A stretch of 64,000 nt of DNA from Bryum argenteum (Eukaryota > Streptophyta > Bryopsida > Bryales > Bryaceae). The translations under genes and the position numbers were made by a program. Below, in pieces: positions 1 to 64,000 of the stretch (its first letter is position 1; each line of letters begins with the position of its first letter). The DNA lies in the NCBI GenBank assembly GCA_037043015.1, contig CM073321.1, positions 3,787,001-3,851,000 on the forward strand. The letters run 5' to 3'. Below the pieces are notes generated by a model. The model worked only from the letters and a program-made list of their open reading frames with translations. It was not told where the DNA came from and searched no databases.

Positions 1-3000
1 CAAAAGAGTGACTACAACGAAGTCCTCATCGACCTTCGCACCAAACCGATTATGAAATCTCGACTCATGATTCCACTTTGTTGACTCAAAATCTATCCGA
101 AGGTGCGCCCGATAGTCAGTTCCGACGTGGAGATGCTGACAAACGAGTTTGTAAAAGGGTATCGTGATGGAGATTGAGTCTTGTACGTGTCTCCTTTTGA
201 CGTTGACGGTAAGGACTTAATGGTCCGAGACGACGATACGATTTGGTCAAACCCGCTATGGAAGACGGCCAATGAATATTTGTCTGTTGATCATGATTTC
301 CATCAGTTTCGGAACAAATACTTCTATGTGTATGAAGGCAATCACCGTGTGACGGCTTGGATGGGCTATAACAAAAAATACCATTCTACGGATCCTGAAT
401 GGTACATTTTTGTCGACTGCATTATGCTCGACGGACGTGAACAATGCTCAAAGCTCCTCAACACCATGAACGACGTCAACCGGTAAGTGTTTTTGTCATG
501 TATTTCAATTATTTACATCTCCTTTCATTCGAGAGATAAGCTTTTTAATCATGTTTTGTTTCACATAGGTCAACGGAACACGATCATGTCTAATACAGTC
601 TCATTGCTAAGTTGCAAAGAATTCAAACTTTCGGCCAATCCAAGATTTCTGCTTTCAAAGGCTCATTAGTAAAGAGGATTACGATATTTGTCTGGTGTAT
701 AAACCATGAACACCATCATGGTATCCATTCACGATGGATATTTTCGTTGGATTCCTTTACGCGGTACGTATTTCTGCCGTTAAGTTCACTTATCAATTGC
801 GTATTATGCCTTTTATAATTGGTTTCAAACATCTTTACTGTTGTCATGCAGAGACAATGCGCTGCAGCCTCGGATGCTGCTTGCTCGACTTATTACCAAA
901 CCCTGCCCGAAAGTGAAAGGAATGGCCATAAAGTTTGGAGTGCCATGGAGAAGGCAATCACAAAGACTGTCATGTTCTGGCGTGGCCAAAGGTTCGACAA
1001 GATGGTAGCAATTGCCAATCCTGCGAATGGCTTGGTTTGGAAACAAGAGGTACATGTTTACTTGGATACTATCCAATTTTACTAGTCTTCCTTTAATCAT
1101 TCATTTCCTCTAACATCATTTTTTATCTACCAAGCAGCTCAACAGATACTACACTACCTTCAAAAACAAATATCTAGATTTGAATGTTGAGCGTCTACAT
1201 AAACTTTGTACCTCCAAAGTCTCCAGCCATTTTAAAGGGTTTTGACTACACCTAAGGAATGAGAATGACAAGGAACGTAAGGTCTACGGATTTCCACTCA
1301 ACCGTCAAATGAAGGACGCTCGGCTCGACGTGTGGCTTCCAAGGGCTTCTCTTTGGGCTCAGGTATGAAGATTTCTATATCATTTATCATTGTATATTCT
1401 TTCTTCTTATTGTAATTTTTGCTTTATCGAAAACCTATTGCATGCTAATGTTTCTGAGATGTCTACTTTTCTCGAGGAGTACGTGGAGAGGTATGTTGCA
1501 AAACAGAATATCAAGATTCATTGGAGCGACCTTCTTCTCAAGCCTGCGGAATATGTCGAGAAATGGAGATCGTTGTTGTGGTAGAAAGCTTTTATCCTTA
1601 TCTCCCAGAAGATGCAAGCCCAAGGTTCCTTAAAGGCTCTGAGATTGCAAAGTTTGATGGTGGAAAGATTGCGGGCCGGTTGTTTTACAGGTTCGTATGA
1701 TTTTACAAAATATTTGGTTTTGTATTCTCATTGTATTTGTCACCATCAACCAATTATCATGCATATATGCAGGTACATGAAGCAAGAGTTTATCGCCAAA
1801 GACGCTCTTTCGTCTTCGCACCTTCTAAAGCATATTAAGTTTAAACCTAATGAGAAGAAACCGGCTAATCTTACTCCTATTGCAAAACTCTGGACAGAAG
1901 ACCAACACAAACGATTTGCCCAGAGATTTTGCTCACAGGTGGTTGGTTCCTTCAGTGCCGATCAAACTTCGTTCCAGAGGAGAAGAAAGACCTTATCCTT
2001 ATTCTTGGACCCATCGATTGCAGGAGAAGATACTATGAAGATTGACGATGACGACAAAGAAGAGGCATTTGAGCCTGAACCCGCTCCGAAGCCTAGGACG
2101 AAGAGGAATGCCCGAAGTCGCAACAATACCGTTGTGGCATTCCCACCTCCACTGTCCCCACCCATTCCAGCACCTTGAACGGTAGCCGCAACTGCAATTC
2201 TACGATGTGTCGAGCGTTATCCTTTCGCTTCGACGCAAGCCTCTCAGCCTACAGTTTCGAATCCGCCATCTCCGCGTCGTTTGACCATGGATGTCGACTC
2301 CGGCCACTCTTCCAACCGTTCTCACACTATCACACACTTTATCGAGGATACTCCTATCCTGGTAGGTATCGGAGCGACCTCTTCTAAACCATTTTACTTG
2401 ATTCTTCCTATGTTTCTTGAACATGGCAGCTTCCCTGCATTGTTGAGCAAATCCCACAAACAGAAGTTTATGGATCCTCAACTCCTACGGATTGTAGATC
2501 ACATCAACAAGGTAACACTATACATTCTTCAATGGTATATTCCAAGTTCATTAATGTTCTATTCTAACCCGTAACTTCGGTAACTCATTGTATCATTTAT
2601 TTTATCCTTTCAGATTGGAATTGGACGTTCTTACTCTTGTAAGAAGATGATGATGAAGCCTAAGCATCATGGGATCGATCTTTTGATTGCAGACGTTCCG
2701 AATAACTGCGTCGTTCCAATCATCTCTCCCAAGTCTATTCCGTCATGGAATAAGCGAGCATCGGACTACTTCAACCACTTGTTTGTTTTTGCTGATATAC
2801 ATTTCACAAATGATGCTTTATTCTTGTCATCCATCTCAAGGAGGATGACCTTGAGAAGAAGCTTGGGAGGAAGAGCAAGGACTATGGTTTTAGCCTTCAT
2901 CGCACTTGGTAGAGCAAAAATCTCATTCCAATGGCTTCTCTCATCCCTACTGTAAAAGAGGTACTTTCTTTCTTTGGTTGGTTTAAGATTTTGATTCGGA

Positions 3001-3883
3001 CAAGTGAATTCATACTAAACATCTTATCTGACTTGTTTCGTAGACCCGTAGCTTCAACATCAAGGTTTTTGCCCGCAAGGGATCGACCTTCCGCACTTGT
3101 GCTTTGAAGTTCATAGGGGTGGACATCCTTCCCGAAGCGCACGATGAGCTGACAAATTTCACGATACAAGAAACGCAACTTCTGCGGCCCAGTGGGCTTC
3201 CATAGCGAGGCTCGCATGAGAAGGACCCGTCTTTCATTCAGTGCTTAATCGAGTGTCTATCAGACGAGCGTGATATTATTTGCGACTGGAGTCGTAGTAC
3301 AAGTTCATTATCTCTCTCGTTCTTCGCTTTCCATTAATGTTTAAATTCCACGATCGAATTTTTGTATACCACACTGCAGGTACTTTCGTCATTGCTTGCC
3401 AATGCTCGAATCGACATCTGATTGCGTTAGAGCCGGACGAGGAAATCTTTGATACGGTTTTGAAGCCTTATCTGCCGCGTTACCGGAACCTCAGGAGCGT
3501 CAAGATTCCACTACGGACTCTGATTCGGATGAAGATGCGGCGCCAACAAAGAACAAGTCTCGACGCATATACTACGGTACGCCTTACAATTGTATTCCAA
3601 AAATCCTTATATTAGGTATATTTATTGCAATTATCATACTGATTTTGTTTTCTTGTTTAGAATAATAGAATTCGCAAATCGATTGAAGGGCAACGCCAAT
3701 GTCTGCCTCACTCCTCCTACTTCGTTCATGTTACCTTCATATGCCGAGCATATAGCACAAGATTTCATTCGTGCACCATCTCTGGTCCTTTCACATAGCC
3801 GACGTCAGCGTTACCGCAATACAGTGCTTAGATTCATGCATATCGAAGCACATCAGTGTGACGAGAGGTTCGATTCACCTTGA
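1..3883 (+). pseudogene. ParB/Srx-like domain fused to a permuted (beta-class) DNA methyltransferase, decayed multi-exon gene, 5' end outside window
   Basis: Read through its introns, the N-terminal part (bases 1-482) follows the ParB/sulfiredoxin pattern: R-x-I-V-x-S-D-V-x-x-L, then V-L-Y-V-S-P, then the signature Y-E-G-N-H-R. Further on come methyltransferase-like motifs in permuted order. G-I-D-L-L-I-A-D-V-P-N (about 2,668-2,706) stands where DPPY/W is expected. H-E-K-D-P-S-F-I-Q-C-L-I (about 3,211-3,250) resembles the usual HxxEKP helix. T-F-V-I-A-C then R-H-L-I-A-L-E-P-D (about 3,382-3,445) matches the SAM-binding motif I end. Donor sites are visible at 483 (CG/GTAAGT), 1,050 and 1,363; acceptors precede about 570, 850 and 1,138. 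In-frame stops (two before base 180, TAA near 588, TGA near 1,230, TGA 2,176-2,178), a frameshift near 1,565 and another near 3,450 mark it as a pseudogene. An acidic S-D-S-D-E-D tail follows motif I. Expected activity, if ever functional, is N6-adenine or N4-cytosine methylation of DNA. The ParB call is good, the methyltransferase call fair; motif IV DVPN is degenerate. Confidence 0.62.
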
Positions 3884-5270
3884 TCTCGTGGTAGGGATAT
3901 AGTATTGTTTAAGTTCTTGTATCGCATCGGTAGCCTTCTTATGCATGAGGTGTTCTACCATATTATAATTATATATTTTCTATTCATTTCTTGATCCACT
4001 ACATGCCCAATGCTCAACAGCTTTAAGTTCAAATTCATTACAATGATATTTATTTATTGTTCCTTTATTTGTTTTCTCATAGGACGCTCTCCATTTAACC
4101 ATCTCATAATCATACTTTTTTTAAAGTATAAACATTTAGAAATTTCTTTGTGTCACACCTAATCCAGACTTGTCATTGTGAGTACGGGCTTCTCCTAACA
4201 CCCTTATAGCTTAGGATAGTCGTCTCGTCCGCAACGCCATGTTCAAGAGGTTTGATGAAGATCGAACCAGGACCTCCGTTCTGCAAACGCAATGTCTTCC
4301 CGTCCATCTTATACTCTGGCATGATCAGACAGATCTTTCAAATTAAAATGAATTATATGAACTTGGCCATTTTAATAATTGTAGCGAGGTAGCCTGCATT
4401 TCTATGATGACGTCAGTCCTAATTATGAAATAAACCTAAACACAATAATAAAATCTATGCATTAGAAAAAAATGAAGCTATTGTAAACGTTAAGCATTTG
4501 GCATTGTTTAAATCATCCTTCCATTGAAGTCATGACGTCAGCCCTAATTTCACATGTTATTTAAGATAGAACAAAAACAGCTTATTCTACGGACATGGGT
4601 ACTCTTTTGGCTAAAAATAAACATTTTTTATTTTCACCGGACCAAAATCAGTGGTAATAGGATCCTTATTTTTCCAATAAAAATAAAAAAGCGAGCGGAA
4701 AATTTCACAAAAATGTACTAAAAAGTGCGCTCACCGCTCTACGCTCTACGCTCTATGCTCATGCTGCAACTTTCCCCAATTATGAATATAGTTTGAAGTG
4801 TTGAATGTTACAAAACACATTGTATACATTACCATTGAACTTGAGAGTATTGCGATGAGTTTTGATTCACAAAACAAATCGTACATTGAATAAAGAAAGT
4901 AATTGAAACCTTAATTTCGCATTATTATTGACTTACGATCTATTTTGTGACCATAATCGCATGACTTGACCGACTTAGACTCCCCAAACCAAGAACTCTC
5001 CTATCTATTGCCCTCGGGTTTTGTATTAAACCCTTGGAAAAAGGCTCTACAGCCATTCTGAGCAGCAACAAGGTGGCACAGCGTGGGCGTGGATGACCCA
5101 CAAGGACCCTGAGGAACGCACTCGATGAAGCATTTAAAAAAGCCCCAACGTCATGACCCGTTCACTAGAGTGAGGGAGAATAAGCCCCTCCATTCTTATT
5201 TATGCCGTCCGGGGGATCAGACGCCATTGGCGAACTGGCACGGGCCGTCTAATCCCAGACGGCAGCGGTC
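3884..5270. other. Intergenic spacer, no gene seen
   Basis: Mostly AT-rich sequence after the end of the methyltransferase pseudogene. A short GC-richer piece at 4,170-4,330 has no sustained reading frame. Around 4,735-4,765 there is a small tandem of CGCTCTA/CGCTCTATG units. The last 150 bases rise in GC toward the first palindromic array. I see no coding exon. Confidence 0.4.
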
Positions 5271-5520
5271 ACATCAACGATCAAGCGACCTCGATCGATC
5301 TGTACTACCGATCGGAGCCGCACGATTGATTGGCAATCTCGACCGCGGAGAAGCGCGGTCGACGGCCGATCTGGGCGATGTGTCGGCGACCGATCCGAGC
5401 GACCGGGGACCGGTCTGTTGACCCGGCGTCCGGTGACTGGCCAGGCGACCGACCTCGCGACCGCCAATCGCCTTGGCGATCGACCAAGTCCCCGGGCGAC
5501 CGGTCGGTCGGTCGCCCGCG
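5271..5520. repeat. GC-rich palindromic array (core GCGACCG-N-CGGTCGC)
   Basis: About 250 bases built from variants of GACCGGCGGTCGCC and its reverse complement, such as GGCGATCGACC, GCGACCGGTCGGTCGG and CGACCGCCAATCGCC. The block is far richer in GC than its flanks. Long reading frames across it on both strands encode only R/D/P/S-rich sequence and are composition artefacts. It belongs to the same family as the arrays near 10.4, 14.1, 18.7, 21.6, 23.1, 23.9, 56.1, 58.4 and 63.2 kb. Unlike several of those, no gene remnant is visible just beside it. Confidence 0.75.
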
Positions 5521-5639
5521 TTTCTTCCCCCTCTTCTTCTTGCCTCTCCCCAAAACTCCCTATTTCCACAACTTCGATCACGTCCCTGCATTGCATATTC
5601 TCATTTTCAAAATTACTATATTTAGCCTCTATGGTCCAC

Positions 5640-8100
5640 GTGGCGTCTAAATCAGGGCATGGAATGTTCTTGACAAGGGAATGTCGGGAAGATCTCTTTG
5701 TCAGAAACAAGAATGTTTTATGACAAAGATACTTGGGGCTTTAAATAAATCTATAATAAGGCACTCTTTACAAGGGGAGTGAAGGCCAACAAATCTTCAT
5801 GCCAATTCACTCACCTTTTGAGTTGTTATGCCCAATTGGCTTGAATTGGACAAAACATTTAACAATCAATATAGTGGGGCCAATTTCCCCATTTGTAAAG
5901 CCCTTGGGAATTGGTGCCCATATCTAGAAGGAAAGCAGGCCATGGGGCCAATTCTTATTATTATCTAGACTTAATGTTTTTGATTTGTTCACATTAATTT
6001 TATTTTTTAAAAATATTCTTTCTTAATTTGAATCAAGAAAACGCTTCTAGGCCATGAATTGACATTCATTTCTTGTATCTCCCAAATTTTGTCAAAAATT
6101 GATCCATTCTCACAACGAGATTTTGCCATGTATTGGCCCCCATTTATAGCTTGGCCCCTATTGTGTACTTTGAAGTGGCCCTAAATCCTCTCATATCACG
6201 TTCCAGAAATTTTAGCTATTCCTTGATGAGAGTATAGTTATGTCTAACATTGAAGAGATCTAAGTATATATCAAATGTAGATGAGCATGTGTGAGTAATT
6301 AGTTTTTATAACTTTCAATTGGTATTATCGTATTAGTCAATATTTAAACTTCCTATTTAGGCCTTAACTTGTCTACATTTTATGGTCTATATTATTTGAT
6401 GTGCATTTGGAAATTACTCCATTGTTGTGTATCTATTTTAGTAGTACTTAGAATTTAAAAACATTGTGCTTAAACAACTCATTCTATTATTGGCTATTTT
6501 AGTTTGACACCCTTGAACTAAGCTAGGAGTACATTTATATTGTAGTATAATTAATTGTACTTAATTTGTAGATATTAAAAATTGTAACGGATCAAAGTCT
6601 TCCTATTTATCACAAAGGTTGGCACGGAACTCAAATTGTGAGGAAGTTGTATGCATTCACATACGATCAAATTGATCCAAGAGCAACACCTCTTATTCCC
6701 AACTTTGAATGCAGAGATGAAAAACACCCTATGTGTATTTCATTTGGTAATAGAAATACGTTTCTATTTTTTACAAAGGTAATAGAAATACGTTTCTATT
6801 GTTTTCTACTTTGCGATCATAAAGAAAGAGAAGTAAACACAGAGACAAATAAATTTATGAAAATATCCCACTCTATAAGTTTTTAACATATGGCAATGAT
6901 GGCATCAACTTATAAAGGTTTAATCATATTTGATCTTGTACACGTATAGTACTGAGATTTCATGTTTAATAATAGTGATGATTCTTATATTAGAAACTTC
7001 AATTGATTGATTTGGAAATAGAATATTTTGAAGAGCCATTACTTCTTCATTTGGAGTATCTCTTGGAAAATATCACTTAAAGATAGGATTTGAGGTTTAT
7101 AGTTTAGGATTTAGGAATTACGGTCTAGGCCTCTACGATTTGGGGTATAGAGTTTAGGGTTTAGTGTCTTGGGAATTTGGGATATATTTCTTTTTAATTC
7201 TAGTATTGGTGTTCTGAAACTTTGCAAACACAATTGTGTGTGGAAGGAAAATAATGAATTCGTGTATGTATACAGTGGTTGTCAATTATATTTTAAATGG
7301 ATAACAATTGCACTTTCTACATCGCATAGTTATTACTTGCAAAAGAATCTATTCTATATTTATTATTTTTGATTGAAGATGTTATTGATATGGAATGAAT
7401 CACGAGTTTATTGCAAGGAATATATTGGTAAAATTTTCAACATGCAACATAGGATCTAAGATTCTAGCCTGTTTAATCTCAGAGCCTATTTTTAACCGAT
7501 TGATGCGTTTCCAAAATAAGGGTCCTGTATTTGAGGCTAAATTCCGGTTGTCCAGTTCTAGCTCACAAGTTGGGCCGTGAAGGGGGTGCAATCAATATAA
7601 CCTTCCAAGCAACGATCATTATAATACTAGCACATTCAAACCATACTAGCACTAACACATATTAACTCATACACTAACACATTTCAAATAAAATGCAACT
7701 GAGGGATCTAATCATGCAAGGACCTTGTTAACTTTGGCAAGGTGGCCCTTAGGAAAATTCAACAGCGCTTCCGCGTTCCGCCAAAAACCCTAAAATTCTA
7801 ACCCAACTATGCAATGAACTACCCTAAGGACCGAGGTGATTCGGACAACGCTTCTACACTTAATTCATACCCCGTACCATTAAGGATGATATTCAGCAAT
7901 TTAACAAGCAATTTCCACCACCAAACCAACATGCAATCATACCATGAGAACTTCAACTAATACATTCATAAGTACTTTTGGTGGCAAATTAGCCTTGCCT
8001 TTCTCTTGTTTTCACAAAATTGAATCCTAACTATTGAAGTTAAACCAAGCAACCTAACAATACCAAACCATGAACCAATCAAACATAAAAAAAAGGAAAG
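5640..8100. other. AT-rich spacer with a degenerate telomere-like stretch
   Basis: No sustained coding frame. At 5,860-6,160 the phrase GGGGCCAATT and close variants recur several times, suggesting an old short repeat. At about 7,080-7,170 there is a run of degraded TTTAGG/TTTAGGG-like units. At 7,620-7,690 ACTAGCAC/ACTAACAC units recur. The rest is featureless. Confidence 0.4.
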
Positions 8101-8109
8101 AGGCTCTCT

Positions 8110-9180
8110 GTTTAATATCACCCTGTCCACCCCCAGTATTATCACGGGATGGGACACGGCTTCTGATTCCATGGCTGTTGCAGCCTTCGACTGCTGAGCT
8201 GACCTCCGAAAACTTGTTGGATCGCTCCTCTTGCTGGTGGCTGAACTGCCGCTAGTTACTGCTGGTGCCGACTCCTAGTGCCGGAGTCGGCGATGGTACT
8301 GGATGGGCTGCTGAATCGCCCCCGGCGCTGATTGCCGTCCTCCTCGTCCGAAGCTAGTCCTCCTTCGCTGACCGATCACTCACTGATGTGCCGAGCTGTT
8401 GGCGGGTTGCCTGTCGGTGTCGGTGGGATGCTGCCGCCGTCGCGTCGATCTGCTACGCCGAGGTACTGCCGGATTGCCTGCCGGTGCCTCCGACTCGCTC
8501 GCCGTTCGACGGTGTCGATTCCCCGAGGTGCTGGCCTCTGCGTTACGCCGCGCTGCTCGCCGTCCTCACACTGCTGCCGCCGATGACGGTCATGGTGCTG
8601 CACCGCGTCGCTGCATCCGGAGGGATGTTCTCCGTCGTCGCCGGCTCCACAGACCCGCCGTCACCCTGCTTGACTGTGGCGGCCAACTGCCGCCTTGTTG
8701 CTGGCTCCGCAGCCCTCGAGCTCCTGCGAAGATGTTGCTGTCGAGCTACTCCGCCGCGTGATCACTCGGTGGCCCTCGTGAATTGGATTGTCGTCACTCC
8801 GACCTGTTGATCTTTCCGGCAAGTCGCCACTTCCGTCTTGTCTTCCCGCCGTGCTGGTACGATTGCTGGCCGTCCTCGTGTCAATGCTGTTCGTCCTCGC
8901 TTCACTCAGGTCGGTCTTTTTAACTGCCGCCCCTCCGGCGTTGCTACCGAGGGCTGGATTGCCGTTGCTGTACCCCCCAGCCTTCCTTCCGGTGCTGGGA
9001 TGCTCGAAGTTCCTACTGTTCACGCCGTGGCTTTCGATCAGTCGGTGGCGTGCTCCGGCCGAATTGCCGGCTGATGGCCTCCGGCGATGATGTTGGTTGC
9101 GCGGCCGCCGATCTTCCGCCTGGATCTGACTTCCAGCGTCGTGCTGGTTCCGCCTCCGCCTAGTACCGTTTCTCCTTCTC
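8110..9180. other. GC-rich block of unknown nature
   Basis: A sharply bounded stretch much richer in GC than its flanks, with repeated words such as TGCCGG, GCCGCC and CTGCTGG. Several overlapping frames stay open on both strands, as expected from composition alone; their translations are R/S/G/P-rich with no motif I recognise and start in hydrophobic AT-derived sequence. It is followed by a pyrimidine/A-rich stretch (9,180-9,320, many CACA and CTCTCTC words). It could be part of a retroelement long terminal repeat, but I found no terminal TG...CA pair with a target duplication. Confidence 0.35.
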
Positions 9181-9364
9181 CTAAATCTCACACACACGTC
9201 AAAACATACCCAGTAACAATACGACCCAAAAAACAATCCAGCTCTCACACATACACATTCTTCCCAAAAAACATACAACACTCCAAAACCCAACTCCCTC
9301 TCTCTCCTTCCTCACCCATTCGACTTTGTTGGATGGAGAACAAGTTCATTCGCTTCACCGGATG

Positions 9365-10342
9365 AATGTTTGCTCATCCGACGATTTCATCCGCAAGATT
9401 TACCTAAGTTCTTTGATTATTAAATAGAAGGTATTTTAGCAATTACATGTACGTGCGTTAAATTATGAATACTAAAGAGGCATAAAAAATAGCCAAAAAC
9501 ATACCATAATACATTAACACCAATCAATATTACAAATTTAGAATAAAGTAAACCAACGCCGAGGCATTTGAACAAAACTCCACCCGAGAACATACATTTC
9601 CCGGGAACCGGAAGAATTGGCCTAAGTGTCCCAATTTAGGGAATTAGAATATGAGTTACTCAATCTAAAGCTAAAAGAAAACAATTCGCACCAACGTGAA
9701 CGGTTTCGACGGTTCACACTGTATTAAAATGAGGATGCTCAATTTACATTCTCAACCATGCAATATTGTAACAGACTTACATTTGTAGGTCATGTGGCTC
9801 AAAGTTTGATTCATAAAGCCTCATAGAATGCGAGATCATAATGTATTTATTAGTAAAGAAGAGAATTTACAAAATTTCATCATTTTCAGATTGAAGTGAA
9901 AATTCATATAACAAAGCTAATGCAAGTATGAAATCTCCAACTACAATGCCTTTCAAATTTATGTCAACATTATCGTTGTACCAAAAAGTATGTTCAATGA
10001 AACTTATTGCTAGAGAGCATTGCCTTGGAATAATGAAAATTGCCAATTAATTTACAAAAGGAAAATAGAGAAGAAGGAAACTGTTTGGACCCAAATGTAT
10101 GCCTTATGTACAAAAAATCTTTGAATTTGTGAAGATTTATACTTTATAGAGTAGACTCGAAATGGTTTTGATCTCAAAATTTAAAGTGAAGATTTATCCG
10201 TGAATAAAGAATATATAGCATTTCAGAAATCAACATAGGATTCCTTTTTTCATTGTGTAATAATCACTGAGAATCTAATAATAGAAATCTTTGAAGGATC
10301 AAAAAGGATCCTATGAAAATTTGTAAGATTTCAATAATACAT
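9365..10342. other. AT-rich spacer, nothing recognised
   Basis: Low-GC sequence with frequent stops in all frames. No exon, RNA gene or repeat unit could be supported. Confidence 0.35.
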
Positions 10343-10525
10343 TTAAAAAAAAAAAAAAAACAAACATGGGGTGGCCCGCCAAAGCGGCCGCCCAGATCCG
10401 TCACTAGTTGGCCGTCATCGGTCGGCGAGATTGAGCGGCCATGATCGGCCGCCCTTGATCGGTTGCCCTGATCGACCCGCCAGGATCCGGACCGGACCGG
10501 TCACTGGTCGGCCAGTACAAGAGAG
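10343..10525. repeat. Poly-A tract followed by GC-rich palindromic array
   Basis: An A run of about 16 bases is followed directly by a GC-rich block with CGGCCGCCC, GGTCGGCGAG and GACCGGACCGGTCACTGGTCGGCC words. This is a divergent member of the GCGACCG-N-CGGTCGC family. It lies on the far side of the truncated DUF7869-like gene from the array at 14.1 kb, so that gene fragment is bracketed by arrays. Confidence 0.55.
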
Positions 10526-12079
10526 CACGCCTTGCAATCCCTAGACCTCAAACTAAAAATCTCGACTCATTGATGACATCAGCCCTAATTTGGTCCCTCC
10601 AATACAATTTCCTAATGACCTAAACTACTAGCAGGTGCCACGAGGTACTAAACTTCTGTGTACACCTTTCTATTATGAAGATGATTTTGACCTCCATTAC
10701 CACAGATTTAGGACTTCCCATGGAATTGCACACCACTACTTTATCTTTTTTTTCAAAATTTGGATACACTTTCATGACTTCCAAATGTCAAAATAGTTAA
10801 TAAAAATGTGCTCAATGAGGAGAAAAGCTCATTGATTTTTGCTCACTGCTCGCACAGTTGCAATCCTGCATAACTGGCCAAACCGAATATCTCGAAGACT
10901 GTAGGCTATGTGGATTGACTCCGTCCCAAGCAAGACACATCTTAAGGTTTCTATCTTGCCTGCAAAAGGTAGGGAAGTGATCTTCTACATAAGTCCATTA
11001 CTCACTGTCAACCACAGACCTCATTTTCCCGTCCTGAAAATGATTATCTTTGTGCCATCCCATATTCTTTGCAAGCTCCAGACAACGGAACATTCTCCTA
11101 ACTCTTTTCATGATAGAGAAGTATTGCCGAACTCAAACACAAACAATATTAGATCCGGGTATGTACCTACTTCTCTGGCATTTGAGACATTCTTCTTAGT
11201 CAGCATTATTTTTCCTGTAAAGAGTTTTTCCACAGTCATAGCAATGTATAGTCTCATGGGACAAGCCTTGTTTCAAAATAAGTCTCTTCATCTCATATGA
11301 CGACTTTGGGCAATTATTGTCCGCAGGTAGAATATTGTACTAACACGCATTCCATTAAAATGAGAATATCCAGATTCTCAAAAACTACACCTACCTAAAG
11401 TCCATGTGAGTAGAGCAAAAAACGCATGCTATAGAGCTAAAGTGCATACAATAGGTGTTGTTGCAATTATAAAAATACATTCGCAATCAAAGTTTGCAAA
11501 AACTACATTTAAAACGACAATGTCTATTAAAATGAGAATCATTCGGAGAGACTGAATAACCCCAATTTGTTCCGTAGATATGTATTAAAAACATTACAAT
11601 TGAATGGAGACCTAATTGCTAAAATCAACTAGTATTAAAGAGGAAACAAAAAAATCCTACATGCACTAAGACAATTTCAGAGGTGAACCAACAAGTTACT
11701 ATTCCTCGAAAGCTAAAATTGTACTTAACCCATTTAACTACACTGGAGCTAAATTTGGCATGCCAAATCAAAGTAGGATCGTCACGCTACTCCTCTACAG
11801 TCTTGATGATCTCGTTCAGAACGTCTGACATGGAAATAATGGGTCGTTTAGAGCTGGGTTTGCATTTGATTTCCAGGATGTAAAAAATAGCACCAACATT
11901 AAGCCATTCCGGGTCGTGAGAGTCATCAACTTTCCACTTGAAAGATTACTTTGTATCCCAACCGGCATAGGTTTCTTGAACAACAGGGTTTTCTGCTGTA
12001 GGTTGAAAATACTAGATTTGAATACAACTTGGATTGTTCGGATCGACATCAAAGTTTGTGAGAGCCCTTGCAACCTAGA
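10526..12079. other. Spacer with no supported gene
   Basis: Moderately AT-rich. The frame open at 10,908-11,300 has no motif and is interrupted on both sides. The part next to the DUF7869-like remnant (11,700-12,080) may be further decayed 3' sequence of that gene, but I cannot align it. Confidence 0.3.
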
Positions 12080-13870
12080 AAGGACAAGCATCCCCCATCT
12101 CCAAGATGTAGGGCTACAAAATACCCGACAAAGACATCCCGACCAACTCGAGACGACAGTCTCGGTGTGTCACACATGTGGCCGATAAAATGTGGATCAC
12201 GCCCATATTCCTCTTGCAATTCGCCCGTGTTTGGGAATTCTTGTATCAGAGAAAATCGAGTTATAGGGCAACACCCATTTTTTAAGACTTGAAACACTTC
12301 TATAGGCTCAACCAACGCATGCTTCAGAGCTTGCCAATAGGGAATAACATAATCATGCCGTCGACGAAATTCTCCAGATATGTCTTCCGCACATGAAGTC
12401 TCCCACATCTTAATAAACTCACCTATGCCTTTTACAATTTCAACGCTGTAAGCCATTGGATTGGTTGCCAAAGGTTTCATCTCAAGTAAAGGTAGTAATG
12501 GTTTCCACGTACGAAGGTCTTTCTTCCACAATTTTATACCTCTAGTATTAGATGGTAGTCAGATTTTATATGTGCACAACATCTTATATTTCATCATAGG
12601 CCATCTATTATCATGCTTGAAAAACTTGAATTACTGACCTTTCGTATGACACGTGAGAGCTATATCATGCAGACCTATATAATCTCCGATATAGTCTTTG
12701 AAGTCTAGAATTTCCTCAATCAAATGAGGATTGACGAGTATTGCCTCATCATCCATGAATGATTTCATTAATAGAGGCAATCTCATCAAGTCGTTTTATT
12801 TCAAAATTGTACTCCAACGACCAAAAACATCGTTGATATCTTCATGTGTGTGACCACCAACAAAAATTTGACGTATATCTCACGAAACACACCCATGTGT
12901 ACTAAAAGAGACCAAAAACAAAAAATGTAGTGATTCTTGTTATCCAGAGGTGCATTGTTGAGTTGCACCTGCGGAACACGAGGTAGAGGCTCCGCCATCC
13001 CTATTTCTTTACCACCAATAAGAAGAGAGTTTAAACATCGTCCTTTTCCAAATAACACCGCTTCAAATATTGGTTGCGACCCTGAATTTGCAAGAAGGGT
13101 TTTGAAGAAGAAATCGGAAGTCCTTCAAGATCTTGAAGAAGCTTCAATATTGATCCAATTGTGTGATTACAGTCACTTGGATAGATATCGAGCCCATAAT
13201 GTGCCTACCAAACATCGCTGTGTCCGTGCGCAATCATGCTAGAGACAGTGATTGAGATTTTCATCAATGCATCATTGGCTTTTTTCTTATGTGAAAACAA
13301 AGGGCACAAAGTCTTTGCATGATCCATCTTGTCGTGTATTATACAAAGTACATCCTTTGGTTTCTCAATGGAAAGAGAACAGACAGTGTAATAATATTTC
13401 CGGTGACTTTGCCGCTGACTCAAATGTTCTTGTATTTCCTTGATCTCATGAGTGTGTTGGAATGACCCTGGTACCAATGATCTGATCATCTTCCTCGACT
13501 TGTCACACACGGTTTAAAGAGAAAAATTGTCCCTCGGCGCTTTTTTCGAAAAATCCGAGAATTTTGCCTTCCTAATCTTGCTAAGGGTGCTTTGGGAAAT
13601 AGACTTCATGGACAATAATATTTCCAGGAATAGCATCCTTCCATTTTAAAGATGCTGGTAAGGTATACACTACCACCTTCATACAAGTAGCCAACGACTT
13701 CGCTTTATGAGGCATATGATCAGCAGCACTATCGATGAATGTCTTCAAAGTAGCAACAACTTGCTTAACATGCAGTCAACATTTTTTCAGACCCACGTTG
13801 GCGAGCACAAAATCCGGCCATAGCCTCTGCCTTCCTCCGATCAGGGTTGTCTTATGCGAAATTGTCGAAC
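12080..13870 (-). pseudogene. DUF7869-like transposon protein, copy 1, N-terminus missing
   Basis: Minus-strand relic that aligns block by block with the better copy at 53.4-55.9 kb. Shared blocks include A-A-D-H-M-P-H-x-A-K-S (about 13,720), L-C-I-I-H-D-K-M-D-H-A-K (13,300-13,340), M-I-A-H-G-H-S-D-V, H-Y-G-L-D-I-Y-P-S-D (13,190), V-Q-L-N-N-A-P-L-D-N-K-N (12,950), the frameshifted G-H-T-H-E-D-I-N block (12,840) and S-S-R-V-G-R-D-V-F-V-G-Y (12,140). The LxLDN aspartate has become Asn, and several stops and frameshifts break the frame. Roughly the first 270 residues are missing; the homology ends at about 13,865 where the GTCAGACAGACATTGAG module begins. The family is one I recall as DUF7869, mobile-element associated, possibly a diverged nuclease or transposase; that role is inference. 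Confidence 0.7.
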
Positions 13871-14263
13871 GTCAGACAACCACGACATGTCAGACAGACA
13901 GACATTGAGCTTCAGAACGTCTAATAGAATCTATAGAATCTTTTCCTTCAGAAAAGTTACCCTTGATTTACCTTGTCAACAATGAATCCTACGTGGATGC
14001 CACATGAACTGTACAACTCAGCAATACGATGAGCGACTGCGCCACGTAAGACTAGACCGGCGGTCGCCGCGTCCACCGCGTCTAGGCGACCGCCAGACTG
14101 CCTAGAGCGAGCGACGATCGCCCAGGGCGATAGACACTCGCTCCAGGGAGACCGGCGGTCGACCTGCCCACCGCGCCTAGGCAACGGTCGGTCTACCTAG
14201 AGCGAGCGAGGATTGCCGAGGACGATCGATGGTCGCTTATAGCGACCGCCGGTCGCCGTTGGA
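13865..14263 (+). repeat. GTCAGACAGACATTGAG module plus GC palindromic array, first copy
   Basis: Starts at the broken end of the DUF7869-like relic with GTCAGACAGACAGACATTG, continues through CTAATAGAATCTATAGAATC and GCGACTGCGCCACGTA, then enters the GC array (ACCGGCGGTCGCC). The same order, with close sequence identity, follows the stop codon of the better DUF7869-like gene at 55.87-56.16 kb. The array is interrupted by the CACTA element at 14,264 and resumes at 16,891. Confidence 0.75.
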
Positions 14264-15154
14264 CACTAATAGAAAACCCTGTTTTTTGTGATGTCTTGTG
14301 TAATGTCTAATGTATTTTGTGATGTCTTATTGTCTTAAAAGATGTCTTCGAAGACGAGAGGATGTCTGTACGTCTAACGCGCACATTTTGGATTGGAGGG
14401 GCATGAAGACATCACCAAACAAAAAGATGTTGGTGAAGACATGGATGTCTTTGAAGACATCCCGATAGACATCAAACTGCCACGTTGGCAAGGGATTTTG
14501 GACCAGCAAGGTAAAAAAGACCAAAATTTACCATTGGACAGGGTAAAAAGCATTTCTAATGTTAAAAGAGTAGCTGAATGGGCAGCGGTTTTCAAAAGTA
14601 GAAAAAAAAAACATCACACTTTTGTAATATATATATATATTTATTTATTTTTTTAAATGTGTTAAATCATTATGTGACATGGCAATATTGAAAATACTAA
14701 TTTCAGGCTATTCTCACTATTTTTTCATTGGTCTATTTTTTAATAATATTTAAACAAAAAATCATATTCCAATAAAAAATATATTTTATAAATTTTTATT
14801 ATATTAAAATACTGAAATATTATAATTCTGTAATTTTTTTATGATTTAAAATTATTTAAATATTTAAAAAATATTATATACAAAATATTATATCTGTAAA
14901 ATAACAATGGTGCGGAAAAATAGAATTTCGAAGTAAAAGTAATTTCGTGGATATTTAATCCTCAAAAAAAGTGTGGACATAGATTAAAAAAGTTATTTAC
15001 AACGCTTTATCTACATGGCAACAAAATCTCCACGTCGGACCAGTTGACAAGTCATGCAACATCTAGTCGGATGTCTAACACGATGTAACATCTACGACAT
15101 CATCCATAATCATCTACAGGGATGATTTTCATCAACTTCAGTGGATGAACAGAG

Positions 15155-15415
15155 GCGGCTAGGGTTTGCTGCCGCAGCCATAGTTAGGTCATGAGACCTT
15201 TAAGTAGAATTAGAGGCCGCATAAAGCTCATTTGTGCCTTCATTTTTTCAAGGAGTTAGTGTTTAGAGTGTAGAGGCTAAGGTTTGCTTCTTCATGTGGT
15301 TAGGGTTTGCTGCCGCCGCCATAGTTAGGTCATGAGACCTTTAAATGAAATTACAAAGCTCAATTTTGCCTTAGTTTTTCCAAAGAGTTAGTGTTTAAAG
15401 TATAGAGGATTTCGA
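15155..15415. repeat. Tandem duplication inside the CACTA element
   Basis: A block beginning TAGGGTTTGCTGCCGC and running through CATAGTTAGGTCATGAGACC to AGAGTTAGTGTTTA-like sequence occurs twice, at about 15,157 and 15,300, offset by roughly 140 bases and diverged by substitutions and a small deletion. Confidence 0.7.
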
Positions 15416-16454
15416 AATTGTTTCTATTCAATTTCAGAATGATTGTTAACTACAATAAGAGAATAGTAGTTGTAGAAATCTAGTAGCTCTCAAGAGTAGT
15501 GGTTTCCTTCTTCATGTGGCTAAGATTTGCTATTTAAGAGGAACTGGATTTCAAAAGCATCATGTACAAGAAACCCTAGCACTTGTAGTATTTGATTTGT
15601 TGTAGAAGATGTCTATGATGATGTCTGCAAGATGTCTTACAACATGTCTATGAAGATGTCTAATTGTGTTGATGGAATTTCTATTTTGGAGGGTGGGACA
15701 TGAGGGTGGGGCAGCAAAATACGATGTGAGGCCGCGAAGAAAAAATGAAGCGACATACGTGCTTGTAGGTGAGTGAAACAGATGTATGCATAGATGTCTA
15801 TAACGTTGTTTTTAATGATGTCTAGAAGGATGTCTGAAGAAATGTCTAAGCAGATGTTTGCAAGAATGACTAACTGTGTCAATATCTTGAGGTTAGGAAG
15901 TAAACCATCTCAACCTAGGTAGTGCAATTAAATGGAATTAAATCAGAATTTTTTTACCTGTACAAATCCTTCTTTAAATGCAGCTGATATTGGCTTATTG
16001 AACATGTGTAGCGGCGGGACATGCATATGACCATACAGGTATCGACAGCAAGCGATGGTAGTGAAGGGGCTTCCGGAGTTCAAATTGTGGGTGCGTAGTA
16101 TATCGTAGTTGTTGACAGACGTATTAGTTAATAGTCTAGTTTTGTGTTATCTGAGGTTTTAATGACTTAAGCAATATATGTTTGACTCAAACTTTTTGAC
16201 TTTTTGATGTCCTAGGGGATGTCGCTACAAACATCCGAGCAAACATCACAAATTTAAGAAGGACATCAACCTAAACATCATTCTACGCACTGGAGACATC
16301 TTATAAGACATACAAAATGTCTTTTAAGATATCTTGTAAGACATTGCATACGTCTTGCAAGACATCTTGTACGACATTTAAAATGTTTTGCAAGACATTT
16401 AAGTCGTCTTAACTGATGTCTAAAACTATCATGATAGAAGCATAAAACCTCCAT

Positions 16455-16700
16455 AATATGCTGACGTGGCATGCCACGTCATTTTCCCGCGTCCACGTCA
16501 ACTTTTCCCGCGTGCCACGTCGAATTTTTCCGCGTGCCACGTTGGATTTTCTCGGGTCCACGTAGGATTCTGGCGCCGCCATGTCATCTTTTGTGGGACC
16601 ATGTAAAATTCCACATCATGATGAATTTCATCCCCATGTGGCACTGCCCGTTGAATTCAAGCTGATGTGTCATCTACGTGGCACCTACGTGGCACACTTT
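16455..16700. repeat. Short tandem repeats CGTGCCACGTC-NNNTTTTCCCG inside the CACTA element
   Basis: Four to five units of about 27 bases, each with GCCACGT or TCCACGT followed by a T-rich run and C/T-CGCG or CGGG. The last copies degrade into CTACGTGGCACC units near 16,675-16,700. ACGT cores are palindromic and resemble plant G-box/ACGT elements, though no regulatory role is shown. Confidence 0.6.
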
Positions 16701-16890
16701 TTACCCTTCCAAAATAACCTTAAGACATCTTCGATCTTTAAGACATCTTCCTGTCTATTTAGATGTCTGCATAGACATCTGAGCTGTCTAGGATGTCTTA
16801 TCGTCTATAAGACATCCGAATTAATGTCTACGTTGTCTTTATAGACATCATTTACAACATCACTAAAAACGCAGGTTTCTTATAGTGGGA

Positions 16891-16955
16891 ACAGCGCGCC
16901 TTTGGCTGATCGGCGGTCGCCCTGGGCCACCTCCTGTGTGGCGACCAGCACGATG
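16891..16955. repeat. GC palindromic array, part beyond the CACTA insertion
   Basis: Continues the array cut at 14,263: GATCGGCGGTCGCCCTGGGCC and GGCGACCAGC. Joining both sides without the CACTA element and one GGA copy gives one uninterrupted array. Confidence 0.7.
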
Positions 16956-17271
16956 GTTGAATACAGAACAACCAAGATAATTTTATATTGGTACAAAACG
17001 AGCACCAATGTAATTTATAAATACCTTTTTATGCGAAACATGATCAATGGTGCATTTCAGAGTAGAAATTTGTCCATGTTTATAATCTTAGTATTCATAT
17101 ATATATGACGTAAGTATTACATATACCGAACTATATATATTATACTCCAAAACATACCAAATTACCAAAATATTGTACACTAATAGTAGCCCTACTTGCA
17201 GTACATTGTAGTATTGTACTAACTACTAACTTCCTGCTTCCAATCTAAAATAAAATTCTAATAACACGTCT

Positions 17272-17744
17272 TTAGGTATCCTTCAATGTATACGTATGGT
17301 CGCTTGATACTTCATCTGCGTTTCGATTAGTTTCATCTGGAAACTCATCAGTGCTTTGGTTGCCATCCTCATCCTCATCCTCTGTCTTATTGCGTACTTC
17401 ACACTCAACCTCACTGGCCAAATTGCGCACTTCCGTGTCGGTAGTTGTTTTCTTGTTCACTATAACAAGGCGCTTTAAGGGCCGTGAAGCATTAGTAATC
17501 TCATTAGTAATCGCATTGTACGTGTATTCGGATTATTGGAGGAAGCTATACCTGCATGGACTTCTTCATGTACGCGTGCTCTTTTCCGACTTCGTTGGTC
17601 GTGTGCCTTCTTCAAACGCTTCTGGCCTCGTGTAATAAGATTGCGAGGTTGTGAAGATGGCCCAATGTCTCGTGACACTGCCAATGCTCGGGTGCATTTT
17701 GGACTTCTTGCTTCTATTTTGACCTTCGTCTTCGGCAATATCAT
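17272..17744 (-). pseudogene. Basic then acidic coding remnants, possibly the tail of the WCHI relic at 18.2 kb
   Basis: Two minus-strand frames: an upstream one rich in K/R (Q-K-R-L-K-K-A-H-D-Q-R-S-R-K-R-A-R), like a nuclear localisation signal, and a downstream acidic one (E-D-E-D-E-D-G-N-Q-S-T-D-E). They are out of frame with each other. They lie downstream, on the same strand, of a decayed WCHI-family N-terminus at 18.05-18.30 kb, so they may be its 3' part. No motif identifies them independently. Confidence 0.35.
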
Positions 17745-18045
17745 ACGAGTTGTATGGGCCCCTTTAGGTTAGGTAACCCTAGGGAACAACCGTTGTAGTG
17801 GTACATCGGAGTCATCTCCGTTATGAGTTGCACTTCTTGATCAAGTCTTGAAGTAACTGAGTCCACGTATTTGCGTAGACTCAATTATAATCAAGGATAT
17901 CATGAAAACATTTTCCACAATGCAAACTTTAGTATACTTTGGAGACTCCAAATTTAGTGGTCATTTTCCATTTTTTAAGGTAGCGGAAAGCCAAATTCGA
18001 CGAAGAGCACTTTACTCCCCAACCACAAATTTTAGAAGGCCATGG

Positions 18046-18300
18046 TCAATCTCCATGGTTCATACTGTTCATCCATGGTCCAGCGACCCTCATTGTGACC
18101 CAGCGACCCTCAATGCATCGTTGCACAAGTTCATCGTGATTGCAATAGTGCAAATTTGCACTATTCGAGCGGCAATGCAACTCGTGACGATAGTGTGGAA
18201 ACAAATGACCGATGTGGCACCAAGCAATGTACATTTTTCAGGGACCACGGTCCCTCTACAATCTCCCACCTAGGAAAAACATGTTGCGTGGGATCTTAGA
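18046..18300 (-). pseudogene. WCHI-family relic, N-terminal fragment (copy 1)
   Basis: Reverse-strand translation gives F-P-R-W-E-x-x-E-G-P-W, then Y-I-A-W-C-H-I-G-H-L-F-P-H-Y-R-H-E, N-S-A-N-L-H-Y-C and Q-R-C-I-E, the same series of conserved residues as the other family members at 21.1, 23.6, 59.0 and 62.7 kb. A stop interrupts the frame just before Y-I-A-W-C-H-I, and homology ends after R-C-I-E. Closest in-window relative is the copy at 19.8-21.3 kb, with which it also shares non-coding sequence upstream. Confidence 0.65.
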
Positions 18301-18540
18301 GAATCTTATAAAATCTCCTTTGCTTCTTTCCTTTCCTCTTGCGGTTCTTGTCTTTTTCCATCTTCCGCTCCCGGTCAGGCGTCATTTTTACCCAAATAAA
18401 AATCTATAAACAAAACTCTAAACAAACCTTTATATAGTCGATGAAATAACACACAATTTGAAACACTAATTCGTGAATCTATTGCGTCCGCGGGCGGCAC
18501 GTTTGTGTAAACGTGTGGCACATGTGTGCGAATCACCACG

Positions 18541-18598
18541 CGTTCGAGCACTCGAACAAGCAGGCGGCAACCAAAGGTCGACACCAGACAATGCGCAA
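18541..18598 (-). promoter_or_regulatory. Conserved upstream block of WCHI-family genes (copy 1)
   Basis: Read on the minus strand: TTGCGCATTGTCTGGTGTCG, a short variable piece, then GTTGCCGCCTGCTTG. The same arrangement occurs upstream of all five WCHI-family copies in the window. Its position between the GC array and the start codon suggests a core promoter or transcript leader; this is inference from conservation. Confidence 0.55.
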
Positions 18599-18659
18599 AT
18601 GCCCGACACGTGGAGGTGAGAAATGACGAGTGCCGGTGTCCGTGATTGTATTTGTACTC

Positions 18660-18815
18660 CTCCTGCTAGGGCGACCAGCGGCATAGCCGATGGGCAAACG
18701 TCGGTCACAAGGCGACCGGCGGTCCAGTTGATGGACGAACGTCGCTGAGAGGGCGACCGACGGTCCAACTGATGGGCGAACGTCGCTCAGAGGGCGACCG
18801 GCGGTCCAGCTGATG
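18660..18815. repeat. GC palindromic array with 42-bp tandem units
   Basis: About three units of GGCGACCGGCGGTCCAG followed by TGATGGACGAACGTCGCTGA. The same unit appears at 23.13-23.24 kb, and in reverse complement at 63.1-63.34 kb. It lies upstream (minus-strand sense) of the WCHI relic at 18.05-18.30 kb. Confidence 0.75.
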
Positions 18816-19094
18816 GGTGCAAATATCTGCTTCTCCCCCCTTTTCCTACATATCTTTTTGTTTATATCTATTTCATGTAGAATTATACTGAATCATGGCA
18901 TTTAGATGTTTTGGGGGTTTGTCCAAATTTTTATTGGCTCTAAATACTTGCAAATAAATCCCACCATATTGATAGGTAACTTCAAGAACTTAGTTACGAT
19001 TCCAAATTTATACAAATTAGTTATCATTACTTAATCGTGGATTGAGACTAATCAAAGTTTTTTAAAATTCAAAATCTATATATATATAATAAAT

Positions 19095-19560
19095 ACAGTA
19101 TGGCGATCCTTCCTACCGACTAAACCTTCCTACCCAACGTACCAACCTACCATCGTACAAACTTACCAACCAACCTATCTACCTAACTTCTTTTATGTTT
19201 TTTGGATTGAGTAAATTAAAATGAATTAAAATAAAATTATATATATTTTTTAAAAGACACGGGCATATATAAATTTAATATGGAATGGTATACACGAGAT
19301 ACTTTTCTAAAATACCACCATCCAAAGTATCCACCATCCTACCAACATACAAATATACCAACTTACAAAATTACCAACCTACCTACCATTCTACCAACCT
19401 TTTTTTTACATTTTTTATAATCATGCATTTAAGATTTTAAAAAAATAAAAGAAAAATAAAAAGATGATAAAACTAAAACCGTGGGCATATATAAAATTAA
19501 TAAACATAACACCGTTCAACGCAATGGTAGACACCTGATACTTTTTTGAGAGTACCATAT
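19095..19560. repeat. TACCAACC low-complexity stretches within a duplicated spacer
   Basis: CCTACC, TACCAACC and ACCAACCTACC words repeat irregularly at 19,105-19,195 and 19,310-19,400. The spacer between carries a duplicated phrase GGGCATATATAAA-TTAATA (about 19,260 and 19,486), followed both times by ATGGTA-ACAC and GATACTTTT, so the whole is an imperfect tandem duplication of about 220 bases. Confidence 0.55.
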
Positions 19561-19809
19561 AAAAAGCTTCACCGTCGAGACAACGAGTATCTTACTAGTA
19601 CAAACATATCATAAAATCAAGAAGGTACATTGTATAACATCCAGCCTTCAACATATCTTGCAACTTTTAATTCAAAAATAAAATAAAATGAATGGATAAA
19701 ACCAACACACGAGCGTCTTTCTAAAATTTAATCCCGCTTACTCTAATCTTCTTCTATTGTACTCCCACTTTTTTCTCCTTGGTACCATCTCCGATATTTC
19801 TACTTTGTC

Positions 19810-21267
19810 TTATTTGGAATATATAGATCTTTGATCCTTGCCTTTAAGAACCTCTCCTCTTCTGCGCACACAAGTAGCTTTTTTGACCAACTCCTCATTT
19901 GTTTCACTGCCCTGTGAACTTTGACCCTCTTCTACAATTTCCATGCAATCTACTGGATTGAGTACTAGCTTTTCTTCCTTCTCCCTCAATCTTCCTGATG
20001 CTTGACTACTAGCTAGTTTCACTCTTTTGATCTTTAAGCTCAAGACATCGCATGCCCTAATAAATTCCTTTAGCTCCTTCTTACAATAACCTTGGTCCTT
20101 GGCTCCTGCAACCATAATCTCCTTTTCGCGACCCCAATCATTGGCCAGATACAATTCGTCGACCTTACAATATCTCCTCTTCACATCTTCAAAACGTTAT
20201 GCCTGCTCCATGAGTTCTAACTCATAATCGACCTGATCTGATGCATCAGGAGCTGGAAAGACATTTGTCGGCACCTCTTGGCTCTTCAATTTTGCATCCT
20301 TTAGTTCCTCAATGTCATGCTCAAGTTCAACACACTTTCTCTCTTCCAATGACAAAGCATGAACTAAAATGATAATCCTCATAAGCCACCTTGATCTCCT
20401 TGATGCAGTTATCTTCGGCTTCCCTCATGAGGTTATCATTGATGACTAATTGAACTTCCTTCTCCGGTTCTACTTCTTCATTCCCTTCTCTTTCTGGCCC
20501 TTCAGTTGTTTCCATTGGATATTCTTGAGTCCCCTCCTCTACGCTAACATTTGTTTGAGGAGGGGCGCTCATAGTAGGTCCAAATATATAACTTCAGGGG
20601 GACCCATACCTTGTGCACCAAGCATTCCTACAACCTCCATGTCTTCATTGAGATCGGCTTCTCTTCCATTTCGTAGGTCTTCGACGTGCTTCAAAGGTGC
20701 ATTGGTCACCTCCAAATCCCGCACACTTGTTTCACCCACAGGAAAGTGTTCTACGTCACCAATAGAACCTTCTAAAAGAGGAGTATGATGCTCCCTCTTT
20801 TGAACCTCTACTTCATCAGAATTAGGATTTTCTCAAACATATACTTCACCGGCATCCCCATCTTTCCAATGCCTTGCTGCTGTAAGACCTTCTCGTGGGT
20901 TTTTCGACAATAGAAATCTTGGAATGTCTCGCTCGCTTGGCGTTTTATTCAATGAGCTCCAATCCACCACTTTCTTCAATATTACCTCTTTATACACCAT
21001 TTGAGCAATATAATACGAAACCTCGTTCTTGGTGACATTCTTGCCTTTATGAAGGAACCTCCACACTTCAATACAGTGTTGTACAAATCTGTCATGCTTA
21101 AAATAGTGCAGATTTGCAGCATTTACTTTGATGTGCGTCTCATGTCAAAAGTGTGGAAACAACTTGCCGATGTGGCACCAGGCGATGTAATTCTTCACTG
21201 TTTTCTAATTCCAAACACCCTCTTCGGTCTCCCACCCCGGAAAAGCGCGTTGAGTGGCATCTTGTAG
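19810..21267 (-). pseudogene. WCHI-family coiled-coil protein, decayed copy 2
   Basis: Minus-strand relic spanning most of a gene. The N-terminal part gives A-F-P-G-W-E-T-E-E-G-V-W, Y-I-A-W-C-H-I-G-K-L-F-P, A-A-N-L-H-Y, C-I-E-V-W-R-F-L-H, then N-E-V-S-Y-Y-I-A-Q-M-V-Y-K-E-V-I-L-K-K-V-V-D-W (20,960-21,030). Downstream are acidic, Glu-rich stretches (20,440-20,570), a heptad-like segment C-V-E-L-E-H-D-I-E-E-L-K-D-A-K (about 20,300) and K/E-rich sequence to 19,810. The order matches the intact gene at 61.6-62.9 kb, which also has W-C-H-I first, an acidic middle and a coiled coil. Several stops and frameshifts separate the pieces. Confidence 0.62.
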
Positions 21268-21430
21268 AATACAGTGATTCCTCTTATGTTGATTTCTTCT
21301 CCTAGTGCGTTGTTGGTCGAGTACTATTTTCCGTTGTGCAATTGTACTCATTGTTAACTTCAAACACGGAAATGCGGCTATGATGTGATTTTTGATACAA
21401 AACACCAAAAATAGTGCAGTCCATGGTCTC

Positions 21431-21484
21431 CGAACAATCGTGCAAGCAAGTGGCAACTTTGTGTTGACACCAGACAATGCGCAA
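21431..21484 (-). promoter_or_regulatory. Conserved upstream block of WCHI-family genes (copy 2)
   Basis: Minus-strand reading gives TTGCGCATTGTCTGGTGTC then GTTGCCACTTGCTTGCACG, closely matching the block at 18.55-18.60 kb and less closely those at 23.41, 58.72 and 62.93 kb. Confidence 0.55.
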
Positions 21485-21539
21485 CAACACGGCGCGTGGA
21501 CTGAAACCAAGAACGAATATCTATAACCTCCTGTGGCAG

Positions 21540-21700
21540 GGCGACCGCTGGTGTCAGGGCGACATCATTAGAGCGACCAGCAGTCTAGTATTTCCTGCAA
21601 TACTCGTTTCGGGGGGACCGGCGGTGCAGCTGCAGAAGAGGTCCAGCCTCAGGAGCGGTTTGGGCAACCGGCACTCTGCAGGGGCGACTGCGCGAGAGCT
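21540..21700. repeat. GC palindromic array, divergent
   Basis: Contains GGGCGACCGCTGGTG, AGAGCGACCAGCAG, GGGGGGACCGGCGGTGCAGCTG and GGGGCGACTGCG. It sits upstream, in minus-strand sense, of the WCHI relic at 19.8-21.3 kb, the same relative place as in the other copies. Confidence 0.65.
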
Positions 21701-21769
21701 CTCGCTCTTGTACTAGGATCCTCTTTCTTTAATATTCAAATTTTGAATTAACCGCTTCAAGCATCTCCC

Positions 21770-21830
21770 CCATTTTCTCTTCAATCCCCCTCATCCCCCC
21801 TCAATCCCCCTAATTCCCCCTTGGTTTTTC
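21770..21830. repeat. Short C-rich tandem CAATCCCCCT
   Basis: Four or five imperfect units of TCAATCCCCCTCATCCCCC type in a row, next to AT-rich sequence. No function suggested. Confidence 0.5.
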
Positions 21831-22999
21831 TTATATCTCATTCCCAAATGAAAATGATTCTCATAGTAATCGCATTTTGCCAAGAGCCGTGAGCACGGTA
21901 AATGAAAAATGAAATTTTAAGCACATTGGATACTCTTGTGGTGTAATATAGATATTGATCGGTACAAGATTAGTCACAATTTAAAATAAAATTCTCAAAA
22001 TTCTCAAAATTCTCAATATAAAATTCTCGACAAATAATGGTTTCAATAGTACCTTGAGTATTTGGTTGATTAGAATGTCCGCAAATGATTATTGTTGCTG
22101 ACTCAAAATATTTACCTTCATATGGTAGTCACTCATTTTTTCTCCAAACATATAATATGTTATATATCACCCTTTAATTTGGTAAGCAACTATTTATCTC
22201 ACTGCTTACTAGGCTATATGCTCTAATCCCTTACTCTTAATTGTACTAGAAGGCGTTATTATTTAACCCGCCAATAATTTCAAAATCCTCCCCCCTCTCA
22301 ATTTAACTAATGTTATAATGTTATGGGACAATAAACTAATTGCAAGGATAATCTATTAGCATACATATACTCGGATATTGTATATGGAGAACTTATTATT
22401 TATTAAAGGCTCCACTGATATAAAAAGAAACTACAAATTGTTCTTGAATGTGATGTTAGAACATGAGGTGAAGTTTTGGTGCAAACATGGTATCTTATCT
22501 AGATGCTAGAAATTGACTGGCTGGATTAAATTCTAAGATTGTAGCCATTAAATCGTTAAATGCATTAAAATGTTTCATACATTGAAGAGGCTGATGCTCT
22601 ATAAATGAATTCTCATATTATCGATTATTATAAATAGTTAGGCACAATATGACTTGTTAAAATATACATCATACGAAAAAAATATATACCATTGATGCCT
22701 ACAAAGAGGACAAGAAACTCTCACCCCATCCTCCCTCCCATTCATTATTATCCATTTAGACCTCTCTTGTCCATTTCTTATGAATTGAATGATGATGAAA
22801 TGGGAATTATTGGACCAACGATCCGAAATTACTACCCTATGCGTACCTTGTTAATTTTAAACTAATACATTATGAAGTATACTTAGGGCTCTTTTACCCC
22901 TCCCCCATCCAATATTCATTCTCATGTCATCCTCCTAAGAGCTGCTACGAAACCTCATGGACTCGCAATCAACATAAACATGGAAAATTCTCGATTGCA

Positions 23000-23345
23000 A
23001 ATAGGGCGGCCGGTGGTGCAGATAAGGCAACCAATGGTGCGGAAGGGCAACCGAAGGTGAAGAAAAGGACGACCGGCAGTTCAGATAGAGCGACCTCCTA
23101 TGAAAGGGCGACCAGCGGTCCAGCCGATGGGTAAACGTTGGTCACAGGGCGACCGGCGGTCCACATGATGGGCAAACGTCGCTGAAAGGGCGATCGGCGG
23201 TCCAGCTGATGGGCGAACGTCGATGAGAGGACGACCGGGGGTTTAGAAGGGAGACCGACGGGGCAGAGAGGGCGATCGGCGGTACAGATAGGGCGATAGC
23301 TGGTGGCTCGAGCAACCGGCGGTGCAGATTCTATAGACCGCTGAT
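23000..23345. repeat. GC palindromic array with 42-bp units, upstream of WCHI relic
   Basis: Variants of GGGCGACCGGCGGTCCAG then ATGATGGGCAAACGTCGCTGA (three good units at 23,120-23,245) embedded in looser GGGCGATCGGCGGT and GCAACCGGCGGTGCAGA units. It is the counterpart of the array at 63.03-63.35 kb in the inverted duplicate. Confidence 0.78.
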
Positions 23346-23410
23346 CGCCATACTACTCTGCTTAAGAAGGCGACATGCAGTCCATTTTCACACTTTGCGA
23401 GTCCCTTCTT

Positions 23411-23460
23411 TCGCGCATTGACTAGTATCGACTTCAGTGTTGCTGCTTGCTTGCACGTAG
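23411..23460 (+). promoter_or_regulatory. Conserved upstream block of WCHI-family genes (copy 3)
   Basis: TCGCGCATTGACTAGTATCG, a short spacer, then GTTGCTGCTTGCTTGCACG. It lies about 30 bases before the inferred original start codon, matching its counterpart at 62,926-62,972. Confidence 0.6.
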
Positions 23461-23490
23461 AGAGAATTTGCGTTTCTACGGATTTTTTTG

Positions 23491-23860
23491 ATAGAGGCAC
23501 TACCCGTTGTAGCTGCTACATCCATGGTGCCACATGACCATAGTCGGAAGATAAAGAAGAGGATTGAGAAGAAGCGCATCTTGAAGAATCCGAAGATATT
23601 AGCGTTTAGAGGATGGGAGGAAGAGACGGAGCCGTGGTCTTTTGCCATGTGTGTGAAATATGTGGAGTGGTGCCACATCAACAAGCTCTTTTCTCTGCAT
23701 CGGCACAACATTCATTGATCTCACAATGAAGCAAACCTCCGAGAGTGCCATAATGACCTATTTAAACACAAATGCATACATGCTTGGCATTTGATATACG
23801 GTAACAACCATATTTTAAATATGAGGTTCCCTACTTCTTGGCGGGCCCTGGGCGATTGTC
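23491..23860 (+). pseudogene. WCHI-family relic, N-terminal fragment (copy 3), start codon lost
   Basis: Nearly identical in translation to the N-terminus of the intact gene at 61.6-62.9 kb: E-A-L-P-V-V-A, A-F-R-G-W-E-E-E-T-E-P-W-S-F, Y-V-E-W-C-H-I-N-K-L-F. The ATG of the intact gene (ATGGAGGCACTACC) reads ATAGAGGCACTACC here, a G-to-A change. A TGA stop at 23,716-23,718 replaces the Arg after H-N-I-H. A frameshift precedes N-M-R-F-P. Sequence identity ends at about 23,843, where the gene runs into GC array, so roughly the last 320 residues are absent. Confidence 0.75.
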
Positions 23861-24050
23861 GCTCGCTCTAGGGAGACTGGCGGTCACCTAGGCGCGGTGG
23901 CCAGGACGACCGCCAATCTCACTGGACCGCCGGTCGCCTACGCGCAGTAGCCCAAGGCGATCGGCGATCGCCACAAGCGACCGTCAATCGCACAGGGCCA
24001 CCGCCGATCATCTACCGAAGCTCGCCCACCCGCGGTCGCCTACTGTGACT
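23844..24050. repeat. GC palindromic array at two gene breakpoints
   Basis: Dense variants of GGCGATCGGCGATCGCC, GACCGCCGGTCGCCTA and GGCGCGGTGGCC. It begins exactly where the WCHI relic stops, and is followed by about 140 bases of spacer and the GGACGTCAGACAGACAT module (24,185-24,235). Beyond that lies a truncated DUF7869-like gene on the opposite strand. Confidence 0.75.
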
Positions 24051-24218
24051 AATATTCTATTTTCGACGTCATTATCGACCCTACGCCTTGTATGAAAATA
24101 GCTTTTTACTTCAATGTCAATTTCGAAAACCCTCAAGAAGTTTTTATTATGCAATTTCTGGTATGGTTGACATCCCCGTTGAGTCGGACGTCAGACAGAC
24201 ATGTTGAATACGGACAAT

Positions 24219-24992
24219 TTAGACAGACATTCCAAAAAGTGTGTCCAATAAGACAACCCTGCCTCCGATAGAACGTTGAAAGGGGACTTCTCTAATATAT
24301 TGCCATGCACGGGCGCAGACGTCGATGCCTTCGGTAGATACCATCATCATTCCGTCGACTGCCTGATGAAATCGATTATGGACATCTATCTTGAAATGAG
24401 ACTTGAATTTAAAATCTGAAGCCTCGTACATCTGATTCCGTAGAGCCATAATTTTCTCTAAGGGGAAAGGTTGGCAACGATTTTTGGAGCAACATACTTT
24501 GCTCGCAACCAAGTTGACAGACTCCGCCGTTAGAAGCTCCTCTTCTCTCTTGGTCCTAAAGAAGTGAGGATTTTGTTGCCCCAAGGAATATCGACGAACT
24601 CCTACTCTTCTTGGATGATCACAGGCACAAACAATAGCGTTATATTCCTCAACATGTAAATGATCATGTAATGACCACCCATTGTGAATGACATGGCTAA
24701 GTTTCCATTTCTTTGTTACTTATATAGAATCTGCAAGAATAAAATCCAAATTCAAGCACTTCACGATCTGCACAACAACTTGGTCTTCATTTACAGGCTC
24801 GTCATTAGAATCTTGAATTTTTTAGGAATCCACGCTTTGACAAATACCTTCGGGGATAAGGTCTCCTCTATCATTGAGAAGATTCACAAATTTAGTCACA
24901 CATTTGCTTCTTGGAACTCCAAGACAATCCTTTAAGCGATCCGGGAGAACTACATCGACAGGTTCCGCCAAATCCTGCCAATCACAAAACAT
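24219..24992 (-). pseudogene. DUF7869-like transposon protein, copy 3, N-terminal part only
   Basis: Minus strand, starting at ATG 24,990-24,992 (M-F-C-D-W-Q-D-L). Aligned blocks with the copy at 53.4-55.9 kb: D-V-V-L-P-D-R-L-K-D-C with L-V-L-P-E-G-V-A-Q-C; L-L-N-D-R-G-D-L-I-P-E-G-I-C-Q-S-V-D-S with L-L-N-D-A-G-V-D-V-A-K-A-V-C-Q-S-V-D-S; E-L-L-T-A-E-S-V-N-L-V with Y-F-L-T-P-E-S-I-N-F-V; then C-C-S-K-N-R-C-Q-P-F-P and Q-A-V-D-G-M-M-M-V. A frameshift or stop lies between 24,584 and 24,822. The C-terminal half is missing. The gene ends near the GTCAGACAGACAT module. A Tc1-type element sits 2 bp upstream of the ATG. Confidence 0.7.
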
Positions 24993-24995
24993 ATA

Positions 24996-26634
24996 CAGTG
25001 ACTCACAAAAGTTCCTGGCCAATGAACATGAAGCCACTAGGCATGCAACTAAAATTCAAAATGATGAATCTTCATTCCAAATTTGGCATGCAGAAACATC
25101 ATCATGTGCTGCAGAAGCAACTGGCTTCCTGTAGGTGATACAAGTGCTGCATTTTTGTAGGAGGGGTTCAATGAATCTTGAAGGTGGCCAACTACATATG
25201 TTGATTCCAGTGGCTTCATGCTTCATTTGTGTTTTCTATGTGCATAGAGATCTTTCAGAGCTTTTACAGGTCATATGTTGCAAGCCTTCACAACTTTGAG
25301 TGGTCAAGATGACGAAAACCAGTTTTTATAAGCGTTCACAAGTTATAGCTTTGAGTGAGCAAGGATTCTCTCAACGTTTCATAGTAGGTCATCTTTACAT
25401 TCCTCGTAGCACAATTGGAGGCATTCTAGCACGATACAAAGAAGATGGACGCGTGCACGATCGTCCACGATCAAGAAGACTACGTCTTCTTAGCATACGT
25501 GATGAGAGACTTGCTGTGAGGATGTTGAATGAGCCAAATCAGGAAATGCAGTAGTTGTAGGTCGTAAGTTGCGAGCTTAGGGTCTTTGTTTGTGTAACAA
25601 GACTCTCCGTTGATGTTCCGGCGGCAAGGGCTTGGATTTAGAGTGAAGAAGAAGAAACCATTGTTGACCAATAAATATAAACAAAAGCGCTTACAATGGG
25701 CAAAGGCTTCAAAGGAATGTGAAGTAGAAGATTGGAGCCATGTCATTTGGTCAAATGAATCAAAGTTCAATGTTTTTGGTTCAGATGGTTGTCAGTGGTG
25801 TTGGAAAAATCCTGCAGAGCCTCTTCATGATTGTCATGTTCAGCCTACGGTTAAACATGGTGGTGGTAGCATTATGGTATGGAGATGCATAAGTTGGGCA
25901 GGTGTTGGAAATCTCTACCGCATTGATAGCATCATGAATTCACAAGTTTATCTTGACATTTTGGATTCGCAGTTGCTGGATACCATTGGGAGACAAGATC
26001 TTAATGAAGCACAAGTGATCTTCCAGCATGATAATGACCCAAAGCACACATCTGGTCTTGTGCAACGATGGTTGGAGAAGCAGAATTTTTCTGTGTTGGA
26101 GTGGCCAGCGCAATCTCCTGATTTAAATCCCATCAAGCACTTGTGGAATGAAGTAGATAGACGCTTAAGGTTGTCTGGCACTTTGCCAACATGCAAAGAT
26201 GACTTATGGGAGAAGATCCAAGTTGTTTGGCAGAACATTGAAGTGGAATTTGTACAAAAGCTCATTTGCACAATGCCAACAAGGGTGGTTGATCTTCTTG
26301 CAGCTAAGGGTGGATACACACGTTGGTAGACTTGTAGATGATGTACCATCCGCTACTAACCAGCTTTCAAGTTCATTGCATACACTTTGATCAAGTTTAG
26401 TTTGTGTTTCATGATTTCATATCAAATCAACAATAGTTCATGGCCATGGTTGTTGCACAGTTCTTTTAATTTCTCATTCTGATGTAATTTTCTTTATATC
26501 AGATTGTAACCACATTTTCCTCACAGCAAATGTGGTCTCTAAGACTAATCTTATTTATTAATTCTCATTAGTTTAGAAGATAGTTTCTAATTTCACGTTC
26601 ATAGAGGGTGGCCCAAAACTTTTGTGAGTCACTG
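24996..26634 (+). mobile_element. Tc1/mariner element, 1,639 bp, TA target duplication
   Basis: Ends are CAGTGACTCACAAAAGTT on the left and its exact reverse complement on the right, with weaker similarity inward over about 45 bases. TA flanks each end (24,994-24,995 and 26,635-26,636), the standard Tc1/mariner duplication. It encloses one degenerate transposase on the plus strand. It landed just before the start codon of the DUF7869-like copy 3; removing it rejoins that gene's leader. Confidence 0.93.
25309..26329 (+). pseudogene. Tc1-type DD34E transposase, catalytically dead and frame-broken
   Basis: The N-terminal frame (ATG 25,309 to stop 25,552-25,554) carries the paired helix-turn-helix region: S-E-Q-G-F-S-Q-R-F-I-V, then T-I-G-G-I-L-A-R-Y-K, then a basic R-P-R-S-R-R-L-R linker. 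After a stop and a frameshift the catalytic part resumes (25,610-26,329): V-I-W-S-N-E-S-K-F, G-G-G-S-I-M-V-W, F-Q-H-D-N-D-P-K-H-T, S-P-D-L-N-P-I-K-H-L-W. The usual WSDES aspartate is Asn and the PIEHLW glutamate is Lys; only the middle Asp remains. Thirty-four residues separate the second Asp from that Lys, matching DD34E spacing. The protein cannot be active, though the terminal repeats are well kept. Confidence 0.92.
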
Positions 26635-26699
26635 TATGGCCGAAAGACTTAGACACATACCATCGTATAAATACAATCTCACTACAAAAAATACGCAAC

Positions 26700-27281
26700 A
26701 AGTTCCTTCTGCAAGTTGAGAGGGTCCATTTCAGCGGCGTGCAGCTCCTCCCGCTCCATCGGCAGCATGAAGTGGTCGTTCGGGTGGTCGTTTGGGTGGT
26801 CGACCGACTGGGCATTCTCGTGGTCGTGCCTGTGAACGTGAGCAGACACCGGTGGTGAACTTAGTTCAAGTCAAGCTAAATGGTGCTACTAGAGGTGATG
26901 CAGTCGTAGAGGAGCGCATCGAGAACGAGTTTGAGGAAGAGGCGATTTGTCAAGAAACGCGTTCTAAGAACGTAGAGGACGAAGTTGTTGGGTATGACTC
27001 CGACAACGAACTTGTTTTAAGGCAGGATCGATTGCACTGAGAAGGAAAAACGTCAGATAGATTCGACAATATTGACGACGGTGGAGACAACGATAGTGAA
27101 GAAGGAGACGACGAGGCCAAGGCGATGGAGGTTAGGAAGACGACGAGCGAAGGCGATGGAGGTCAAGAACTTGATCTCCAAAGTATTGTCTCGGTCGTCC
27201 TTCAATGCGTGGCTGAGCAATTGTGGCCAAATCGTCATTCAATGTTGAAAAGCAGTTATATGAATCAACATTTTGCAAGGT
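26700..27281 (+). pseudogene. RG-rich then acidic coding remnant (short relative of the 35.7-37.8-kb ORF)
   Basis: An RG-rich start (S-G-R-S-G-G-R-L-G-G-R-P) and V-N-L-V-Q-V-K-L-N at the same place as L-A-R-V-E-L-N in the larger copy. An acidic stretch follows (E-R-I-E-N-E-F-E-E-E-A), a TGA at 27,038-27,040, and in the same frame D-D-G-G-D-N-D-S-E-E-G-D-D-E-A-K. The frame ends at a donor-like AAG/GTAACT near 27,281, before the phosphatase-like exon. The domain layout suggests a shortened copy of the 35.7-37.8-kb ORF. Confidence 0.5.
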
Positions 27282-27333
27282 AACTCTCTTGTTTTAATGC
27301 CATCTGCTATTATCGCTTGGTATCTTTCTGCAG

Positions 27334-28960
27334 GCAACGCACTCCAATCAACCCCGCCAAATCATCACGCCTGATCAACCTACTAAGCGTGTGTCGCCTA
27401 GTCAATTGCGGTCGAAGCCCAAGTAGTTGAATGTGGTTTTGGAGTTGGATGGGGTCCTCCACTCTATTGCCCCTTTGTCGGAGGTGCCTGCAGAGTGCCT
27501 TTGGTTTCTTGATCGGATACCCAAGCTCGTTCATTCCTCCAGTGTCCCGACCATATTAGCTAACACTGTCATTTATTGTCGTCCCGGGGTTGTTGCGTTC
27601 CTCCGGTTACTTAGTTTATTTTGTGACATCCATATTTGGAGTACTCTGGATGCCAAAGTTATTTGCGGCTTGTACTCCTTCTTGTTTGAGGGGTCCAATG
27701 TTGCCCCTCACGTTGTCATGGCTTCCAACCAATGCGATAACCTCTTGTTGAAGAACTACGCAAAGGCCACGTACCCCGGCACAACGAAGGCCATTATTTT
27801 TAGATACCCGCGGCGCCGGTTGTACACTAGGAGGGATTTCAGTTTTCGTGACCAGAACTTGCTACTTATCGACAGTAAATCCGAAACCTGCGTAGTCGTT
27901 GATCCATTGAATACCCTTTTCCCGGACCGGTGGAATCATTCAGACCCCGGGTGTTCCAAGGCTCTAAAGCAGTTAGGCGAGATTATTCTCGCGGTTCACT
28001 TGAATGGTCGTGATTGCTTCCATCAGACAATGCGTTGTCGTATGCCTACAAGTAATGACTTACCAAGGGACTCAGACTTGTGTAAACTTTTGATGCGTAA
28101 TCTTTCCTATCTGTGGAACTAGCATCTCATCACCGGGAAGAAGCTCCCATGAATTCTAATATCTTTAGTATTTCTTTTGATATTCCAATACTCCAAGTTT
28201 GAGAATCTTTTTAAATACTATGGTCCATGAATCTCGTTAATTTATACCTGTCTACATATTGGAGGTTTCACGACGTGACTCTCATTTGCCCACTGCTCTC
28301 TTCGCAACCCTCTGGCATACCAATCTCCAAAGTGGTCCTTCTACGGTTTCGTATCCCTCTTTCACTAGAGCGGACTCCAGGACTTCGTCGGAAAGGGAGA
28401 GGAGATGTTTGCTCTTTCCTGCTTCAGATGATGCCTCGGCTGTCGATTACACTAAGTAAGTCATGGACAATGATGAGAATAATGTTGTCAACATTCCTCT
28501 CGTTGGCACTAATCTTGATGTCCTTGGATGAAGGCGTGCCCGTGATTACAGTGCCTCCTGAGTCACTGGAAGGTGACACACTCTTTTTAAAATCAGTGAT
28601 TGGTGACGGATCGGATTTAGCTCTGCCGGAGCTAAATCGACCTGCGCAAGTAAGAGGGGCTCGCCAAACCATGACTGTGGTTCAAACCCTCGTGTTCAAC
28701 CGACTAGGTCATTGAGTTTGACTCATCCCTGTTACATCAACGTGGTGTGAAGCAATATAGAGACGACGGACTTGTAGAGTCATTAGAGGGAGTCGTAGTT
28801 AGGACACCTGAATAAACTCTTAGTGAGGATTCTTGCGTACATTTCACCTCCCAGCTAGGTGATGCTATGAAGATAGTACTCTGATTACTTGTTAGAGGTC
28901 TACAATAACACCAATAATTTTTTTTTGGACTTCTTTTGCAATAAAATGATTTCTTTCAGG
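27334..28960 (+). pseudogene. HAD/FCP1-like pseudophosphatase gene, copy 1
   Basis: Exon begins after a TTTCTGCAG acceptor. The core resembles the FCP1/NIF (HAD) fold: strand L-E-L-D-G-V-L at motif I, Y-C-R-P-G-V-V-A-F-L-R-L-L, H/D-I-H-I-W-S-T (motif II), then N-L-L-L-I-D-S-K (motif III). The motif I nucleophile expected as D-x-D reads E-x-D, so phosphatase chemistry is unlikely. Compared with the copy at 38.2-39.8 kb, TAG at 27,424-27,426 replaces a Trp codon and TAG at 28,120-28,122 replaces a Gln codon. A downstream part (28,300-28,720) matches the acidic C-terminal exon of copy 2. The 3' sequence GAGGTCTACAATAACACC matches copy 2 before an AATAAAA-like signal near 28,940. Confidence 0.62.
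28614..28638. repeat. Hairpin of the TTTAGCTC...GAGCTAAA type (copy 1)
   Basis: Arms GATTTAGCTC and GAGCTAAATC pair perfectly around TGCCG. Related hairpins occur at 36,356 and 39,546, with different but matching outer base pairs. Confidence 0.75.
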
Positions 28961-29271
28961 AACTCAAGTATGGCTTTTGCATCGTTAAGTTTAGCATAGT
29001 TTCGCTTTATTTTGAGAATATTCTACTATAATGACAACAGTCCGATAATTTGGTAATACGTCTAGCTTGGTATCTTCTTAATGTTGGGGTACAACATTAC
29101 CATTGTCCCTACATATTCCCATTTTAACGGAATGTGTGTTTACTTGAGGAATGTAAGAATCTCGTCCAAGCAATGGTGGCTCACAAAAAATAAGGTACAC
29201 AAAGACATGAATATGACATTGAATTGTAACCTGGTTATTTGTGAACCCGCAAATAATGGTTGAACAGCTTC

Positions 29272-29895
29272 CTAGGGTACATTCTCAAGTAGTGGTGTTT
29301 GGTCTGGATCATCTTCTTCGAAGGACAAGTCCTCAAAATCTAAAACTTCATCCTCCTCTAGGAAGCCTCGGTGAATTTTGTCTACCTCAGCAAATTAGTT
29401 TTTAGCCCTTTTTTCAAAGTTGATGTCAGTGTTCTCTTGTTGTTCTTGAGATTCCTCATAATCTTCCGCATCCAGATAAACATCCTCCCTGGCTTCTTCG
29501 AAAATCACTTCTTGACTGCCACCATTTTCAAATTTTGGGTACTCCTCTCTTCGTTGTCCATGGTCGTTTGGGTCTCTCTGCAAGATAGTAGAGTTGTGTA
29601 TAAGTAAGGTGATATAGTAAATGAATAAAGCATGACAAGTGAAGATGCTCTAAGTATGGACGAGTGAAGATGCTTTAAATATCACAACACATAGGTGTGT
29701 GATTCTTACTATAAGAGGTTCTTCTAGTGTGGAGTCTCGTCTATACTTGCAGTGGTGTGTTTTGACTGTCAGAATTGGTTGGGTCCTAAACCCATGGCAT
29801 ATTTCACATCCACATGGGTAGCGTGTAATTCCTTGTCTAGCTGCCAATGCCCTCTCAATGTAGTATGCCTCACCAAGGCGTGCTTTAATCACCAT
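29272..29895 (-). pseudogene. Two-exon gene with a C-x-C-x2-C cluster and acidic tail, one nonsense codon
   Basis: Exon 1 (29,895-29,710) encodes A-A-R-Q-G-I-T-R-Y-P-C-G-C-E-I-C-H-G and ends E-E-P-L-I at a GTAAGA donor. Exon 2 starts after a TTGCAG acceptor at 29,577, in matching phase, and encodes D/E-rich sequence (E-E-A-R-E-D-V-Y-L-D-A-E-D) to TAG 29,272-29,274. A TAA at 29,395-29,397 interrupts an otherwise continuous acidic frame and could derive from CAA. The Cys cluster with trailing H-H-C resembles small zinc-binding modules at the N-terminus of plant transposon proteins; that is a resemblance only. About 160 residues. I cannot name the family. Confidence 0.5.
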
Positions 29896-30946
29896 ACTCT
29901 ATTGTTCTAATGCAGCTCTTCACATTCAGTATCATGGGTTGTGATAGCAAAAGTATATGTAGTGGCTTATTGACAAAGCATACCTCAAATTGCAGAGGGA
30001 AGTACAATGGAGATGAAGACTCCAGAGATAGCTGAGGAATCAATGGGCACACCTAAGATAGCGTGTGATGATGAAAGTAGAGAATTGAATACGCAACAAG
30101 GCCACACATACCTTTTTAGTACAGACTTAAGCATGCAAAGGGAACACCACCATAAGTATATCACAAATGCATTATACACAACAGTTATTCAATGGTTTGA
30201 GGTTAAAGTACCGTGACTCCAACATGAGCACGCAATCAAAATCTTCTGGAAAACTTTTGCTCGTCACGAGCTGAAGCAATTAGCTGTAGCTCTCTTGTGC
30301 CACTACGATCGCTTGAAAATCTATACACATGTGACTGAGAGTGATTACACTCCAAAATTGGAAATCGAAAAGTGTTGACAAATGCGGTGGCTTTCTCACA
30401 AACACAACCTCAATCTGCAAAGGGAAGTGTAGTGGAGATAGAGACCGCTCAAAGTAAGCTACAAGAGAAGAGAGATAGCAAAAGATGCAGAAAGGAAGTG
30501 ACTGCCATATAAATTTTGCTTGTCCTAAATCGGGCAGGAGAACAATTTTGTCGATTTTCCAAATCTTGGGTGAGATTGTTTAGAATCTTGGAGATAGTGG
30601 AGATCGAGTTGATGTGACTACAGTCAAACATGTGAGTTAAAGTGTGAGTTAATAGGAAGTTGAGAGGATGAAGGTTGCATCAAATACTTGCGAGTGCGGC
30701 TACCTAAATGTTTACAATCCAGCCTCTTTCGCACTTGTTCCTCCGCCCTTGTTCATGCGTATTTGTTCCTCACACTGGTTTTTGCGCACGCGTTCCTCTG
30801 CAATCTTTCCTCTGCACTTATTCCTCCTCTCTACTAAATCGTTCTTTTTTGCCACAGTTGTTGGAAATTGCGTCTGCCTATACTCGACGACTCCGCTGAA
30901 GTTAATGTTTGTCACGACACAAGCATTTAGGGACCAGAGCAGTGAA
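29896..30946. other. Spacer without a supported gene
   Basis: Short open frames on both strands lack motifs and splice support. The phrase CAAATTGCAGAGGGAAGT / CAATCTGCAAAGGGAAGTGT, followed each time by GGAGAT and AGAG-AC, occurs at about 29,990 and 30,412, suggesting a 420-bp diverged duplication. Confidence 0.35.
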
Positions 30947-31124
30947 GGATTGTGGGTGAAATTGCGACAACCTCTGCATCGTTGCGAGTAGAAAACGAAG
31001 TTTTTAGAAGTGACGGAGATGCTGCAATGGAACTTTTTCATAATCCAATGAAGGTTCTGGATTACTCGACAATTCAAGAGAACGCAAAATTACTGCTTGA
31101 AAAAACCGGAGTGGATAATTGGAA
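30947..31124 (+). pseudogene. Isolated coding-like exon
   Basis: One frame stays open with a protein-like composition: V-G-E-I-A-T-T-S-A-S-L-R-V-E-N-E, M-E-L-F-H-N-P-M-K-V-L-D-Y-S, L-L-L-E-K-T-G-V-D-N-W, ending at a strong donor GGAA/GTAAGTTC. No partner exon could be joined with confidence. It may be a fragment of a larger multi-exon element gene. Confidence 0.35.
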
Positions 31125-32890
31125 GTAAGTTCTTTTTTCTATAGTAATTCCAATGAGATGCTTGCAAATTACCTGTCTAGGATTTGCATTAGAAATCAAA
31201 ATTGCGATTGCATCACAATGAAGGAAAAATTGAGGATACGTACATCCATTCGTTGTTCTTGTCATTTTCTTCCACTATGTACATGCCTCCTGTCAATATT
31301 GCTCATGTTCAGTATGCTGGTGTTTGGCGGCTAGGGTGGATCTAGAAGTCTGAGCCAGAAGAAATGTGCATCTAATCTCTTGCTTGAATTTGCAGTCAGA
31401 AAGGGAAAAGTATTTGATGTATGGTGTTTGTACGCGCATTGGCAAGTATTATAGAATCCAAGAGTGTACAGTGATTGGAACACAGCATATAGGATGCCTC
31501 ACTTACATTCAATTTTGTTATCCATGGATAACTTACTTGCTCTGTTTTGTTTGGAGCTTAAGACATGGTAACTATTTTTATCTCGCAGGTACTTAGTGCA
31601 AAATGCAGGGACGTTGATTGAAGCAAAATGTGGGCTAGTCACTAGAGAGAGATCAAGACACCATCGGTTTGTTCACAATGGATATTTGGGAGTGAAGAAA
31701 GCGCAGGGTGAAAGCACACTAGACCCATGTACTTTGGGGGTCACAAACACAAATTCTGGAAGGTCTCGACTTTGTACTTCAGTAATGCATATGTAGAACT
31801 TATACTTTTTGATATGTTTTGCATGATTTGGGTCACATAATGCTTGAGGATGATTTTCCAACAACCAAAGTCAAAAAATTCCTTAGATTCCCATGAGTAC
31901 TTAGTAGATTTGTCATTTTGTTCCTGGGGTCACAGTGAAATTAAGAATGCAAATGTACTCACCATGGGCTTGTTAAAACATGGAAGTTGTCAACTGTACT
32001 TGTTTTGGAAGCATAATATGAAGCTCTTTTAGATACTTGAAGTTAATATAGAGTGGAGAGCCTTAATTTTTGTGGTTTTGAACTTTAAAACCAAAATTCT
32101 TCATCAAAGTATAAATGCCTCAAATTTTGCCTTTTTTTGGTTTTTTAAAGTGGAATCCTGCGTCCTAGAATGGGTTCTTCTCTAGAACGATGTCAAAATT
32201 TTGAAAAAACCATCGTAATGGCAATTCCAGTTTTTGCCGTTCTTGGGCATGAAAAGTACTGTTGTGTTCACTCAGTACATCATGTACACTATTTTGATGA
32301 CGTGGCAAACTGGCGTCCGAGTTGTGGAATAAAGGCGCCCGTCAAGCCGTCACCTGCCACCAAGTCCGGGGCCGCCACCTTTGACGTAATATTGATTTTG
32401 GCGGTTATCGTCTCCAATCCAATGTACGCATCTTTGCTTCGAATTCTTGTTCTACGTTGTTACGGAACAATTCCTTATGCACGCATGTTCTCGTTCATGG
32501 AGTGGGAGCAAAACATTTGCATACTTGTACCGATAAGTCCTAAGTAGATTGTTGCTTGTCTATCTGCAACGTTTAAGACTGTTAGTATGCGATCTGTTAC
32601 TTACTTTTCTGCGCTTCTTTTGCGTATAGGTTGGATCCAAGGCTGGCAGGCCAGAGGCACCCGCGTCTTCGGAGGGACGATCGCACGCAGGCTTGGCTAT
32701 GGCTGTAATGAAGTGAAGGGACGATCGATCGACGGGTAAGCCGGTGAGGCGCGTTGCAAGCAAGCTAGGATTCACCAAGCGCACGTGATTGATGCCGCGC
32801 ATCTTGGGCCCGGCCTTTGCCTGTGTCAGAATAAGAACAAGAGCTCGACATACCCGGCTTGGCTTGAGGCGGAGATCTCGCTTGGAAGTG
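31125..32890. other. Spacer with scattered short frames, nothing named
   Basis: Possible exon pieces around 31,390-31,480 cannot be assembled. From 32,600 the GC content rises toward the next reading frame. Confidence 0.3.
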
Positions 32891-32891
32891 A

Positions 32892-33755
32892 GTGTCTAGT
32901 TTGGCTGTTGCGCTGCGCTATCGTAGCAAGGCTCAGCTGAGTTTGGTTCGGCTGAAATTGAACCGCAGCCAAGTCTTTGGCTCTTTGCACTGCCGATCTC
33001 GCGTTGGGCAGTCGATGTGCCCCTGCCCTTCCGCCGCGCTCCGCTCTGCACTCCCGGTAGTCACACAGTACACGCAGGCTACTTCTAAACCCATCCATCG
33101 TGAATTTTGCTTACGTTTGGTAATGGGTGATATTGCAAAGAGACGCCGCGTGCGTGAAGGAGTGTCTCGTCCACGTCCCACCCAACGACTTGCAGAATGT
33201 GTAGAACGTGAGGCGCGTAGAGTAAAAGTTGCGAAAGCAGCTTGAGAGAGGGTGCGTAAACAGAGGTTACGTGATAGGGAGAGAAAAGAGTTCCTTACTG
33301 ATTTGCCAGAACATGCTGCGATTTCACCCCTCTTTGTAAGAAACTCATATAGGATTGCAAGGAGCGTTTCCAATGCGATTGTAGACCTTCTTAGTGCATG
33401 TCCTGACCTCCTTAGCAAGAAACAAGTCATGGAAAGGGTCTTGGATCACCACCTAGTTTCTGGATTTTTTCCTGATTGTTACCACCCTCCTTAGGAAGCA
33501 CGTGCTAGGGATGCGTTCATAGAGAGCTTTAGGCATGAGTTTTCAATCGTTAAAGTTGCAAACTCCCATGATCTACTAGCTAGAAAATCAGCGTTGTTAG
33601 ATGTAGCTTTGAGTAGTGGTTTTTCAGGAGTTGCTGCTTTGTCCAAAGTAGTAGGATCTACTCGAGAAAGTATTTCTATTGCTTACAAGAAAAGGATTAC
33701 ATACAATACAGAGACTTATATTTGCCAAGAATTGGCTGCCAGACTACAAGTATAG
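32892..33755 (+). pseudogene. Helical, basic reading frame broken by nonsense codons
   Basis: One frame continues across TGA 33,243-33,245, TAG 33,492-33,494 and TAG at 33,753-33,755. After a doubtful start it reads D-I-A-K-R-R-R-V-R-E-G-V, R-K-Q-R-L-R-D-R-E-R-K-E-F, F-V-R-N-S-Y-R-I-A-R-S-V-S-N-A-I-V-D-L-L, K-K-Q-V-M-E-R-V-L-D-H-H-L, then H-D-L-L-A-R-K-S-A-L-L-D-V-A-L and R-E-S-I-S-I-A-Y-K-K-R. The layout is typical of the N-terminal part of mobile-element proteins (basic, helical, with a possible helix-turn-helix at the end). No named family recognised. Confidence 0.5.
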
Positions 33756-33870
33756 AAAATGAAGAAAATACTGTGCTCTGAATCTAATAGTAGTGAAGAA
33801 AACTCAAAGACAAAACGAGCTCTTAATTCAGTTGGATCCCATTACATCCATGGACACACTTAATATGGCC

Positions 33871-34003
33871 CATGTCACAACTATGCAATTCAAAAACCTC
33901 TGGCATGTGTACACGCCAGAAAAAACATGGGCACACTGCATGTCTTCCATGTCACAACTACGCAATTCAAAAACCTCTAGCATGTGTACACGCCAGAAAA
34001 AAT
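33871..34003. repeat. Tandem duplication, period about 77 bp
   Basis: CATGTCACAACTATGCAATT and the following CAAAAACCTCT-GCATGTGTACACGCCAGAAAAAA occur twice, at 33,871 and 33,948, almost identical. Recent local duplication. Confidence 0.8.
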
Positions 34004-34085
34004 GGATCTGCTCAACGCTCATGGAAATCTAACACCTAAGCCGAGTGTACATAGTGGATAGTGCACACACAAACTTCTAAATAAG

Positions 34086-35358
34086 CTAACTCTTTGACTT
34101 CCTTGTACTACGACCAGAGGCACGACTCGTATTGGCACCTTTGGATTTTACAATAGAAATTACCTTGTGCTTCTTCTTATGATATTTCTGTTTGGGTGAA
34201 GGTGATTGTGAATTGCCTCTACCTTTGTTGTTCACCTTCTTACGACCTCGCTTATTTGGCCCTGTAGATGGTGACTCGCATCTCCTCGATTCTAGCCCAG
34301 CCAAAGTTGCTAGATTAGAAATTGACTTGTAATTTTGGCCCACCGGATGTAGGTTCTCCACCGCTATGTCCTTGTCAGACTCCAACATCGAGTCATCAGG
34401 GATTGCCTTCCCCTTTTCGCCACTCAGCACTGTCTTTTTCTTGCGCGGCACAACGACAGAATTATCCGCTGCATCTGCCATCGCTTGATCCAATCTGACC
34501 TCCTCGGGCTCCACTCCTTGAGGTACCAGGGTTTGCACTTTGGGTTCATCAGTCTCAAGTACCGGGGTTTGCACTCCGGGTTCATCAGCATCAGGTACCG
34601 AGGTTTGCACTCCGGTTTCATCAGCCTCAGCAGCCATAGTGTGTTTAGAGACAACAACTTCTCTAACACTCTTGGCTTCCCTAAACTCGAAATCCAAGAA
34701 CAAGTCAATAAGATACAACATTCATGAAAGCTACAAGGCAATTAATCCAATTTATACCTGTGGTTTTGGGTGAGGCTTCATTTCTGCATGTTCGAGGAGA
34801 AGATTTCCGCCGCCCTAGTAGGTTTGTAGCTGCTCAGGGTTTTTGGCGACCCGTCTGGCTGCTTGCTGCGGTTTTACTTGGGGTATTGGCTGCCATCACA
34901 TGCACCACAACTCCGGGCTTTGGGGCTGACCGGGGCTGTACCTCAGTCCTAGGGGCTTGGACGATTGCTAGAGGGGGTTGTACACTATTTGGTGCAGTAA
35001 GAGGTTGCGCTTCCCCCACACCAGGGTTCGGAGTCGCGGCTCATGGGGGCTGCACTCCGGTCGTGGATGCTTGGACGGTGGCTGCAAGGGGTTGTACAGT
35101 ATTTGGTGCAGCAAGAGGTTGCGCTTCTTCCACGGTGGGGTTCGGGGTTGGGGCTGACCGGGGCTGCACCTCAGTTGTGGGTGCTTCGACGATGGCTGCA
35201 GGGGATTGTACGCAATTCGGTGGAGCAAGAGGTTGCCCTTCTCCCAGGGCGGATTTGAGGTGCACAAGTACTCTGGGTTGTACATTGGTGGCACTCGGAT
35301 TTGCTTGGACAGTGTTGGCCGCTAGTGATATAAATCCCAAAGCCTGGAGAAGTATCAC
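34086..35358 (-). pseudogene. Pro/Ala-rich repeat protein with basic C-terminus, one nonsense codon
   Basis: Upstream part (35,358-34,834): three 37-residue repeats of the type A-P-N-x-V-Q-P, T-E-V-Q-P-R-S-A-P-x-P-x-P, E-A-Q-P-L-A, each about 111 bases. A TGA at 35,041-35,043 stands where the other repeats have Arg in V-Q-P-R, so CGA to TGA is the simplest cause. Downstream part (34,721-34,086): shorter repeats D-E-P-G-V-Q-T-P-V (three), then a Lys/Arg/Ser-rich tail (N-K-R-G-R-K-K-V, K-Q-K-Y-H-K-K-K-H-K). The two parts are out of frame or separated by an intron at about 34,722-34,833. It is divergent from the plus-strand gene starting near 35.7 kb and may share its promoter region. Function unknown; low-complexity DNA- or RNA-binding scaffold is a guess. 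Confidence 0.5.
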
Positions 35359-35692
35359 TGGTGATGAGGCATCCTCCGCGGTTTTCCTATCTTAATTGGT
35401 GACGACGGGGACAAGGTTGTCATATCAGTCGTGTTGAGGTAATCAGGCGGGCAAAACAGGCGTAAGAGTTGTCCCGGACGGACGGGCGTGCCCGCTCACC
35501 TTGATTGTAGGGGGTGTTTAATTTTTCGTGGGTAACAAACTTTGCAGTAAAAAGCGTGTGTAGTGTTCCACGCGGCCCGAACGCGGCGGCGAAGTGGCTT
35601 AGTTTTCACCTATATCCTTGCCACGTTGTCGTTTTTTTACCTAGACTAAAAGTCAACAGCCGCTTGACCCTATCGGGCGAGCCACAACTGAA

Positions 35693-37789
35693 TTGGAACA
35701 GATGTGCCAGGCTGAGACATATGTTGTTATCAGCGAGACCGAGAAGGAGGCTTATACGAATGCTGCGACGGATTACCAACATCTGGACTACAACGATATG
35801 AACGTCGCAGCATACGTAAATCCGGAAGCTAATCGCGGTCCCAAGCCTTCTACTGAAGGGTCGGGGAAGGGAAAGAAGAGGAAGTCTAAGAAGAAGACCA
35901 CCCAGCCTGTAAGCGACAACTCTTCCGCTTAAGAGCACGAGCGTGAAGATGAAGGTGGTCCTTCTTCTCTGGCGGGGATGAATTCCCCCATGGATTCGGC
36001 TGTTCTTCTGGTGTCTCCTCCCGCAATTGACTGGGCTGCGGTGGCAATTCCGTCCAGTACTGCTCGTGCTCCCCCTCGTGGTCGTGGTACTGCTCGTGCT
36101 CCCCCTCAGGGTCGTGGAAGCGGTTGAGCTCGGTCTTCTGCGTCTCATGGCCGCGGTACAGCACGCGCCCCTTTGCACGAATCTACCAAGCGTTCTTCTT
36201 CTGAGGCGCGAGCTGGAGAGGCTTCTCGGTCCAGAAGCGCTATTGTGCCTCAAGCACAGACGGCGCTTGAAGCCAACTATGGCGCCCGCGATGTTGTCGG
36301 GGACATTCAGAGCCCCCCCCTCCAGCGCTTGCGTCGTGGTCGACCATCGGACGAGGGTTTAGCTCGAGTCGAGCTAAACCAGCAGTCTCCTGGGGTCGTC
36401 GATATTGGGGCCGCTGGGACTCCGGTTCAGCACACTGTTCCACCCCCGGGGTTTCGAAGGGAGGTTCGTTCAAAGAACTCGAACGATCGCATCTACCGGG
36501 ATATCTTTGGCAAAGACGATGTAGAACCTGGGCAAGAGCGTCTGCCACGGGATGCATCATCATCCGACAGCTATGACTCGTCAGACAATGACGATGTTGA
36601 GGGTGCGAGCGATGCCGACAGGGACGACAATGACCAAGCTGATGATGCTGATCTCGGGGCCATGACCTTAGACGACGAGGTGGCTCCTGATCCATCCCAG
36701 GAGGAGACTACTTTGGCGCCTCCTCCCCAAGGCCCGCAGAGCGCACCCAGGAGGCAGATTGAGAAGGGGAAGTACGACAAATGGTTCGTAAAAGGTGTTT
36801 GGAAGCCCGAGGACGAGCCGGAGGATACTATGGAAATCCGGTTTTACGACTTCTCGGAGGAGCCTAGTTCTCCAAAGCCTTTGAGGGCTGAGGATGATCC
36901 TCTTCTCCCTGTCGTGCCTCTGCTCAGGGAAGAAGGAGAGCCTTCACAACCACCAGTGAAACTGGAAGTTGTCGCCCCCATGCTCACGAAGGATCAGAAG
37001 CGAGCACAGAAGCGGCAAGAGAAGGAGGCTCTGAAGGCTCGCAAGGCAAAGGAAGAAGCGGAGAGAGAAGCGGAGAGAGAGAAGCAAAGGTTAGCAGATA
37101 TCGCAGCCACGAATGCTCGAGTGGACAGATTGGAGTCCACATTCCTGAGCTCTCAGTCCGAAACCCGCATGGCACTAGGCAAGATGGAGCAGATGTTTCA
37201 ATCATTCGGAAATATCTTATCCCAACTGCCTAGTTATCCTAAACCCATTGCCTCCATCAACCCCGATCAACCTCGCCTCAGCATCTGTGACGCGAGTCCA
37301 CCAGCCATCGTCGCGCCTCCACAACCTCCCATCGCCGCGCCTCCACAACCAGCCATCGTCGCGCCCCCACAGCCTCCTATTGATGCTGAACCGGAGATCG
37401 CACCCCGCCCCATACCCCTCGAGATTTCGGAGAAGCCGGCGAAAGAGGATGACGTCCCGATTGAGGCAGCGCCGACGCCGACCCATCACACCTCTGCTGT
37501 CGCATTGGGGGAGCATGCAGAAGTTGCTCCTACCCATGACTCTCCCGTGGCTGCTACCGATGTTCCTCCTACCCATGACTCTCCCGTGGCTGCTACTGAG
37601 ACGGCTATAACTTCACCGGTAAATCCGGAAGTTAGTTACTATCCTTTCCTTTTCTTTGTCTTTGTGATCGTTGATGGTGATGGCAGTTGCTCTGCTATTC
37701 CCTCATGTCTTCAAGTTTATGCATTTAGTAATCTTAAAGCCGGCGCTCCTTGTTTGACAGGAGTCCGGCACCGATGGCGGCGAGTAGAT
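35693..37789 (+). pseudogene. RG-rich, acidic, coiled-coil and Pro-rich protein with two nonsense codons
   Basis: One frame spans TAA 35,930-35,932 and TGA 36,125-36,127, then is open to an intron. Order: K-R-K-S-K-K-K-T; RG repeats (A-R-A-P-P-R-G-R-G-T); L-A-R-V-E-L-N encoded by a hairpin; acidic S-S-D-S-Y-D-S-S-D-N-D-D; a segment G-K-Y-D-K-W-F-V-K-G-V-W; a charged helix (K-R-A-Q-K-R-Q-E-K-E-A-L-K-A); and Pro repeats (I-V-A-P-P-Q-P). A donor GAA/GTTAGT near 37,629 and acceptor TTGACAG/GAG at about 37,762 would remove the hydrophobic stretch and end the protein in E-S-G-T-D-G-G-E. About 650 residues. The nonsense codons fit CAA to TAA and CGA to TGA. The layout recalls a structural or gag-like element protein; no named family. 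Confidence 0.55.
36356..36380. repeat. Hairpin of the TTTAGCTC...GAGCTAAA type (copy 2)
   Basis: Arms GGTTTAGCTCGA and TCGAGCTAAACC are exact reverse complements around a single G. It lies within the coding frame (L-A-R-V-E-L-N). Confidence 0.85.
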
Positions 37790-37889
37790 CGATGAGTAGT
37801 CTCCGAATTATTGGATGCTGTTTCGCTTTTTTTACATAGTACAATTATAATTGTTGTACTTATTGGGACATCATTCAATAAAATTGAGA

Positions 37890-39819
37890 CTCTTTTATTT
37901 CACATCACTTTTTATCTTCAGTGAGTCTGCGTCCTTCTCATCACAAGGCCCTAAACTTCGTCCTTTTCTATCAGGCCCCCCTTCTAAATACCTTGTTCCG
38001 TCCGATTGCTTCAAAATCCCCCGCCAACCACCTCATGTTACGTCTGGGTGTGGCGGTTCAGTACCCAATCAGTGCTGGCAGTTCTTTGCATACTTCAGCA
38101 TTTTGCAAGGTACACACCCTCTTGTTTTAATACCATTTGCCACTGTTACGTGTTCCCTCACTGCAGGCAGGACCGCCCAAACATCCCAAACAGCGTATCT
38201 CGCCCGAGCTACCCATTACGCATATCTCCCGCAGTCTTTTACGGTCCAAGCCCAAGTGGTTGAATGTGATGTTGGAGTTGGACGGGGTTCTATGTTCGAT
38301 GGCCTCTGTGTCTACCCCAACGCCTGCAGAGTGCCTGTCTTTTCCGGATCCCAATAATCCTCCGGTGTTTTCCTCCACCGTCCCAACCTTAGTTGCCAGC
38401 AGGGTCGTCTACTGTCGTCCCGGGTTGACCGGGTTCATTCGTTTACTAAATTTGTTTTGCCACATCCACGTCTGGAGTATCCTAGAGCCTATGGTTGTCC
38501 ATGGACTCTGCTGCTTTTTGTTCTCGAAGTCAGACGCTACCCCTGGACTTGTCTTGGCTTCCAACCAATGCGATAATCTGTTGTTGAAGAATTACGCATT
38601 CGCCAAGTACCCCGGCACGACAAATCCCATCCTCTTAAAATATCCTTGACGGCGGTTGTATCCTAGGAAGGGTGCCAATTTTAATGACGATAACTTGCTC
38701 ATTGTCGATTCCAAGCGTGAGACTTGCATTGCGGTTCCCACAAAGAACACACTTTTCACTGTTCCGTGGAACCATTCCTGTCCGGAGGATCCAAAGTCCG
38801 ACTTCTTGAAGAGGATAGGCGAGATATGTCTTTCCGTGCATTAGAATGGTCTTGAGAATTTTGCAGAGACTATGCGCCATCGTAGACCCACGCATAATGA
38901 ACTGTCGAAGGACTCAGAGTTGTATATGCTCTTGAGCCGTAATCTTCCATATTTGTGGAATCAGGACCAATTGAGTGGGAAGAATTTGCCTTAAATTCTT
39001 TTATCAGTGGTATTATTCTGGTTTTTACCCTAGAGAGCTTATGTTTACCGGTTGCTTAGATGGAGATATATTGTAGATCGATTGGTGAATCCACCCTCGA
39101 CATACATGATTAAATGCGTTGTTATATTGTGTACCTTTTTCATTGCACTTAGTGTCTTGGACTCACTTGCTAATATGGTTGAATTTATGAACCAGGTTGC
39201 TGCTGTTGGACGTCAACTCTCTCCACATCCATCATGTGCTTTGCAAGCAAATCTTGTAATTGGTCCTTCGACGGTTTCAGAGGCTTCCATTACAAGTGAC
39301 GACTCCAGAACTTTCTCAGAACGAATGCGGGGACGGCTAATCTACTTTGCTCCGGACGATGCGTCAGCTGTAGACTATACGAAGGAGGACATGGATAATG
39401 ACGATGATGGTGTAGTAGACAGTCCCCCTATTGAGATTCAACCAATTATTGCAACCGGCAATGATCGAATCGGTGTAATGACCTCGGTTGTTGCGGCTCC
39501 CCAAGGTGAAGCTGTATTACGCAACGTCGTCGTCGACACCCGTGCCTATTTAGCTCGATTCGAGCTAAATAGTTTCTTGCCAAATACTGTGGCTCATTGC
39601 TCTTTATCTCTTGGGGCAAACACTCGCGTTCATCCAAGACGATTTTCGACTGAGACTCACCGTCTATTACGGAGACGTGCACCGAAGCGTCGTAGAAGTG
39701 GTGGGCTTATGGAGATGGACGAACCTGCCTTCTCTAAATACACACGTAGTGAGGACCCTCTATTCACTAAGAATGATACTTCTAGTGATACCTCCTCTCC
39801 GCCACGTCGTAATTGGTAG
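37890..39819 (+). pseudogene. HAD/FCP1-like pseudophosphatase gene, copy 2
   Basis: A first exon (about 37,920-38,108) ends TTTTGCAAG/GTACAC; the intron ends CTGCAG near 38,166. The second exon contains M-L-E-L-D-G-V-L, Y-C-R-P-G-L-T-G-F-I-R-L-L, H-I-H-V-W-S-I and N-L-L-I-V-D-S-K, matching copy 1 and the FCP1-like layout, again with Glu in place of the nucleophilic Asp. TGA 38,647-38,649 replaces an Arg and TAG 38,842-38,844 a Leu of copy 1, so each copy has different stops. The last part (39,200-39,819) is acidic (M-D-N-D-D-D-G-V-V-D) then basic (R-R-R-A-P-K-R-R-R) and contains the hairpin at 39,546. AATAAAATTTT at about 39,888 may be the polyadenylation signal. Confidence 0.65.
39546..39572. 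repeat. Hairpin of the TTTAGCTC...GAGCTAAA type (copy 3)
   Basis: Arms CTATTTAGCTCGA and TCGAGCTAAATAG are exact reverse complements around a single T. It encodes L-A-R-F-E-L-N in the pseudophosphatase frame, at the position corresponding to the hairpin in copy 1. Confidence 0.85.
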
Positions 39820-40097
39820 ATAATAGAATGCCTACCTGTTGGAGGTCTACAATTACACCAATAAATTGTATTTGTGCTTTTATATGAATAAAATTTTCTC
39901 TTGGGGGAGCATATTTCTTAGCTTGCATTATGAAATCTTTTCTATTATTGTCTTTTATATTGAGAAAATTCATTATTATCAGGAAAAACCTGGTGATTTG
40001 GTAACTAATCAGGTCAGAATCGATCTAATGGAAGTCTCCCTTATTACCAAAATCAGTATATATTCCCATTATAACGATTTACGTGTTACATGCAAAA

Positions 40098-40120
40098 GTT
40101 ATCCCCGGCCCGGGGATAAC
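40098..40120. repeat. 23-bp palindrome, 3' flank of the second ParB-type gene
   Basis: GTTATCCCCGG and CCGGGGATAAC arms around C. It lies about 28 bases beyond the inferred stop codon of the minus-strand gene at 40,148-43,103. Same family as the arrays at 43.2-44.1 and 51.2-53.3 kb. Confidence 0.9.
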
Positions 40121-40147
40121 CAATACAAATTGACATCAGAAAGATAA

Positions 40148-43103
40148 TCAAGATATCAATCCATTAGAAGAGATGAATTTTGAGCCGGAAAGGATACCGA
40201 GGGTTGATTCACCCTTCTTGCAGTACTGGCGGATGAGTCCAATGTAAAACTCCATCCGCAGCTCCGAGTACTTAGCACACCACTTGGATTCGTTATAGTG
40301 CCCACTATCTATGTAATACGGCACATTTGGGGCTTTAAATTCCGAGGGGTTGGTGCCGACGAAGGCTTGCCCTTCTGGTGTCTTCTTGAACAAGAAGACG
40401 ATGAACACGTCGTTCGCAGCTTTCTCTGGGGATGGGGCGTTGAAGATCTACTCAGATGTGGACTTCTGATACTTCGATGTGCTCATTGTGTAGTTTGGGT
40501 GGCTCGCCATAATCATCGCCTTCAGCTTATCCAGCTTCTTCTTGACGGCGCCATTCACGATCCATACCCATACAGTAGGGTCTGTGTAAGCCGGATTTGA
40601 GATCACCGCGAACTTTGCTACCAAGGCTTTGAAGAACTCCTTTGAAGAATCGGAGTTCTTGCACAGCGAGAAGGCAGTGTCTCGCAAGTCAAACAGCCCA
40701 AGAGAAACTGTTCCTGCAGGCGCCGGAGTTGACCATTGGCCACTGATATTCATGGCCTTCGAGTCGAAGGTTCGAAGATAGAATCCCTTGGTGGACTCCC
40801 GATGCTTGGTCTTCTCCCGCAAGAAGTTCTTGAAGAAGTCCTTGGTGTTGGGAAACATGGACTTCATCTCCCCGGCCGTCTTGCACTTCTCCTGATTCTG
40901 CAGGCGGGTTGAGTAGAATTTTGCCTCCGGGTGACTGATCAGCATGTTCCACGAAGAGAAGCCCTTCCTCGACTTCCATTTCTTCCATTTCTCTGGGCAT
41001 ACTCCTCCACCGTTGGGAAGGAAGAATGGAAGAGATGGTCTGACCGCCTGGAACTCTTGGTATACAATTGCCTTGCACTTCTGTCGAATTATCCAATCAC
41101 CACATGCGTGGCTCAAGCGATGGAAGTATTTTGTCTTGTGAAAGGACAATCTGGGATACTTCATTGCTCCTTCGGCGGTTTCAACGTGGACTAGGAAGGT
41201 GATGACCCTGTCGATGTCATCATCGGAAAGATTTCCGAACTTCCTAAAGAACTCCCGGCTCACATGATGCTTATGGTTCGTGAAGTAAGCCGGGTTCATG
41301 CGATAAGCATCACCTGTGTCGGGATTGATAAGATTACCAAGGAAATGGAGTTCTAGGAACTCGACGAACTTATCGTACGTAGTGTCCAGAAACATAATGA
41401 TCTGGATCTCGTGCTTGAGGTCCGATGTAGTTAGAATTGACTTCCCTGCCTTGGTGGGGTCGATGTTTCTGAACCGGATGTTGAGCAGATCCGTGAATTT
41501 CTGAGAGACATTGAAATGAAGTGTTAGATGCGATAAGTGCAATTCTAGGAGCTAACAAAGAGCATGTCTAAGCGCTAGAGCCAAGTTATCCCCGGGGCGG
41601 GGATAAAAGTTCCAGTGTTCCTGCTAATGGCGATTGAGATGAGACTGCAACAGACTGAGAATTATCCCCGGCCCGGGGATAATCTATGGGGACTATGTAG
41701 AGTCTTACCTTGAAATTGGTGGGACTGTAGACCGAGTCGTTATTGCGTGTCGCGTTCTCGTTCACGCTTGCGGCTGGCCGGCCACAGTCAATCCAAATAG
41801 ACCTTCCGGATCTTATCTGGTTGCCCCACGTCGGCTGGACGTGCTTAAAAGGATTTGTGGTGTTGTAGAATGCCGAAATCGAAGTGAGGCGCTTCGGGTC
41901 GGTCTTGTATAGAATGTATGCATACCACAATAAAAGTTCTTTCTTCTTGTCCTCTGTCAATGGCTCGTTCTGAAGCTCCCTCAAGGCTTCCACGGAGTGC
42001 TGGCCATCAATGATAGCAAATCTTCCATCCTTGATTTCCTCCCATGTTGTAGGTCGCCTAGGAAGCAAATCTCCATAAGATGGGGGTGATGATAATTGTT
42101 TGCCTCCGGTCGCCATCGCCCATCATTGAGAGGAATTTCTTGGTATTCGTCACGATGTCCCGTTCAAGACTTCGCACTACCCACATGTGCTTTCCCCTCA
42201 CAAGCTGCGAAATGGGCACCAGCTTCTGTTCTTTCTTGAACAAGAATGAGTCCTTGAAACTAGCGTTGAAGCATGTCTGCACTGAAGCAAACCTCACATA
42301 GTCTACGACTTCAGCCGAAGGTTTGGAAGAATCCTTCTTCTGACGAGCGGGCACTTCGACGGTAGAAGTCAATGCCGATCCTTGACTTGTTGTTGCAGGG
42401 GAGCGGTACTCTGTCTCTTCTTCTTGGGGGCAGCTCCGCCCGCTACAATCGCATCATTCATCAGCCTCTTTGCAGGCACTCGCGGAGGAGCCGGCAAAGC
42501 ACCACTTGAGAGCGGGGCTAAAGCCTCTGAATGCACGACAAGTGCAGAGGACGCAGGTGCCTTCTTTTTCTTCGCAGCTCTACTGCTTGAGCCCTCATGC
42601 GTCTGTGACAGTCTTGACAGCATGGTCGACAGCTTACGAACTGTATCTTCTTGGTTGATGTTCTCTCAGCTCTTCATGTTGTCCTCCCAGAACTTCAGAA
42701 AGCCATGCCGAGTCTTGCGCAGTTCCAGAAGAAAGCCGAACGGGTCAAACTGTGCTCCACAGTTTGCACCCACCTCTACCACAATCCCGAAGTGGTAAGG
42801 TTCCCTGTCCTCGTCCACCTGTAGAAGGACACACCTGAGCAGCATGTACTTCTGCCTGTGTACTTCGAATGCTGTCACTCTTAGATTCTGGTACAAGGGA
42901 AGGAAGGGGTCCGTCAAGACCAACTTGGTCATGACCAGAACATGGTTCTTGACGATCTTCAATGACCAGCTGGTGACCACCTCCTTGAAGAGCTAGAGAT
43001 CAAGGCTTTCATCATCGTTATTGCTCAGGAATGGGTTGAACCCAAATGGGTGCTGGACCTTGTTCAAGGTGTACTCGAGGGGATTTGTGTCGCTGAGAGC
43101 CAT
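40148..43103 (-). pseudogene. Second ParB/Srx-like (DGQH) gene with probable methyltransferase-type C-terminus
   Basis: ATG at 43,103 starts M-A-L-S-D-T-N-P-L-E-Y. Exon 1 runs to 41,709 (AAG/GTAAGA donor), exon 2 from 41,500 (CTCTCAG acceptor), in phase. Residues L-V-P-I-S-Q-L then A-I-I-D-G-Q-H-S-V-E-A-L match the ParB/sulfiredoxin signature, with Ser where DGQHR has Arg. The C-terminal K-W-C-A-K-Y-S-E-L-R, L-I-R-Q-Y-C-K-K-G-E-S-T-L-G-I-L-S-G-S-K fits the EKP-helix and SAM-loop region of permuted DNA methyltransferases, less clearly than the gene at 0-3.9 kb. Breaks: TAG 42,993-42,995, TGA 42,666-42,668, TAG 40,448-40,450, a frameshift near 42,400 and one in a C run near 42,090. About 900 residues if restored. 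Palindromes lie in the intron, 3' flank and promoter. Divergent from the first gene, so an independent element. Confidence 0.62.
41585..41683. repeat. Two 23-bp palindromes within the intron of the second ParB-type gene
   Basis: At 41,585 (GTTATCCCCGG/GGCGGGGATAA, asymmetric centre) and 41,661-41,683 (ATTATCCCCGG and CCGGGGATAAT around C). Both fall inside the 208-bp intron 41,501-41,708. Confidence 0.85.
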
Positions 43104-43158
43104 CGTTTGGTCTGCAATCATTAAAAGCAACTCATCAGTACTAATGCCAAACTAATTA

Positions 43159-44125
43159 GTTATCCCCGAGGCGGGGATAATGTTGTTCTAGTCTAGCTGA
43201 TTTCTACGACTGAGCTACGGAATTATCCCCGACGCGGGGATAATCTGCCGTTGTCCTTTGTAGAACTAATAGGCAAGGGCAGAATTATCCCCGGGCCGGG
43301 GATAACTGTTACTTCATCGTGGTGTATGTTTTTCATTTTTTTTTATTTCTTTTTGGCTTGGCTCTAGTCTACTCATTATACCTAAGGAGAGACTGCAGTA
43401 TTATCCCCGGCCCGGGGATAATTCTTTTCTATATTATGTTATAATATGGCAACTCACAATATTATCCCCGGGCCGGGGATAATTGTTGCAGTTTGGTACT
43501 GTATCTGAGTCGTTTTTAAGGAATTATCCCCGGGCCGGGGATAATTAGTTTCGTTTCTGGGTCAAAAGAAATGGAAATTGTCGATATTATCCCCGGGCCG
43601 GGGATAATTGTTTGGGTATATTGCTAGCTTTAGTGCGTCTATTAGAAGTTATCCCCGGGCCGGGGATAATATGTAGTCATTAATTGTGGATACGACATGA
43701 CAATATTATCCCCGGGCCGGGGATAATTATTGGAGTTCATTACTATCTGATATGCATTTTTATGGAATTATCCCCGGCCCGGGGATAATTAGTTGTTTTC
43801 TATGTAAATAGACCTTGCAAATGACAAACTTTTCCCTGGCCCGGGGGGAATTGATGGGTTCGTTTATTTAAGTAGCTTGTTTTTTAGGAATTATTCACGG
43901 CCCGGGGATAATTTATTTTTTTATGTTTAGCCCGGGAATAATTGTTGTACTTTGTTACTACTTTTAGTTCGTTTTCAGGAGTTATTCCCGGCCGGGGATA
44001 ATTTGTTGTTTATTATGTTTTAAATTACAAAATGACCAAAATTATACGCGGCCCGGGGATAATTCTTTTGTGCACATGACAAATACCGTGCTTGCGCGAG
44101 ATTTATCCCCGGCCCAGGGATAACA
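43159..44125. repeat. Array of about sixteen 23-bp palindromes upstream of the second ParB-type gene
   Basis: Units are R-TTATCCCCGG, one variable base, CCGGGGATAA-Y. Intact arms start at 43,159, 43,222, 43,284, 43,400, 43,461, 43,523, 43,586, 43,648, 43,705 and 43,767. From 43,400 the spacing is 61, 62, 63, 62, 57 and 62 bases. Later units (near 43,827, 43,890, 43,925, 43,980, 44,041, 44,102) are decayed. Spacers alternate between two related types, one with a TTACTATCT-like centre ending TTTTTANGGA, the other ending in ATGACAAT/ATGNCAAA, so the true repeat is a dimer of about 124 bp. The first palindrome is 56 bases before the ATG at 43,103. Confidence 0.92.
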
Positions 44126-44384
44126 TTGGGAGCCAGATCTGAAATATCACGCATTGGCATCTTGTGAATCGAATCTAATATCTACATACGACGTAGATTT
44201 CAGCATTCATCAGCAATTCAATGAATGGAAATGACTTAATCATTCCAAGCAAAACAAAAAGAATTTGGAGCTCACCTGAAAAAAAAGCGTAGTGAAGGCT
44301 CGATGTGCGATAGCAACGAAACACCCAATTTGATGCTGAGTATAGTTATGTACTGCAATTCCAAGTGGAAATTCAGAACACAAT

Positions 44385-44500
44385 TCAATACACAATTCCA
44401 ATCACAATTCCAAAACACAATTCCAAGCATCATAGTGATGAACACAATTCCAATCACAATTCCAAAACACAATTCCAGGCATCATAGTGATGAGTTCAAT
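44385..44500. repeat. CACAATTCCA tandem repeats, higher period 52 bp
   Basis: CACAATTCCAA units recur, and the phrase AGCATCATAGTGATGA closes each 52-bp repeat (44,427 and 44,479). CACAATTCCAAG also appears once more near 44,930. Confidence 0.75.
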
Positions 44501-44699
44501 TGAACCCTACAGAACCTCAATGCAATCCATGAAAAACATGCTGGAAGGAGCTACGCGACTAAAGCCAAGATGCAATTCTGAATTTCAAAGTGAAATATGC
44601 TAACTAGAAGCATCAAACTCAGAGAATCGGAATGCACGCACCGTTCAGGTCCTGGCGCAGGAAAACCCTCGATGAAATGAGCAAAAAAAAACAAGAGTA

Positions 44700-45160
44700 A
44701 AAGCTGATTGGCAACAACGATGGAGGAAAAGCCGCAGCTCCGCACCGATGGAGAAAAAGCCGCAGCGCTAAACCGCAAAAGAGAAAAAAGAAAAGCTGCA
44801 GCGCCGCACCGCAGCAGTACCGCACCGCAGCTCTGCACCGGCTTGAGCCAGGAAAAAAACAACGAAGGAAAACCTATCACTCTCTACACCTTCACGTAAA
44901 GCTGACAGAAGATATGCAAAACCAAAGCACAATTCCAAGCATAATGGAAATACCCAAACCACAAAACGGGTACTACTGCATACCTGCCGATGCTCAGAAT
45001 CGCAAGAGCTGCCGATGCTCAGAACCGCAAAAAAAACAGAAAAGCTGCAGCGCCCGGCGCAGCTCCTCACCGCAATGCTCAGACACGCACCGAGCTCCGC
45101 AAATGAGAGAAAGCATCGCTCCAGTACGAGAGCAGCGCGCCCAGAATCGAACACTGAAAA
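44700..45160. other. GC-rich stretch with CCGCAGC words
   Basis: CCGCAGCTCCGCACC, CCGCAGCGC and GCCGATGCTCAGAA(T/C)CGCAA phrases repeat irregularly. Frames on both strands stay open because of composition. No motif supports a gene, though a degraded Cys/Ser-rich or Arg-rich low-complexity exon cannot be excluded. Confidence 0.35.
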
Positions 45161-45351
45161 CCTAAACTTTGCGCACAGACAAAAGCGATGGCACGGCGAG
45201 AAGGCGAGGTCCTTGGAAAAGACGGAGGAGGAGTGAAACGCGGAGGGAGTGAAAATTCCGAGTGAGTCGGAGAGAGGGTGCAGTGCCGACCTATGCTCCT
45301 GTCAGGGAATGACGGCGGACGGCCATGATGATGATTTGCCATCATTACAGC

Positions 45352-45425
45352 ACATGAGCATGGTCATGCGGATGGCCATGCGCATGTGCATGGGCATGCA
45401 CATGACCATGCTCATATGCATGATC
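45352..45425. repeat. CATG-rich palindrome
   Basis: ATGAGCATGGTCATG near the start and its exact reverse complement CATGACCATGCTCAT near the end, with NGCATGNNCATG words throughout. A long hairpin is possible. It is sharply different from the AT-rich sequence that follows. Confidence 0.75.
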
Positions 45426-45429
45426 ATGG

Positions 45430-48350
45430 CCTTTTTAATTTTTTATTTTAATTTTAAACAAACTTTGTTTACGTATTAATTCCAAATTGTTTAATTTATT
45501 ACTACAATAAATTTTAATAATTGGTATATTAGATAATTGATATATTTCAAATCCTTCTGCAATACATTAGATCATTTAATCCAAGTTCGGAATACCTATT
45601 CATTCATTATTTTTCTATAGATATTTTCACTAAGTTTTGTACACAAATGTAGTCATCTTTGCTTTGTAGTTTAGGTGTTAGTTTAGAATACTAATTTATT
45701 CATGGTCTATTCTAAAAAGTTCTGTCAAAATTTAGTATGTGAAAACCTTTGTCTTACACATATTTTGCAGCTATACAAAATGCATATTGTTTGTTGTCTT
45801 TCAAAGTCCATGTTTTCAAAGTTGATTCATTCACTATTATGAGCCTATTTTTAGGTAAATGAGAATTTTAATTAATATATACTAAGTGACCATGACTATG
45901 ACCATGGTTGTAGACATCGTAAGGGTGAAGCTTAAATCCTCAATTTGTTTATTCTAAATTGAATTCTAAATCTTGCATTCTAAATTTGAATTAGTGTTTT
46001 ATTATTTTGTATTCTAAAATTAAACTCAGGTATTCTAAAAATGTATTCTAAGATGAAGTTCTTCTAATCAGAAAGTGAATATTGATTTGTAGTTGAATAA
46101 TCATCAATTTTTGTCATAGTTTGCTATGGTTAAAATTGTCCACTTATTTGTACGTTCTAAAGTTGTATTATAAATTTAAATTCATGTATTCTTAGATTGT
46201 ATTCTAAAAATAGTATTTCTTGGATTTGGAATGGAAAATCACTATTTGAAATGGAAAATCACTTGAAATATTTTAGAACATTTTATCAAAGTTTAGGATG
46301 CCTATTCATTTTCAGTTTTTTGTAGATATTTTCACTTAGTTTTGTACGCAAATGTAGTCATCTTTCCTTAGTATATTATGTCTTAATTAAGAACACTAAT
46401 CTATTCATGGTGATGGCAATGAAAGGAAAAAAAAAAAAAAAAAAACATTGCTTACTTTTTTTTTCTATTTTTTTTACTTCAATACTTGGTTTTTTAAATA
46501 AATTTGGTATGCAAAGAGTTTTGAAAAACTTTTCAGTTCTTAATCCAAGTTTAGAAAACGTAGTCATTATTCGTTTTTTTTTTAAAAATTTGACTTAGTG
46601 TTCTATTCAAATAAACTTTTGTTTCCTTGGAAGATCATGTATAATCCCTAACTTTCCTTAAAACCCGAAACGAGTTTTGGAGGTTCCAGCACGAGAAAAA
46701 ACTCAGCCAACTTTGACCATTATAATCTCACAAATGGGGAAAAATGAACGGTTTAAATTTAATTTGTGGAGGAATGTCAAGTGAATCTTTGAGGTCTTAT
46801 GGTTGAATCTTTCAAAGAATACTTAGATTGAGATTTTTTGAACTTAATCTAAAGGGAAGTGAAATTTTGTGACTTAGACTGTCTTGCAACAAGGTAATTT
46901 AGGGGTTAAGTTCTGAATACAAGACTATTTTAGGTCTGTTCTATAAAGTATTTTCTAAATTAAGTTCGTGAAAGACCTTTGTCTTATAAATATATGCTAC
47001 TATACAAAATGCAAATTCTTTGTTTTTTTCCAAAATGCTTTTTCAAAAGGTTTAGTATTAAATTACATATGTTTTTGTTTGTACATATATTCCTGATTAA
47101 GTTTAAGATAAAATTTCAAAAAGTCTATGTATTCAAGATAGAAACACTGACAATCATGATCCTATGATCAGGTAGATTCGAATTCTATGTATTATATGCT
47201 AAGTTTAGAAGCTTCTGAAACATTCTAAGTTTTAATATCAGTGTAATTTTTTATAGGAATTACATAAAATTGCCATGGTAGGTAACAAAATCAATGTCAA
47301 ATAAGTTTGTGCAGTTATGTCCATGAAATTTCTTAATCTAATTTCATTTCAATTCTAAGGTTGTATTTTAAAACCTTAGCTATGTGAGTATTGATTGTAC
47401 AATTAGAACATGTTATACTATTGCAATGTAATTATGTAACTGAAACTTTGGTCTTTTTCATCTATGGTAGAAAAACATTGATGCAATACACATATTGTAA
47501 ATAAGGTATGGAATAATTTATTACCAATTAATTGAAATTTCATCCAAATTATGTATGACAAATATACATTATTACTAATCTCCATTTGCTCTTTTGGTAG
47601 AGAATAAATCCTAAGGAATCAAATAAGAAAATTCCCCAAAGATCTACTAAACTATGATGACACCAAGTATTAAAATAAGTTTAAAGGAATCATAGATCTT
47701 TCAAAGGAAAGTAACATTTATTTATTGTGTTTGATATTAATCAGCAATAAAACCATAGAGTTCATGTACTTAATAAAAAGAAAAATAAACTAACACTATT
47801 TCTGTACCATGAAATGTACTCTTACATATTTCAAGGACTCTATACAAACGGTTATTTTTGTATTCAACTATTATATGTTATATATGTATAAGTCAATAGA
47901 GCTTTAGTTGCCTGATGATCCGACCACAACACCCGCATGTGATTGAACAGGCACTATCATCGTCGTGACGAGCCTCCACGGGATCACTAGCATAAGCTCC
48001 TTACTAGGGCGTCGTGTCTCGGTATCAGGCCCTTGCTCGTGCTGCTCCTCAGTCCTCACTCATCGGGGTGAACCTAGGAAGAGATGTCTCCATTGCCTCT
48101 GCTCATGGTGCTACTGGTGATGCCTGATAACCCGCACGATACTCCGAGTTGTCCGAATCGTCACCGTCGGAGTCGCTAGAAGCGTCATCACATTTCTTCT
48201 TCTTTGATATCATAATAAGATTTTTTTGAACTAAATCTAAATAGCATTTCTAATGTGTGAGTCATTCATTCCAAGCCTTCAAAGGCGTAATTTTAATTCT
48301 CTCAAGCTAGTTGTCATTGCTATTAAGAAAAAAAAGTTTAGGTACATATA
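45430..48350. other. AT-rich spacer, with a small GC-richer relic at 47.9-48.2 kb
   Basis: Low-complexity AT-rich sequence with an A run at 46,427-46,444. ACTTAGTTTTGTACRCAAATGTAGTCATCTTT occurs twice as a diverged duplicate (about 45,631 and 46,333; phrase is longer than shown only by a few bases). At 48,215-47,930 the minus strand briefly encodes K-K-K-K-C-D-D-A-S-S-D-S-D-G-D-D-S-D-N before stops, probably the acidic tail of a lost gene. Confidence 0.4.
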
Positions 48351-50415
48351 ATGAATTATAATAATTATAATATAACATAAATTAACATATTAAGATATAA
48401 TATTATAGAGTATAATATTATACAATATAGTACAATAGAATATCCTTAAATATAAGATAATAAACTATAGTATACTATATTATAATATACCAAACTTCTT
48501 CCTTTTTTTATATATCGGAGTTAAAGGGGATCGGACTAAATATCAAGTTAGAAATGAATGCAAATTAAAAAAGGAATAACTTTAAAAATCTTGCAATATG
48601 AATTGACAAATGATAATCATATAGTACAATAATTATAATCATATAGTGTAATAATAATAATCTAACATAACATACCTTAACATAATGGTATACAATTTAA
48701 TATTGCATACTATAGTATAACAAAATATAATGTACTAAAATATAGTATAACATAGTATATTTTATTATAATAGAATATAAAACGATAATATAAATATGTA
48801 TAAAAACATAATAATATATCATTATCATATAATATGACGTAACATTAATAATGTAATTCATTTTCATATAGGAAAATATATCATACTAGAATATAATATA
48901 ATATAAAATAACAATTTCTATATTTTATAAAGTATTAAAAAGACTTTATAATACAATATAATACAAAATAATACAAAGATAATACGGAAAATATTGGAAG
49001 TTACAGAAATTGAAGTAAATAATAGTATGATATAGTCTAATAAAGTATAGTATCGTATTTTTAGTATACCATAGTACAATATAGTAAAATATAGTATAAT
49101 AGACTACAAAATAATAATTATTTAGTTCACATAAATTTTAATCATATAGGACAATAAAATCTATTATAACATAACTTAAATGCACAATGGTTGCAAGTTA
49201 ATATAGTTTAATATCGTATCACATAGTATTATATAGTAATATATTCTATCGAATAATTAGTATAATATAGTATAATATATTATAATATAGTATAATATAT
49301 TATAATATAGTATAATATAGTATAATATAGTATAATATAGTATAATATAGTATAATATAGTATAATATAGTATAATATAGTATAATATAGTATAATATAG
49401 TCTAATATAGTATAATTTACTATAATATAGTATAATATATTAAAATATAGTATAATATAGTATAATATAGTATAATATATTAAAATATAGTATAATATAG
49501 TATAATATAGTATAATATAGTCTAATATAGTATAATATAGTCTAATATAGTATAATATAGTATAATATAGTATAATATAGTATAATATAGTATAATATAG
49601 TATAATATAGTATAATATAGTATAATATACTATACTATAATATAATATAATATAATATACTATACTATAATATAATATAATATAATATAATATACTATAA
49701 TATAATATACTATAATATAATATAATATAATATAATATAATATAATATAATATAATATAATATAATATACTATAATATAATATACTATAATATAATATAC
49801 TATAATATAATATACTATAATATAATATACTATAATATAATATACTATAATATAATATACTATAGTATAATATAATATACTTGTAATATAATATAATATA
49901 ATATAATATAATATAATATAATATAATATAATATAATATAATATAATATAATATAATATAATATAATATAATATAATATAATATAATATAATATAATATA
50001 ATATAATATACTATAATATACTATAATATAATATAATATAATATAATATAATATAATATAATATAATATAATATAATATAATATACTATAATATAATATA
50101 ATATAATATAATATAATATAATATAATATAATGTAATATAATATAATATAATATAATATACTATAATATACTATAATATAATATACTATAATATAATATA
50201 ATATAATTCTATATTGGATAATATAATATAATTTAATATAATATAATACAACATACTATTATATACTATAATATAATATACTATAATATAATATACTATA
50301 ATATAATATACTATAATATAATATACTATAATATAATATAATGTAATATACTATAATATAATCCAATATACTATAATATAATATACTATAATATAATATA
50401 CTATAATATAATATA
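48350..50415. repeat. AT microsatellite, TATAATATAG / TATAATATAC / TATAATATAA
   Basis: An increasingly pure array. Before 49,250 it is irregular TA-rich sequence; 49,260-49,625 is dominated by the 10-mer TATAATATAG; 49,625-50,415 by TATAA/TATAC 5- and 10-mers, long ATAAT runs and TATACTATAATATAA units. Array lengths in assemblies of such sequence are unreliable. Confidence 0.95.
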
Positions 50416-51172
50416 TGTTACTCTAATTTTGTAGTTATTATAGTTTATTCAATAAATTCATTGATACAAATTTGTATTTTTTTTTCCACTTCTCATAGTT
50501 ATGTATAGATTGTTCAATTTTATAGAGAAAAATATAAGACAATATTGTTTGTAAAATATAAAAATTGATAATTAGAAATGGGTTTCCCTCCAAAATCAGT
50601 TTCCCGCCAAAATTCCTTTGCCGCCTAATACTTTCAAAATTCTGTTTTAAAAAGTGGAATCGTATTTAGAATCCTACTAAAGACAAAGTCCATATTGCGA
50701 CAGAATTTGTGGGCTTTTTGCACGATTTCGGGCGTCGAGATACTCTCACGATGTAGCCGTTGAGGTCAGGCTCGGGTTGCATACTCTGTCTCTCAGGTGT
50801 CCTTTCATTTTCTCCTCTCTCTCGTTCTTGCTCTCAAGGTGCGCTCCATTTCATATTTCGTTCCGGTGTGTAGGTTCAAGGTTGCGTGTGTGTAGAAGAA
50901 GTTTCAGTTGGTGCTTAGTGCGTCTGATGTAGTTTCGCATTTAGAGGTTTCAGTATTGTTGCATTAGTTTGATAATGATTCAAGTTAAGACTATTGCTCG
51001 TCATGTATTTTTCGACTTCTGTATTCGGTACTAGTTTTTTTGTGCTTGGTTTTTTCAGTTGCGAGCCCTTCTTTTCCTTTCGAATTCTGCAATTCGCAGG
51101 TGAGCGATGTTCGCAAATTGAGTGCAAGGCATGAATGACAGTGTTTCAGCACTTACTATTAATAGAATGAAA
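50416..51172. other. Unique spacer before the second palindrome array
   Basis: From 50,760 the sequence becomes pyrimidine-rich (CTCTGTCTCTCAGGTG, TTTTCTCCTCTCTCTCG), like a plant transcript leader. No coding frame follows until 53,374, so if it is a promoter or leader the array lies in the leader or its intron. Confidence 0.35.
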
Positions 51173-51713
51173 GTTATCCCCGGGCCGGGGATAACTTCTA
51201 CTGTCTGTGGGGATTATTCCTGGAATCTATGCTCCGATAATTATCCACGCACCGGGGATAACCTTGCATCCACCCAAGAAGACCATTATCACCGGGCCGG
51301 GGATAACATTAATTTCGTGGGCAGTAGAAATATTATCCCCGGACCGGGGATAATATTTTTTGGTGGGCAGTTGCACGGTTATCCCCGGCCCGGGGATAAC
51401 TATGTAACCGCCAAAAAAATATTATCCCTGGCCCGGGGATAATATTTTTTTGGCGGTAACATAGTTATCCTCGGGCCGGGGATAACCTTGCATCCTCCCA
51501 CAAAATAATATCCCCGGCTCGGGGATAATATTTTTTTGGCGGTTACATAGTTATCCCCAGGCCGGGGATAACCATGCATCGGCCCAAGAAAAAAATATTA
51601 TCCCCGGGTCGGGGATAATTTACATTGACATTTAGGGTCCATTTTTATCCCCGGGTCGGGGATAATTTACATTGACATTTAGGGTCCAGTTTTATCCCCG
51701 ATTCGTGGATAAT
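51173..51713. repeat. Second 23-bp palindrome array (twelve units), with nested dyads
   Basis: Units start at 51,173, 51,240, 51,285, 51,332, 51,378, 51,421, 51,464, 51,507, 51,550, 51,597, 51,644 and 51,691, mostly 43-47 bases apart, so a shorter period than the array at 43-44 kb. Spacers form inverted pairs: 51,401-51,420 (TATGTAACCGCCAAAAAAAT) and 51,444-51,463 are reverse complements with one mismatch, so 51,378-51,486 is a 109-base near-palindrome built from three palindromes. The last spacers are direct copies of TTTACATTGACATTTAGGGT. Confidence 0.92.
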
Positions 51714-53233
51714 TGTCGGATGCCATGTATTCACTTTATCTTCCCTTACACGTTTATTGGTGTAAAACCCGTGTTCAGGTGACTCGTGTATCGTTCCAGG
51801 GATTCTGTGAAGTGACCAAGGCAAGTAGTGTTAAAACAACCAAATCCACAAACGTTCCTAGTCCCAACTTATGTTTTAGCCTTGCAGGGCAAGGGTATCC
51901 CTTTGCAAGAGGGGATGCACAAAGACTCTTTCCCTTATGTTTATCGTGGCGGAAACTTCCACACTTAGACTCTACACACACACACACATACTAAGGCACA
52001 CATTACGTCCTCACAACTAATCCGTCCTATCCGTCCGAACTAGCAGTCACGCAGCCGTCCCGGTTACCCTATCACCCTTACTACAATGACGGACTCCAAG
52101 AGCTCGAATCCGGCTAGAAGACGTCTACACGTATTCTCGGTCACGTCTCGCGCTTAATCCGTCCTGCGAGACTACGAGAGAAACCCAAGTCTGTGGCGGC
52201 TAGAGGCCGGATTGGAATCCGTCCTCACACACTTTGTCTTTCCCGAACCTCCCCGCACCGTAAGTGTCTACCACAGCAGCTTCCCTCTCTCGACGCCTGG
52301 ACCGATTCAAGACACAAGGCACTCAAGAATACGCCCAACCCGACTTTAATTCCACAGAAACGATCTAACAAAGAATCCGGATTCCTAACTCCCAACTCAC
52401 ACACACAAAGTAGATCCGGCTTTCCAAGCACTCAACTGAAAAGGAGACAGGGAAATGATCACGCCGAATATGCGCGTAAGAAGGTTCGATTAACACTCGA
52501 GCAAGGAATGTTTTAGGTGGCCAAACTTCCACCTATAAGTACTTCTAAGTCAACGACTTAGAAACCTAAAAACTTAGCGGCGGCCGCCCTACTAGGCCTA
52601 CACTACAGAAAGCGGCTCGCTTTCCCAAAAAGATCCTACCTACTGCCATAGTTCGAATTTCTAACCCTAGGCCGGATTCTAATCCGGCTTCCTAATTCTA
52701 GGCCAGATTCGTTTCCGGCTTTCTAATTCTAGACCGGATTCTCAATCCGGATTCCAAGTCTGTATTGCTACCTCGTACTTCTCGTCGCTTTCATATGGAT
52801 GCGTGTCCACTAGAGGAGGACGAGCGACCGGGGTCTGTGCTGGTGTGTCTGGGAAGGCCGGAATGGATCCGACCTCCTTGATCCTCTCGAGGACGGATTT
52901 GAATCCGGCCATCATACCCTGGTCTGGTAAAAAGCTGTCATTCGCCATTTCCGTCATTGTTATATTTCGGCGACTTCGTCCTTTCGCCGCCGTACTTAAA
53001 ACCCTTATCCGGCTTCTGACAGTCCTTCCTAGCCGTACGGTAGCAGAGTAAGGATTCGCAAATCCATCCTTATTATCACAAACTAGATTTTAACTATAAC
53101 ACTTATTTGTAAAAACGTAATTGCCTTATAGTATACGGCCTGGCACATACTTAGGTCGGATTCTAGACTCTATACTTATTCTTAATGCACATTACGCTTA
53201 TGAAGTATTCAATCAAGAAAACGGGTTCCGACA
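51714..53233. mobile_element. LTR-type insertion, 1,520 bp, TGTCGGA...TCCGACA with ATAAT target duplication
   Basis: Begins TGTCGGA and ends TCCGACA, a 7-bp inverted terminal pair with TG...CA ends. It is flanked by ATAAT at 51,709-51,713 and at 53,234-53,238, the 5-bp duplication of LTR retroelements. The target is the GGATAAT end of a palindrome unit. A solo LTR or a small non-autonomous element would fit; I see no polymerase genes. Inside are three tandem CTAATTCTAG-CCGGATT units, each containing a CCGGATT...AATCCGG dyad (52,655-52,765), and a minus-strand frame of 71 residues (52,957-52,742) of unknown meaning. Confidence 0.82.
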
Positions 53234-53253
53234 ATAATATCCAACTATAGTCT

Positions 53254-53276
53254 GTTATCTACGGGCCGGGGATAAC
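53254..53276. repeat. Last palindrome of the second array, beyond the LTR insertion
   Basis: GTTATCTACGG/GCCGGGGATAAC, one arm slightly decayed. Without the insertion it would begin 38 bases after the start of the previous unit, continuing the array to 98 bases before the next gene's ATG. Confidence 0.85.
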
Positions 53277-53373
53277 TGTGGCGGAACCTTTGCCTTGGTT
53301 CTCATATTTGATCTTCTCCTATGCTATTAAACAAGCACTAAGTTATCTTTTCAATCTTCTTTTTTGTTGTAGG

Positions 53374-55866
53374 ATGGAGACTTTTGTTGTCAACGGTGTC
53401 GATTTCCGACCACTAGTTCTACCTGAAGGAGTTGCACAGTGCGAGGGTTTTAACCGTTCATCATGGGTGTCAAAACGAGTCACTCTTCTGAATGACGCCG
53501 GTGTCGACGTTGCAAAAGCTGTTTGTCAATCGGTTGACTCAAGTGTCGTCCCAGAGACTGGTGGTCGGCCTCTTGGATCCGACTTTGTCTGCGTGCAGAT
53601 AGCAGAGTCGTTAGTAGAAGCAGAGGTTCCTTTCAGTTGGATCTACTCTTTGCGTGCATGGCCAATCACGCATGTCCTTCTCAACGGAGCAAGCCTCTAC
53701 GACCACGACCAACGCGCCATCTTCAATGCGGCTTGCAAGGTTTTTGGTCGGCCACCACGAGTTGGTCTTCGCCAGCACGAGAGCAAACGTCAAAGGCGTC
53801 TTCGGGATTCACCACCTAAGAAGGAGTACTTTCTTACACCGGAGTCCATCAACTTTGTTTCCACAGCTTATTGTTGTCCAAAGAACTGTGTGCAGCCCTA
53901 TCCTCGAGGCAAAATTAAAGATATGAGGTTCCAGTTCTATGTTCGCGGTGATGTTTACTTCAGAACACATTGTCTCTTTAGTGTACATGGTCAAGTCCAC
54001 GAAGCAGCGGACGGAAATGACATGATTATGTTGGAGGGTATTGAGGTGTGTTGCGTGGCGTGGTACCTGATTATGGGTGTGTCACGTGCCACATTTTTCC
54101 GGTGGAGGTATGCCCATCAAGACGGACAAGAAGCAGAGGACCATGGAAACTGTGGTTCAAAGAAACCTCGTATCCAGACATTGCAAGCCACAACATCCCT
54201 TCAAGCCATTGTGGAAAATGCTGCCGATCTCATGCCGCATCGAACAAAGACTATTGATACGGGCGAGAAGGTAGTGTCCAAATGCTTGCCCTCTTCCTTC
54301 CGCTGGAGGGACAGTTTACCAGAGGTGAATGCCATCAATGTCGTCCACGGTCTTCCTCCTATATCAAATTCTGCTCTAAGTAGGATCCGGCAAGAATCAT
54401 TCCAAGAGTACTATTCCAAGCAAAAGAGTGACACATTTCCTCGTTGTGGTGAATGTGACAAAATTAAACAACTTCGAGCATCCAGTACTCAAGGCTGTCG
54501 CGCATGGGCTCTTCATGATGCCAAATTCAAACGGCATAATACTTCTCAAATGGCGCATAGGTTGCTCTATTATAGTAACCGTTCAGAGTTTGAAGCACGG
54601 CCCGAATCGTCTTTGTGCATTATTCATGACAAAATGGATCATTCCAAGACAGCCTCTCCGCAATTCTCACACAAGAGTAAATCGACCGATTCCTTCATGA
54701 AATTGTTGGTTTCCATCGCAGGCATGATTGCTCATGGACACGGAGATGTACGTTACGCACATTACGGCCTCGATATATATCCCACGGATTCTAATCATAC
54801 TATCGGTTCATTTGCTCAACTGTTAAGAGATTTGGAATCTCCTCCAAAGTGCTCTTGCAGGCACTTGTTTGGTGGTGGTAGAAGTAGCCCTCTCTCTTAG
54901 GCTGTTTTGGATGGGGCGGACATGTGCTTGGATTCGCTTGGTCTTCTCCCAGAGGCTCCAATCCCGGGAAAGGCTCTTCCTCCGGTGCTACACATGCAGC
55001 TAGATAATGCTTGCGGGGATAATAAGAATCGGTTTGTTTTTGCATTCTTTTCACTGCTCGTGTACAAGGGCGTTTTTAGAGAGATTTACTTGAACTTCCT
55101 TATTGTGGGTCACACACATGAAGATATTGATGCTCTTTTCGGGCGATGGAGTTGTAAGCTCAAGACCAACAGCTACCCTACTGTTCCCCTTCTCATGAGA
55201 TCTTTCATGGACACAAAGGATAAGCCGGTAATTCCTCACTTAATTGAGGAAGTTCCGGATTTCAAGACGTTCATCAAAGGTTACCTCTATGATGGCGACG
55301 AGGCGTTATCTGGGCATACTAGTGCCCAAGAATTTAGGTGTTTTAGAGATGCTTCCGGCTGGCCTTTGATGCAGTACAAAATTCTGTGTACGGATAGCGA
55401 GTGGCTTCCTCAAGATAGTGCAGGGGTTAGGTTGTGGAAAGTTTTGCCAAATGGTAAACCTCAGGTTCCTCTTGGAGATCCTACGTTACTAGTTCCAAAC
55501 GAAATGAAGAATATTGAAGACATTCGAAAGGGAATTAGTGGTTTTGGGAGCTTGTGGGAGTCTTTGGCGGATGCTGATTCAACAGGCGACTATCGTAGAC
55601 ATCATGAACAATTCATTTACTATTGGAAAGCAGTTCGTGAGGCTTTAGATTTACCCGTCCCTGTTCCATCAACGTTTAGGGATGGATTTTGGCCTACTTC
55701 TAGGTACTCTCCAAGTGAAGAGGATCGATTTGAAGATAACGGAGAATTGCGCGAGGAATTTGCTGTTGATCCTCCGTTCGTTGGACAAATACGAGATCGT
55801 CCACAAGCATCATTTAGAGTTGGACGGGATCTTTATGAGGGATACCTACCAGGGTTGTCTTGCTAG
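53374..55866 (+). CDS. DUF7869-like mobile-element protein, best copy, one in-frame TAG
   Basis: About 830 residues from ATG 53,374, which follows TTTGTTGTAG/G, a possible acceptor of a leader intron. N-terminal part: L-V-L-P-E-G-V-A-Q-C, L-L-N-D-A-G-V-D-V. Middle: C-C-P-K-N-C-V-Q-P-Y-P. Then C-I-I-H-D-K-M-D-H-S-K, M-I-A-H-G-H-G-D-V, H-Y-G-L-D-I-Y-P-T-D. C-terminal core: M-Q-L-D-N-A-C-G-D-N-K-N-R and V-G-H-T-H-E-D-I-D-A-L-F-G-R-W-S, the hallmark I recall for DUF7869. Conserved D, N and H-T-H-x-D-x-D suggest a metal-dependent nuclease or transposase core; that is inference. TAG at 54,898-54,900 interrupts the frame. It is preceded by CTCTCTCTT, so it could be the AG end of a short intron; copy 1 reads through the equivalent position with different sequence. 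Upstream is the second palindrome array, downstream the GTCAGACAGACATTGAG module. Two relatives at 12.1-13.9 and 24.2-25.0 kb are truncated. Confidence 0.68.
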
Positions 55867-55869
55867 ACA

Positions 55870-56165
55870 CTGACGGACGTCAGACAGACATTGAGCCTCA
55901 GAATGTCTAATAGAATCTACAGAATCTTTTTTTTACCCTGGATTTACCCTGTCCACGTTGCATCCTACGTGGCTGCCACGCGGCCTGTACAGCTCAGCAA
56001 TACGGTTCGCGACTGCGCCACGTAGGACTAGACCGGCGGTCGCCTTCTCTGGACCGGCGGTCGCCTTAGCGACCGACGATCGCCCAGGGCGACCGGCGGT
56101 CTTGCTGGACCGGCGGTCGCCTATTTTCGCCCCTGGACCAATGGTCGCCTAGGGTGGCCTTGCAT
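55870..56165 (+). repeat. GTCAGACAGACATTGAG module plus GC array, second copy
   Basis: GACGGACGTCAGACAGACAT, then CTAATAGAATCTACAGAATC, GCGACTGCGCCACGTAGGAC and several GGACCGGCGGTCGCC units, in the same order as at 13,865-14,263. It starts within ten bases of the DUF7869-like stop codon, so it may also hold that gene's 3' end signals. Confidence 0.78.
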
Positions 56166-56561
56166 TGGAGGCTTCCCCCGAGTAGAATAAGTCATTTTTT
56201 TAACCAACATTATCCAAAATTCTTCCGTTCACGTTTTTAAACGTAGATGAAGGATTAAGAATTCAAAATGAAACAAATTACAACAATCCACAAACCCCTG
56301 AAGAAAAGGCTAACATCAACCATGAGGTTTGAAACTCATGTAACACAAAATGTGGTGACATACATACGTGACTAGTGTAAAAAGGGAACATAATTGTAAG
56401 AGTTGCAAAAATCTATTAGATTTGGAACAATATGTCAAAAAGTAGATTGTATATATTGCAAGTATAAATTGTGAATTACATGGCTAAATGAGCACTCAAT
56501 GACGTGAGATGGTCATCCATAGGAGTCTATGAATTGCAAGAAGATATACTGATATTATAAA
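56166..56561. other. Spacer between the GC module and the kinase 3' end
   Basis: AT-rich, no coding signal. Probably contains the kinase 3' untranslated region on the minus strand. Confidence 0.4.
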
Positions 56562-58110
56562 CTAATAACTGTCCTCTCTAAATACAAGCTCCGGTGGAAG
56601 CATATGATATGGTTTCGCCATCAAGCGGTTCACCACCTCCCCACAGGTCATTCTCTCTTTTAATTCATGCCTGGTCAGTGAAAACACTTTCGTTAGGAAT
56701 GAATCTCGCACCGTCGAATTCGGTAATAATTCTTTGTCGAATTCATTATGCACACCAATCAGCTGGATGAGCTTGCCAACCGCATACGAATCTGATGCTA
56801 CTGTGGTTGGATGTCGAAGTTCCTGGACGTTCAGATTTGTATCAGAACTTTCAGGTCCATAAGTATAGAACATCTCGGGCGCCACCCACCATTGACGTGC
56901 CATATCTTCTTTTTTTTCGGCGTCGTCTGGTATCCGTAACGTGAAGGCTGTTGTTCTACTATACGAGATGCCATCCCCCAGTCACACACTCCAATACAAA
57001 TCTTGGTTCCTCCGAAAGTTGGGAAATGCAATAGTATGTTCGAGGGGGATAGGTCGTTGTGAAGTACTCCTGTCTTATGCACGTGATTCATGATGTACAC
57101 TAAACCCCAAGCTAACTTCATCCTGTGCTGACGGAAAAGGCTAATTCTGAAAGCCTCCTCTTGAGTGAGACTCGGAACTTCCTTCACTTTCGACCAGTGA
57201 AGATGTTTGTCGCCGACCTTCTCATCCAACTTCAACATCTCGTGTAGTGATCCTCCATTCCATCAATATGAGTAAGCTTCGAATGTCCTTGTATGCAACG
57301 CCCAAAACTTGATAATTCCTGGATGATTCAAAGGACATACAAGAGCTTCTGCTGCAGTCTCTATCCTCCTCTTCTGAATATTCATATTCTTGGAAAGCTT
57401 TGCTGCAAACTCGATATTTTCTGGATCGTGGTCTACTCCAAGTATCTTCACCTTCCGCACCAGTCCATGGCCTCCCTCCATATTGCGGGCTGATAGAGCT
57501 TCTATCGTAGCGTCTTGAGGAATCCACACCACCCCCGACCCTGTGTCTCGTTCAAATGTGGCGCGCAGCGCGGTTTTTCCCATGACTTCCCTCGGGTTTT
57601 ATTCTTGCTAAGCTTTTGGATTGTGTGTTGCCACCAATCCATCTTGCGTTTAAACTGGTCCTCCTCTTGTGTTAGACGCCTCTGTCCAAATCGCTTCTTC
57701 CACAACTCCTTTACATTGAAGATGCATTGTTCAACTGTATTTTCCATCCATAACTGGTACTGCGAATGATAATCCACATCTTGGTATTCATCCGTTTCCT
57801 CCATGGCCTTCAAAATTACTGCCTCCAATTTCTTCTTCAGTCTCTCTTTGCCCGTGCTAACATTCCTGAGGTAGTTGTGCTCTAGGAATTGAGCCTCCGT
57901 TTCCTCATACCAATCCAAACATGCTTTTTCCGCAAACCTAGTATAATCTGGTGTTGGGAATCCGGGTTTTACTTCTTTTGGGTGTCTCCTCTTCCTCTTA
58001 TGGCCTCCACTTCCACTAGGTTGTTGCATACCAAGGTCTGGTGCAAATGTTTCGGGGGCATCTAGATTCCATGCTCGTTGTCCCTTCTGGTGCTTTTTGG
58101 ATTTACTCAT
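56562..58110 (-). pseudogene. Protein kinase of a mobile-element/bryophyte-type family, broken
   Basis: ATG 58,110 (M-S-K-S-K-K-H) starts a 170-residue charged N-terminal region ending W-W-Q-H-T-I-Q-K-L-S-K-N-K-T. The kinase domain follows: G-G-H-G-L-V-R-K-V glycine loop, F-A-A-K lysine, H-N-D-L-S-P-S-N-I-L-L catalytic loop, C-D-W-G magnesium loop (DWG in place of DFG) and W-V-A-P-E. The catalytic Lys, both Asp and Asn are present. Three lesions: a frameshift near 57,590; TGA 57,263-57,265 just before W-N-G-G-S-L, where a Trp is expected (TGG to TGA); and a frameshift in an A8 run near 56,912. It is divergently arranged with the WCHI gene at 58.8 kb, with a GC array between. If once active it would be a soluble Ser/Thr-type kinase. 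Confidence 0.75.
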
Positions 58111-58289
58111 CGTTGAACTTCTTGAAAAAATCGGCAAAAAATCTCCCCCCTGCTATCAATGTGCACCAAACCCCAAAAACTCCTCGGACGACCCGGCAAT
58201 GCATCATTAAGAAGACGAGCAAGGACACGGGGCGGAGGAGAGTTCGATAGCGGTTTGGGGAAAAGTAATATCAAACCCGCGTTGGGGTT

Positions 58290-58665
58290 TATATATCCTT
58301 GGAGACCGGCGGTCGCCCTACGATCGCCACCGGCGGTCACCCCCCAGTCCCATTGCCGCGATACCGCACCGGTCGTCGCGTTCGTTCATTGCCGCGAAAT
58401 TGCCGTGACCGGTCGCCGCTCGCGTCCCGGCATTGTCGCGAATAGTTTGACCGGCGGTCGCCCTACGTCCCGCTGTCGCGAACAGCTGCATCGGCGGTCG
58501 CCCTGCCTCCCGCTGTCGCGATTAGCTGCACCGGCGGTCGCCCTACCTCCTGCGTCGCGCCCCAGGTACTGCTGCGATCGCGCCCTTCTGGGGCCGGCGG
58601 TCGCCACGCAACGTCATACCTCTATCTAGACCGCCGGTCGCCTTGAATTTCTGGTCGCCCCGGCG
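58290..58665. repeat. GC palindromic array between divergent kinase and WCHI genes
   Basis: Units of CACCGGCGGTCGCCCTA-C followed by CTCCCGCTGTCGCGA(A/T)-AG-CTG at about 53-55-base spacing (58,440-58,560), with GACCGGTCGCCGCTCGCG variants before. It differs in unit from the 42-bp arrays but has the same GACCG/CGGTCGCC core. Being between two divergent starts, it could be a shared promoter region or abutting element ends. Confidence 0.78.
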
Positions 58666-58715
58666 TATATATTCCCCCATCGTATCTGAACTTCTTATTT
58701 GGGTTTACTGGCCTA

Positions 58716-58756
58716 GCGCGTTGTCTTACATCCATTAAATTGGCTGCATGCTCGTT
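58716..58756 (+). promoter_or_regulatory. Conserved upstream block of WCHI-family genes (copy 4), diverged
   Basis: GCGCGTTGTCTTACATC, spacer, TTGGCTGCATGCTCG. Same order and spacing as the blocks at 18.55, 21.45, 23.41 and 62.95 kb, with more differences. The ATG used here, 58,800, is 44 bases further on. Confidence 0.45.
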
Positions 58757-58799
58757 CCGGGTAGGTAATAACTATTTGCCATTTTTGGCTATTTCATCC

Positions 58800-59876
58800 A
58801 TGGCTACTCTCGGGCAACTTAGGAAGGAAGAGAATGACAAGAAGAGGAAGAGGAAGGGCGCTCCACAACGGAAAAGATTACACGTGCTTCAAAATCCAAA
58901 TAAGCTTGCCTTCAGAGGTTGGGAAGATGAACCAGATATGTGGACAATGGCCACTTGCGAATCGTTCATTGAATGGTGTCACATTGACAAGAAATTCCCT
59001 CTGTCTTGTCACCATTTTCATCGGCGCACCAACAAGGCAAATTTTAAGTTTTGTGAATGCCCAAACTTCAAGCAACGATGCATTGAGGTTTACCAAGTCC
59101 TGTATGGCATGCCATGTGTGGAGCGCAACGAGGTTCCATTGTTTCTTGCTCGTGGAGTATACGCCGAGGTTGCTCTTGGTAAACGAGTGGATTGGACAAC
59201 TGTCAAAGAGGGGAAGCATGTAACACGACCTTCAACGAGTGACATTCCGACAGGCATTCTAAGATTCCCTGACGCTCCTAATGGTGGCATGGCGGTGACG
59301 AGGTCTATTACCAAGGCTATGGAAGAGGCTGCCTATCATAGTGCTACATCGGAAGAGGACGATGACTCGGATGGTTCGCGGCCTCGTAAGGCGGTGCGTC
59401 AAGTACAACAACCTCTTCCTCCCGCCAGCGTTGTGATTGATGCGGATCATCGTCGTAATTTACCTGGCCGCGTTCCTGAAATAGGTGGCTCTCGCCCTGC
59501 AATAGCAAGTAATCATCCACTCGTAGTAGAGCCCCATGGTACTTGCATCTTACCATTGGAAGAACTTGACTCATCTTCCGATCTCAAAGCTCTTCTGAAG
59601 AGTAAAGACGACAACATAGCAAGATTGCAAGCGGATCTCAAAAAAACACGAGCAATGTATGAGGAGAAGGTGAAAGAAGGGGAGCAGCTTTCCGTGGAAT
59701 ATGCACGCATGCGCGAGAAGATGCAAGAACTATCTCACGCACGTAACATTCGTGGAGATGTAGAGAAATCAGACATGGCGGATGTTGATAGAGTTGTCTT
59801 CAACCTTACAGAGGACTTGGCATTTGGAGAAATGTCACCGCAACGCCCTACATTGCGCCGTCCTGTGAAAGCTTAG
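58800..59876 (+). CDS. WCHI-family protein, N-terminal part of a probable WCHI-coiled-coil-RING protein
   Basis: ATG 58,800 begins M-A-T-L-G-Q-L-R-K-E-E; an upstream in-frame extension lacks an ATG. Residues 35-140 carry the family signature: L-A-F-R-G-W-E-D-E-P-D-M-W, F-I-E-W-C-H-I-D-K-K-F-P, H-H-F-H, C-I-E-V-Y, N-E-V-P-L-F-L-A-R-G-V-Y-A-E-V-x-L-G-K-R-V-D-W. Conserved Cys and His (W-C-H, H-x3-H, a later C) could bind zinc, which is a guess. Then an acidic/Ser segment (E-E-D-D-D-S-D) and a coiled coil at about residues 260-315 (I-A-R-L-Q-A-D-L-K-K-T-R). TAG at 59,874-59,876 ends it; the next frame, in the same phase, begins fifteen bases later. Probably nuclear and element-encoded; function unknown. 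Confidence 0.68.
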   Translation: MATLGQLRKEENDKKRKRKGAPQRKRLHVLQNPNKLAFRGWEDEPDMWTMATCESFIEWCHIDKKFPLSCHHFHRRTNKANFKFCECPNFKQRCIEVYQVLYGMPCVERNEVPLFLARGVYAEVALGKRVDWTTVKEGKHVTRPSTSDIPTGILRFPDAPNGGMAVTRSITKAMEEAAYHSATSEEDDDSDGSRPRKAVRQVQQPLPPASVVIDADHRRNLPGRVPEIGGSRPAIASNHPLVVEPHGTCILPLEELDSSSDLKALLKSKDDNIARLQADLKKTRAMYEEKVKEGEQLSVEYARMREKMQELSHARNIRGDVEKSDMADVDRVVFNLTEDLAFGEMSPQRPTLRRPVKA

Positions 59877-59891
59877 CCATGTGTTGTTAAT

Positions 59892-61133
59892 ATGTCGGGC
59901 CTCGAACGAGAAGAAGATGTACGATGTGATTCTCAAGATTCTTTATCTTTACCGCTGTTCCCCCCTATTCGTAATCCCCCTTTCATGTCGTCTGATGGAT
60001 ACAACTCCTTACTAAAGGAAAAGCAACAACTGCAAGCTCGTTTGGAGCAGTTATCAGCCACTTACTACCATTGGAAGGTGGCATGTATACTTTCGGTGGA
60101 TAGAGGGAGACAAGTTGCAGCGGAGCTGGAGAAGATCGATAAGAATTTTACTAGTGGAGCTGGTCGGCGAACGTTCGGTATGACCTCGTGGCCGAGTGTG
60201 GATACATTGTTTGATAATCTTCCTATGATGGACATCAAGATGCAAGATGACACTTCTACAGAGGTTGTAGATTGGAGCAAGGCCGGGTGGAATTTCAAAC
60301 ACCACATGTCGGCACATGTTGATGTAGCATCCAGGACATTATTGTGGCCCAACCCTCCGCAGTTTGTATTGGATCACTCTACGTGTCCCATATGCCTAAC
60401 TCCATTTAGACATGAGGGTGGATGGGCTTTAGGCTCTTGTGTCCATATGTATCATCCGCAGTGTCTTTTAGTTCATTGTATGACTCAAAGTCGTTGTGCT
60501 ATATGCAAAGCGCCTTTTCACGAGCGGTTCTACGAGATGTTCAATCTAAGAACTTATATGCCGCCTTCTTGGGAACACAATGCTGAGACTACTGACAAGG
60601 TTCGATTCTGGGGTAAAGACCTTATTTGGAGTTGGCGTAGAGGTGAACATGATCTCGAGAAGAGTACTCCTAGCTCCCAATTGAATTGGGAGACTGACCC
60701 AAACGAGATTCTAAGAGTTGCTCCAATACTTGCCGGACAAGGTCCACAGCATGAGGGTAATCGGATGTTCTTCTTCCAATGCCTTGGAGGCTATTTTGAT
60801 GTGAGCTCTAATACATTCAAGTGGGGGCCACATCCAATGGGACATCGTTGGAATCAATATGGGAAGAGAGTAACCGACGGTGAAGGTCGTGCCTCCATGG
60901 AAGATTTGGAAGAGTGTCAATATGCTGAGTCTACTTGGGGGCCACGATACCAGTCTCAAGCTCTAGACTATTTACTGGATGTACATAGTCCCCTCACAAG
61001 AAGGACTTTGCAGGACTTGAAAGACTCTAGAGTCTTAGATCTGATCTTAAATGCAGATGGTCCATTCAATCGAACTCGTGCAAAGCGTAAACTTCTTGTT
61101 GGAGAATGCTCCAACCCTCAGCCTAGTGAATGA
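59892..61133 (+). CDS. RING-H2 finger protein, in frame with the preceding WCHI gene
   Basis: ATG 59,892, 413 residues to TGA 61,131-61,133. A short coiled coil (L-L-K-E-K-Q-Q-L-Q-A-R-L-E-Q-L) leads to a RING at residues 165-208: C-P-I-C, fourteen residues, C-V-H-M-Y-H-P-Q-C, nine residues, C-A-I-C, giving C3H2C3 ligands. After it, P-F-H-E-R-F-Y-E-M-F, Y-M-P-P-S-W-E-H-N and Q-H-E-G-N-R-M-F-F-F-Q-C form a conserved tail that I recall following RING fingers in seed-free plant genomes. Expected role: E3 ubiquitin ligase. I recall relatives in which WCHI, coiled coil and RING are a single chain, so the TAG between the frames may be a nonsense change, a readthrough site or intronic. It is intact otherwise. 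Confidence 0.75.
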   Translation: MSGLEREEDVRCDSQDSLSLPLFPPIRNPPFMSSDGYNSLLKEKQQLQARLEQLSATYYHWKVACILSVDRGRQVAAELEKIDKNFTSGAGRRTFGMTSWPSVDTLFDNLPMMDIKMQDDTSTEVVDWSKAGWNFKHHMSAHVDVASRTLLWPNPPQFVLDHSTCPICLTPFRHEGGWALGSCVHMYHPQCLLVHCMTQSRCAICKAPFHERFYEMFNLRTYMPPSWEHNAETTDKVRFWGKDLIWSWRRGEHDLEKSTPSSQLNWETDPNEILRVAPILAGQGPQHEGNRMFFFQCLGGYFDVSSNTFKWGPHPMGHRWNQYGKRVTDGEGRASMEDLEECQYAESTWGPRYQSQALDYLLDVHSPLTRRTLQDLKDSRVLDLILNADGPFNRTRAKRKLLVGECSNPQPSE

Positions 61134-61566
61134 TAATTACGATATTGTGAATCCATACACTCCAGCATAGCGTATGGTTTTAGCTATATAGGACTATATT
61201 TCATTATAGTATTATCGAGTGGCAGCTTTTTGCAACAATGTATCTCATTTTCTATTGTACTACTTTTTACATCGATTAAATCAATGGTATGTATTTGGTT
61301 AGCTCCTTTGCTTGTGGTCTATCGATTGTACTTTGTCAGCTTTTATTGTATCTTACATCTTCATAGTCCATATAACCCGCCCAACCCCTTGTACCAATGC
61401 ACAAACACGTACTTACGCATGATGAAAGGTAAAAACAAACTTCCATATATAAAGTGTATGCGAAAAAGTACATAGAAGAAATTACGTACACTTTCCCTAC
61501 ACCTAATTAACGTAAATCAAATATCGTTTTGGTGAATGTTGGGGGTGTAAGTCCATCGCCTCTACG
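61134..61566. other. Convergent 3' region between the RING and second WCHI genes
   Basis: AT-rich, without coding frames, lying between two convergent genes. Likely their 3' untranslated regions. Confidence 0.4.
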
Positions 61567-62892
61567 TTAAGAATCTTCAACTTTTTCCTTGCCCTTTGAA
61601 AAAAGTGATCGTTGCGGTTCCAAATCAACGTCGATTGAGTTTATGTTGATGTCATCTTTTGCGTTACTTTTACGATGAGCCCACTCTGCCCATGCGTCCT
61701 CGAATCGAGCATTCTCCTGAGCTACACGTAGTTGCTTTGCGAGTTTTACATTCTGGTCTTCACTCCATTTCACCAGCCTCTTTAATTTGTCAACTTCCTC
61801 TGGAGTCTTGCCATACTTACCCGCTAATGCCAAATCCCGAATGCGTAGCATCTCTTTATCTACCTCTAGAGCAATAGATTCTTCAATATCCGTCAACCGA
61901 TCCCTCCTCCCAACTTGGACCCCTTCCAGGTAAGTATGTTTTGCTGTCCAGAACTCTACGTAGTCTTCTATGGAAAGGCTGTTTGAATTTTTCTTCTCGA
62001 AAAACTTCTCCTTAGCCTCTTTTCGTAGCACAAGCATGGTCTCCATGTCAGCTATGCAGTCTAGAGCTTTTTCCAAAACCTCCCGACATTCTTCTTGTAC
62101 ATCGTATGGTGCAGAAAGGGCTCTTTCTTTGAGGGCTTCCAATTCCTTTCTATTCTGCAGTACTAACTCCAATTCCATGCATTTTCCTATACTGAAATTG
62201 TGCAAAATGATCAAAGTATCCATGACTTTGGATAATCTTCCACCCACTTTTCGGAGTGGATTTACCTCAAAGGAAATTCCTTCAGTCCAATTTATTGGAA
62301 GACTAGTTGGTTCACAGAGCTCGTATTCGTGTGTGTGTTCATCCTCCGAGAATTCGGAAGAAGACCCTGCTGTGTAAAATTCCGCGTCGGCCTTAGGACT
62401 CATAGGTACCGTTCCAATTCCATCTCCTTCAATAGTCTTTGATGTCTCTACAACCTCTATTGGTTCGGTCTTCTCTTGTATAAGCAAACGTAGATGCGTC
62501 CACCAATGCACCTCCTTCCCGAGAATCATTTCCGCATATGCCATTTGTGCCAAAAAGTAGGGAACCTCATATTTAAAAATATGGTTGTTACCGTATATCA
62601 AATGCCAAGCATATATGCATCTCGCTTTGAATTCGAAATGATGGCACTCTCGGAGGTTAGCTTCATTCTTGTGCCGATGAATATTGTGCCAATGTAGAGG
62701 AAAGAGCTTGTTGATGTGGCACCACTCCACATATTTCTCACATATGGCAAAAGACCACGGCCCCGTCTCTTCCTCCCATCCTCTAAATGCTACTATCTTT
62801 GGATTCTTCAAGATGTCTCTGCGCTTCTTCGCAATCCGACCTCGGTCATGGCGCACCATGGATGTGCCCGCTACAACGGGTAGTGCCTCCAT
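61567..62892 (-). CDS. WCHI-family coiled-coil protein, intact copy
   Basis: 441 residues from ATG 62,892 to the stop at 61,567-61,569, with no interruption, the only member complete here as a single frame. N-terminal signature: V-A-F-R-G-W-E-E-E-T-G-P-W, Y-V-E-W-C-H-I-N-K-L-F-P, H-W-H-N-I-H, E-C-H-H-F, Y-E-V-P-Y-F-L-A-Q-M-A-Y-A-E-M-I-L-G-K-E-V. Middle: acidic/Ser stretch F-S-E-D-E-H-T-H-E-Y-E. C-terminal half: long helical, charged coiled coil (about residues 235-410; L-V-L-Q-N-R-K-E-L-E-A-L-K-E-R). No RING, unlike its neighbour. Upstream are the conserved block and the 42-bp GC array; the gene's 5' half recurs in inverted copy at 22.3-23.8 kb. Intact coding suggests recent insertion or maintained function. 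Confidence 0.72.
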   Translation of the reverse strand: MEALPVVAGTSMVRHDRGRIAKKRRDILKNPKIVAFRGWEEETGPWSFAICEKYVEWCHINKLFPLHWHNIHRHKNEANLRECHHFEFKARCIYAWHLIYGNNHIFKYEVPYFLAQMAYAEMILGKEVHWWTHLRLLIQEKTEPIEVVETSKTIEGDGIGTVPMSPKADAEFYTAGSSSEFSEDEHTHEYELCEPTSLPINWTEGISFEVNPLRKVGGRLSKVMDTLIILHNFSIGKCMELELVLQNRKELEALKERALSAPYDVQEECREVLEKALDCIADMETMLVLRKEAKEKFFEKKNSNSLSIEDYVEFWTAKHTYLEGVQVGRRDRLTDIEESIALEVDKEMLRIRDLALAGKYGKTPEEVDKLKRLVKWSEDQNVKLAKQLRVAQENARFEDAWAEWAHRKSNAKDDININSIDVDLEPQRSLFSKGKEKVEDS

Positions 62893-62925
62893 GAGAAAAA
62901 TTCGTAGAAACGCAAAGTCCCTCTA

Positions 62926-62972
62926 CGAGCAAGCAAGCAGCAACTCTGAACTCGATACTAGTCAATGCGCGA
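62926..62972 (-). promoter_or_regulatory. Conserved upstream block of WCHI-family genes (copy 5)
   Basis: Minus-strand reading: CGCGCATTGACTAGTATCGA, spacer, GTTGCTGCTTGCTTGCTCG, ending about 33 bases before the ATG. Nearly identical to copy 3. Confidence 0.6.
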
Positions 62973-63029
62973 AAAGGAGGTACTCGCAAACTGTGAAAAT
63001 GGACTGCCCGTCGCGTTCTTAAGCAAGGT

Positions 63030-63345
63030 GATAAGGCGACCGGCGGTCTACAAAATCTGCATCGCCGGTCGCCCGCCGGTCCAGCTATCGCCCTATCTGT
63101 ACCGCCGATCGCCCCAGCGACCGACGTTCGCCCATGAGCGACCGACGTTCGCCCAAAAGCTATACCGGCGGTCGCCTTGTGACCGACGTTCGCTCATTGG
63201 CTGGACCGCCGATCGCCCCAGCGACCGACGTTCGCCCATGAGCTGGACCGCTGATCGCCCTAGCGACCGACGTTCGCCCATGAGCTGGACCGCCGATCGC
63301 CCTAGCGACCGACGTTCGCCCATGAGCTGAATCGGCGGTCGCCCT
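63030..63345. repeat. GC palindromic array with 42-bp units, right copy
   Basis: At least four units of GGACCGCCGATCGCC then CTAGCGACCGACGTTCGCCC and ATGAGCT at 42-base spacing (63,115-63,340). They are the reverse complement of the unit at 18.7 and 23.1 kb. Open frames here simply encode the repeat. Confidence 0.82.
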
Positions 63346-64000
63346 ATTTCACCTCTTTATGTTGAATGCGAGGGCATGAGGTTTCATAGCAGCTCCTACG
63401 AGGATGAGAATCATGAGATGAGGATGAATATTGGATGGGGGAGGAATAAAAGAGCCCTTTAGTTTATAATGTATTAATTTAAAAAATAGGAAGGTACGCA
63501 TAGGGTAGGAATTTCGGATCGTGGGTCCCATAATTCCCATTTTATGATCATTCAATTCCTAAGACATGAACAAGAGATGTCTAAATGGATAATAATGAAT
63601 GGGAGGAAGGATGGGGTGAGAGTTCTTCGTCCTCTTCGTAGGCATGAATGGTATATATTATTTTGTATGGTGTATATTTTAAGAAGTCATATCGTGCCTA
63701 ATCATTTATAATAATTGATAAAATGTGAATTCATTTATAGAGCATCAGCCTCTTCAATGCATGAAAACACTTTAATGAATCTAACGATTCAATACCTACA
63801 ATCTAAGAATGTAATCCAAGGTAGTCCATTTCTAGCATCTAGATAAGATACCATTTTTGTACCAAAACTGCACCTCATATTTTAACATCACATTCAAGAA
63901 CAATTTCTAGTTTCTTTTTATATCAGTGGAGCCTTTAATAAATTATAAGATCTTCGTATATAATATCCGACTGATAGATTATCCTTGCAATGAGTTTATG

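Follow-up and report, generated by a model that had tools for sequence, protein, structure and literature searches.

En/Spm (CACTA) transposons, with their protein TnpA, have CACTA ends and 3-bp target duplications. VANC, a protein of VANDAL (Mutator-like) transposons in Arabidopsis, is described as acting on short arrayed motifs in its own family; these lie upstream of the transposase gene and in introns, and they differ between related families, so that protein and motif co-evolve (PMC5735166, PMC10398659). The locus analyzed here lies in a 64-kb stretch of Bryum argenteum DNA (the window) and is a decayed copy of a multi-gene class II DNA transposon. Compared by description, it resembles the VANC system in having arrays in non-coding parts of the element and family-specific motifs, whereas the motifs of VANC21 are reported to be 9 bases long and in one orientation (PMC5735166, PMC10398659) and those found here are 21-bp palindromes with a fixed CpG frame. 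The transposase domain also differs, the target duplications here are 4 bp, and an anti-silencing role would be assigned by analogy with VANC. Large plant CACTA elements (PMC2613891) resemble our element in encoding a further protein besides the transposase and in having repeated sites in clusters; however, the copies whose ends could be read have AAGGGG ends and 4-bp duplications, not the CACTA/EnSpm hallmarks. Fungal DNA transposons encoding TET/JBP proteins are described as likewise multi-gene and as carrying a supposed anti-silencing gene (PMC12730594), but no dioxygenase is present among the ORFs scanned here, and the gene here, if active, would work by site binding. DndB of bacterial phosphorothioation operons is comparable in its DGQH motif and in the CG-containing palindromes reported in its own promoter (PMC4507180), while our protein has no profile match, reads DGQHS rather than DGQHR and belongs to a eukaryotic transposon. 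The likeness to ParB lies in palindromes beside the protein's own gene, which are parS-like by layout rather than by sequence comparison.

A decayed multi-gene DNA transposon

Better-preserved copies in the 259-Mb host genome are ~19 kb long and have inverted ends AAGGGGATAT...ATATCCCCTT, which in copy A form an imperfect 28-bp inverted repeat. Target duplications of 4 bp flank all six copies in which both ends were read; seven were tried, and no right end was found for the seventh. The right end is present in 25 of 30 DUF7869 loci, with flanks beyond it that are unlike each other, and the ends are altered at loci L060 and L062-L064. Neither transposon end was found within the window, and a right end at C1:3862496, 11.5 kb past it, may belong to the window copy. 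The element encodes a DUF7869 protein, a DGQH protein in divergent orientation and two more ORFs. A DUF7869 match lies within 30 kb of 22 of the 42 DGQH matches, divergently in 21 of the 22, compared with a mean of 2.8 and a maximum of 9 in 2000 random placements (124 of the 125 listed DUF7869 matches were counted, one second piece being left out). The roles in transposition and self-regulation suggested in the preliminary description are consistent with a transposon locus. The segregation role also suggested there is not, since the locus is a transposon and not a bacterial-type ParABS system, which we reject.

In the window, the DUF7869 gene occupies 53374..55863 (plus strand); it has an in-frame TAG at 54898-54900, and its resemblance to open copies stops at 55848. 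The profile match is strong (E 1.4e-41) to a domain of unknown function, and candidate D, D and E/D residues were picked by eye in HDKMDHSK, MQLDN and GHTHEDID, so that the protein is a probable DDE/D transposase. Its structure model (pLDDT 36.4) is too low for fold assignment, and helix-turn-helix-like matches are weak (E 0.072, 0.16 and 0.012; stretch at about residue 275-298). The dN/dS values are 0.06-0.49 (four computable of five comparisons). A fragment of the third ORF of the element, ORF3, lies at 47907..48050 on the minus strand (tblastn, 65% over 48 aa).

The DGQH gene lies on the minus strand at about 40148..43103 as a decayed copy, the pieces of which are 75-81% identical to an open frame of 996 aa at locus L066. 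It is broken by in-frame stops at 42995-42993 and 42668-42666 and by at least two frame breaks, at about 42400-42447 and at 42078. A GT-AG intron is predicted at 41501..41708 (minus strand). The gene encodes the motif IIDGQHSVEA, of which the pentapeptide DGQHS is kept at 90% or more in protein alignment A1, and dN/dS is 0.18-0.46 in eight comparisons. The DGQH protein has no sequence profile match to any DNA-binding family. No viral relatives of the DGQH or DUF7869 proteins were confirmed in IMG/VR, and the DGQH core has no plasmid match.

The gene had been described as ParB-type. One possible but unlikely reading along this line is that the DGQH protein is a captured ParB/Srx-fold NTPase acting on palindromes that lie in the promoter of its own gene, in the way that DndB acts at TACG-N10-CGTA. 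IIDGQHSVEA resembles DGQHR/DGQQR, and by eye YNTTN resembles FxxxN, as those motifs are given in PMC4619093; two palindromes in the promoter of DndB are reported to be bound by DndB itself (PMC4507180); and DUF6551, which in phages is described as fused to ParB-fold domains (PMC12704722), was touched by 2 of 16 members (best E 0.2, scan to E 5). Against this, searches of Pfam, NCBIfam, PADLOC and PHROGs gave no ParB (PF02195 or equivalent), DndB (PF14072/TIGR03187) or DUF262 match, no credible match was found among solved structures, and six core segments had no Pfam match at E up to 10. The motif has S instead of R as its fifth residue, and the single-sequence structure model (pLDDT 30.7) is too low for fold assignment; a remote ParB fold would still be compatible with these results. 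As far as the sequence goes, the ParB label is motif resemblance only.

Palindrome arrays in the window

Within the window, 29 sites match TTATCCCCGG-N-CCGGGGATAA with at most three mismatches, compared with none in 100 dinucleotide shuffles, which confirms that the palindromes are real and far exceed chance expectation. Each is 21 bp long, with two 9-bp half-sites, CG-n5-AA, flanking three nearly free bases. Sixteen of the 29 lie inside 40098-44125: one in the 3′ flank of the DGQH gene (40099..40119, 1487 bp from the intron site at 41586), two in the intron (41586..41606 and 41662..41682) and 13 in the DGQH promoter array (43160..44123, spacing mostly about 62 bp). One more promoter site at four mismatches and two decayed ones recognized by eye bring this array to about sixteen, and the layout reported earlier, with one site in the 3′ flank, two in the intron and about sixteen in the promoter, is borne out. 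The information content of the sites is 1.61-1.84 bits per base versus 0.39-0.76 in the adjoining spacers, the site figure being inflated by match-based picking.

A second array, absent from the preliminary description, precedes the DUF7869 gene at 51174..51712 (12 sites, spacing 43-47 bp, the first one 67), and a further site with two mismatches lies at 53255..53275, shortly before the DUF7869 coding frame. Palindromes of another type but in the same frame are present at 36358..36378 (TTTAGCTCG-AGT-CGAGCTAAA) and at 39549..39569 (TTTAGCTCG-ATT-CGAGCTAAA). Across the element, palindromes are located in both promoter arrays, in the intron and 3′ flank of the DGQH gene and in ORF3.

The element ends AAGGGGATAT and the half-site CGGGGATAA have the seven bases GGGGATA in common. 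This agrees with a tentative alternative that we hold to be rather unlikely, in which only the DUF7869 transposase binds to the palindromes, the arrays serve inside the element to titrate or assemble it, and the role of the DGQH protein lies elsewhere. The weak helix-turn-helix matches and the array in front of the transposase gene would fit as well. However, it is in promoters, intron and 3′ flank that the sites cluster, not towards the ends. Of the sites seen in copy A, the one closest to the left end lies about 1.6 kb inside (L069:5068).

Palindrome types and gene families

Diverged members of the group have different palindromes in one frame, TT-n5-CG-NNN-CG-n5′-AA. Exact genome counts for five n5 types are 693 (965 with a free centre), 875, 127, 5,878 and 106, and the reversed patterns and one scrambled palindrome of the same frame gave none. 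Among the best 30 of 150 DGQH matches (window copy included), each locus has 2-12 sites and all 30 have the intron site; the 3′-flank site lies 1487-1500 bp from it in 10 of the 30, the others being too short or showing none. In diverged DGQH genes, the predicted promoter position is occupied by palindromes of other sequence. This co-occurrence supports the earlier idea that protein and palindromes may form one system; its ParB and segregation parts are not supported.

The pairing varies with type. Among the matches listed (up to 150 for DGQH and 125 for DUF7869), clusters with no DGQH or DUF7869 match within 12 kb number 1 of 7 for type 1, 6 of 9 for type 2 and 9 of 18 for type 3. The distribution independent of the gene family that was considered at the outset is not borne out, yet many listed type 2 and type 3 clusters have no listed gene nearby. 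On C1 up to 15.74 Mb there are fifteen DGQH matches with identities of 40-47%; within 5 kb, seven of them are accompanied by type 3, one by type 2 and seven by neither. Genes with type 2 and genes with type 3 overlap in their identity to the window gene. A 68% match at C1:237113 has no type-1 site among the sites listed, and a DGQH gene of 57% identity has one decayed type-1-like site in the 251 bp upstream. No DGQH protein could be assigned to types 4 and 5. Among the matches listed, type-specific arrays in non-coding parts that change with the protein hold for the three types with genes. The same layout with family-specific sequence suggests that the element-encoded protein and its DNA sites evolved together, and the proteins of the DGQH/DUF7869 element and the palindromes seem to be one co-diverging system.

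These patterns also bear on readings without an element-encoded binder. It is extremely unlikely that the palindromes are passive DNA features, hairpins or expansion-prone repeats with no bound protein. Slippage can expand tandem arrays and perfect palindromes can extrude, but here the sites are kept and the spacers are not, the intron and 3′-flank sites recur at the places given above, the types share a CpG-containing frame and not a sequence, and an unconstrained 3-bp centre is a trait of dimer sites. The two CGs stand at identical positions in every palindrome type, as would fit host factors, such as a methylation-sensitive zinc-finger or silencing protein, that recognize CpG palindromes. 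Such a host factor is nevertheless very unlikely, since it would leave unexplained why the variable n5 tracks the element's own gene families. The analysis gave no sign that the DGQH protein itself methylates the sites, as had also been suggested, but with two CpGs at fixed places in each type, binding of the palindromes may still be methylation-sensitive.

A proposed model and its significance

We propose, with a probability of roughly 0.64, that a dimer of one of the element's proteins (DGQH protein or transposase) occupies the palindromes, for self-regulation and escape from silencing. The palindromes would be operator sites, most likely for the DGQH protein and possibly for the transposase. 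By binding throughout the promoters, the protein would set how strongly the element is expressed and protect it from silencing, and the GGGGATA in the ends would make them recognizable to this protein or to a partner. Families would avoid cross-regulation by changing n5 and protein together. We consider improbable the broader idea that a ParB/DndB-type protein was taken up by a lineage of giant transposons in plants and gave rise there to orthogonal protein-palindrome pairs; each family would load its own protein at CpG-containing sites ~1.5 kb apart over the gene and at dense promoter arrays, and the protein would spread along the element and keep it active, in a eukaryotic counterpart of ParB-parS that serves anti-silencing instead of segregation.

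No printed description was found in the open literature on DUF7869, moss or giant transposons and DGQHR/ParB in plants, Repbase and subscription papers being outside its scope. The five site types, in one genome and one frame with different cores, are a natural experiment on how protein/site specificity changes, and the system bears on the question of how a large transposon can remain expressed without harming its host. Should the DGQH protein prove to bind the palindromes, it would define a new class of eukaryotic proteins that bind DNA sequence-specifically, and natural variants of it would be numerous.

Palindromic sites around the DGQH gene

The preliminary description had placed palindromes around the minus-strand gene with the motif IIDGQHSVEA (the DGQH gene), and they proved to be real: 29 sites with at most 3 mismatches to TTATCCCCGG-N-CCGGGGATAA (type 1) were found in the window and 0 in 100 shuffles, and 16 of the 29 fall at 40098-44125, surrounding the gene. 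A second array at 51174-51712 had been overlooked. Genome-wide (259 Mb, 25 contigs), the exact pattern occurs 693 times and the reversed pattern 0 times. The palindromes have the character of sites. When 302 sites with up to 5 mismatches are compared by position, 21% of them differ at position 10, 24% at position 12 and 1-7% at each of the others, centre aside; since variation is low except at these two positions and the centre, the site consists of two 9-bp half-sites CGGGGATAA separated by 3 bases that are nearly free. The genome has 965 copies of the pattern when its centre is left free. In six arrays, taken from three copies, the 21 site bases carry 1.61-1.84 bits per position and the adjoining 20 bases 0.39-0.76, both figures being inflated by sites chosen by match and by arrays of 8-21 sites. 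All 30 DGQH loci (the best 30 of 150 scored matches, 75-100% identity, window copy included) contain 2-12 type-1 sites with at most 3 mismatches and an intron site with at most 5, and in 10 of the 30 the distance between the intron site and a 3'-flank site is 1487-1500 bp; many of the remaining pieces are too short to include the latter. Such sites were found in 1 of 30 loci of the divergent DUF7869 gene, in pieces that exclude the promoter. Seven half-site bases, GGGGATA, are present in the transposon ends.

The element and its genes

The second gene, on the plus strand and missed at first, encodes a product matching Pfam DUF7869 (E 3.7e-35 for the second half of the window gene, 1.4e-41 for an open copy). 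The DGQH and DUF7869 genes travel together: a DUF7869 match lies within 30 kb of 22 of 42 DGQH matches (the best 42 of 150 scored; 124 DUF7869 matches listed), compared to a mean of 2.8 and a maximum of 9 in 2000 runs of random same-contig placement, and 21 of the 22 pairs are divergent. The dN/dS values of 0.18-0.46 for DGQH (8 comparisons) and 0.06-0.49 for DUF7869 (4 of 5 comparisons, one not being computable), from whole open frames with the presumed intron included, show purifying selection on both genes. The window copy is decayed: its DGQH gene is interrupted by two stops and by breaks of the frame, its DUF7869 gene by one stop; similarity ceases at 55848, and neither element end was found in the window.

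The element is a DNA transposon, because it has inverted ends, differing flanks beyond the right end and 4-bp duplications. One copy on contig C9 and one on C7 have blocks in common, of 8.6 kb (95%) and 6.4 kb (88%). The C9 copy is bounded by a 28-bp inverted repeat (89%); its termini, AAGGGGATAT and ATATCCCCTT, are 19,157 bp apart. Of 30 DUF7869 loci, 25 have a recognisable right end, and the sequence that follows CCTT varies between copies. A 4-bp duplication (TAAA, TATT, AAGT, TTTG, ACAA or ATAG) bounds the element in all six copies with both flanks read; in a seventh copy no right end was found. Genome searches with the end sequences returned 91 and 88 candidates, of which the best 40 each were scored as matches. 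Copies on C7, C8 and C10 span 34-40 kb between matching ends, much beyond 19 kb, and the extra length is probably nested insertions. A long ATATAATATA-type tandem region separates the two genes in the window (49200-50420), and both the C9 and the C7 copy have such a region too.

Two further ORFs are found in these two copies. One of them, ORF3, is rich in serine and proline, measures 694 aa in the C7 copy and has 97 matches genome-wide, several pieces per copy. In the C9 copy (fetched piece L067, 769-2850, minus strand), four palindromes lie in its open frame and are translated as YPRPGDN or YPRAGDN; the protein sequence seems to be under constraint from the DNA site. The sole match of the fourth ORF, 25 aa long (E 0.002), is to NIF-phosphatase-like ORFs adjoining these elements, which are unusual company for a transposon. 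Those at 27427-28119 (Pfam NIF, E 6e-4) and 38131-38649 (E 0.04) in the window are below the Pfam cut-off, and one in fetched piece L068 (7317-8096, E 1.2e-7) alone is above it. An AP2-domain ORF (E 1e-10) adjoins the C7 copy, in keeping with the plant-like character of the genome.

The window also holds a diverged, broken second DUF7869 gene (11802-13802, minus strand, its pieces 31-45% identical) and, apart from it, an N-terminal DUF7869 piece (24285-25046, minus strand, 36%); judged by these matches, both are remnants left by further members of this element group. A Tc1/mariner-type transposase remnant lies at 25598-26326 (plus strand; DDE_3, E 4.6e-11). Two ORFs that look related by eye (FRGWE...EWCHI), at 58647-59873 (plus strand) and 61570-62922 (minus strand), have no Pfam match above cut-off and are perhaps another mobile family; a RING-like ORF adjoins them (59877-61130, plus strand; E 5.9e-5, below cut-off). 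Copies seem concentrated on C1, the largest contig (17% of the genome), with at least 23 of 42 DGQH and at least 88 of 124 DUF7869 matches listed, which may reflect a low-recombination or sex chromosome, or a listing effect.

Palindrome types of diverged members

What decides the case is that other palindromes occupy the same place in diverged members. Upstream of a DGQH gene of 41% identity, four copies of TTCAACTCG-ANT-CGAGTTGAA (0, 1, 1 and 4 mismatches) lie in 351 bp, and the corresponding piece of a 45%-identity gene has two perfect copies of TTATCGTCG-NNN-CGACGATAA. These patterns have 875 and 127 exact genome copies, respectively, and their reversed patterns 0. Further types are TTTAGCTCG-ANT-CGAGCTAAA in the window (5,878 genome copies) and TTTAGGTCG-NNN-CGACCTAAA beside the C9 copy (106). 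These four, types 2 to 5, share with type 1 the frame TT-n5-CG-NNN-CG-n5'-AA. The frame is present in 182 of 192 non-redundant perfect 9-3-9 palindromes in the fetched DNA, 176 of the 182 being type 1, for which that DNA had been fetched. A single scrambled palindrome built on this frame has 0 copies in the genome.

Within limits, palindrome types go with genes. The sole stretch common to all three site listings, C1 up to 4.69 Mb, has 11 scored DGQH matches. Within 5 kb, five at 75-100% identity (one being the window's) have type 1, three at 43-46% have type 3, three (45%, 58% and 68%) have none of types 1-3, and none of the 11 has two types. With a free centre, the 58% match has a type-1 site within 2 kb and the 68% match still has none. 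Beyond 4.69 Mb, two matches at 39-40% have type 2, with 8 sites each in closely alike layouts, and may be recent copies. Of 15 matches at 40-47% up to 15.74 Mb of C1, seven have type 3, one type 2 and seven neither, so types 2 and 3 overlap in identity to the window's gene. The proposed co-occurrence of clusters and gene family is partly borne out: among the matches listed, 1 of 7 type-1, 6 of 9 type-2 and 9 of 18 type-3 clusters have no listed gene within 12 kb. A spacing of about 1.5 kb, that of the type-1 intron and 3'-flank sites, is seen again among type-2 sites (1512-1520, six pairs) and among type-5 sites (11 of 16 pair distances of 400-3200 bp at 1461-1507), although no DGQH gene was identified beside type 5. 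Neither the type-3 listing nor the exact type-1 listing, whose pattern omits many intron sites, shows it.

Candidate binders and proposed function

The free-centre palindrome implies a symmetric dimer. The DGQH protein is the first candidate binder, by analogy, because a bacterial protein with the DGQHR motif, DndB, binds palindromic sequences in the promoter of its own gene (PMC4507180); the probable transposase (the DUF7869 protein), with weak HTH matches, would be the second. The DGQH protein had been described as ParB-type, an identity that is not established: it matched no ParB, DndB or DUF262 profile in Pfam, NCBIfam, PADLOC or PHROGs and had no credible match among solved structures. 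DUF6551 was touched by 2 of 16 DGQH members at E 0.2, among other chance-level matches, and structure models of the DGQH and DUF7869 proteins were unusable. The protein may work like a ParB/DndB-type protein.

Our confidence in a DNA transposon whose own dimer protein binds family-specific palindromes fell from 0.66 to 0.64, because gene identity does not tell types 2 and 3 apart and half of the matches at 40-47% show neither. That a protein binds, which protein it is and that it counters silencing are inferred. The arrangement resembles that of VANDAL transposons, whose VANC proteins act with motif arrays that are particular to each family and lie in introns and ahead of the transposase gene (PMC5735166). 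The most economical reading, to which we give nearly two chances in three, is that an element-encoded protein would bind the palindromes and control both promoters, and that binding would also resist or sense methylation, as proposed because each type has two CpGs at fixed places.
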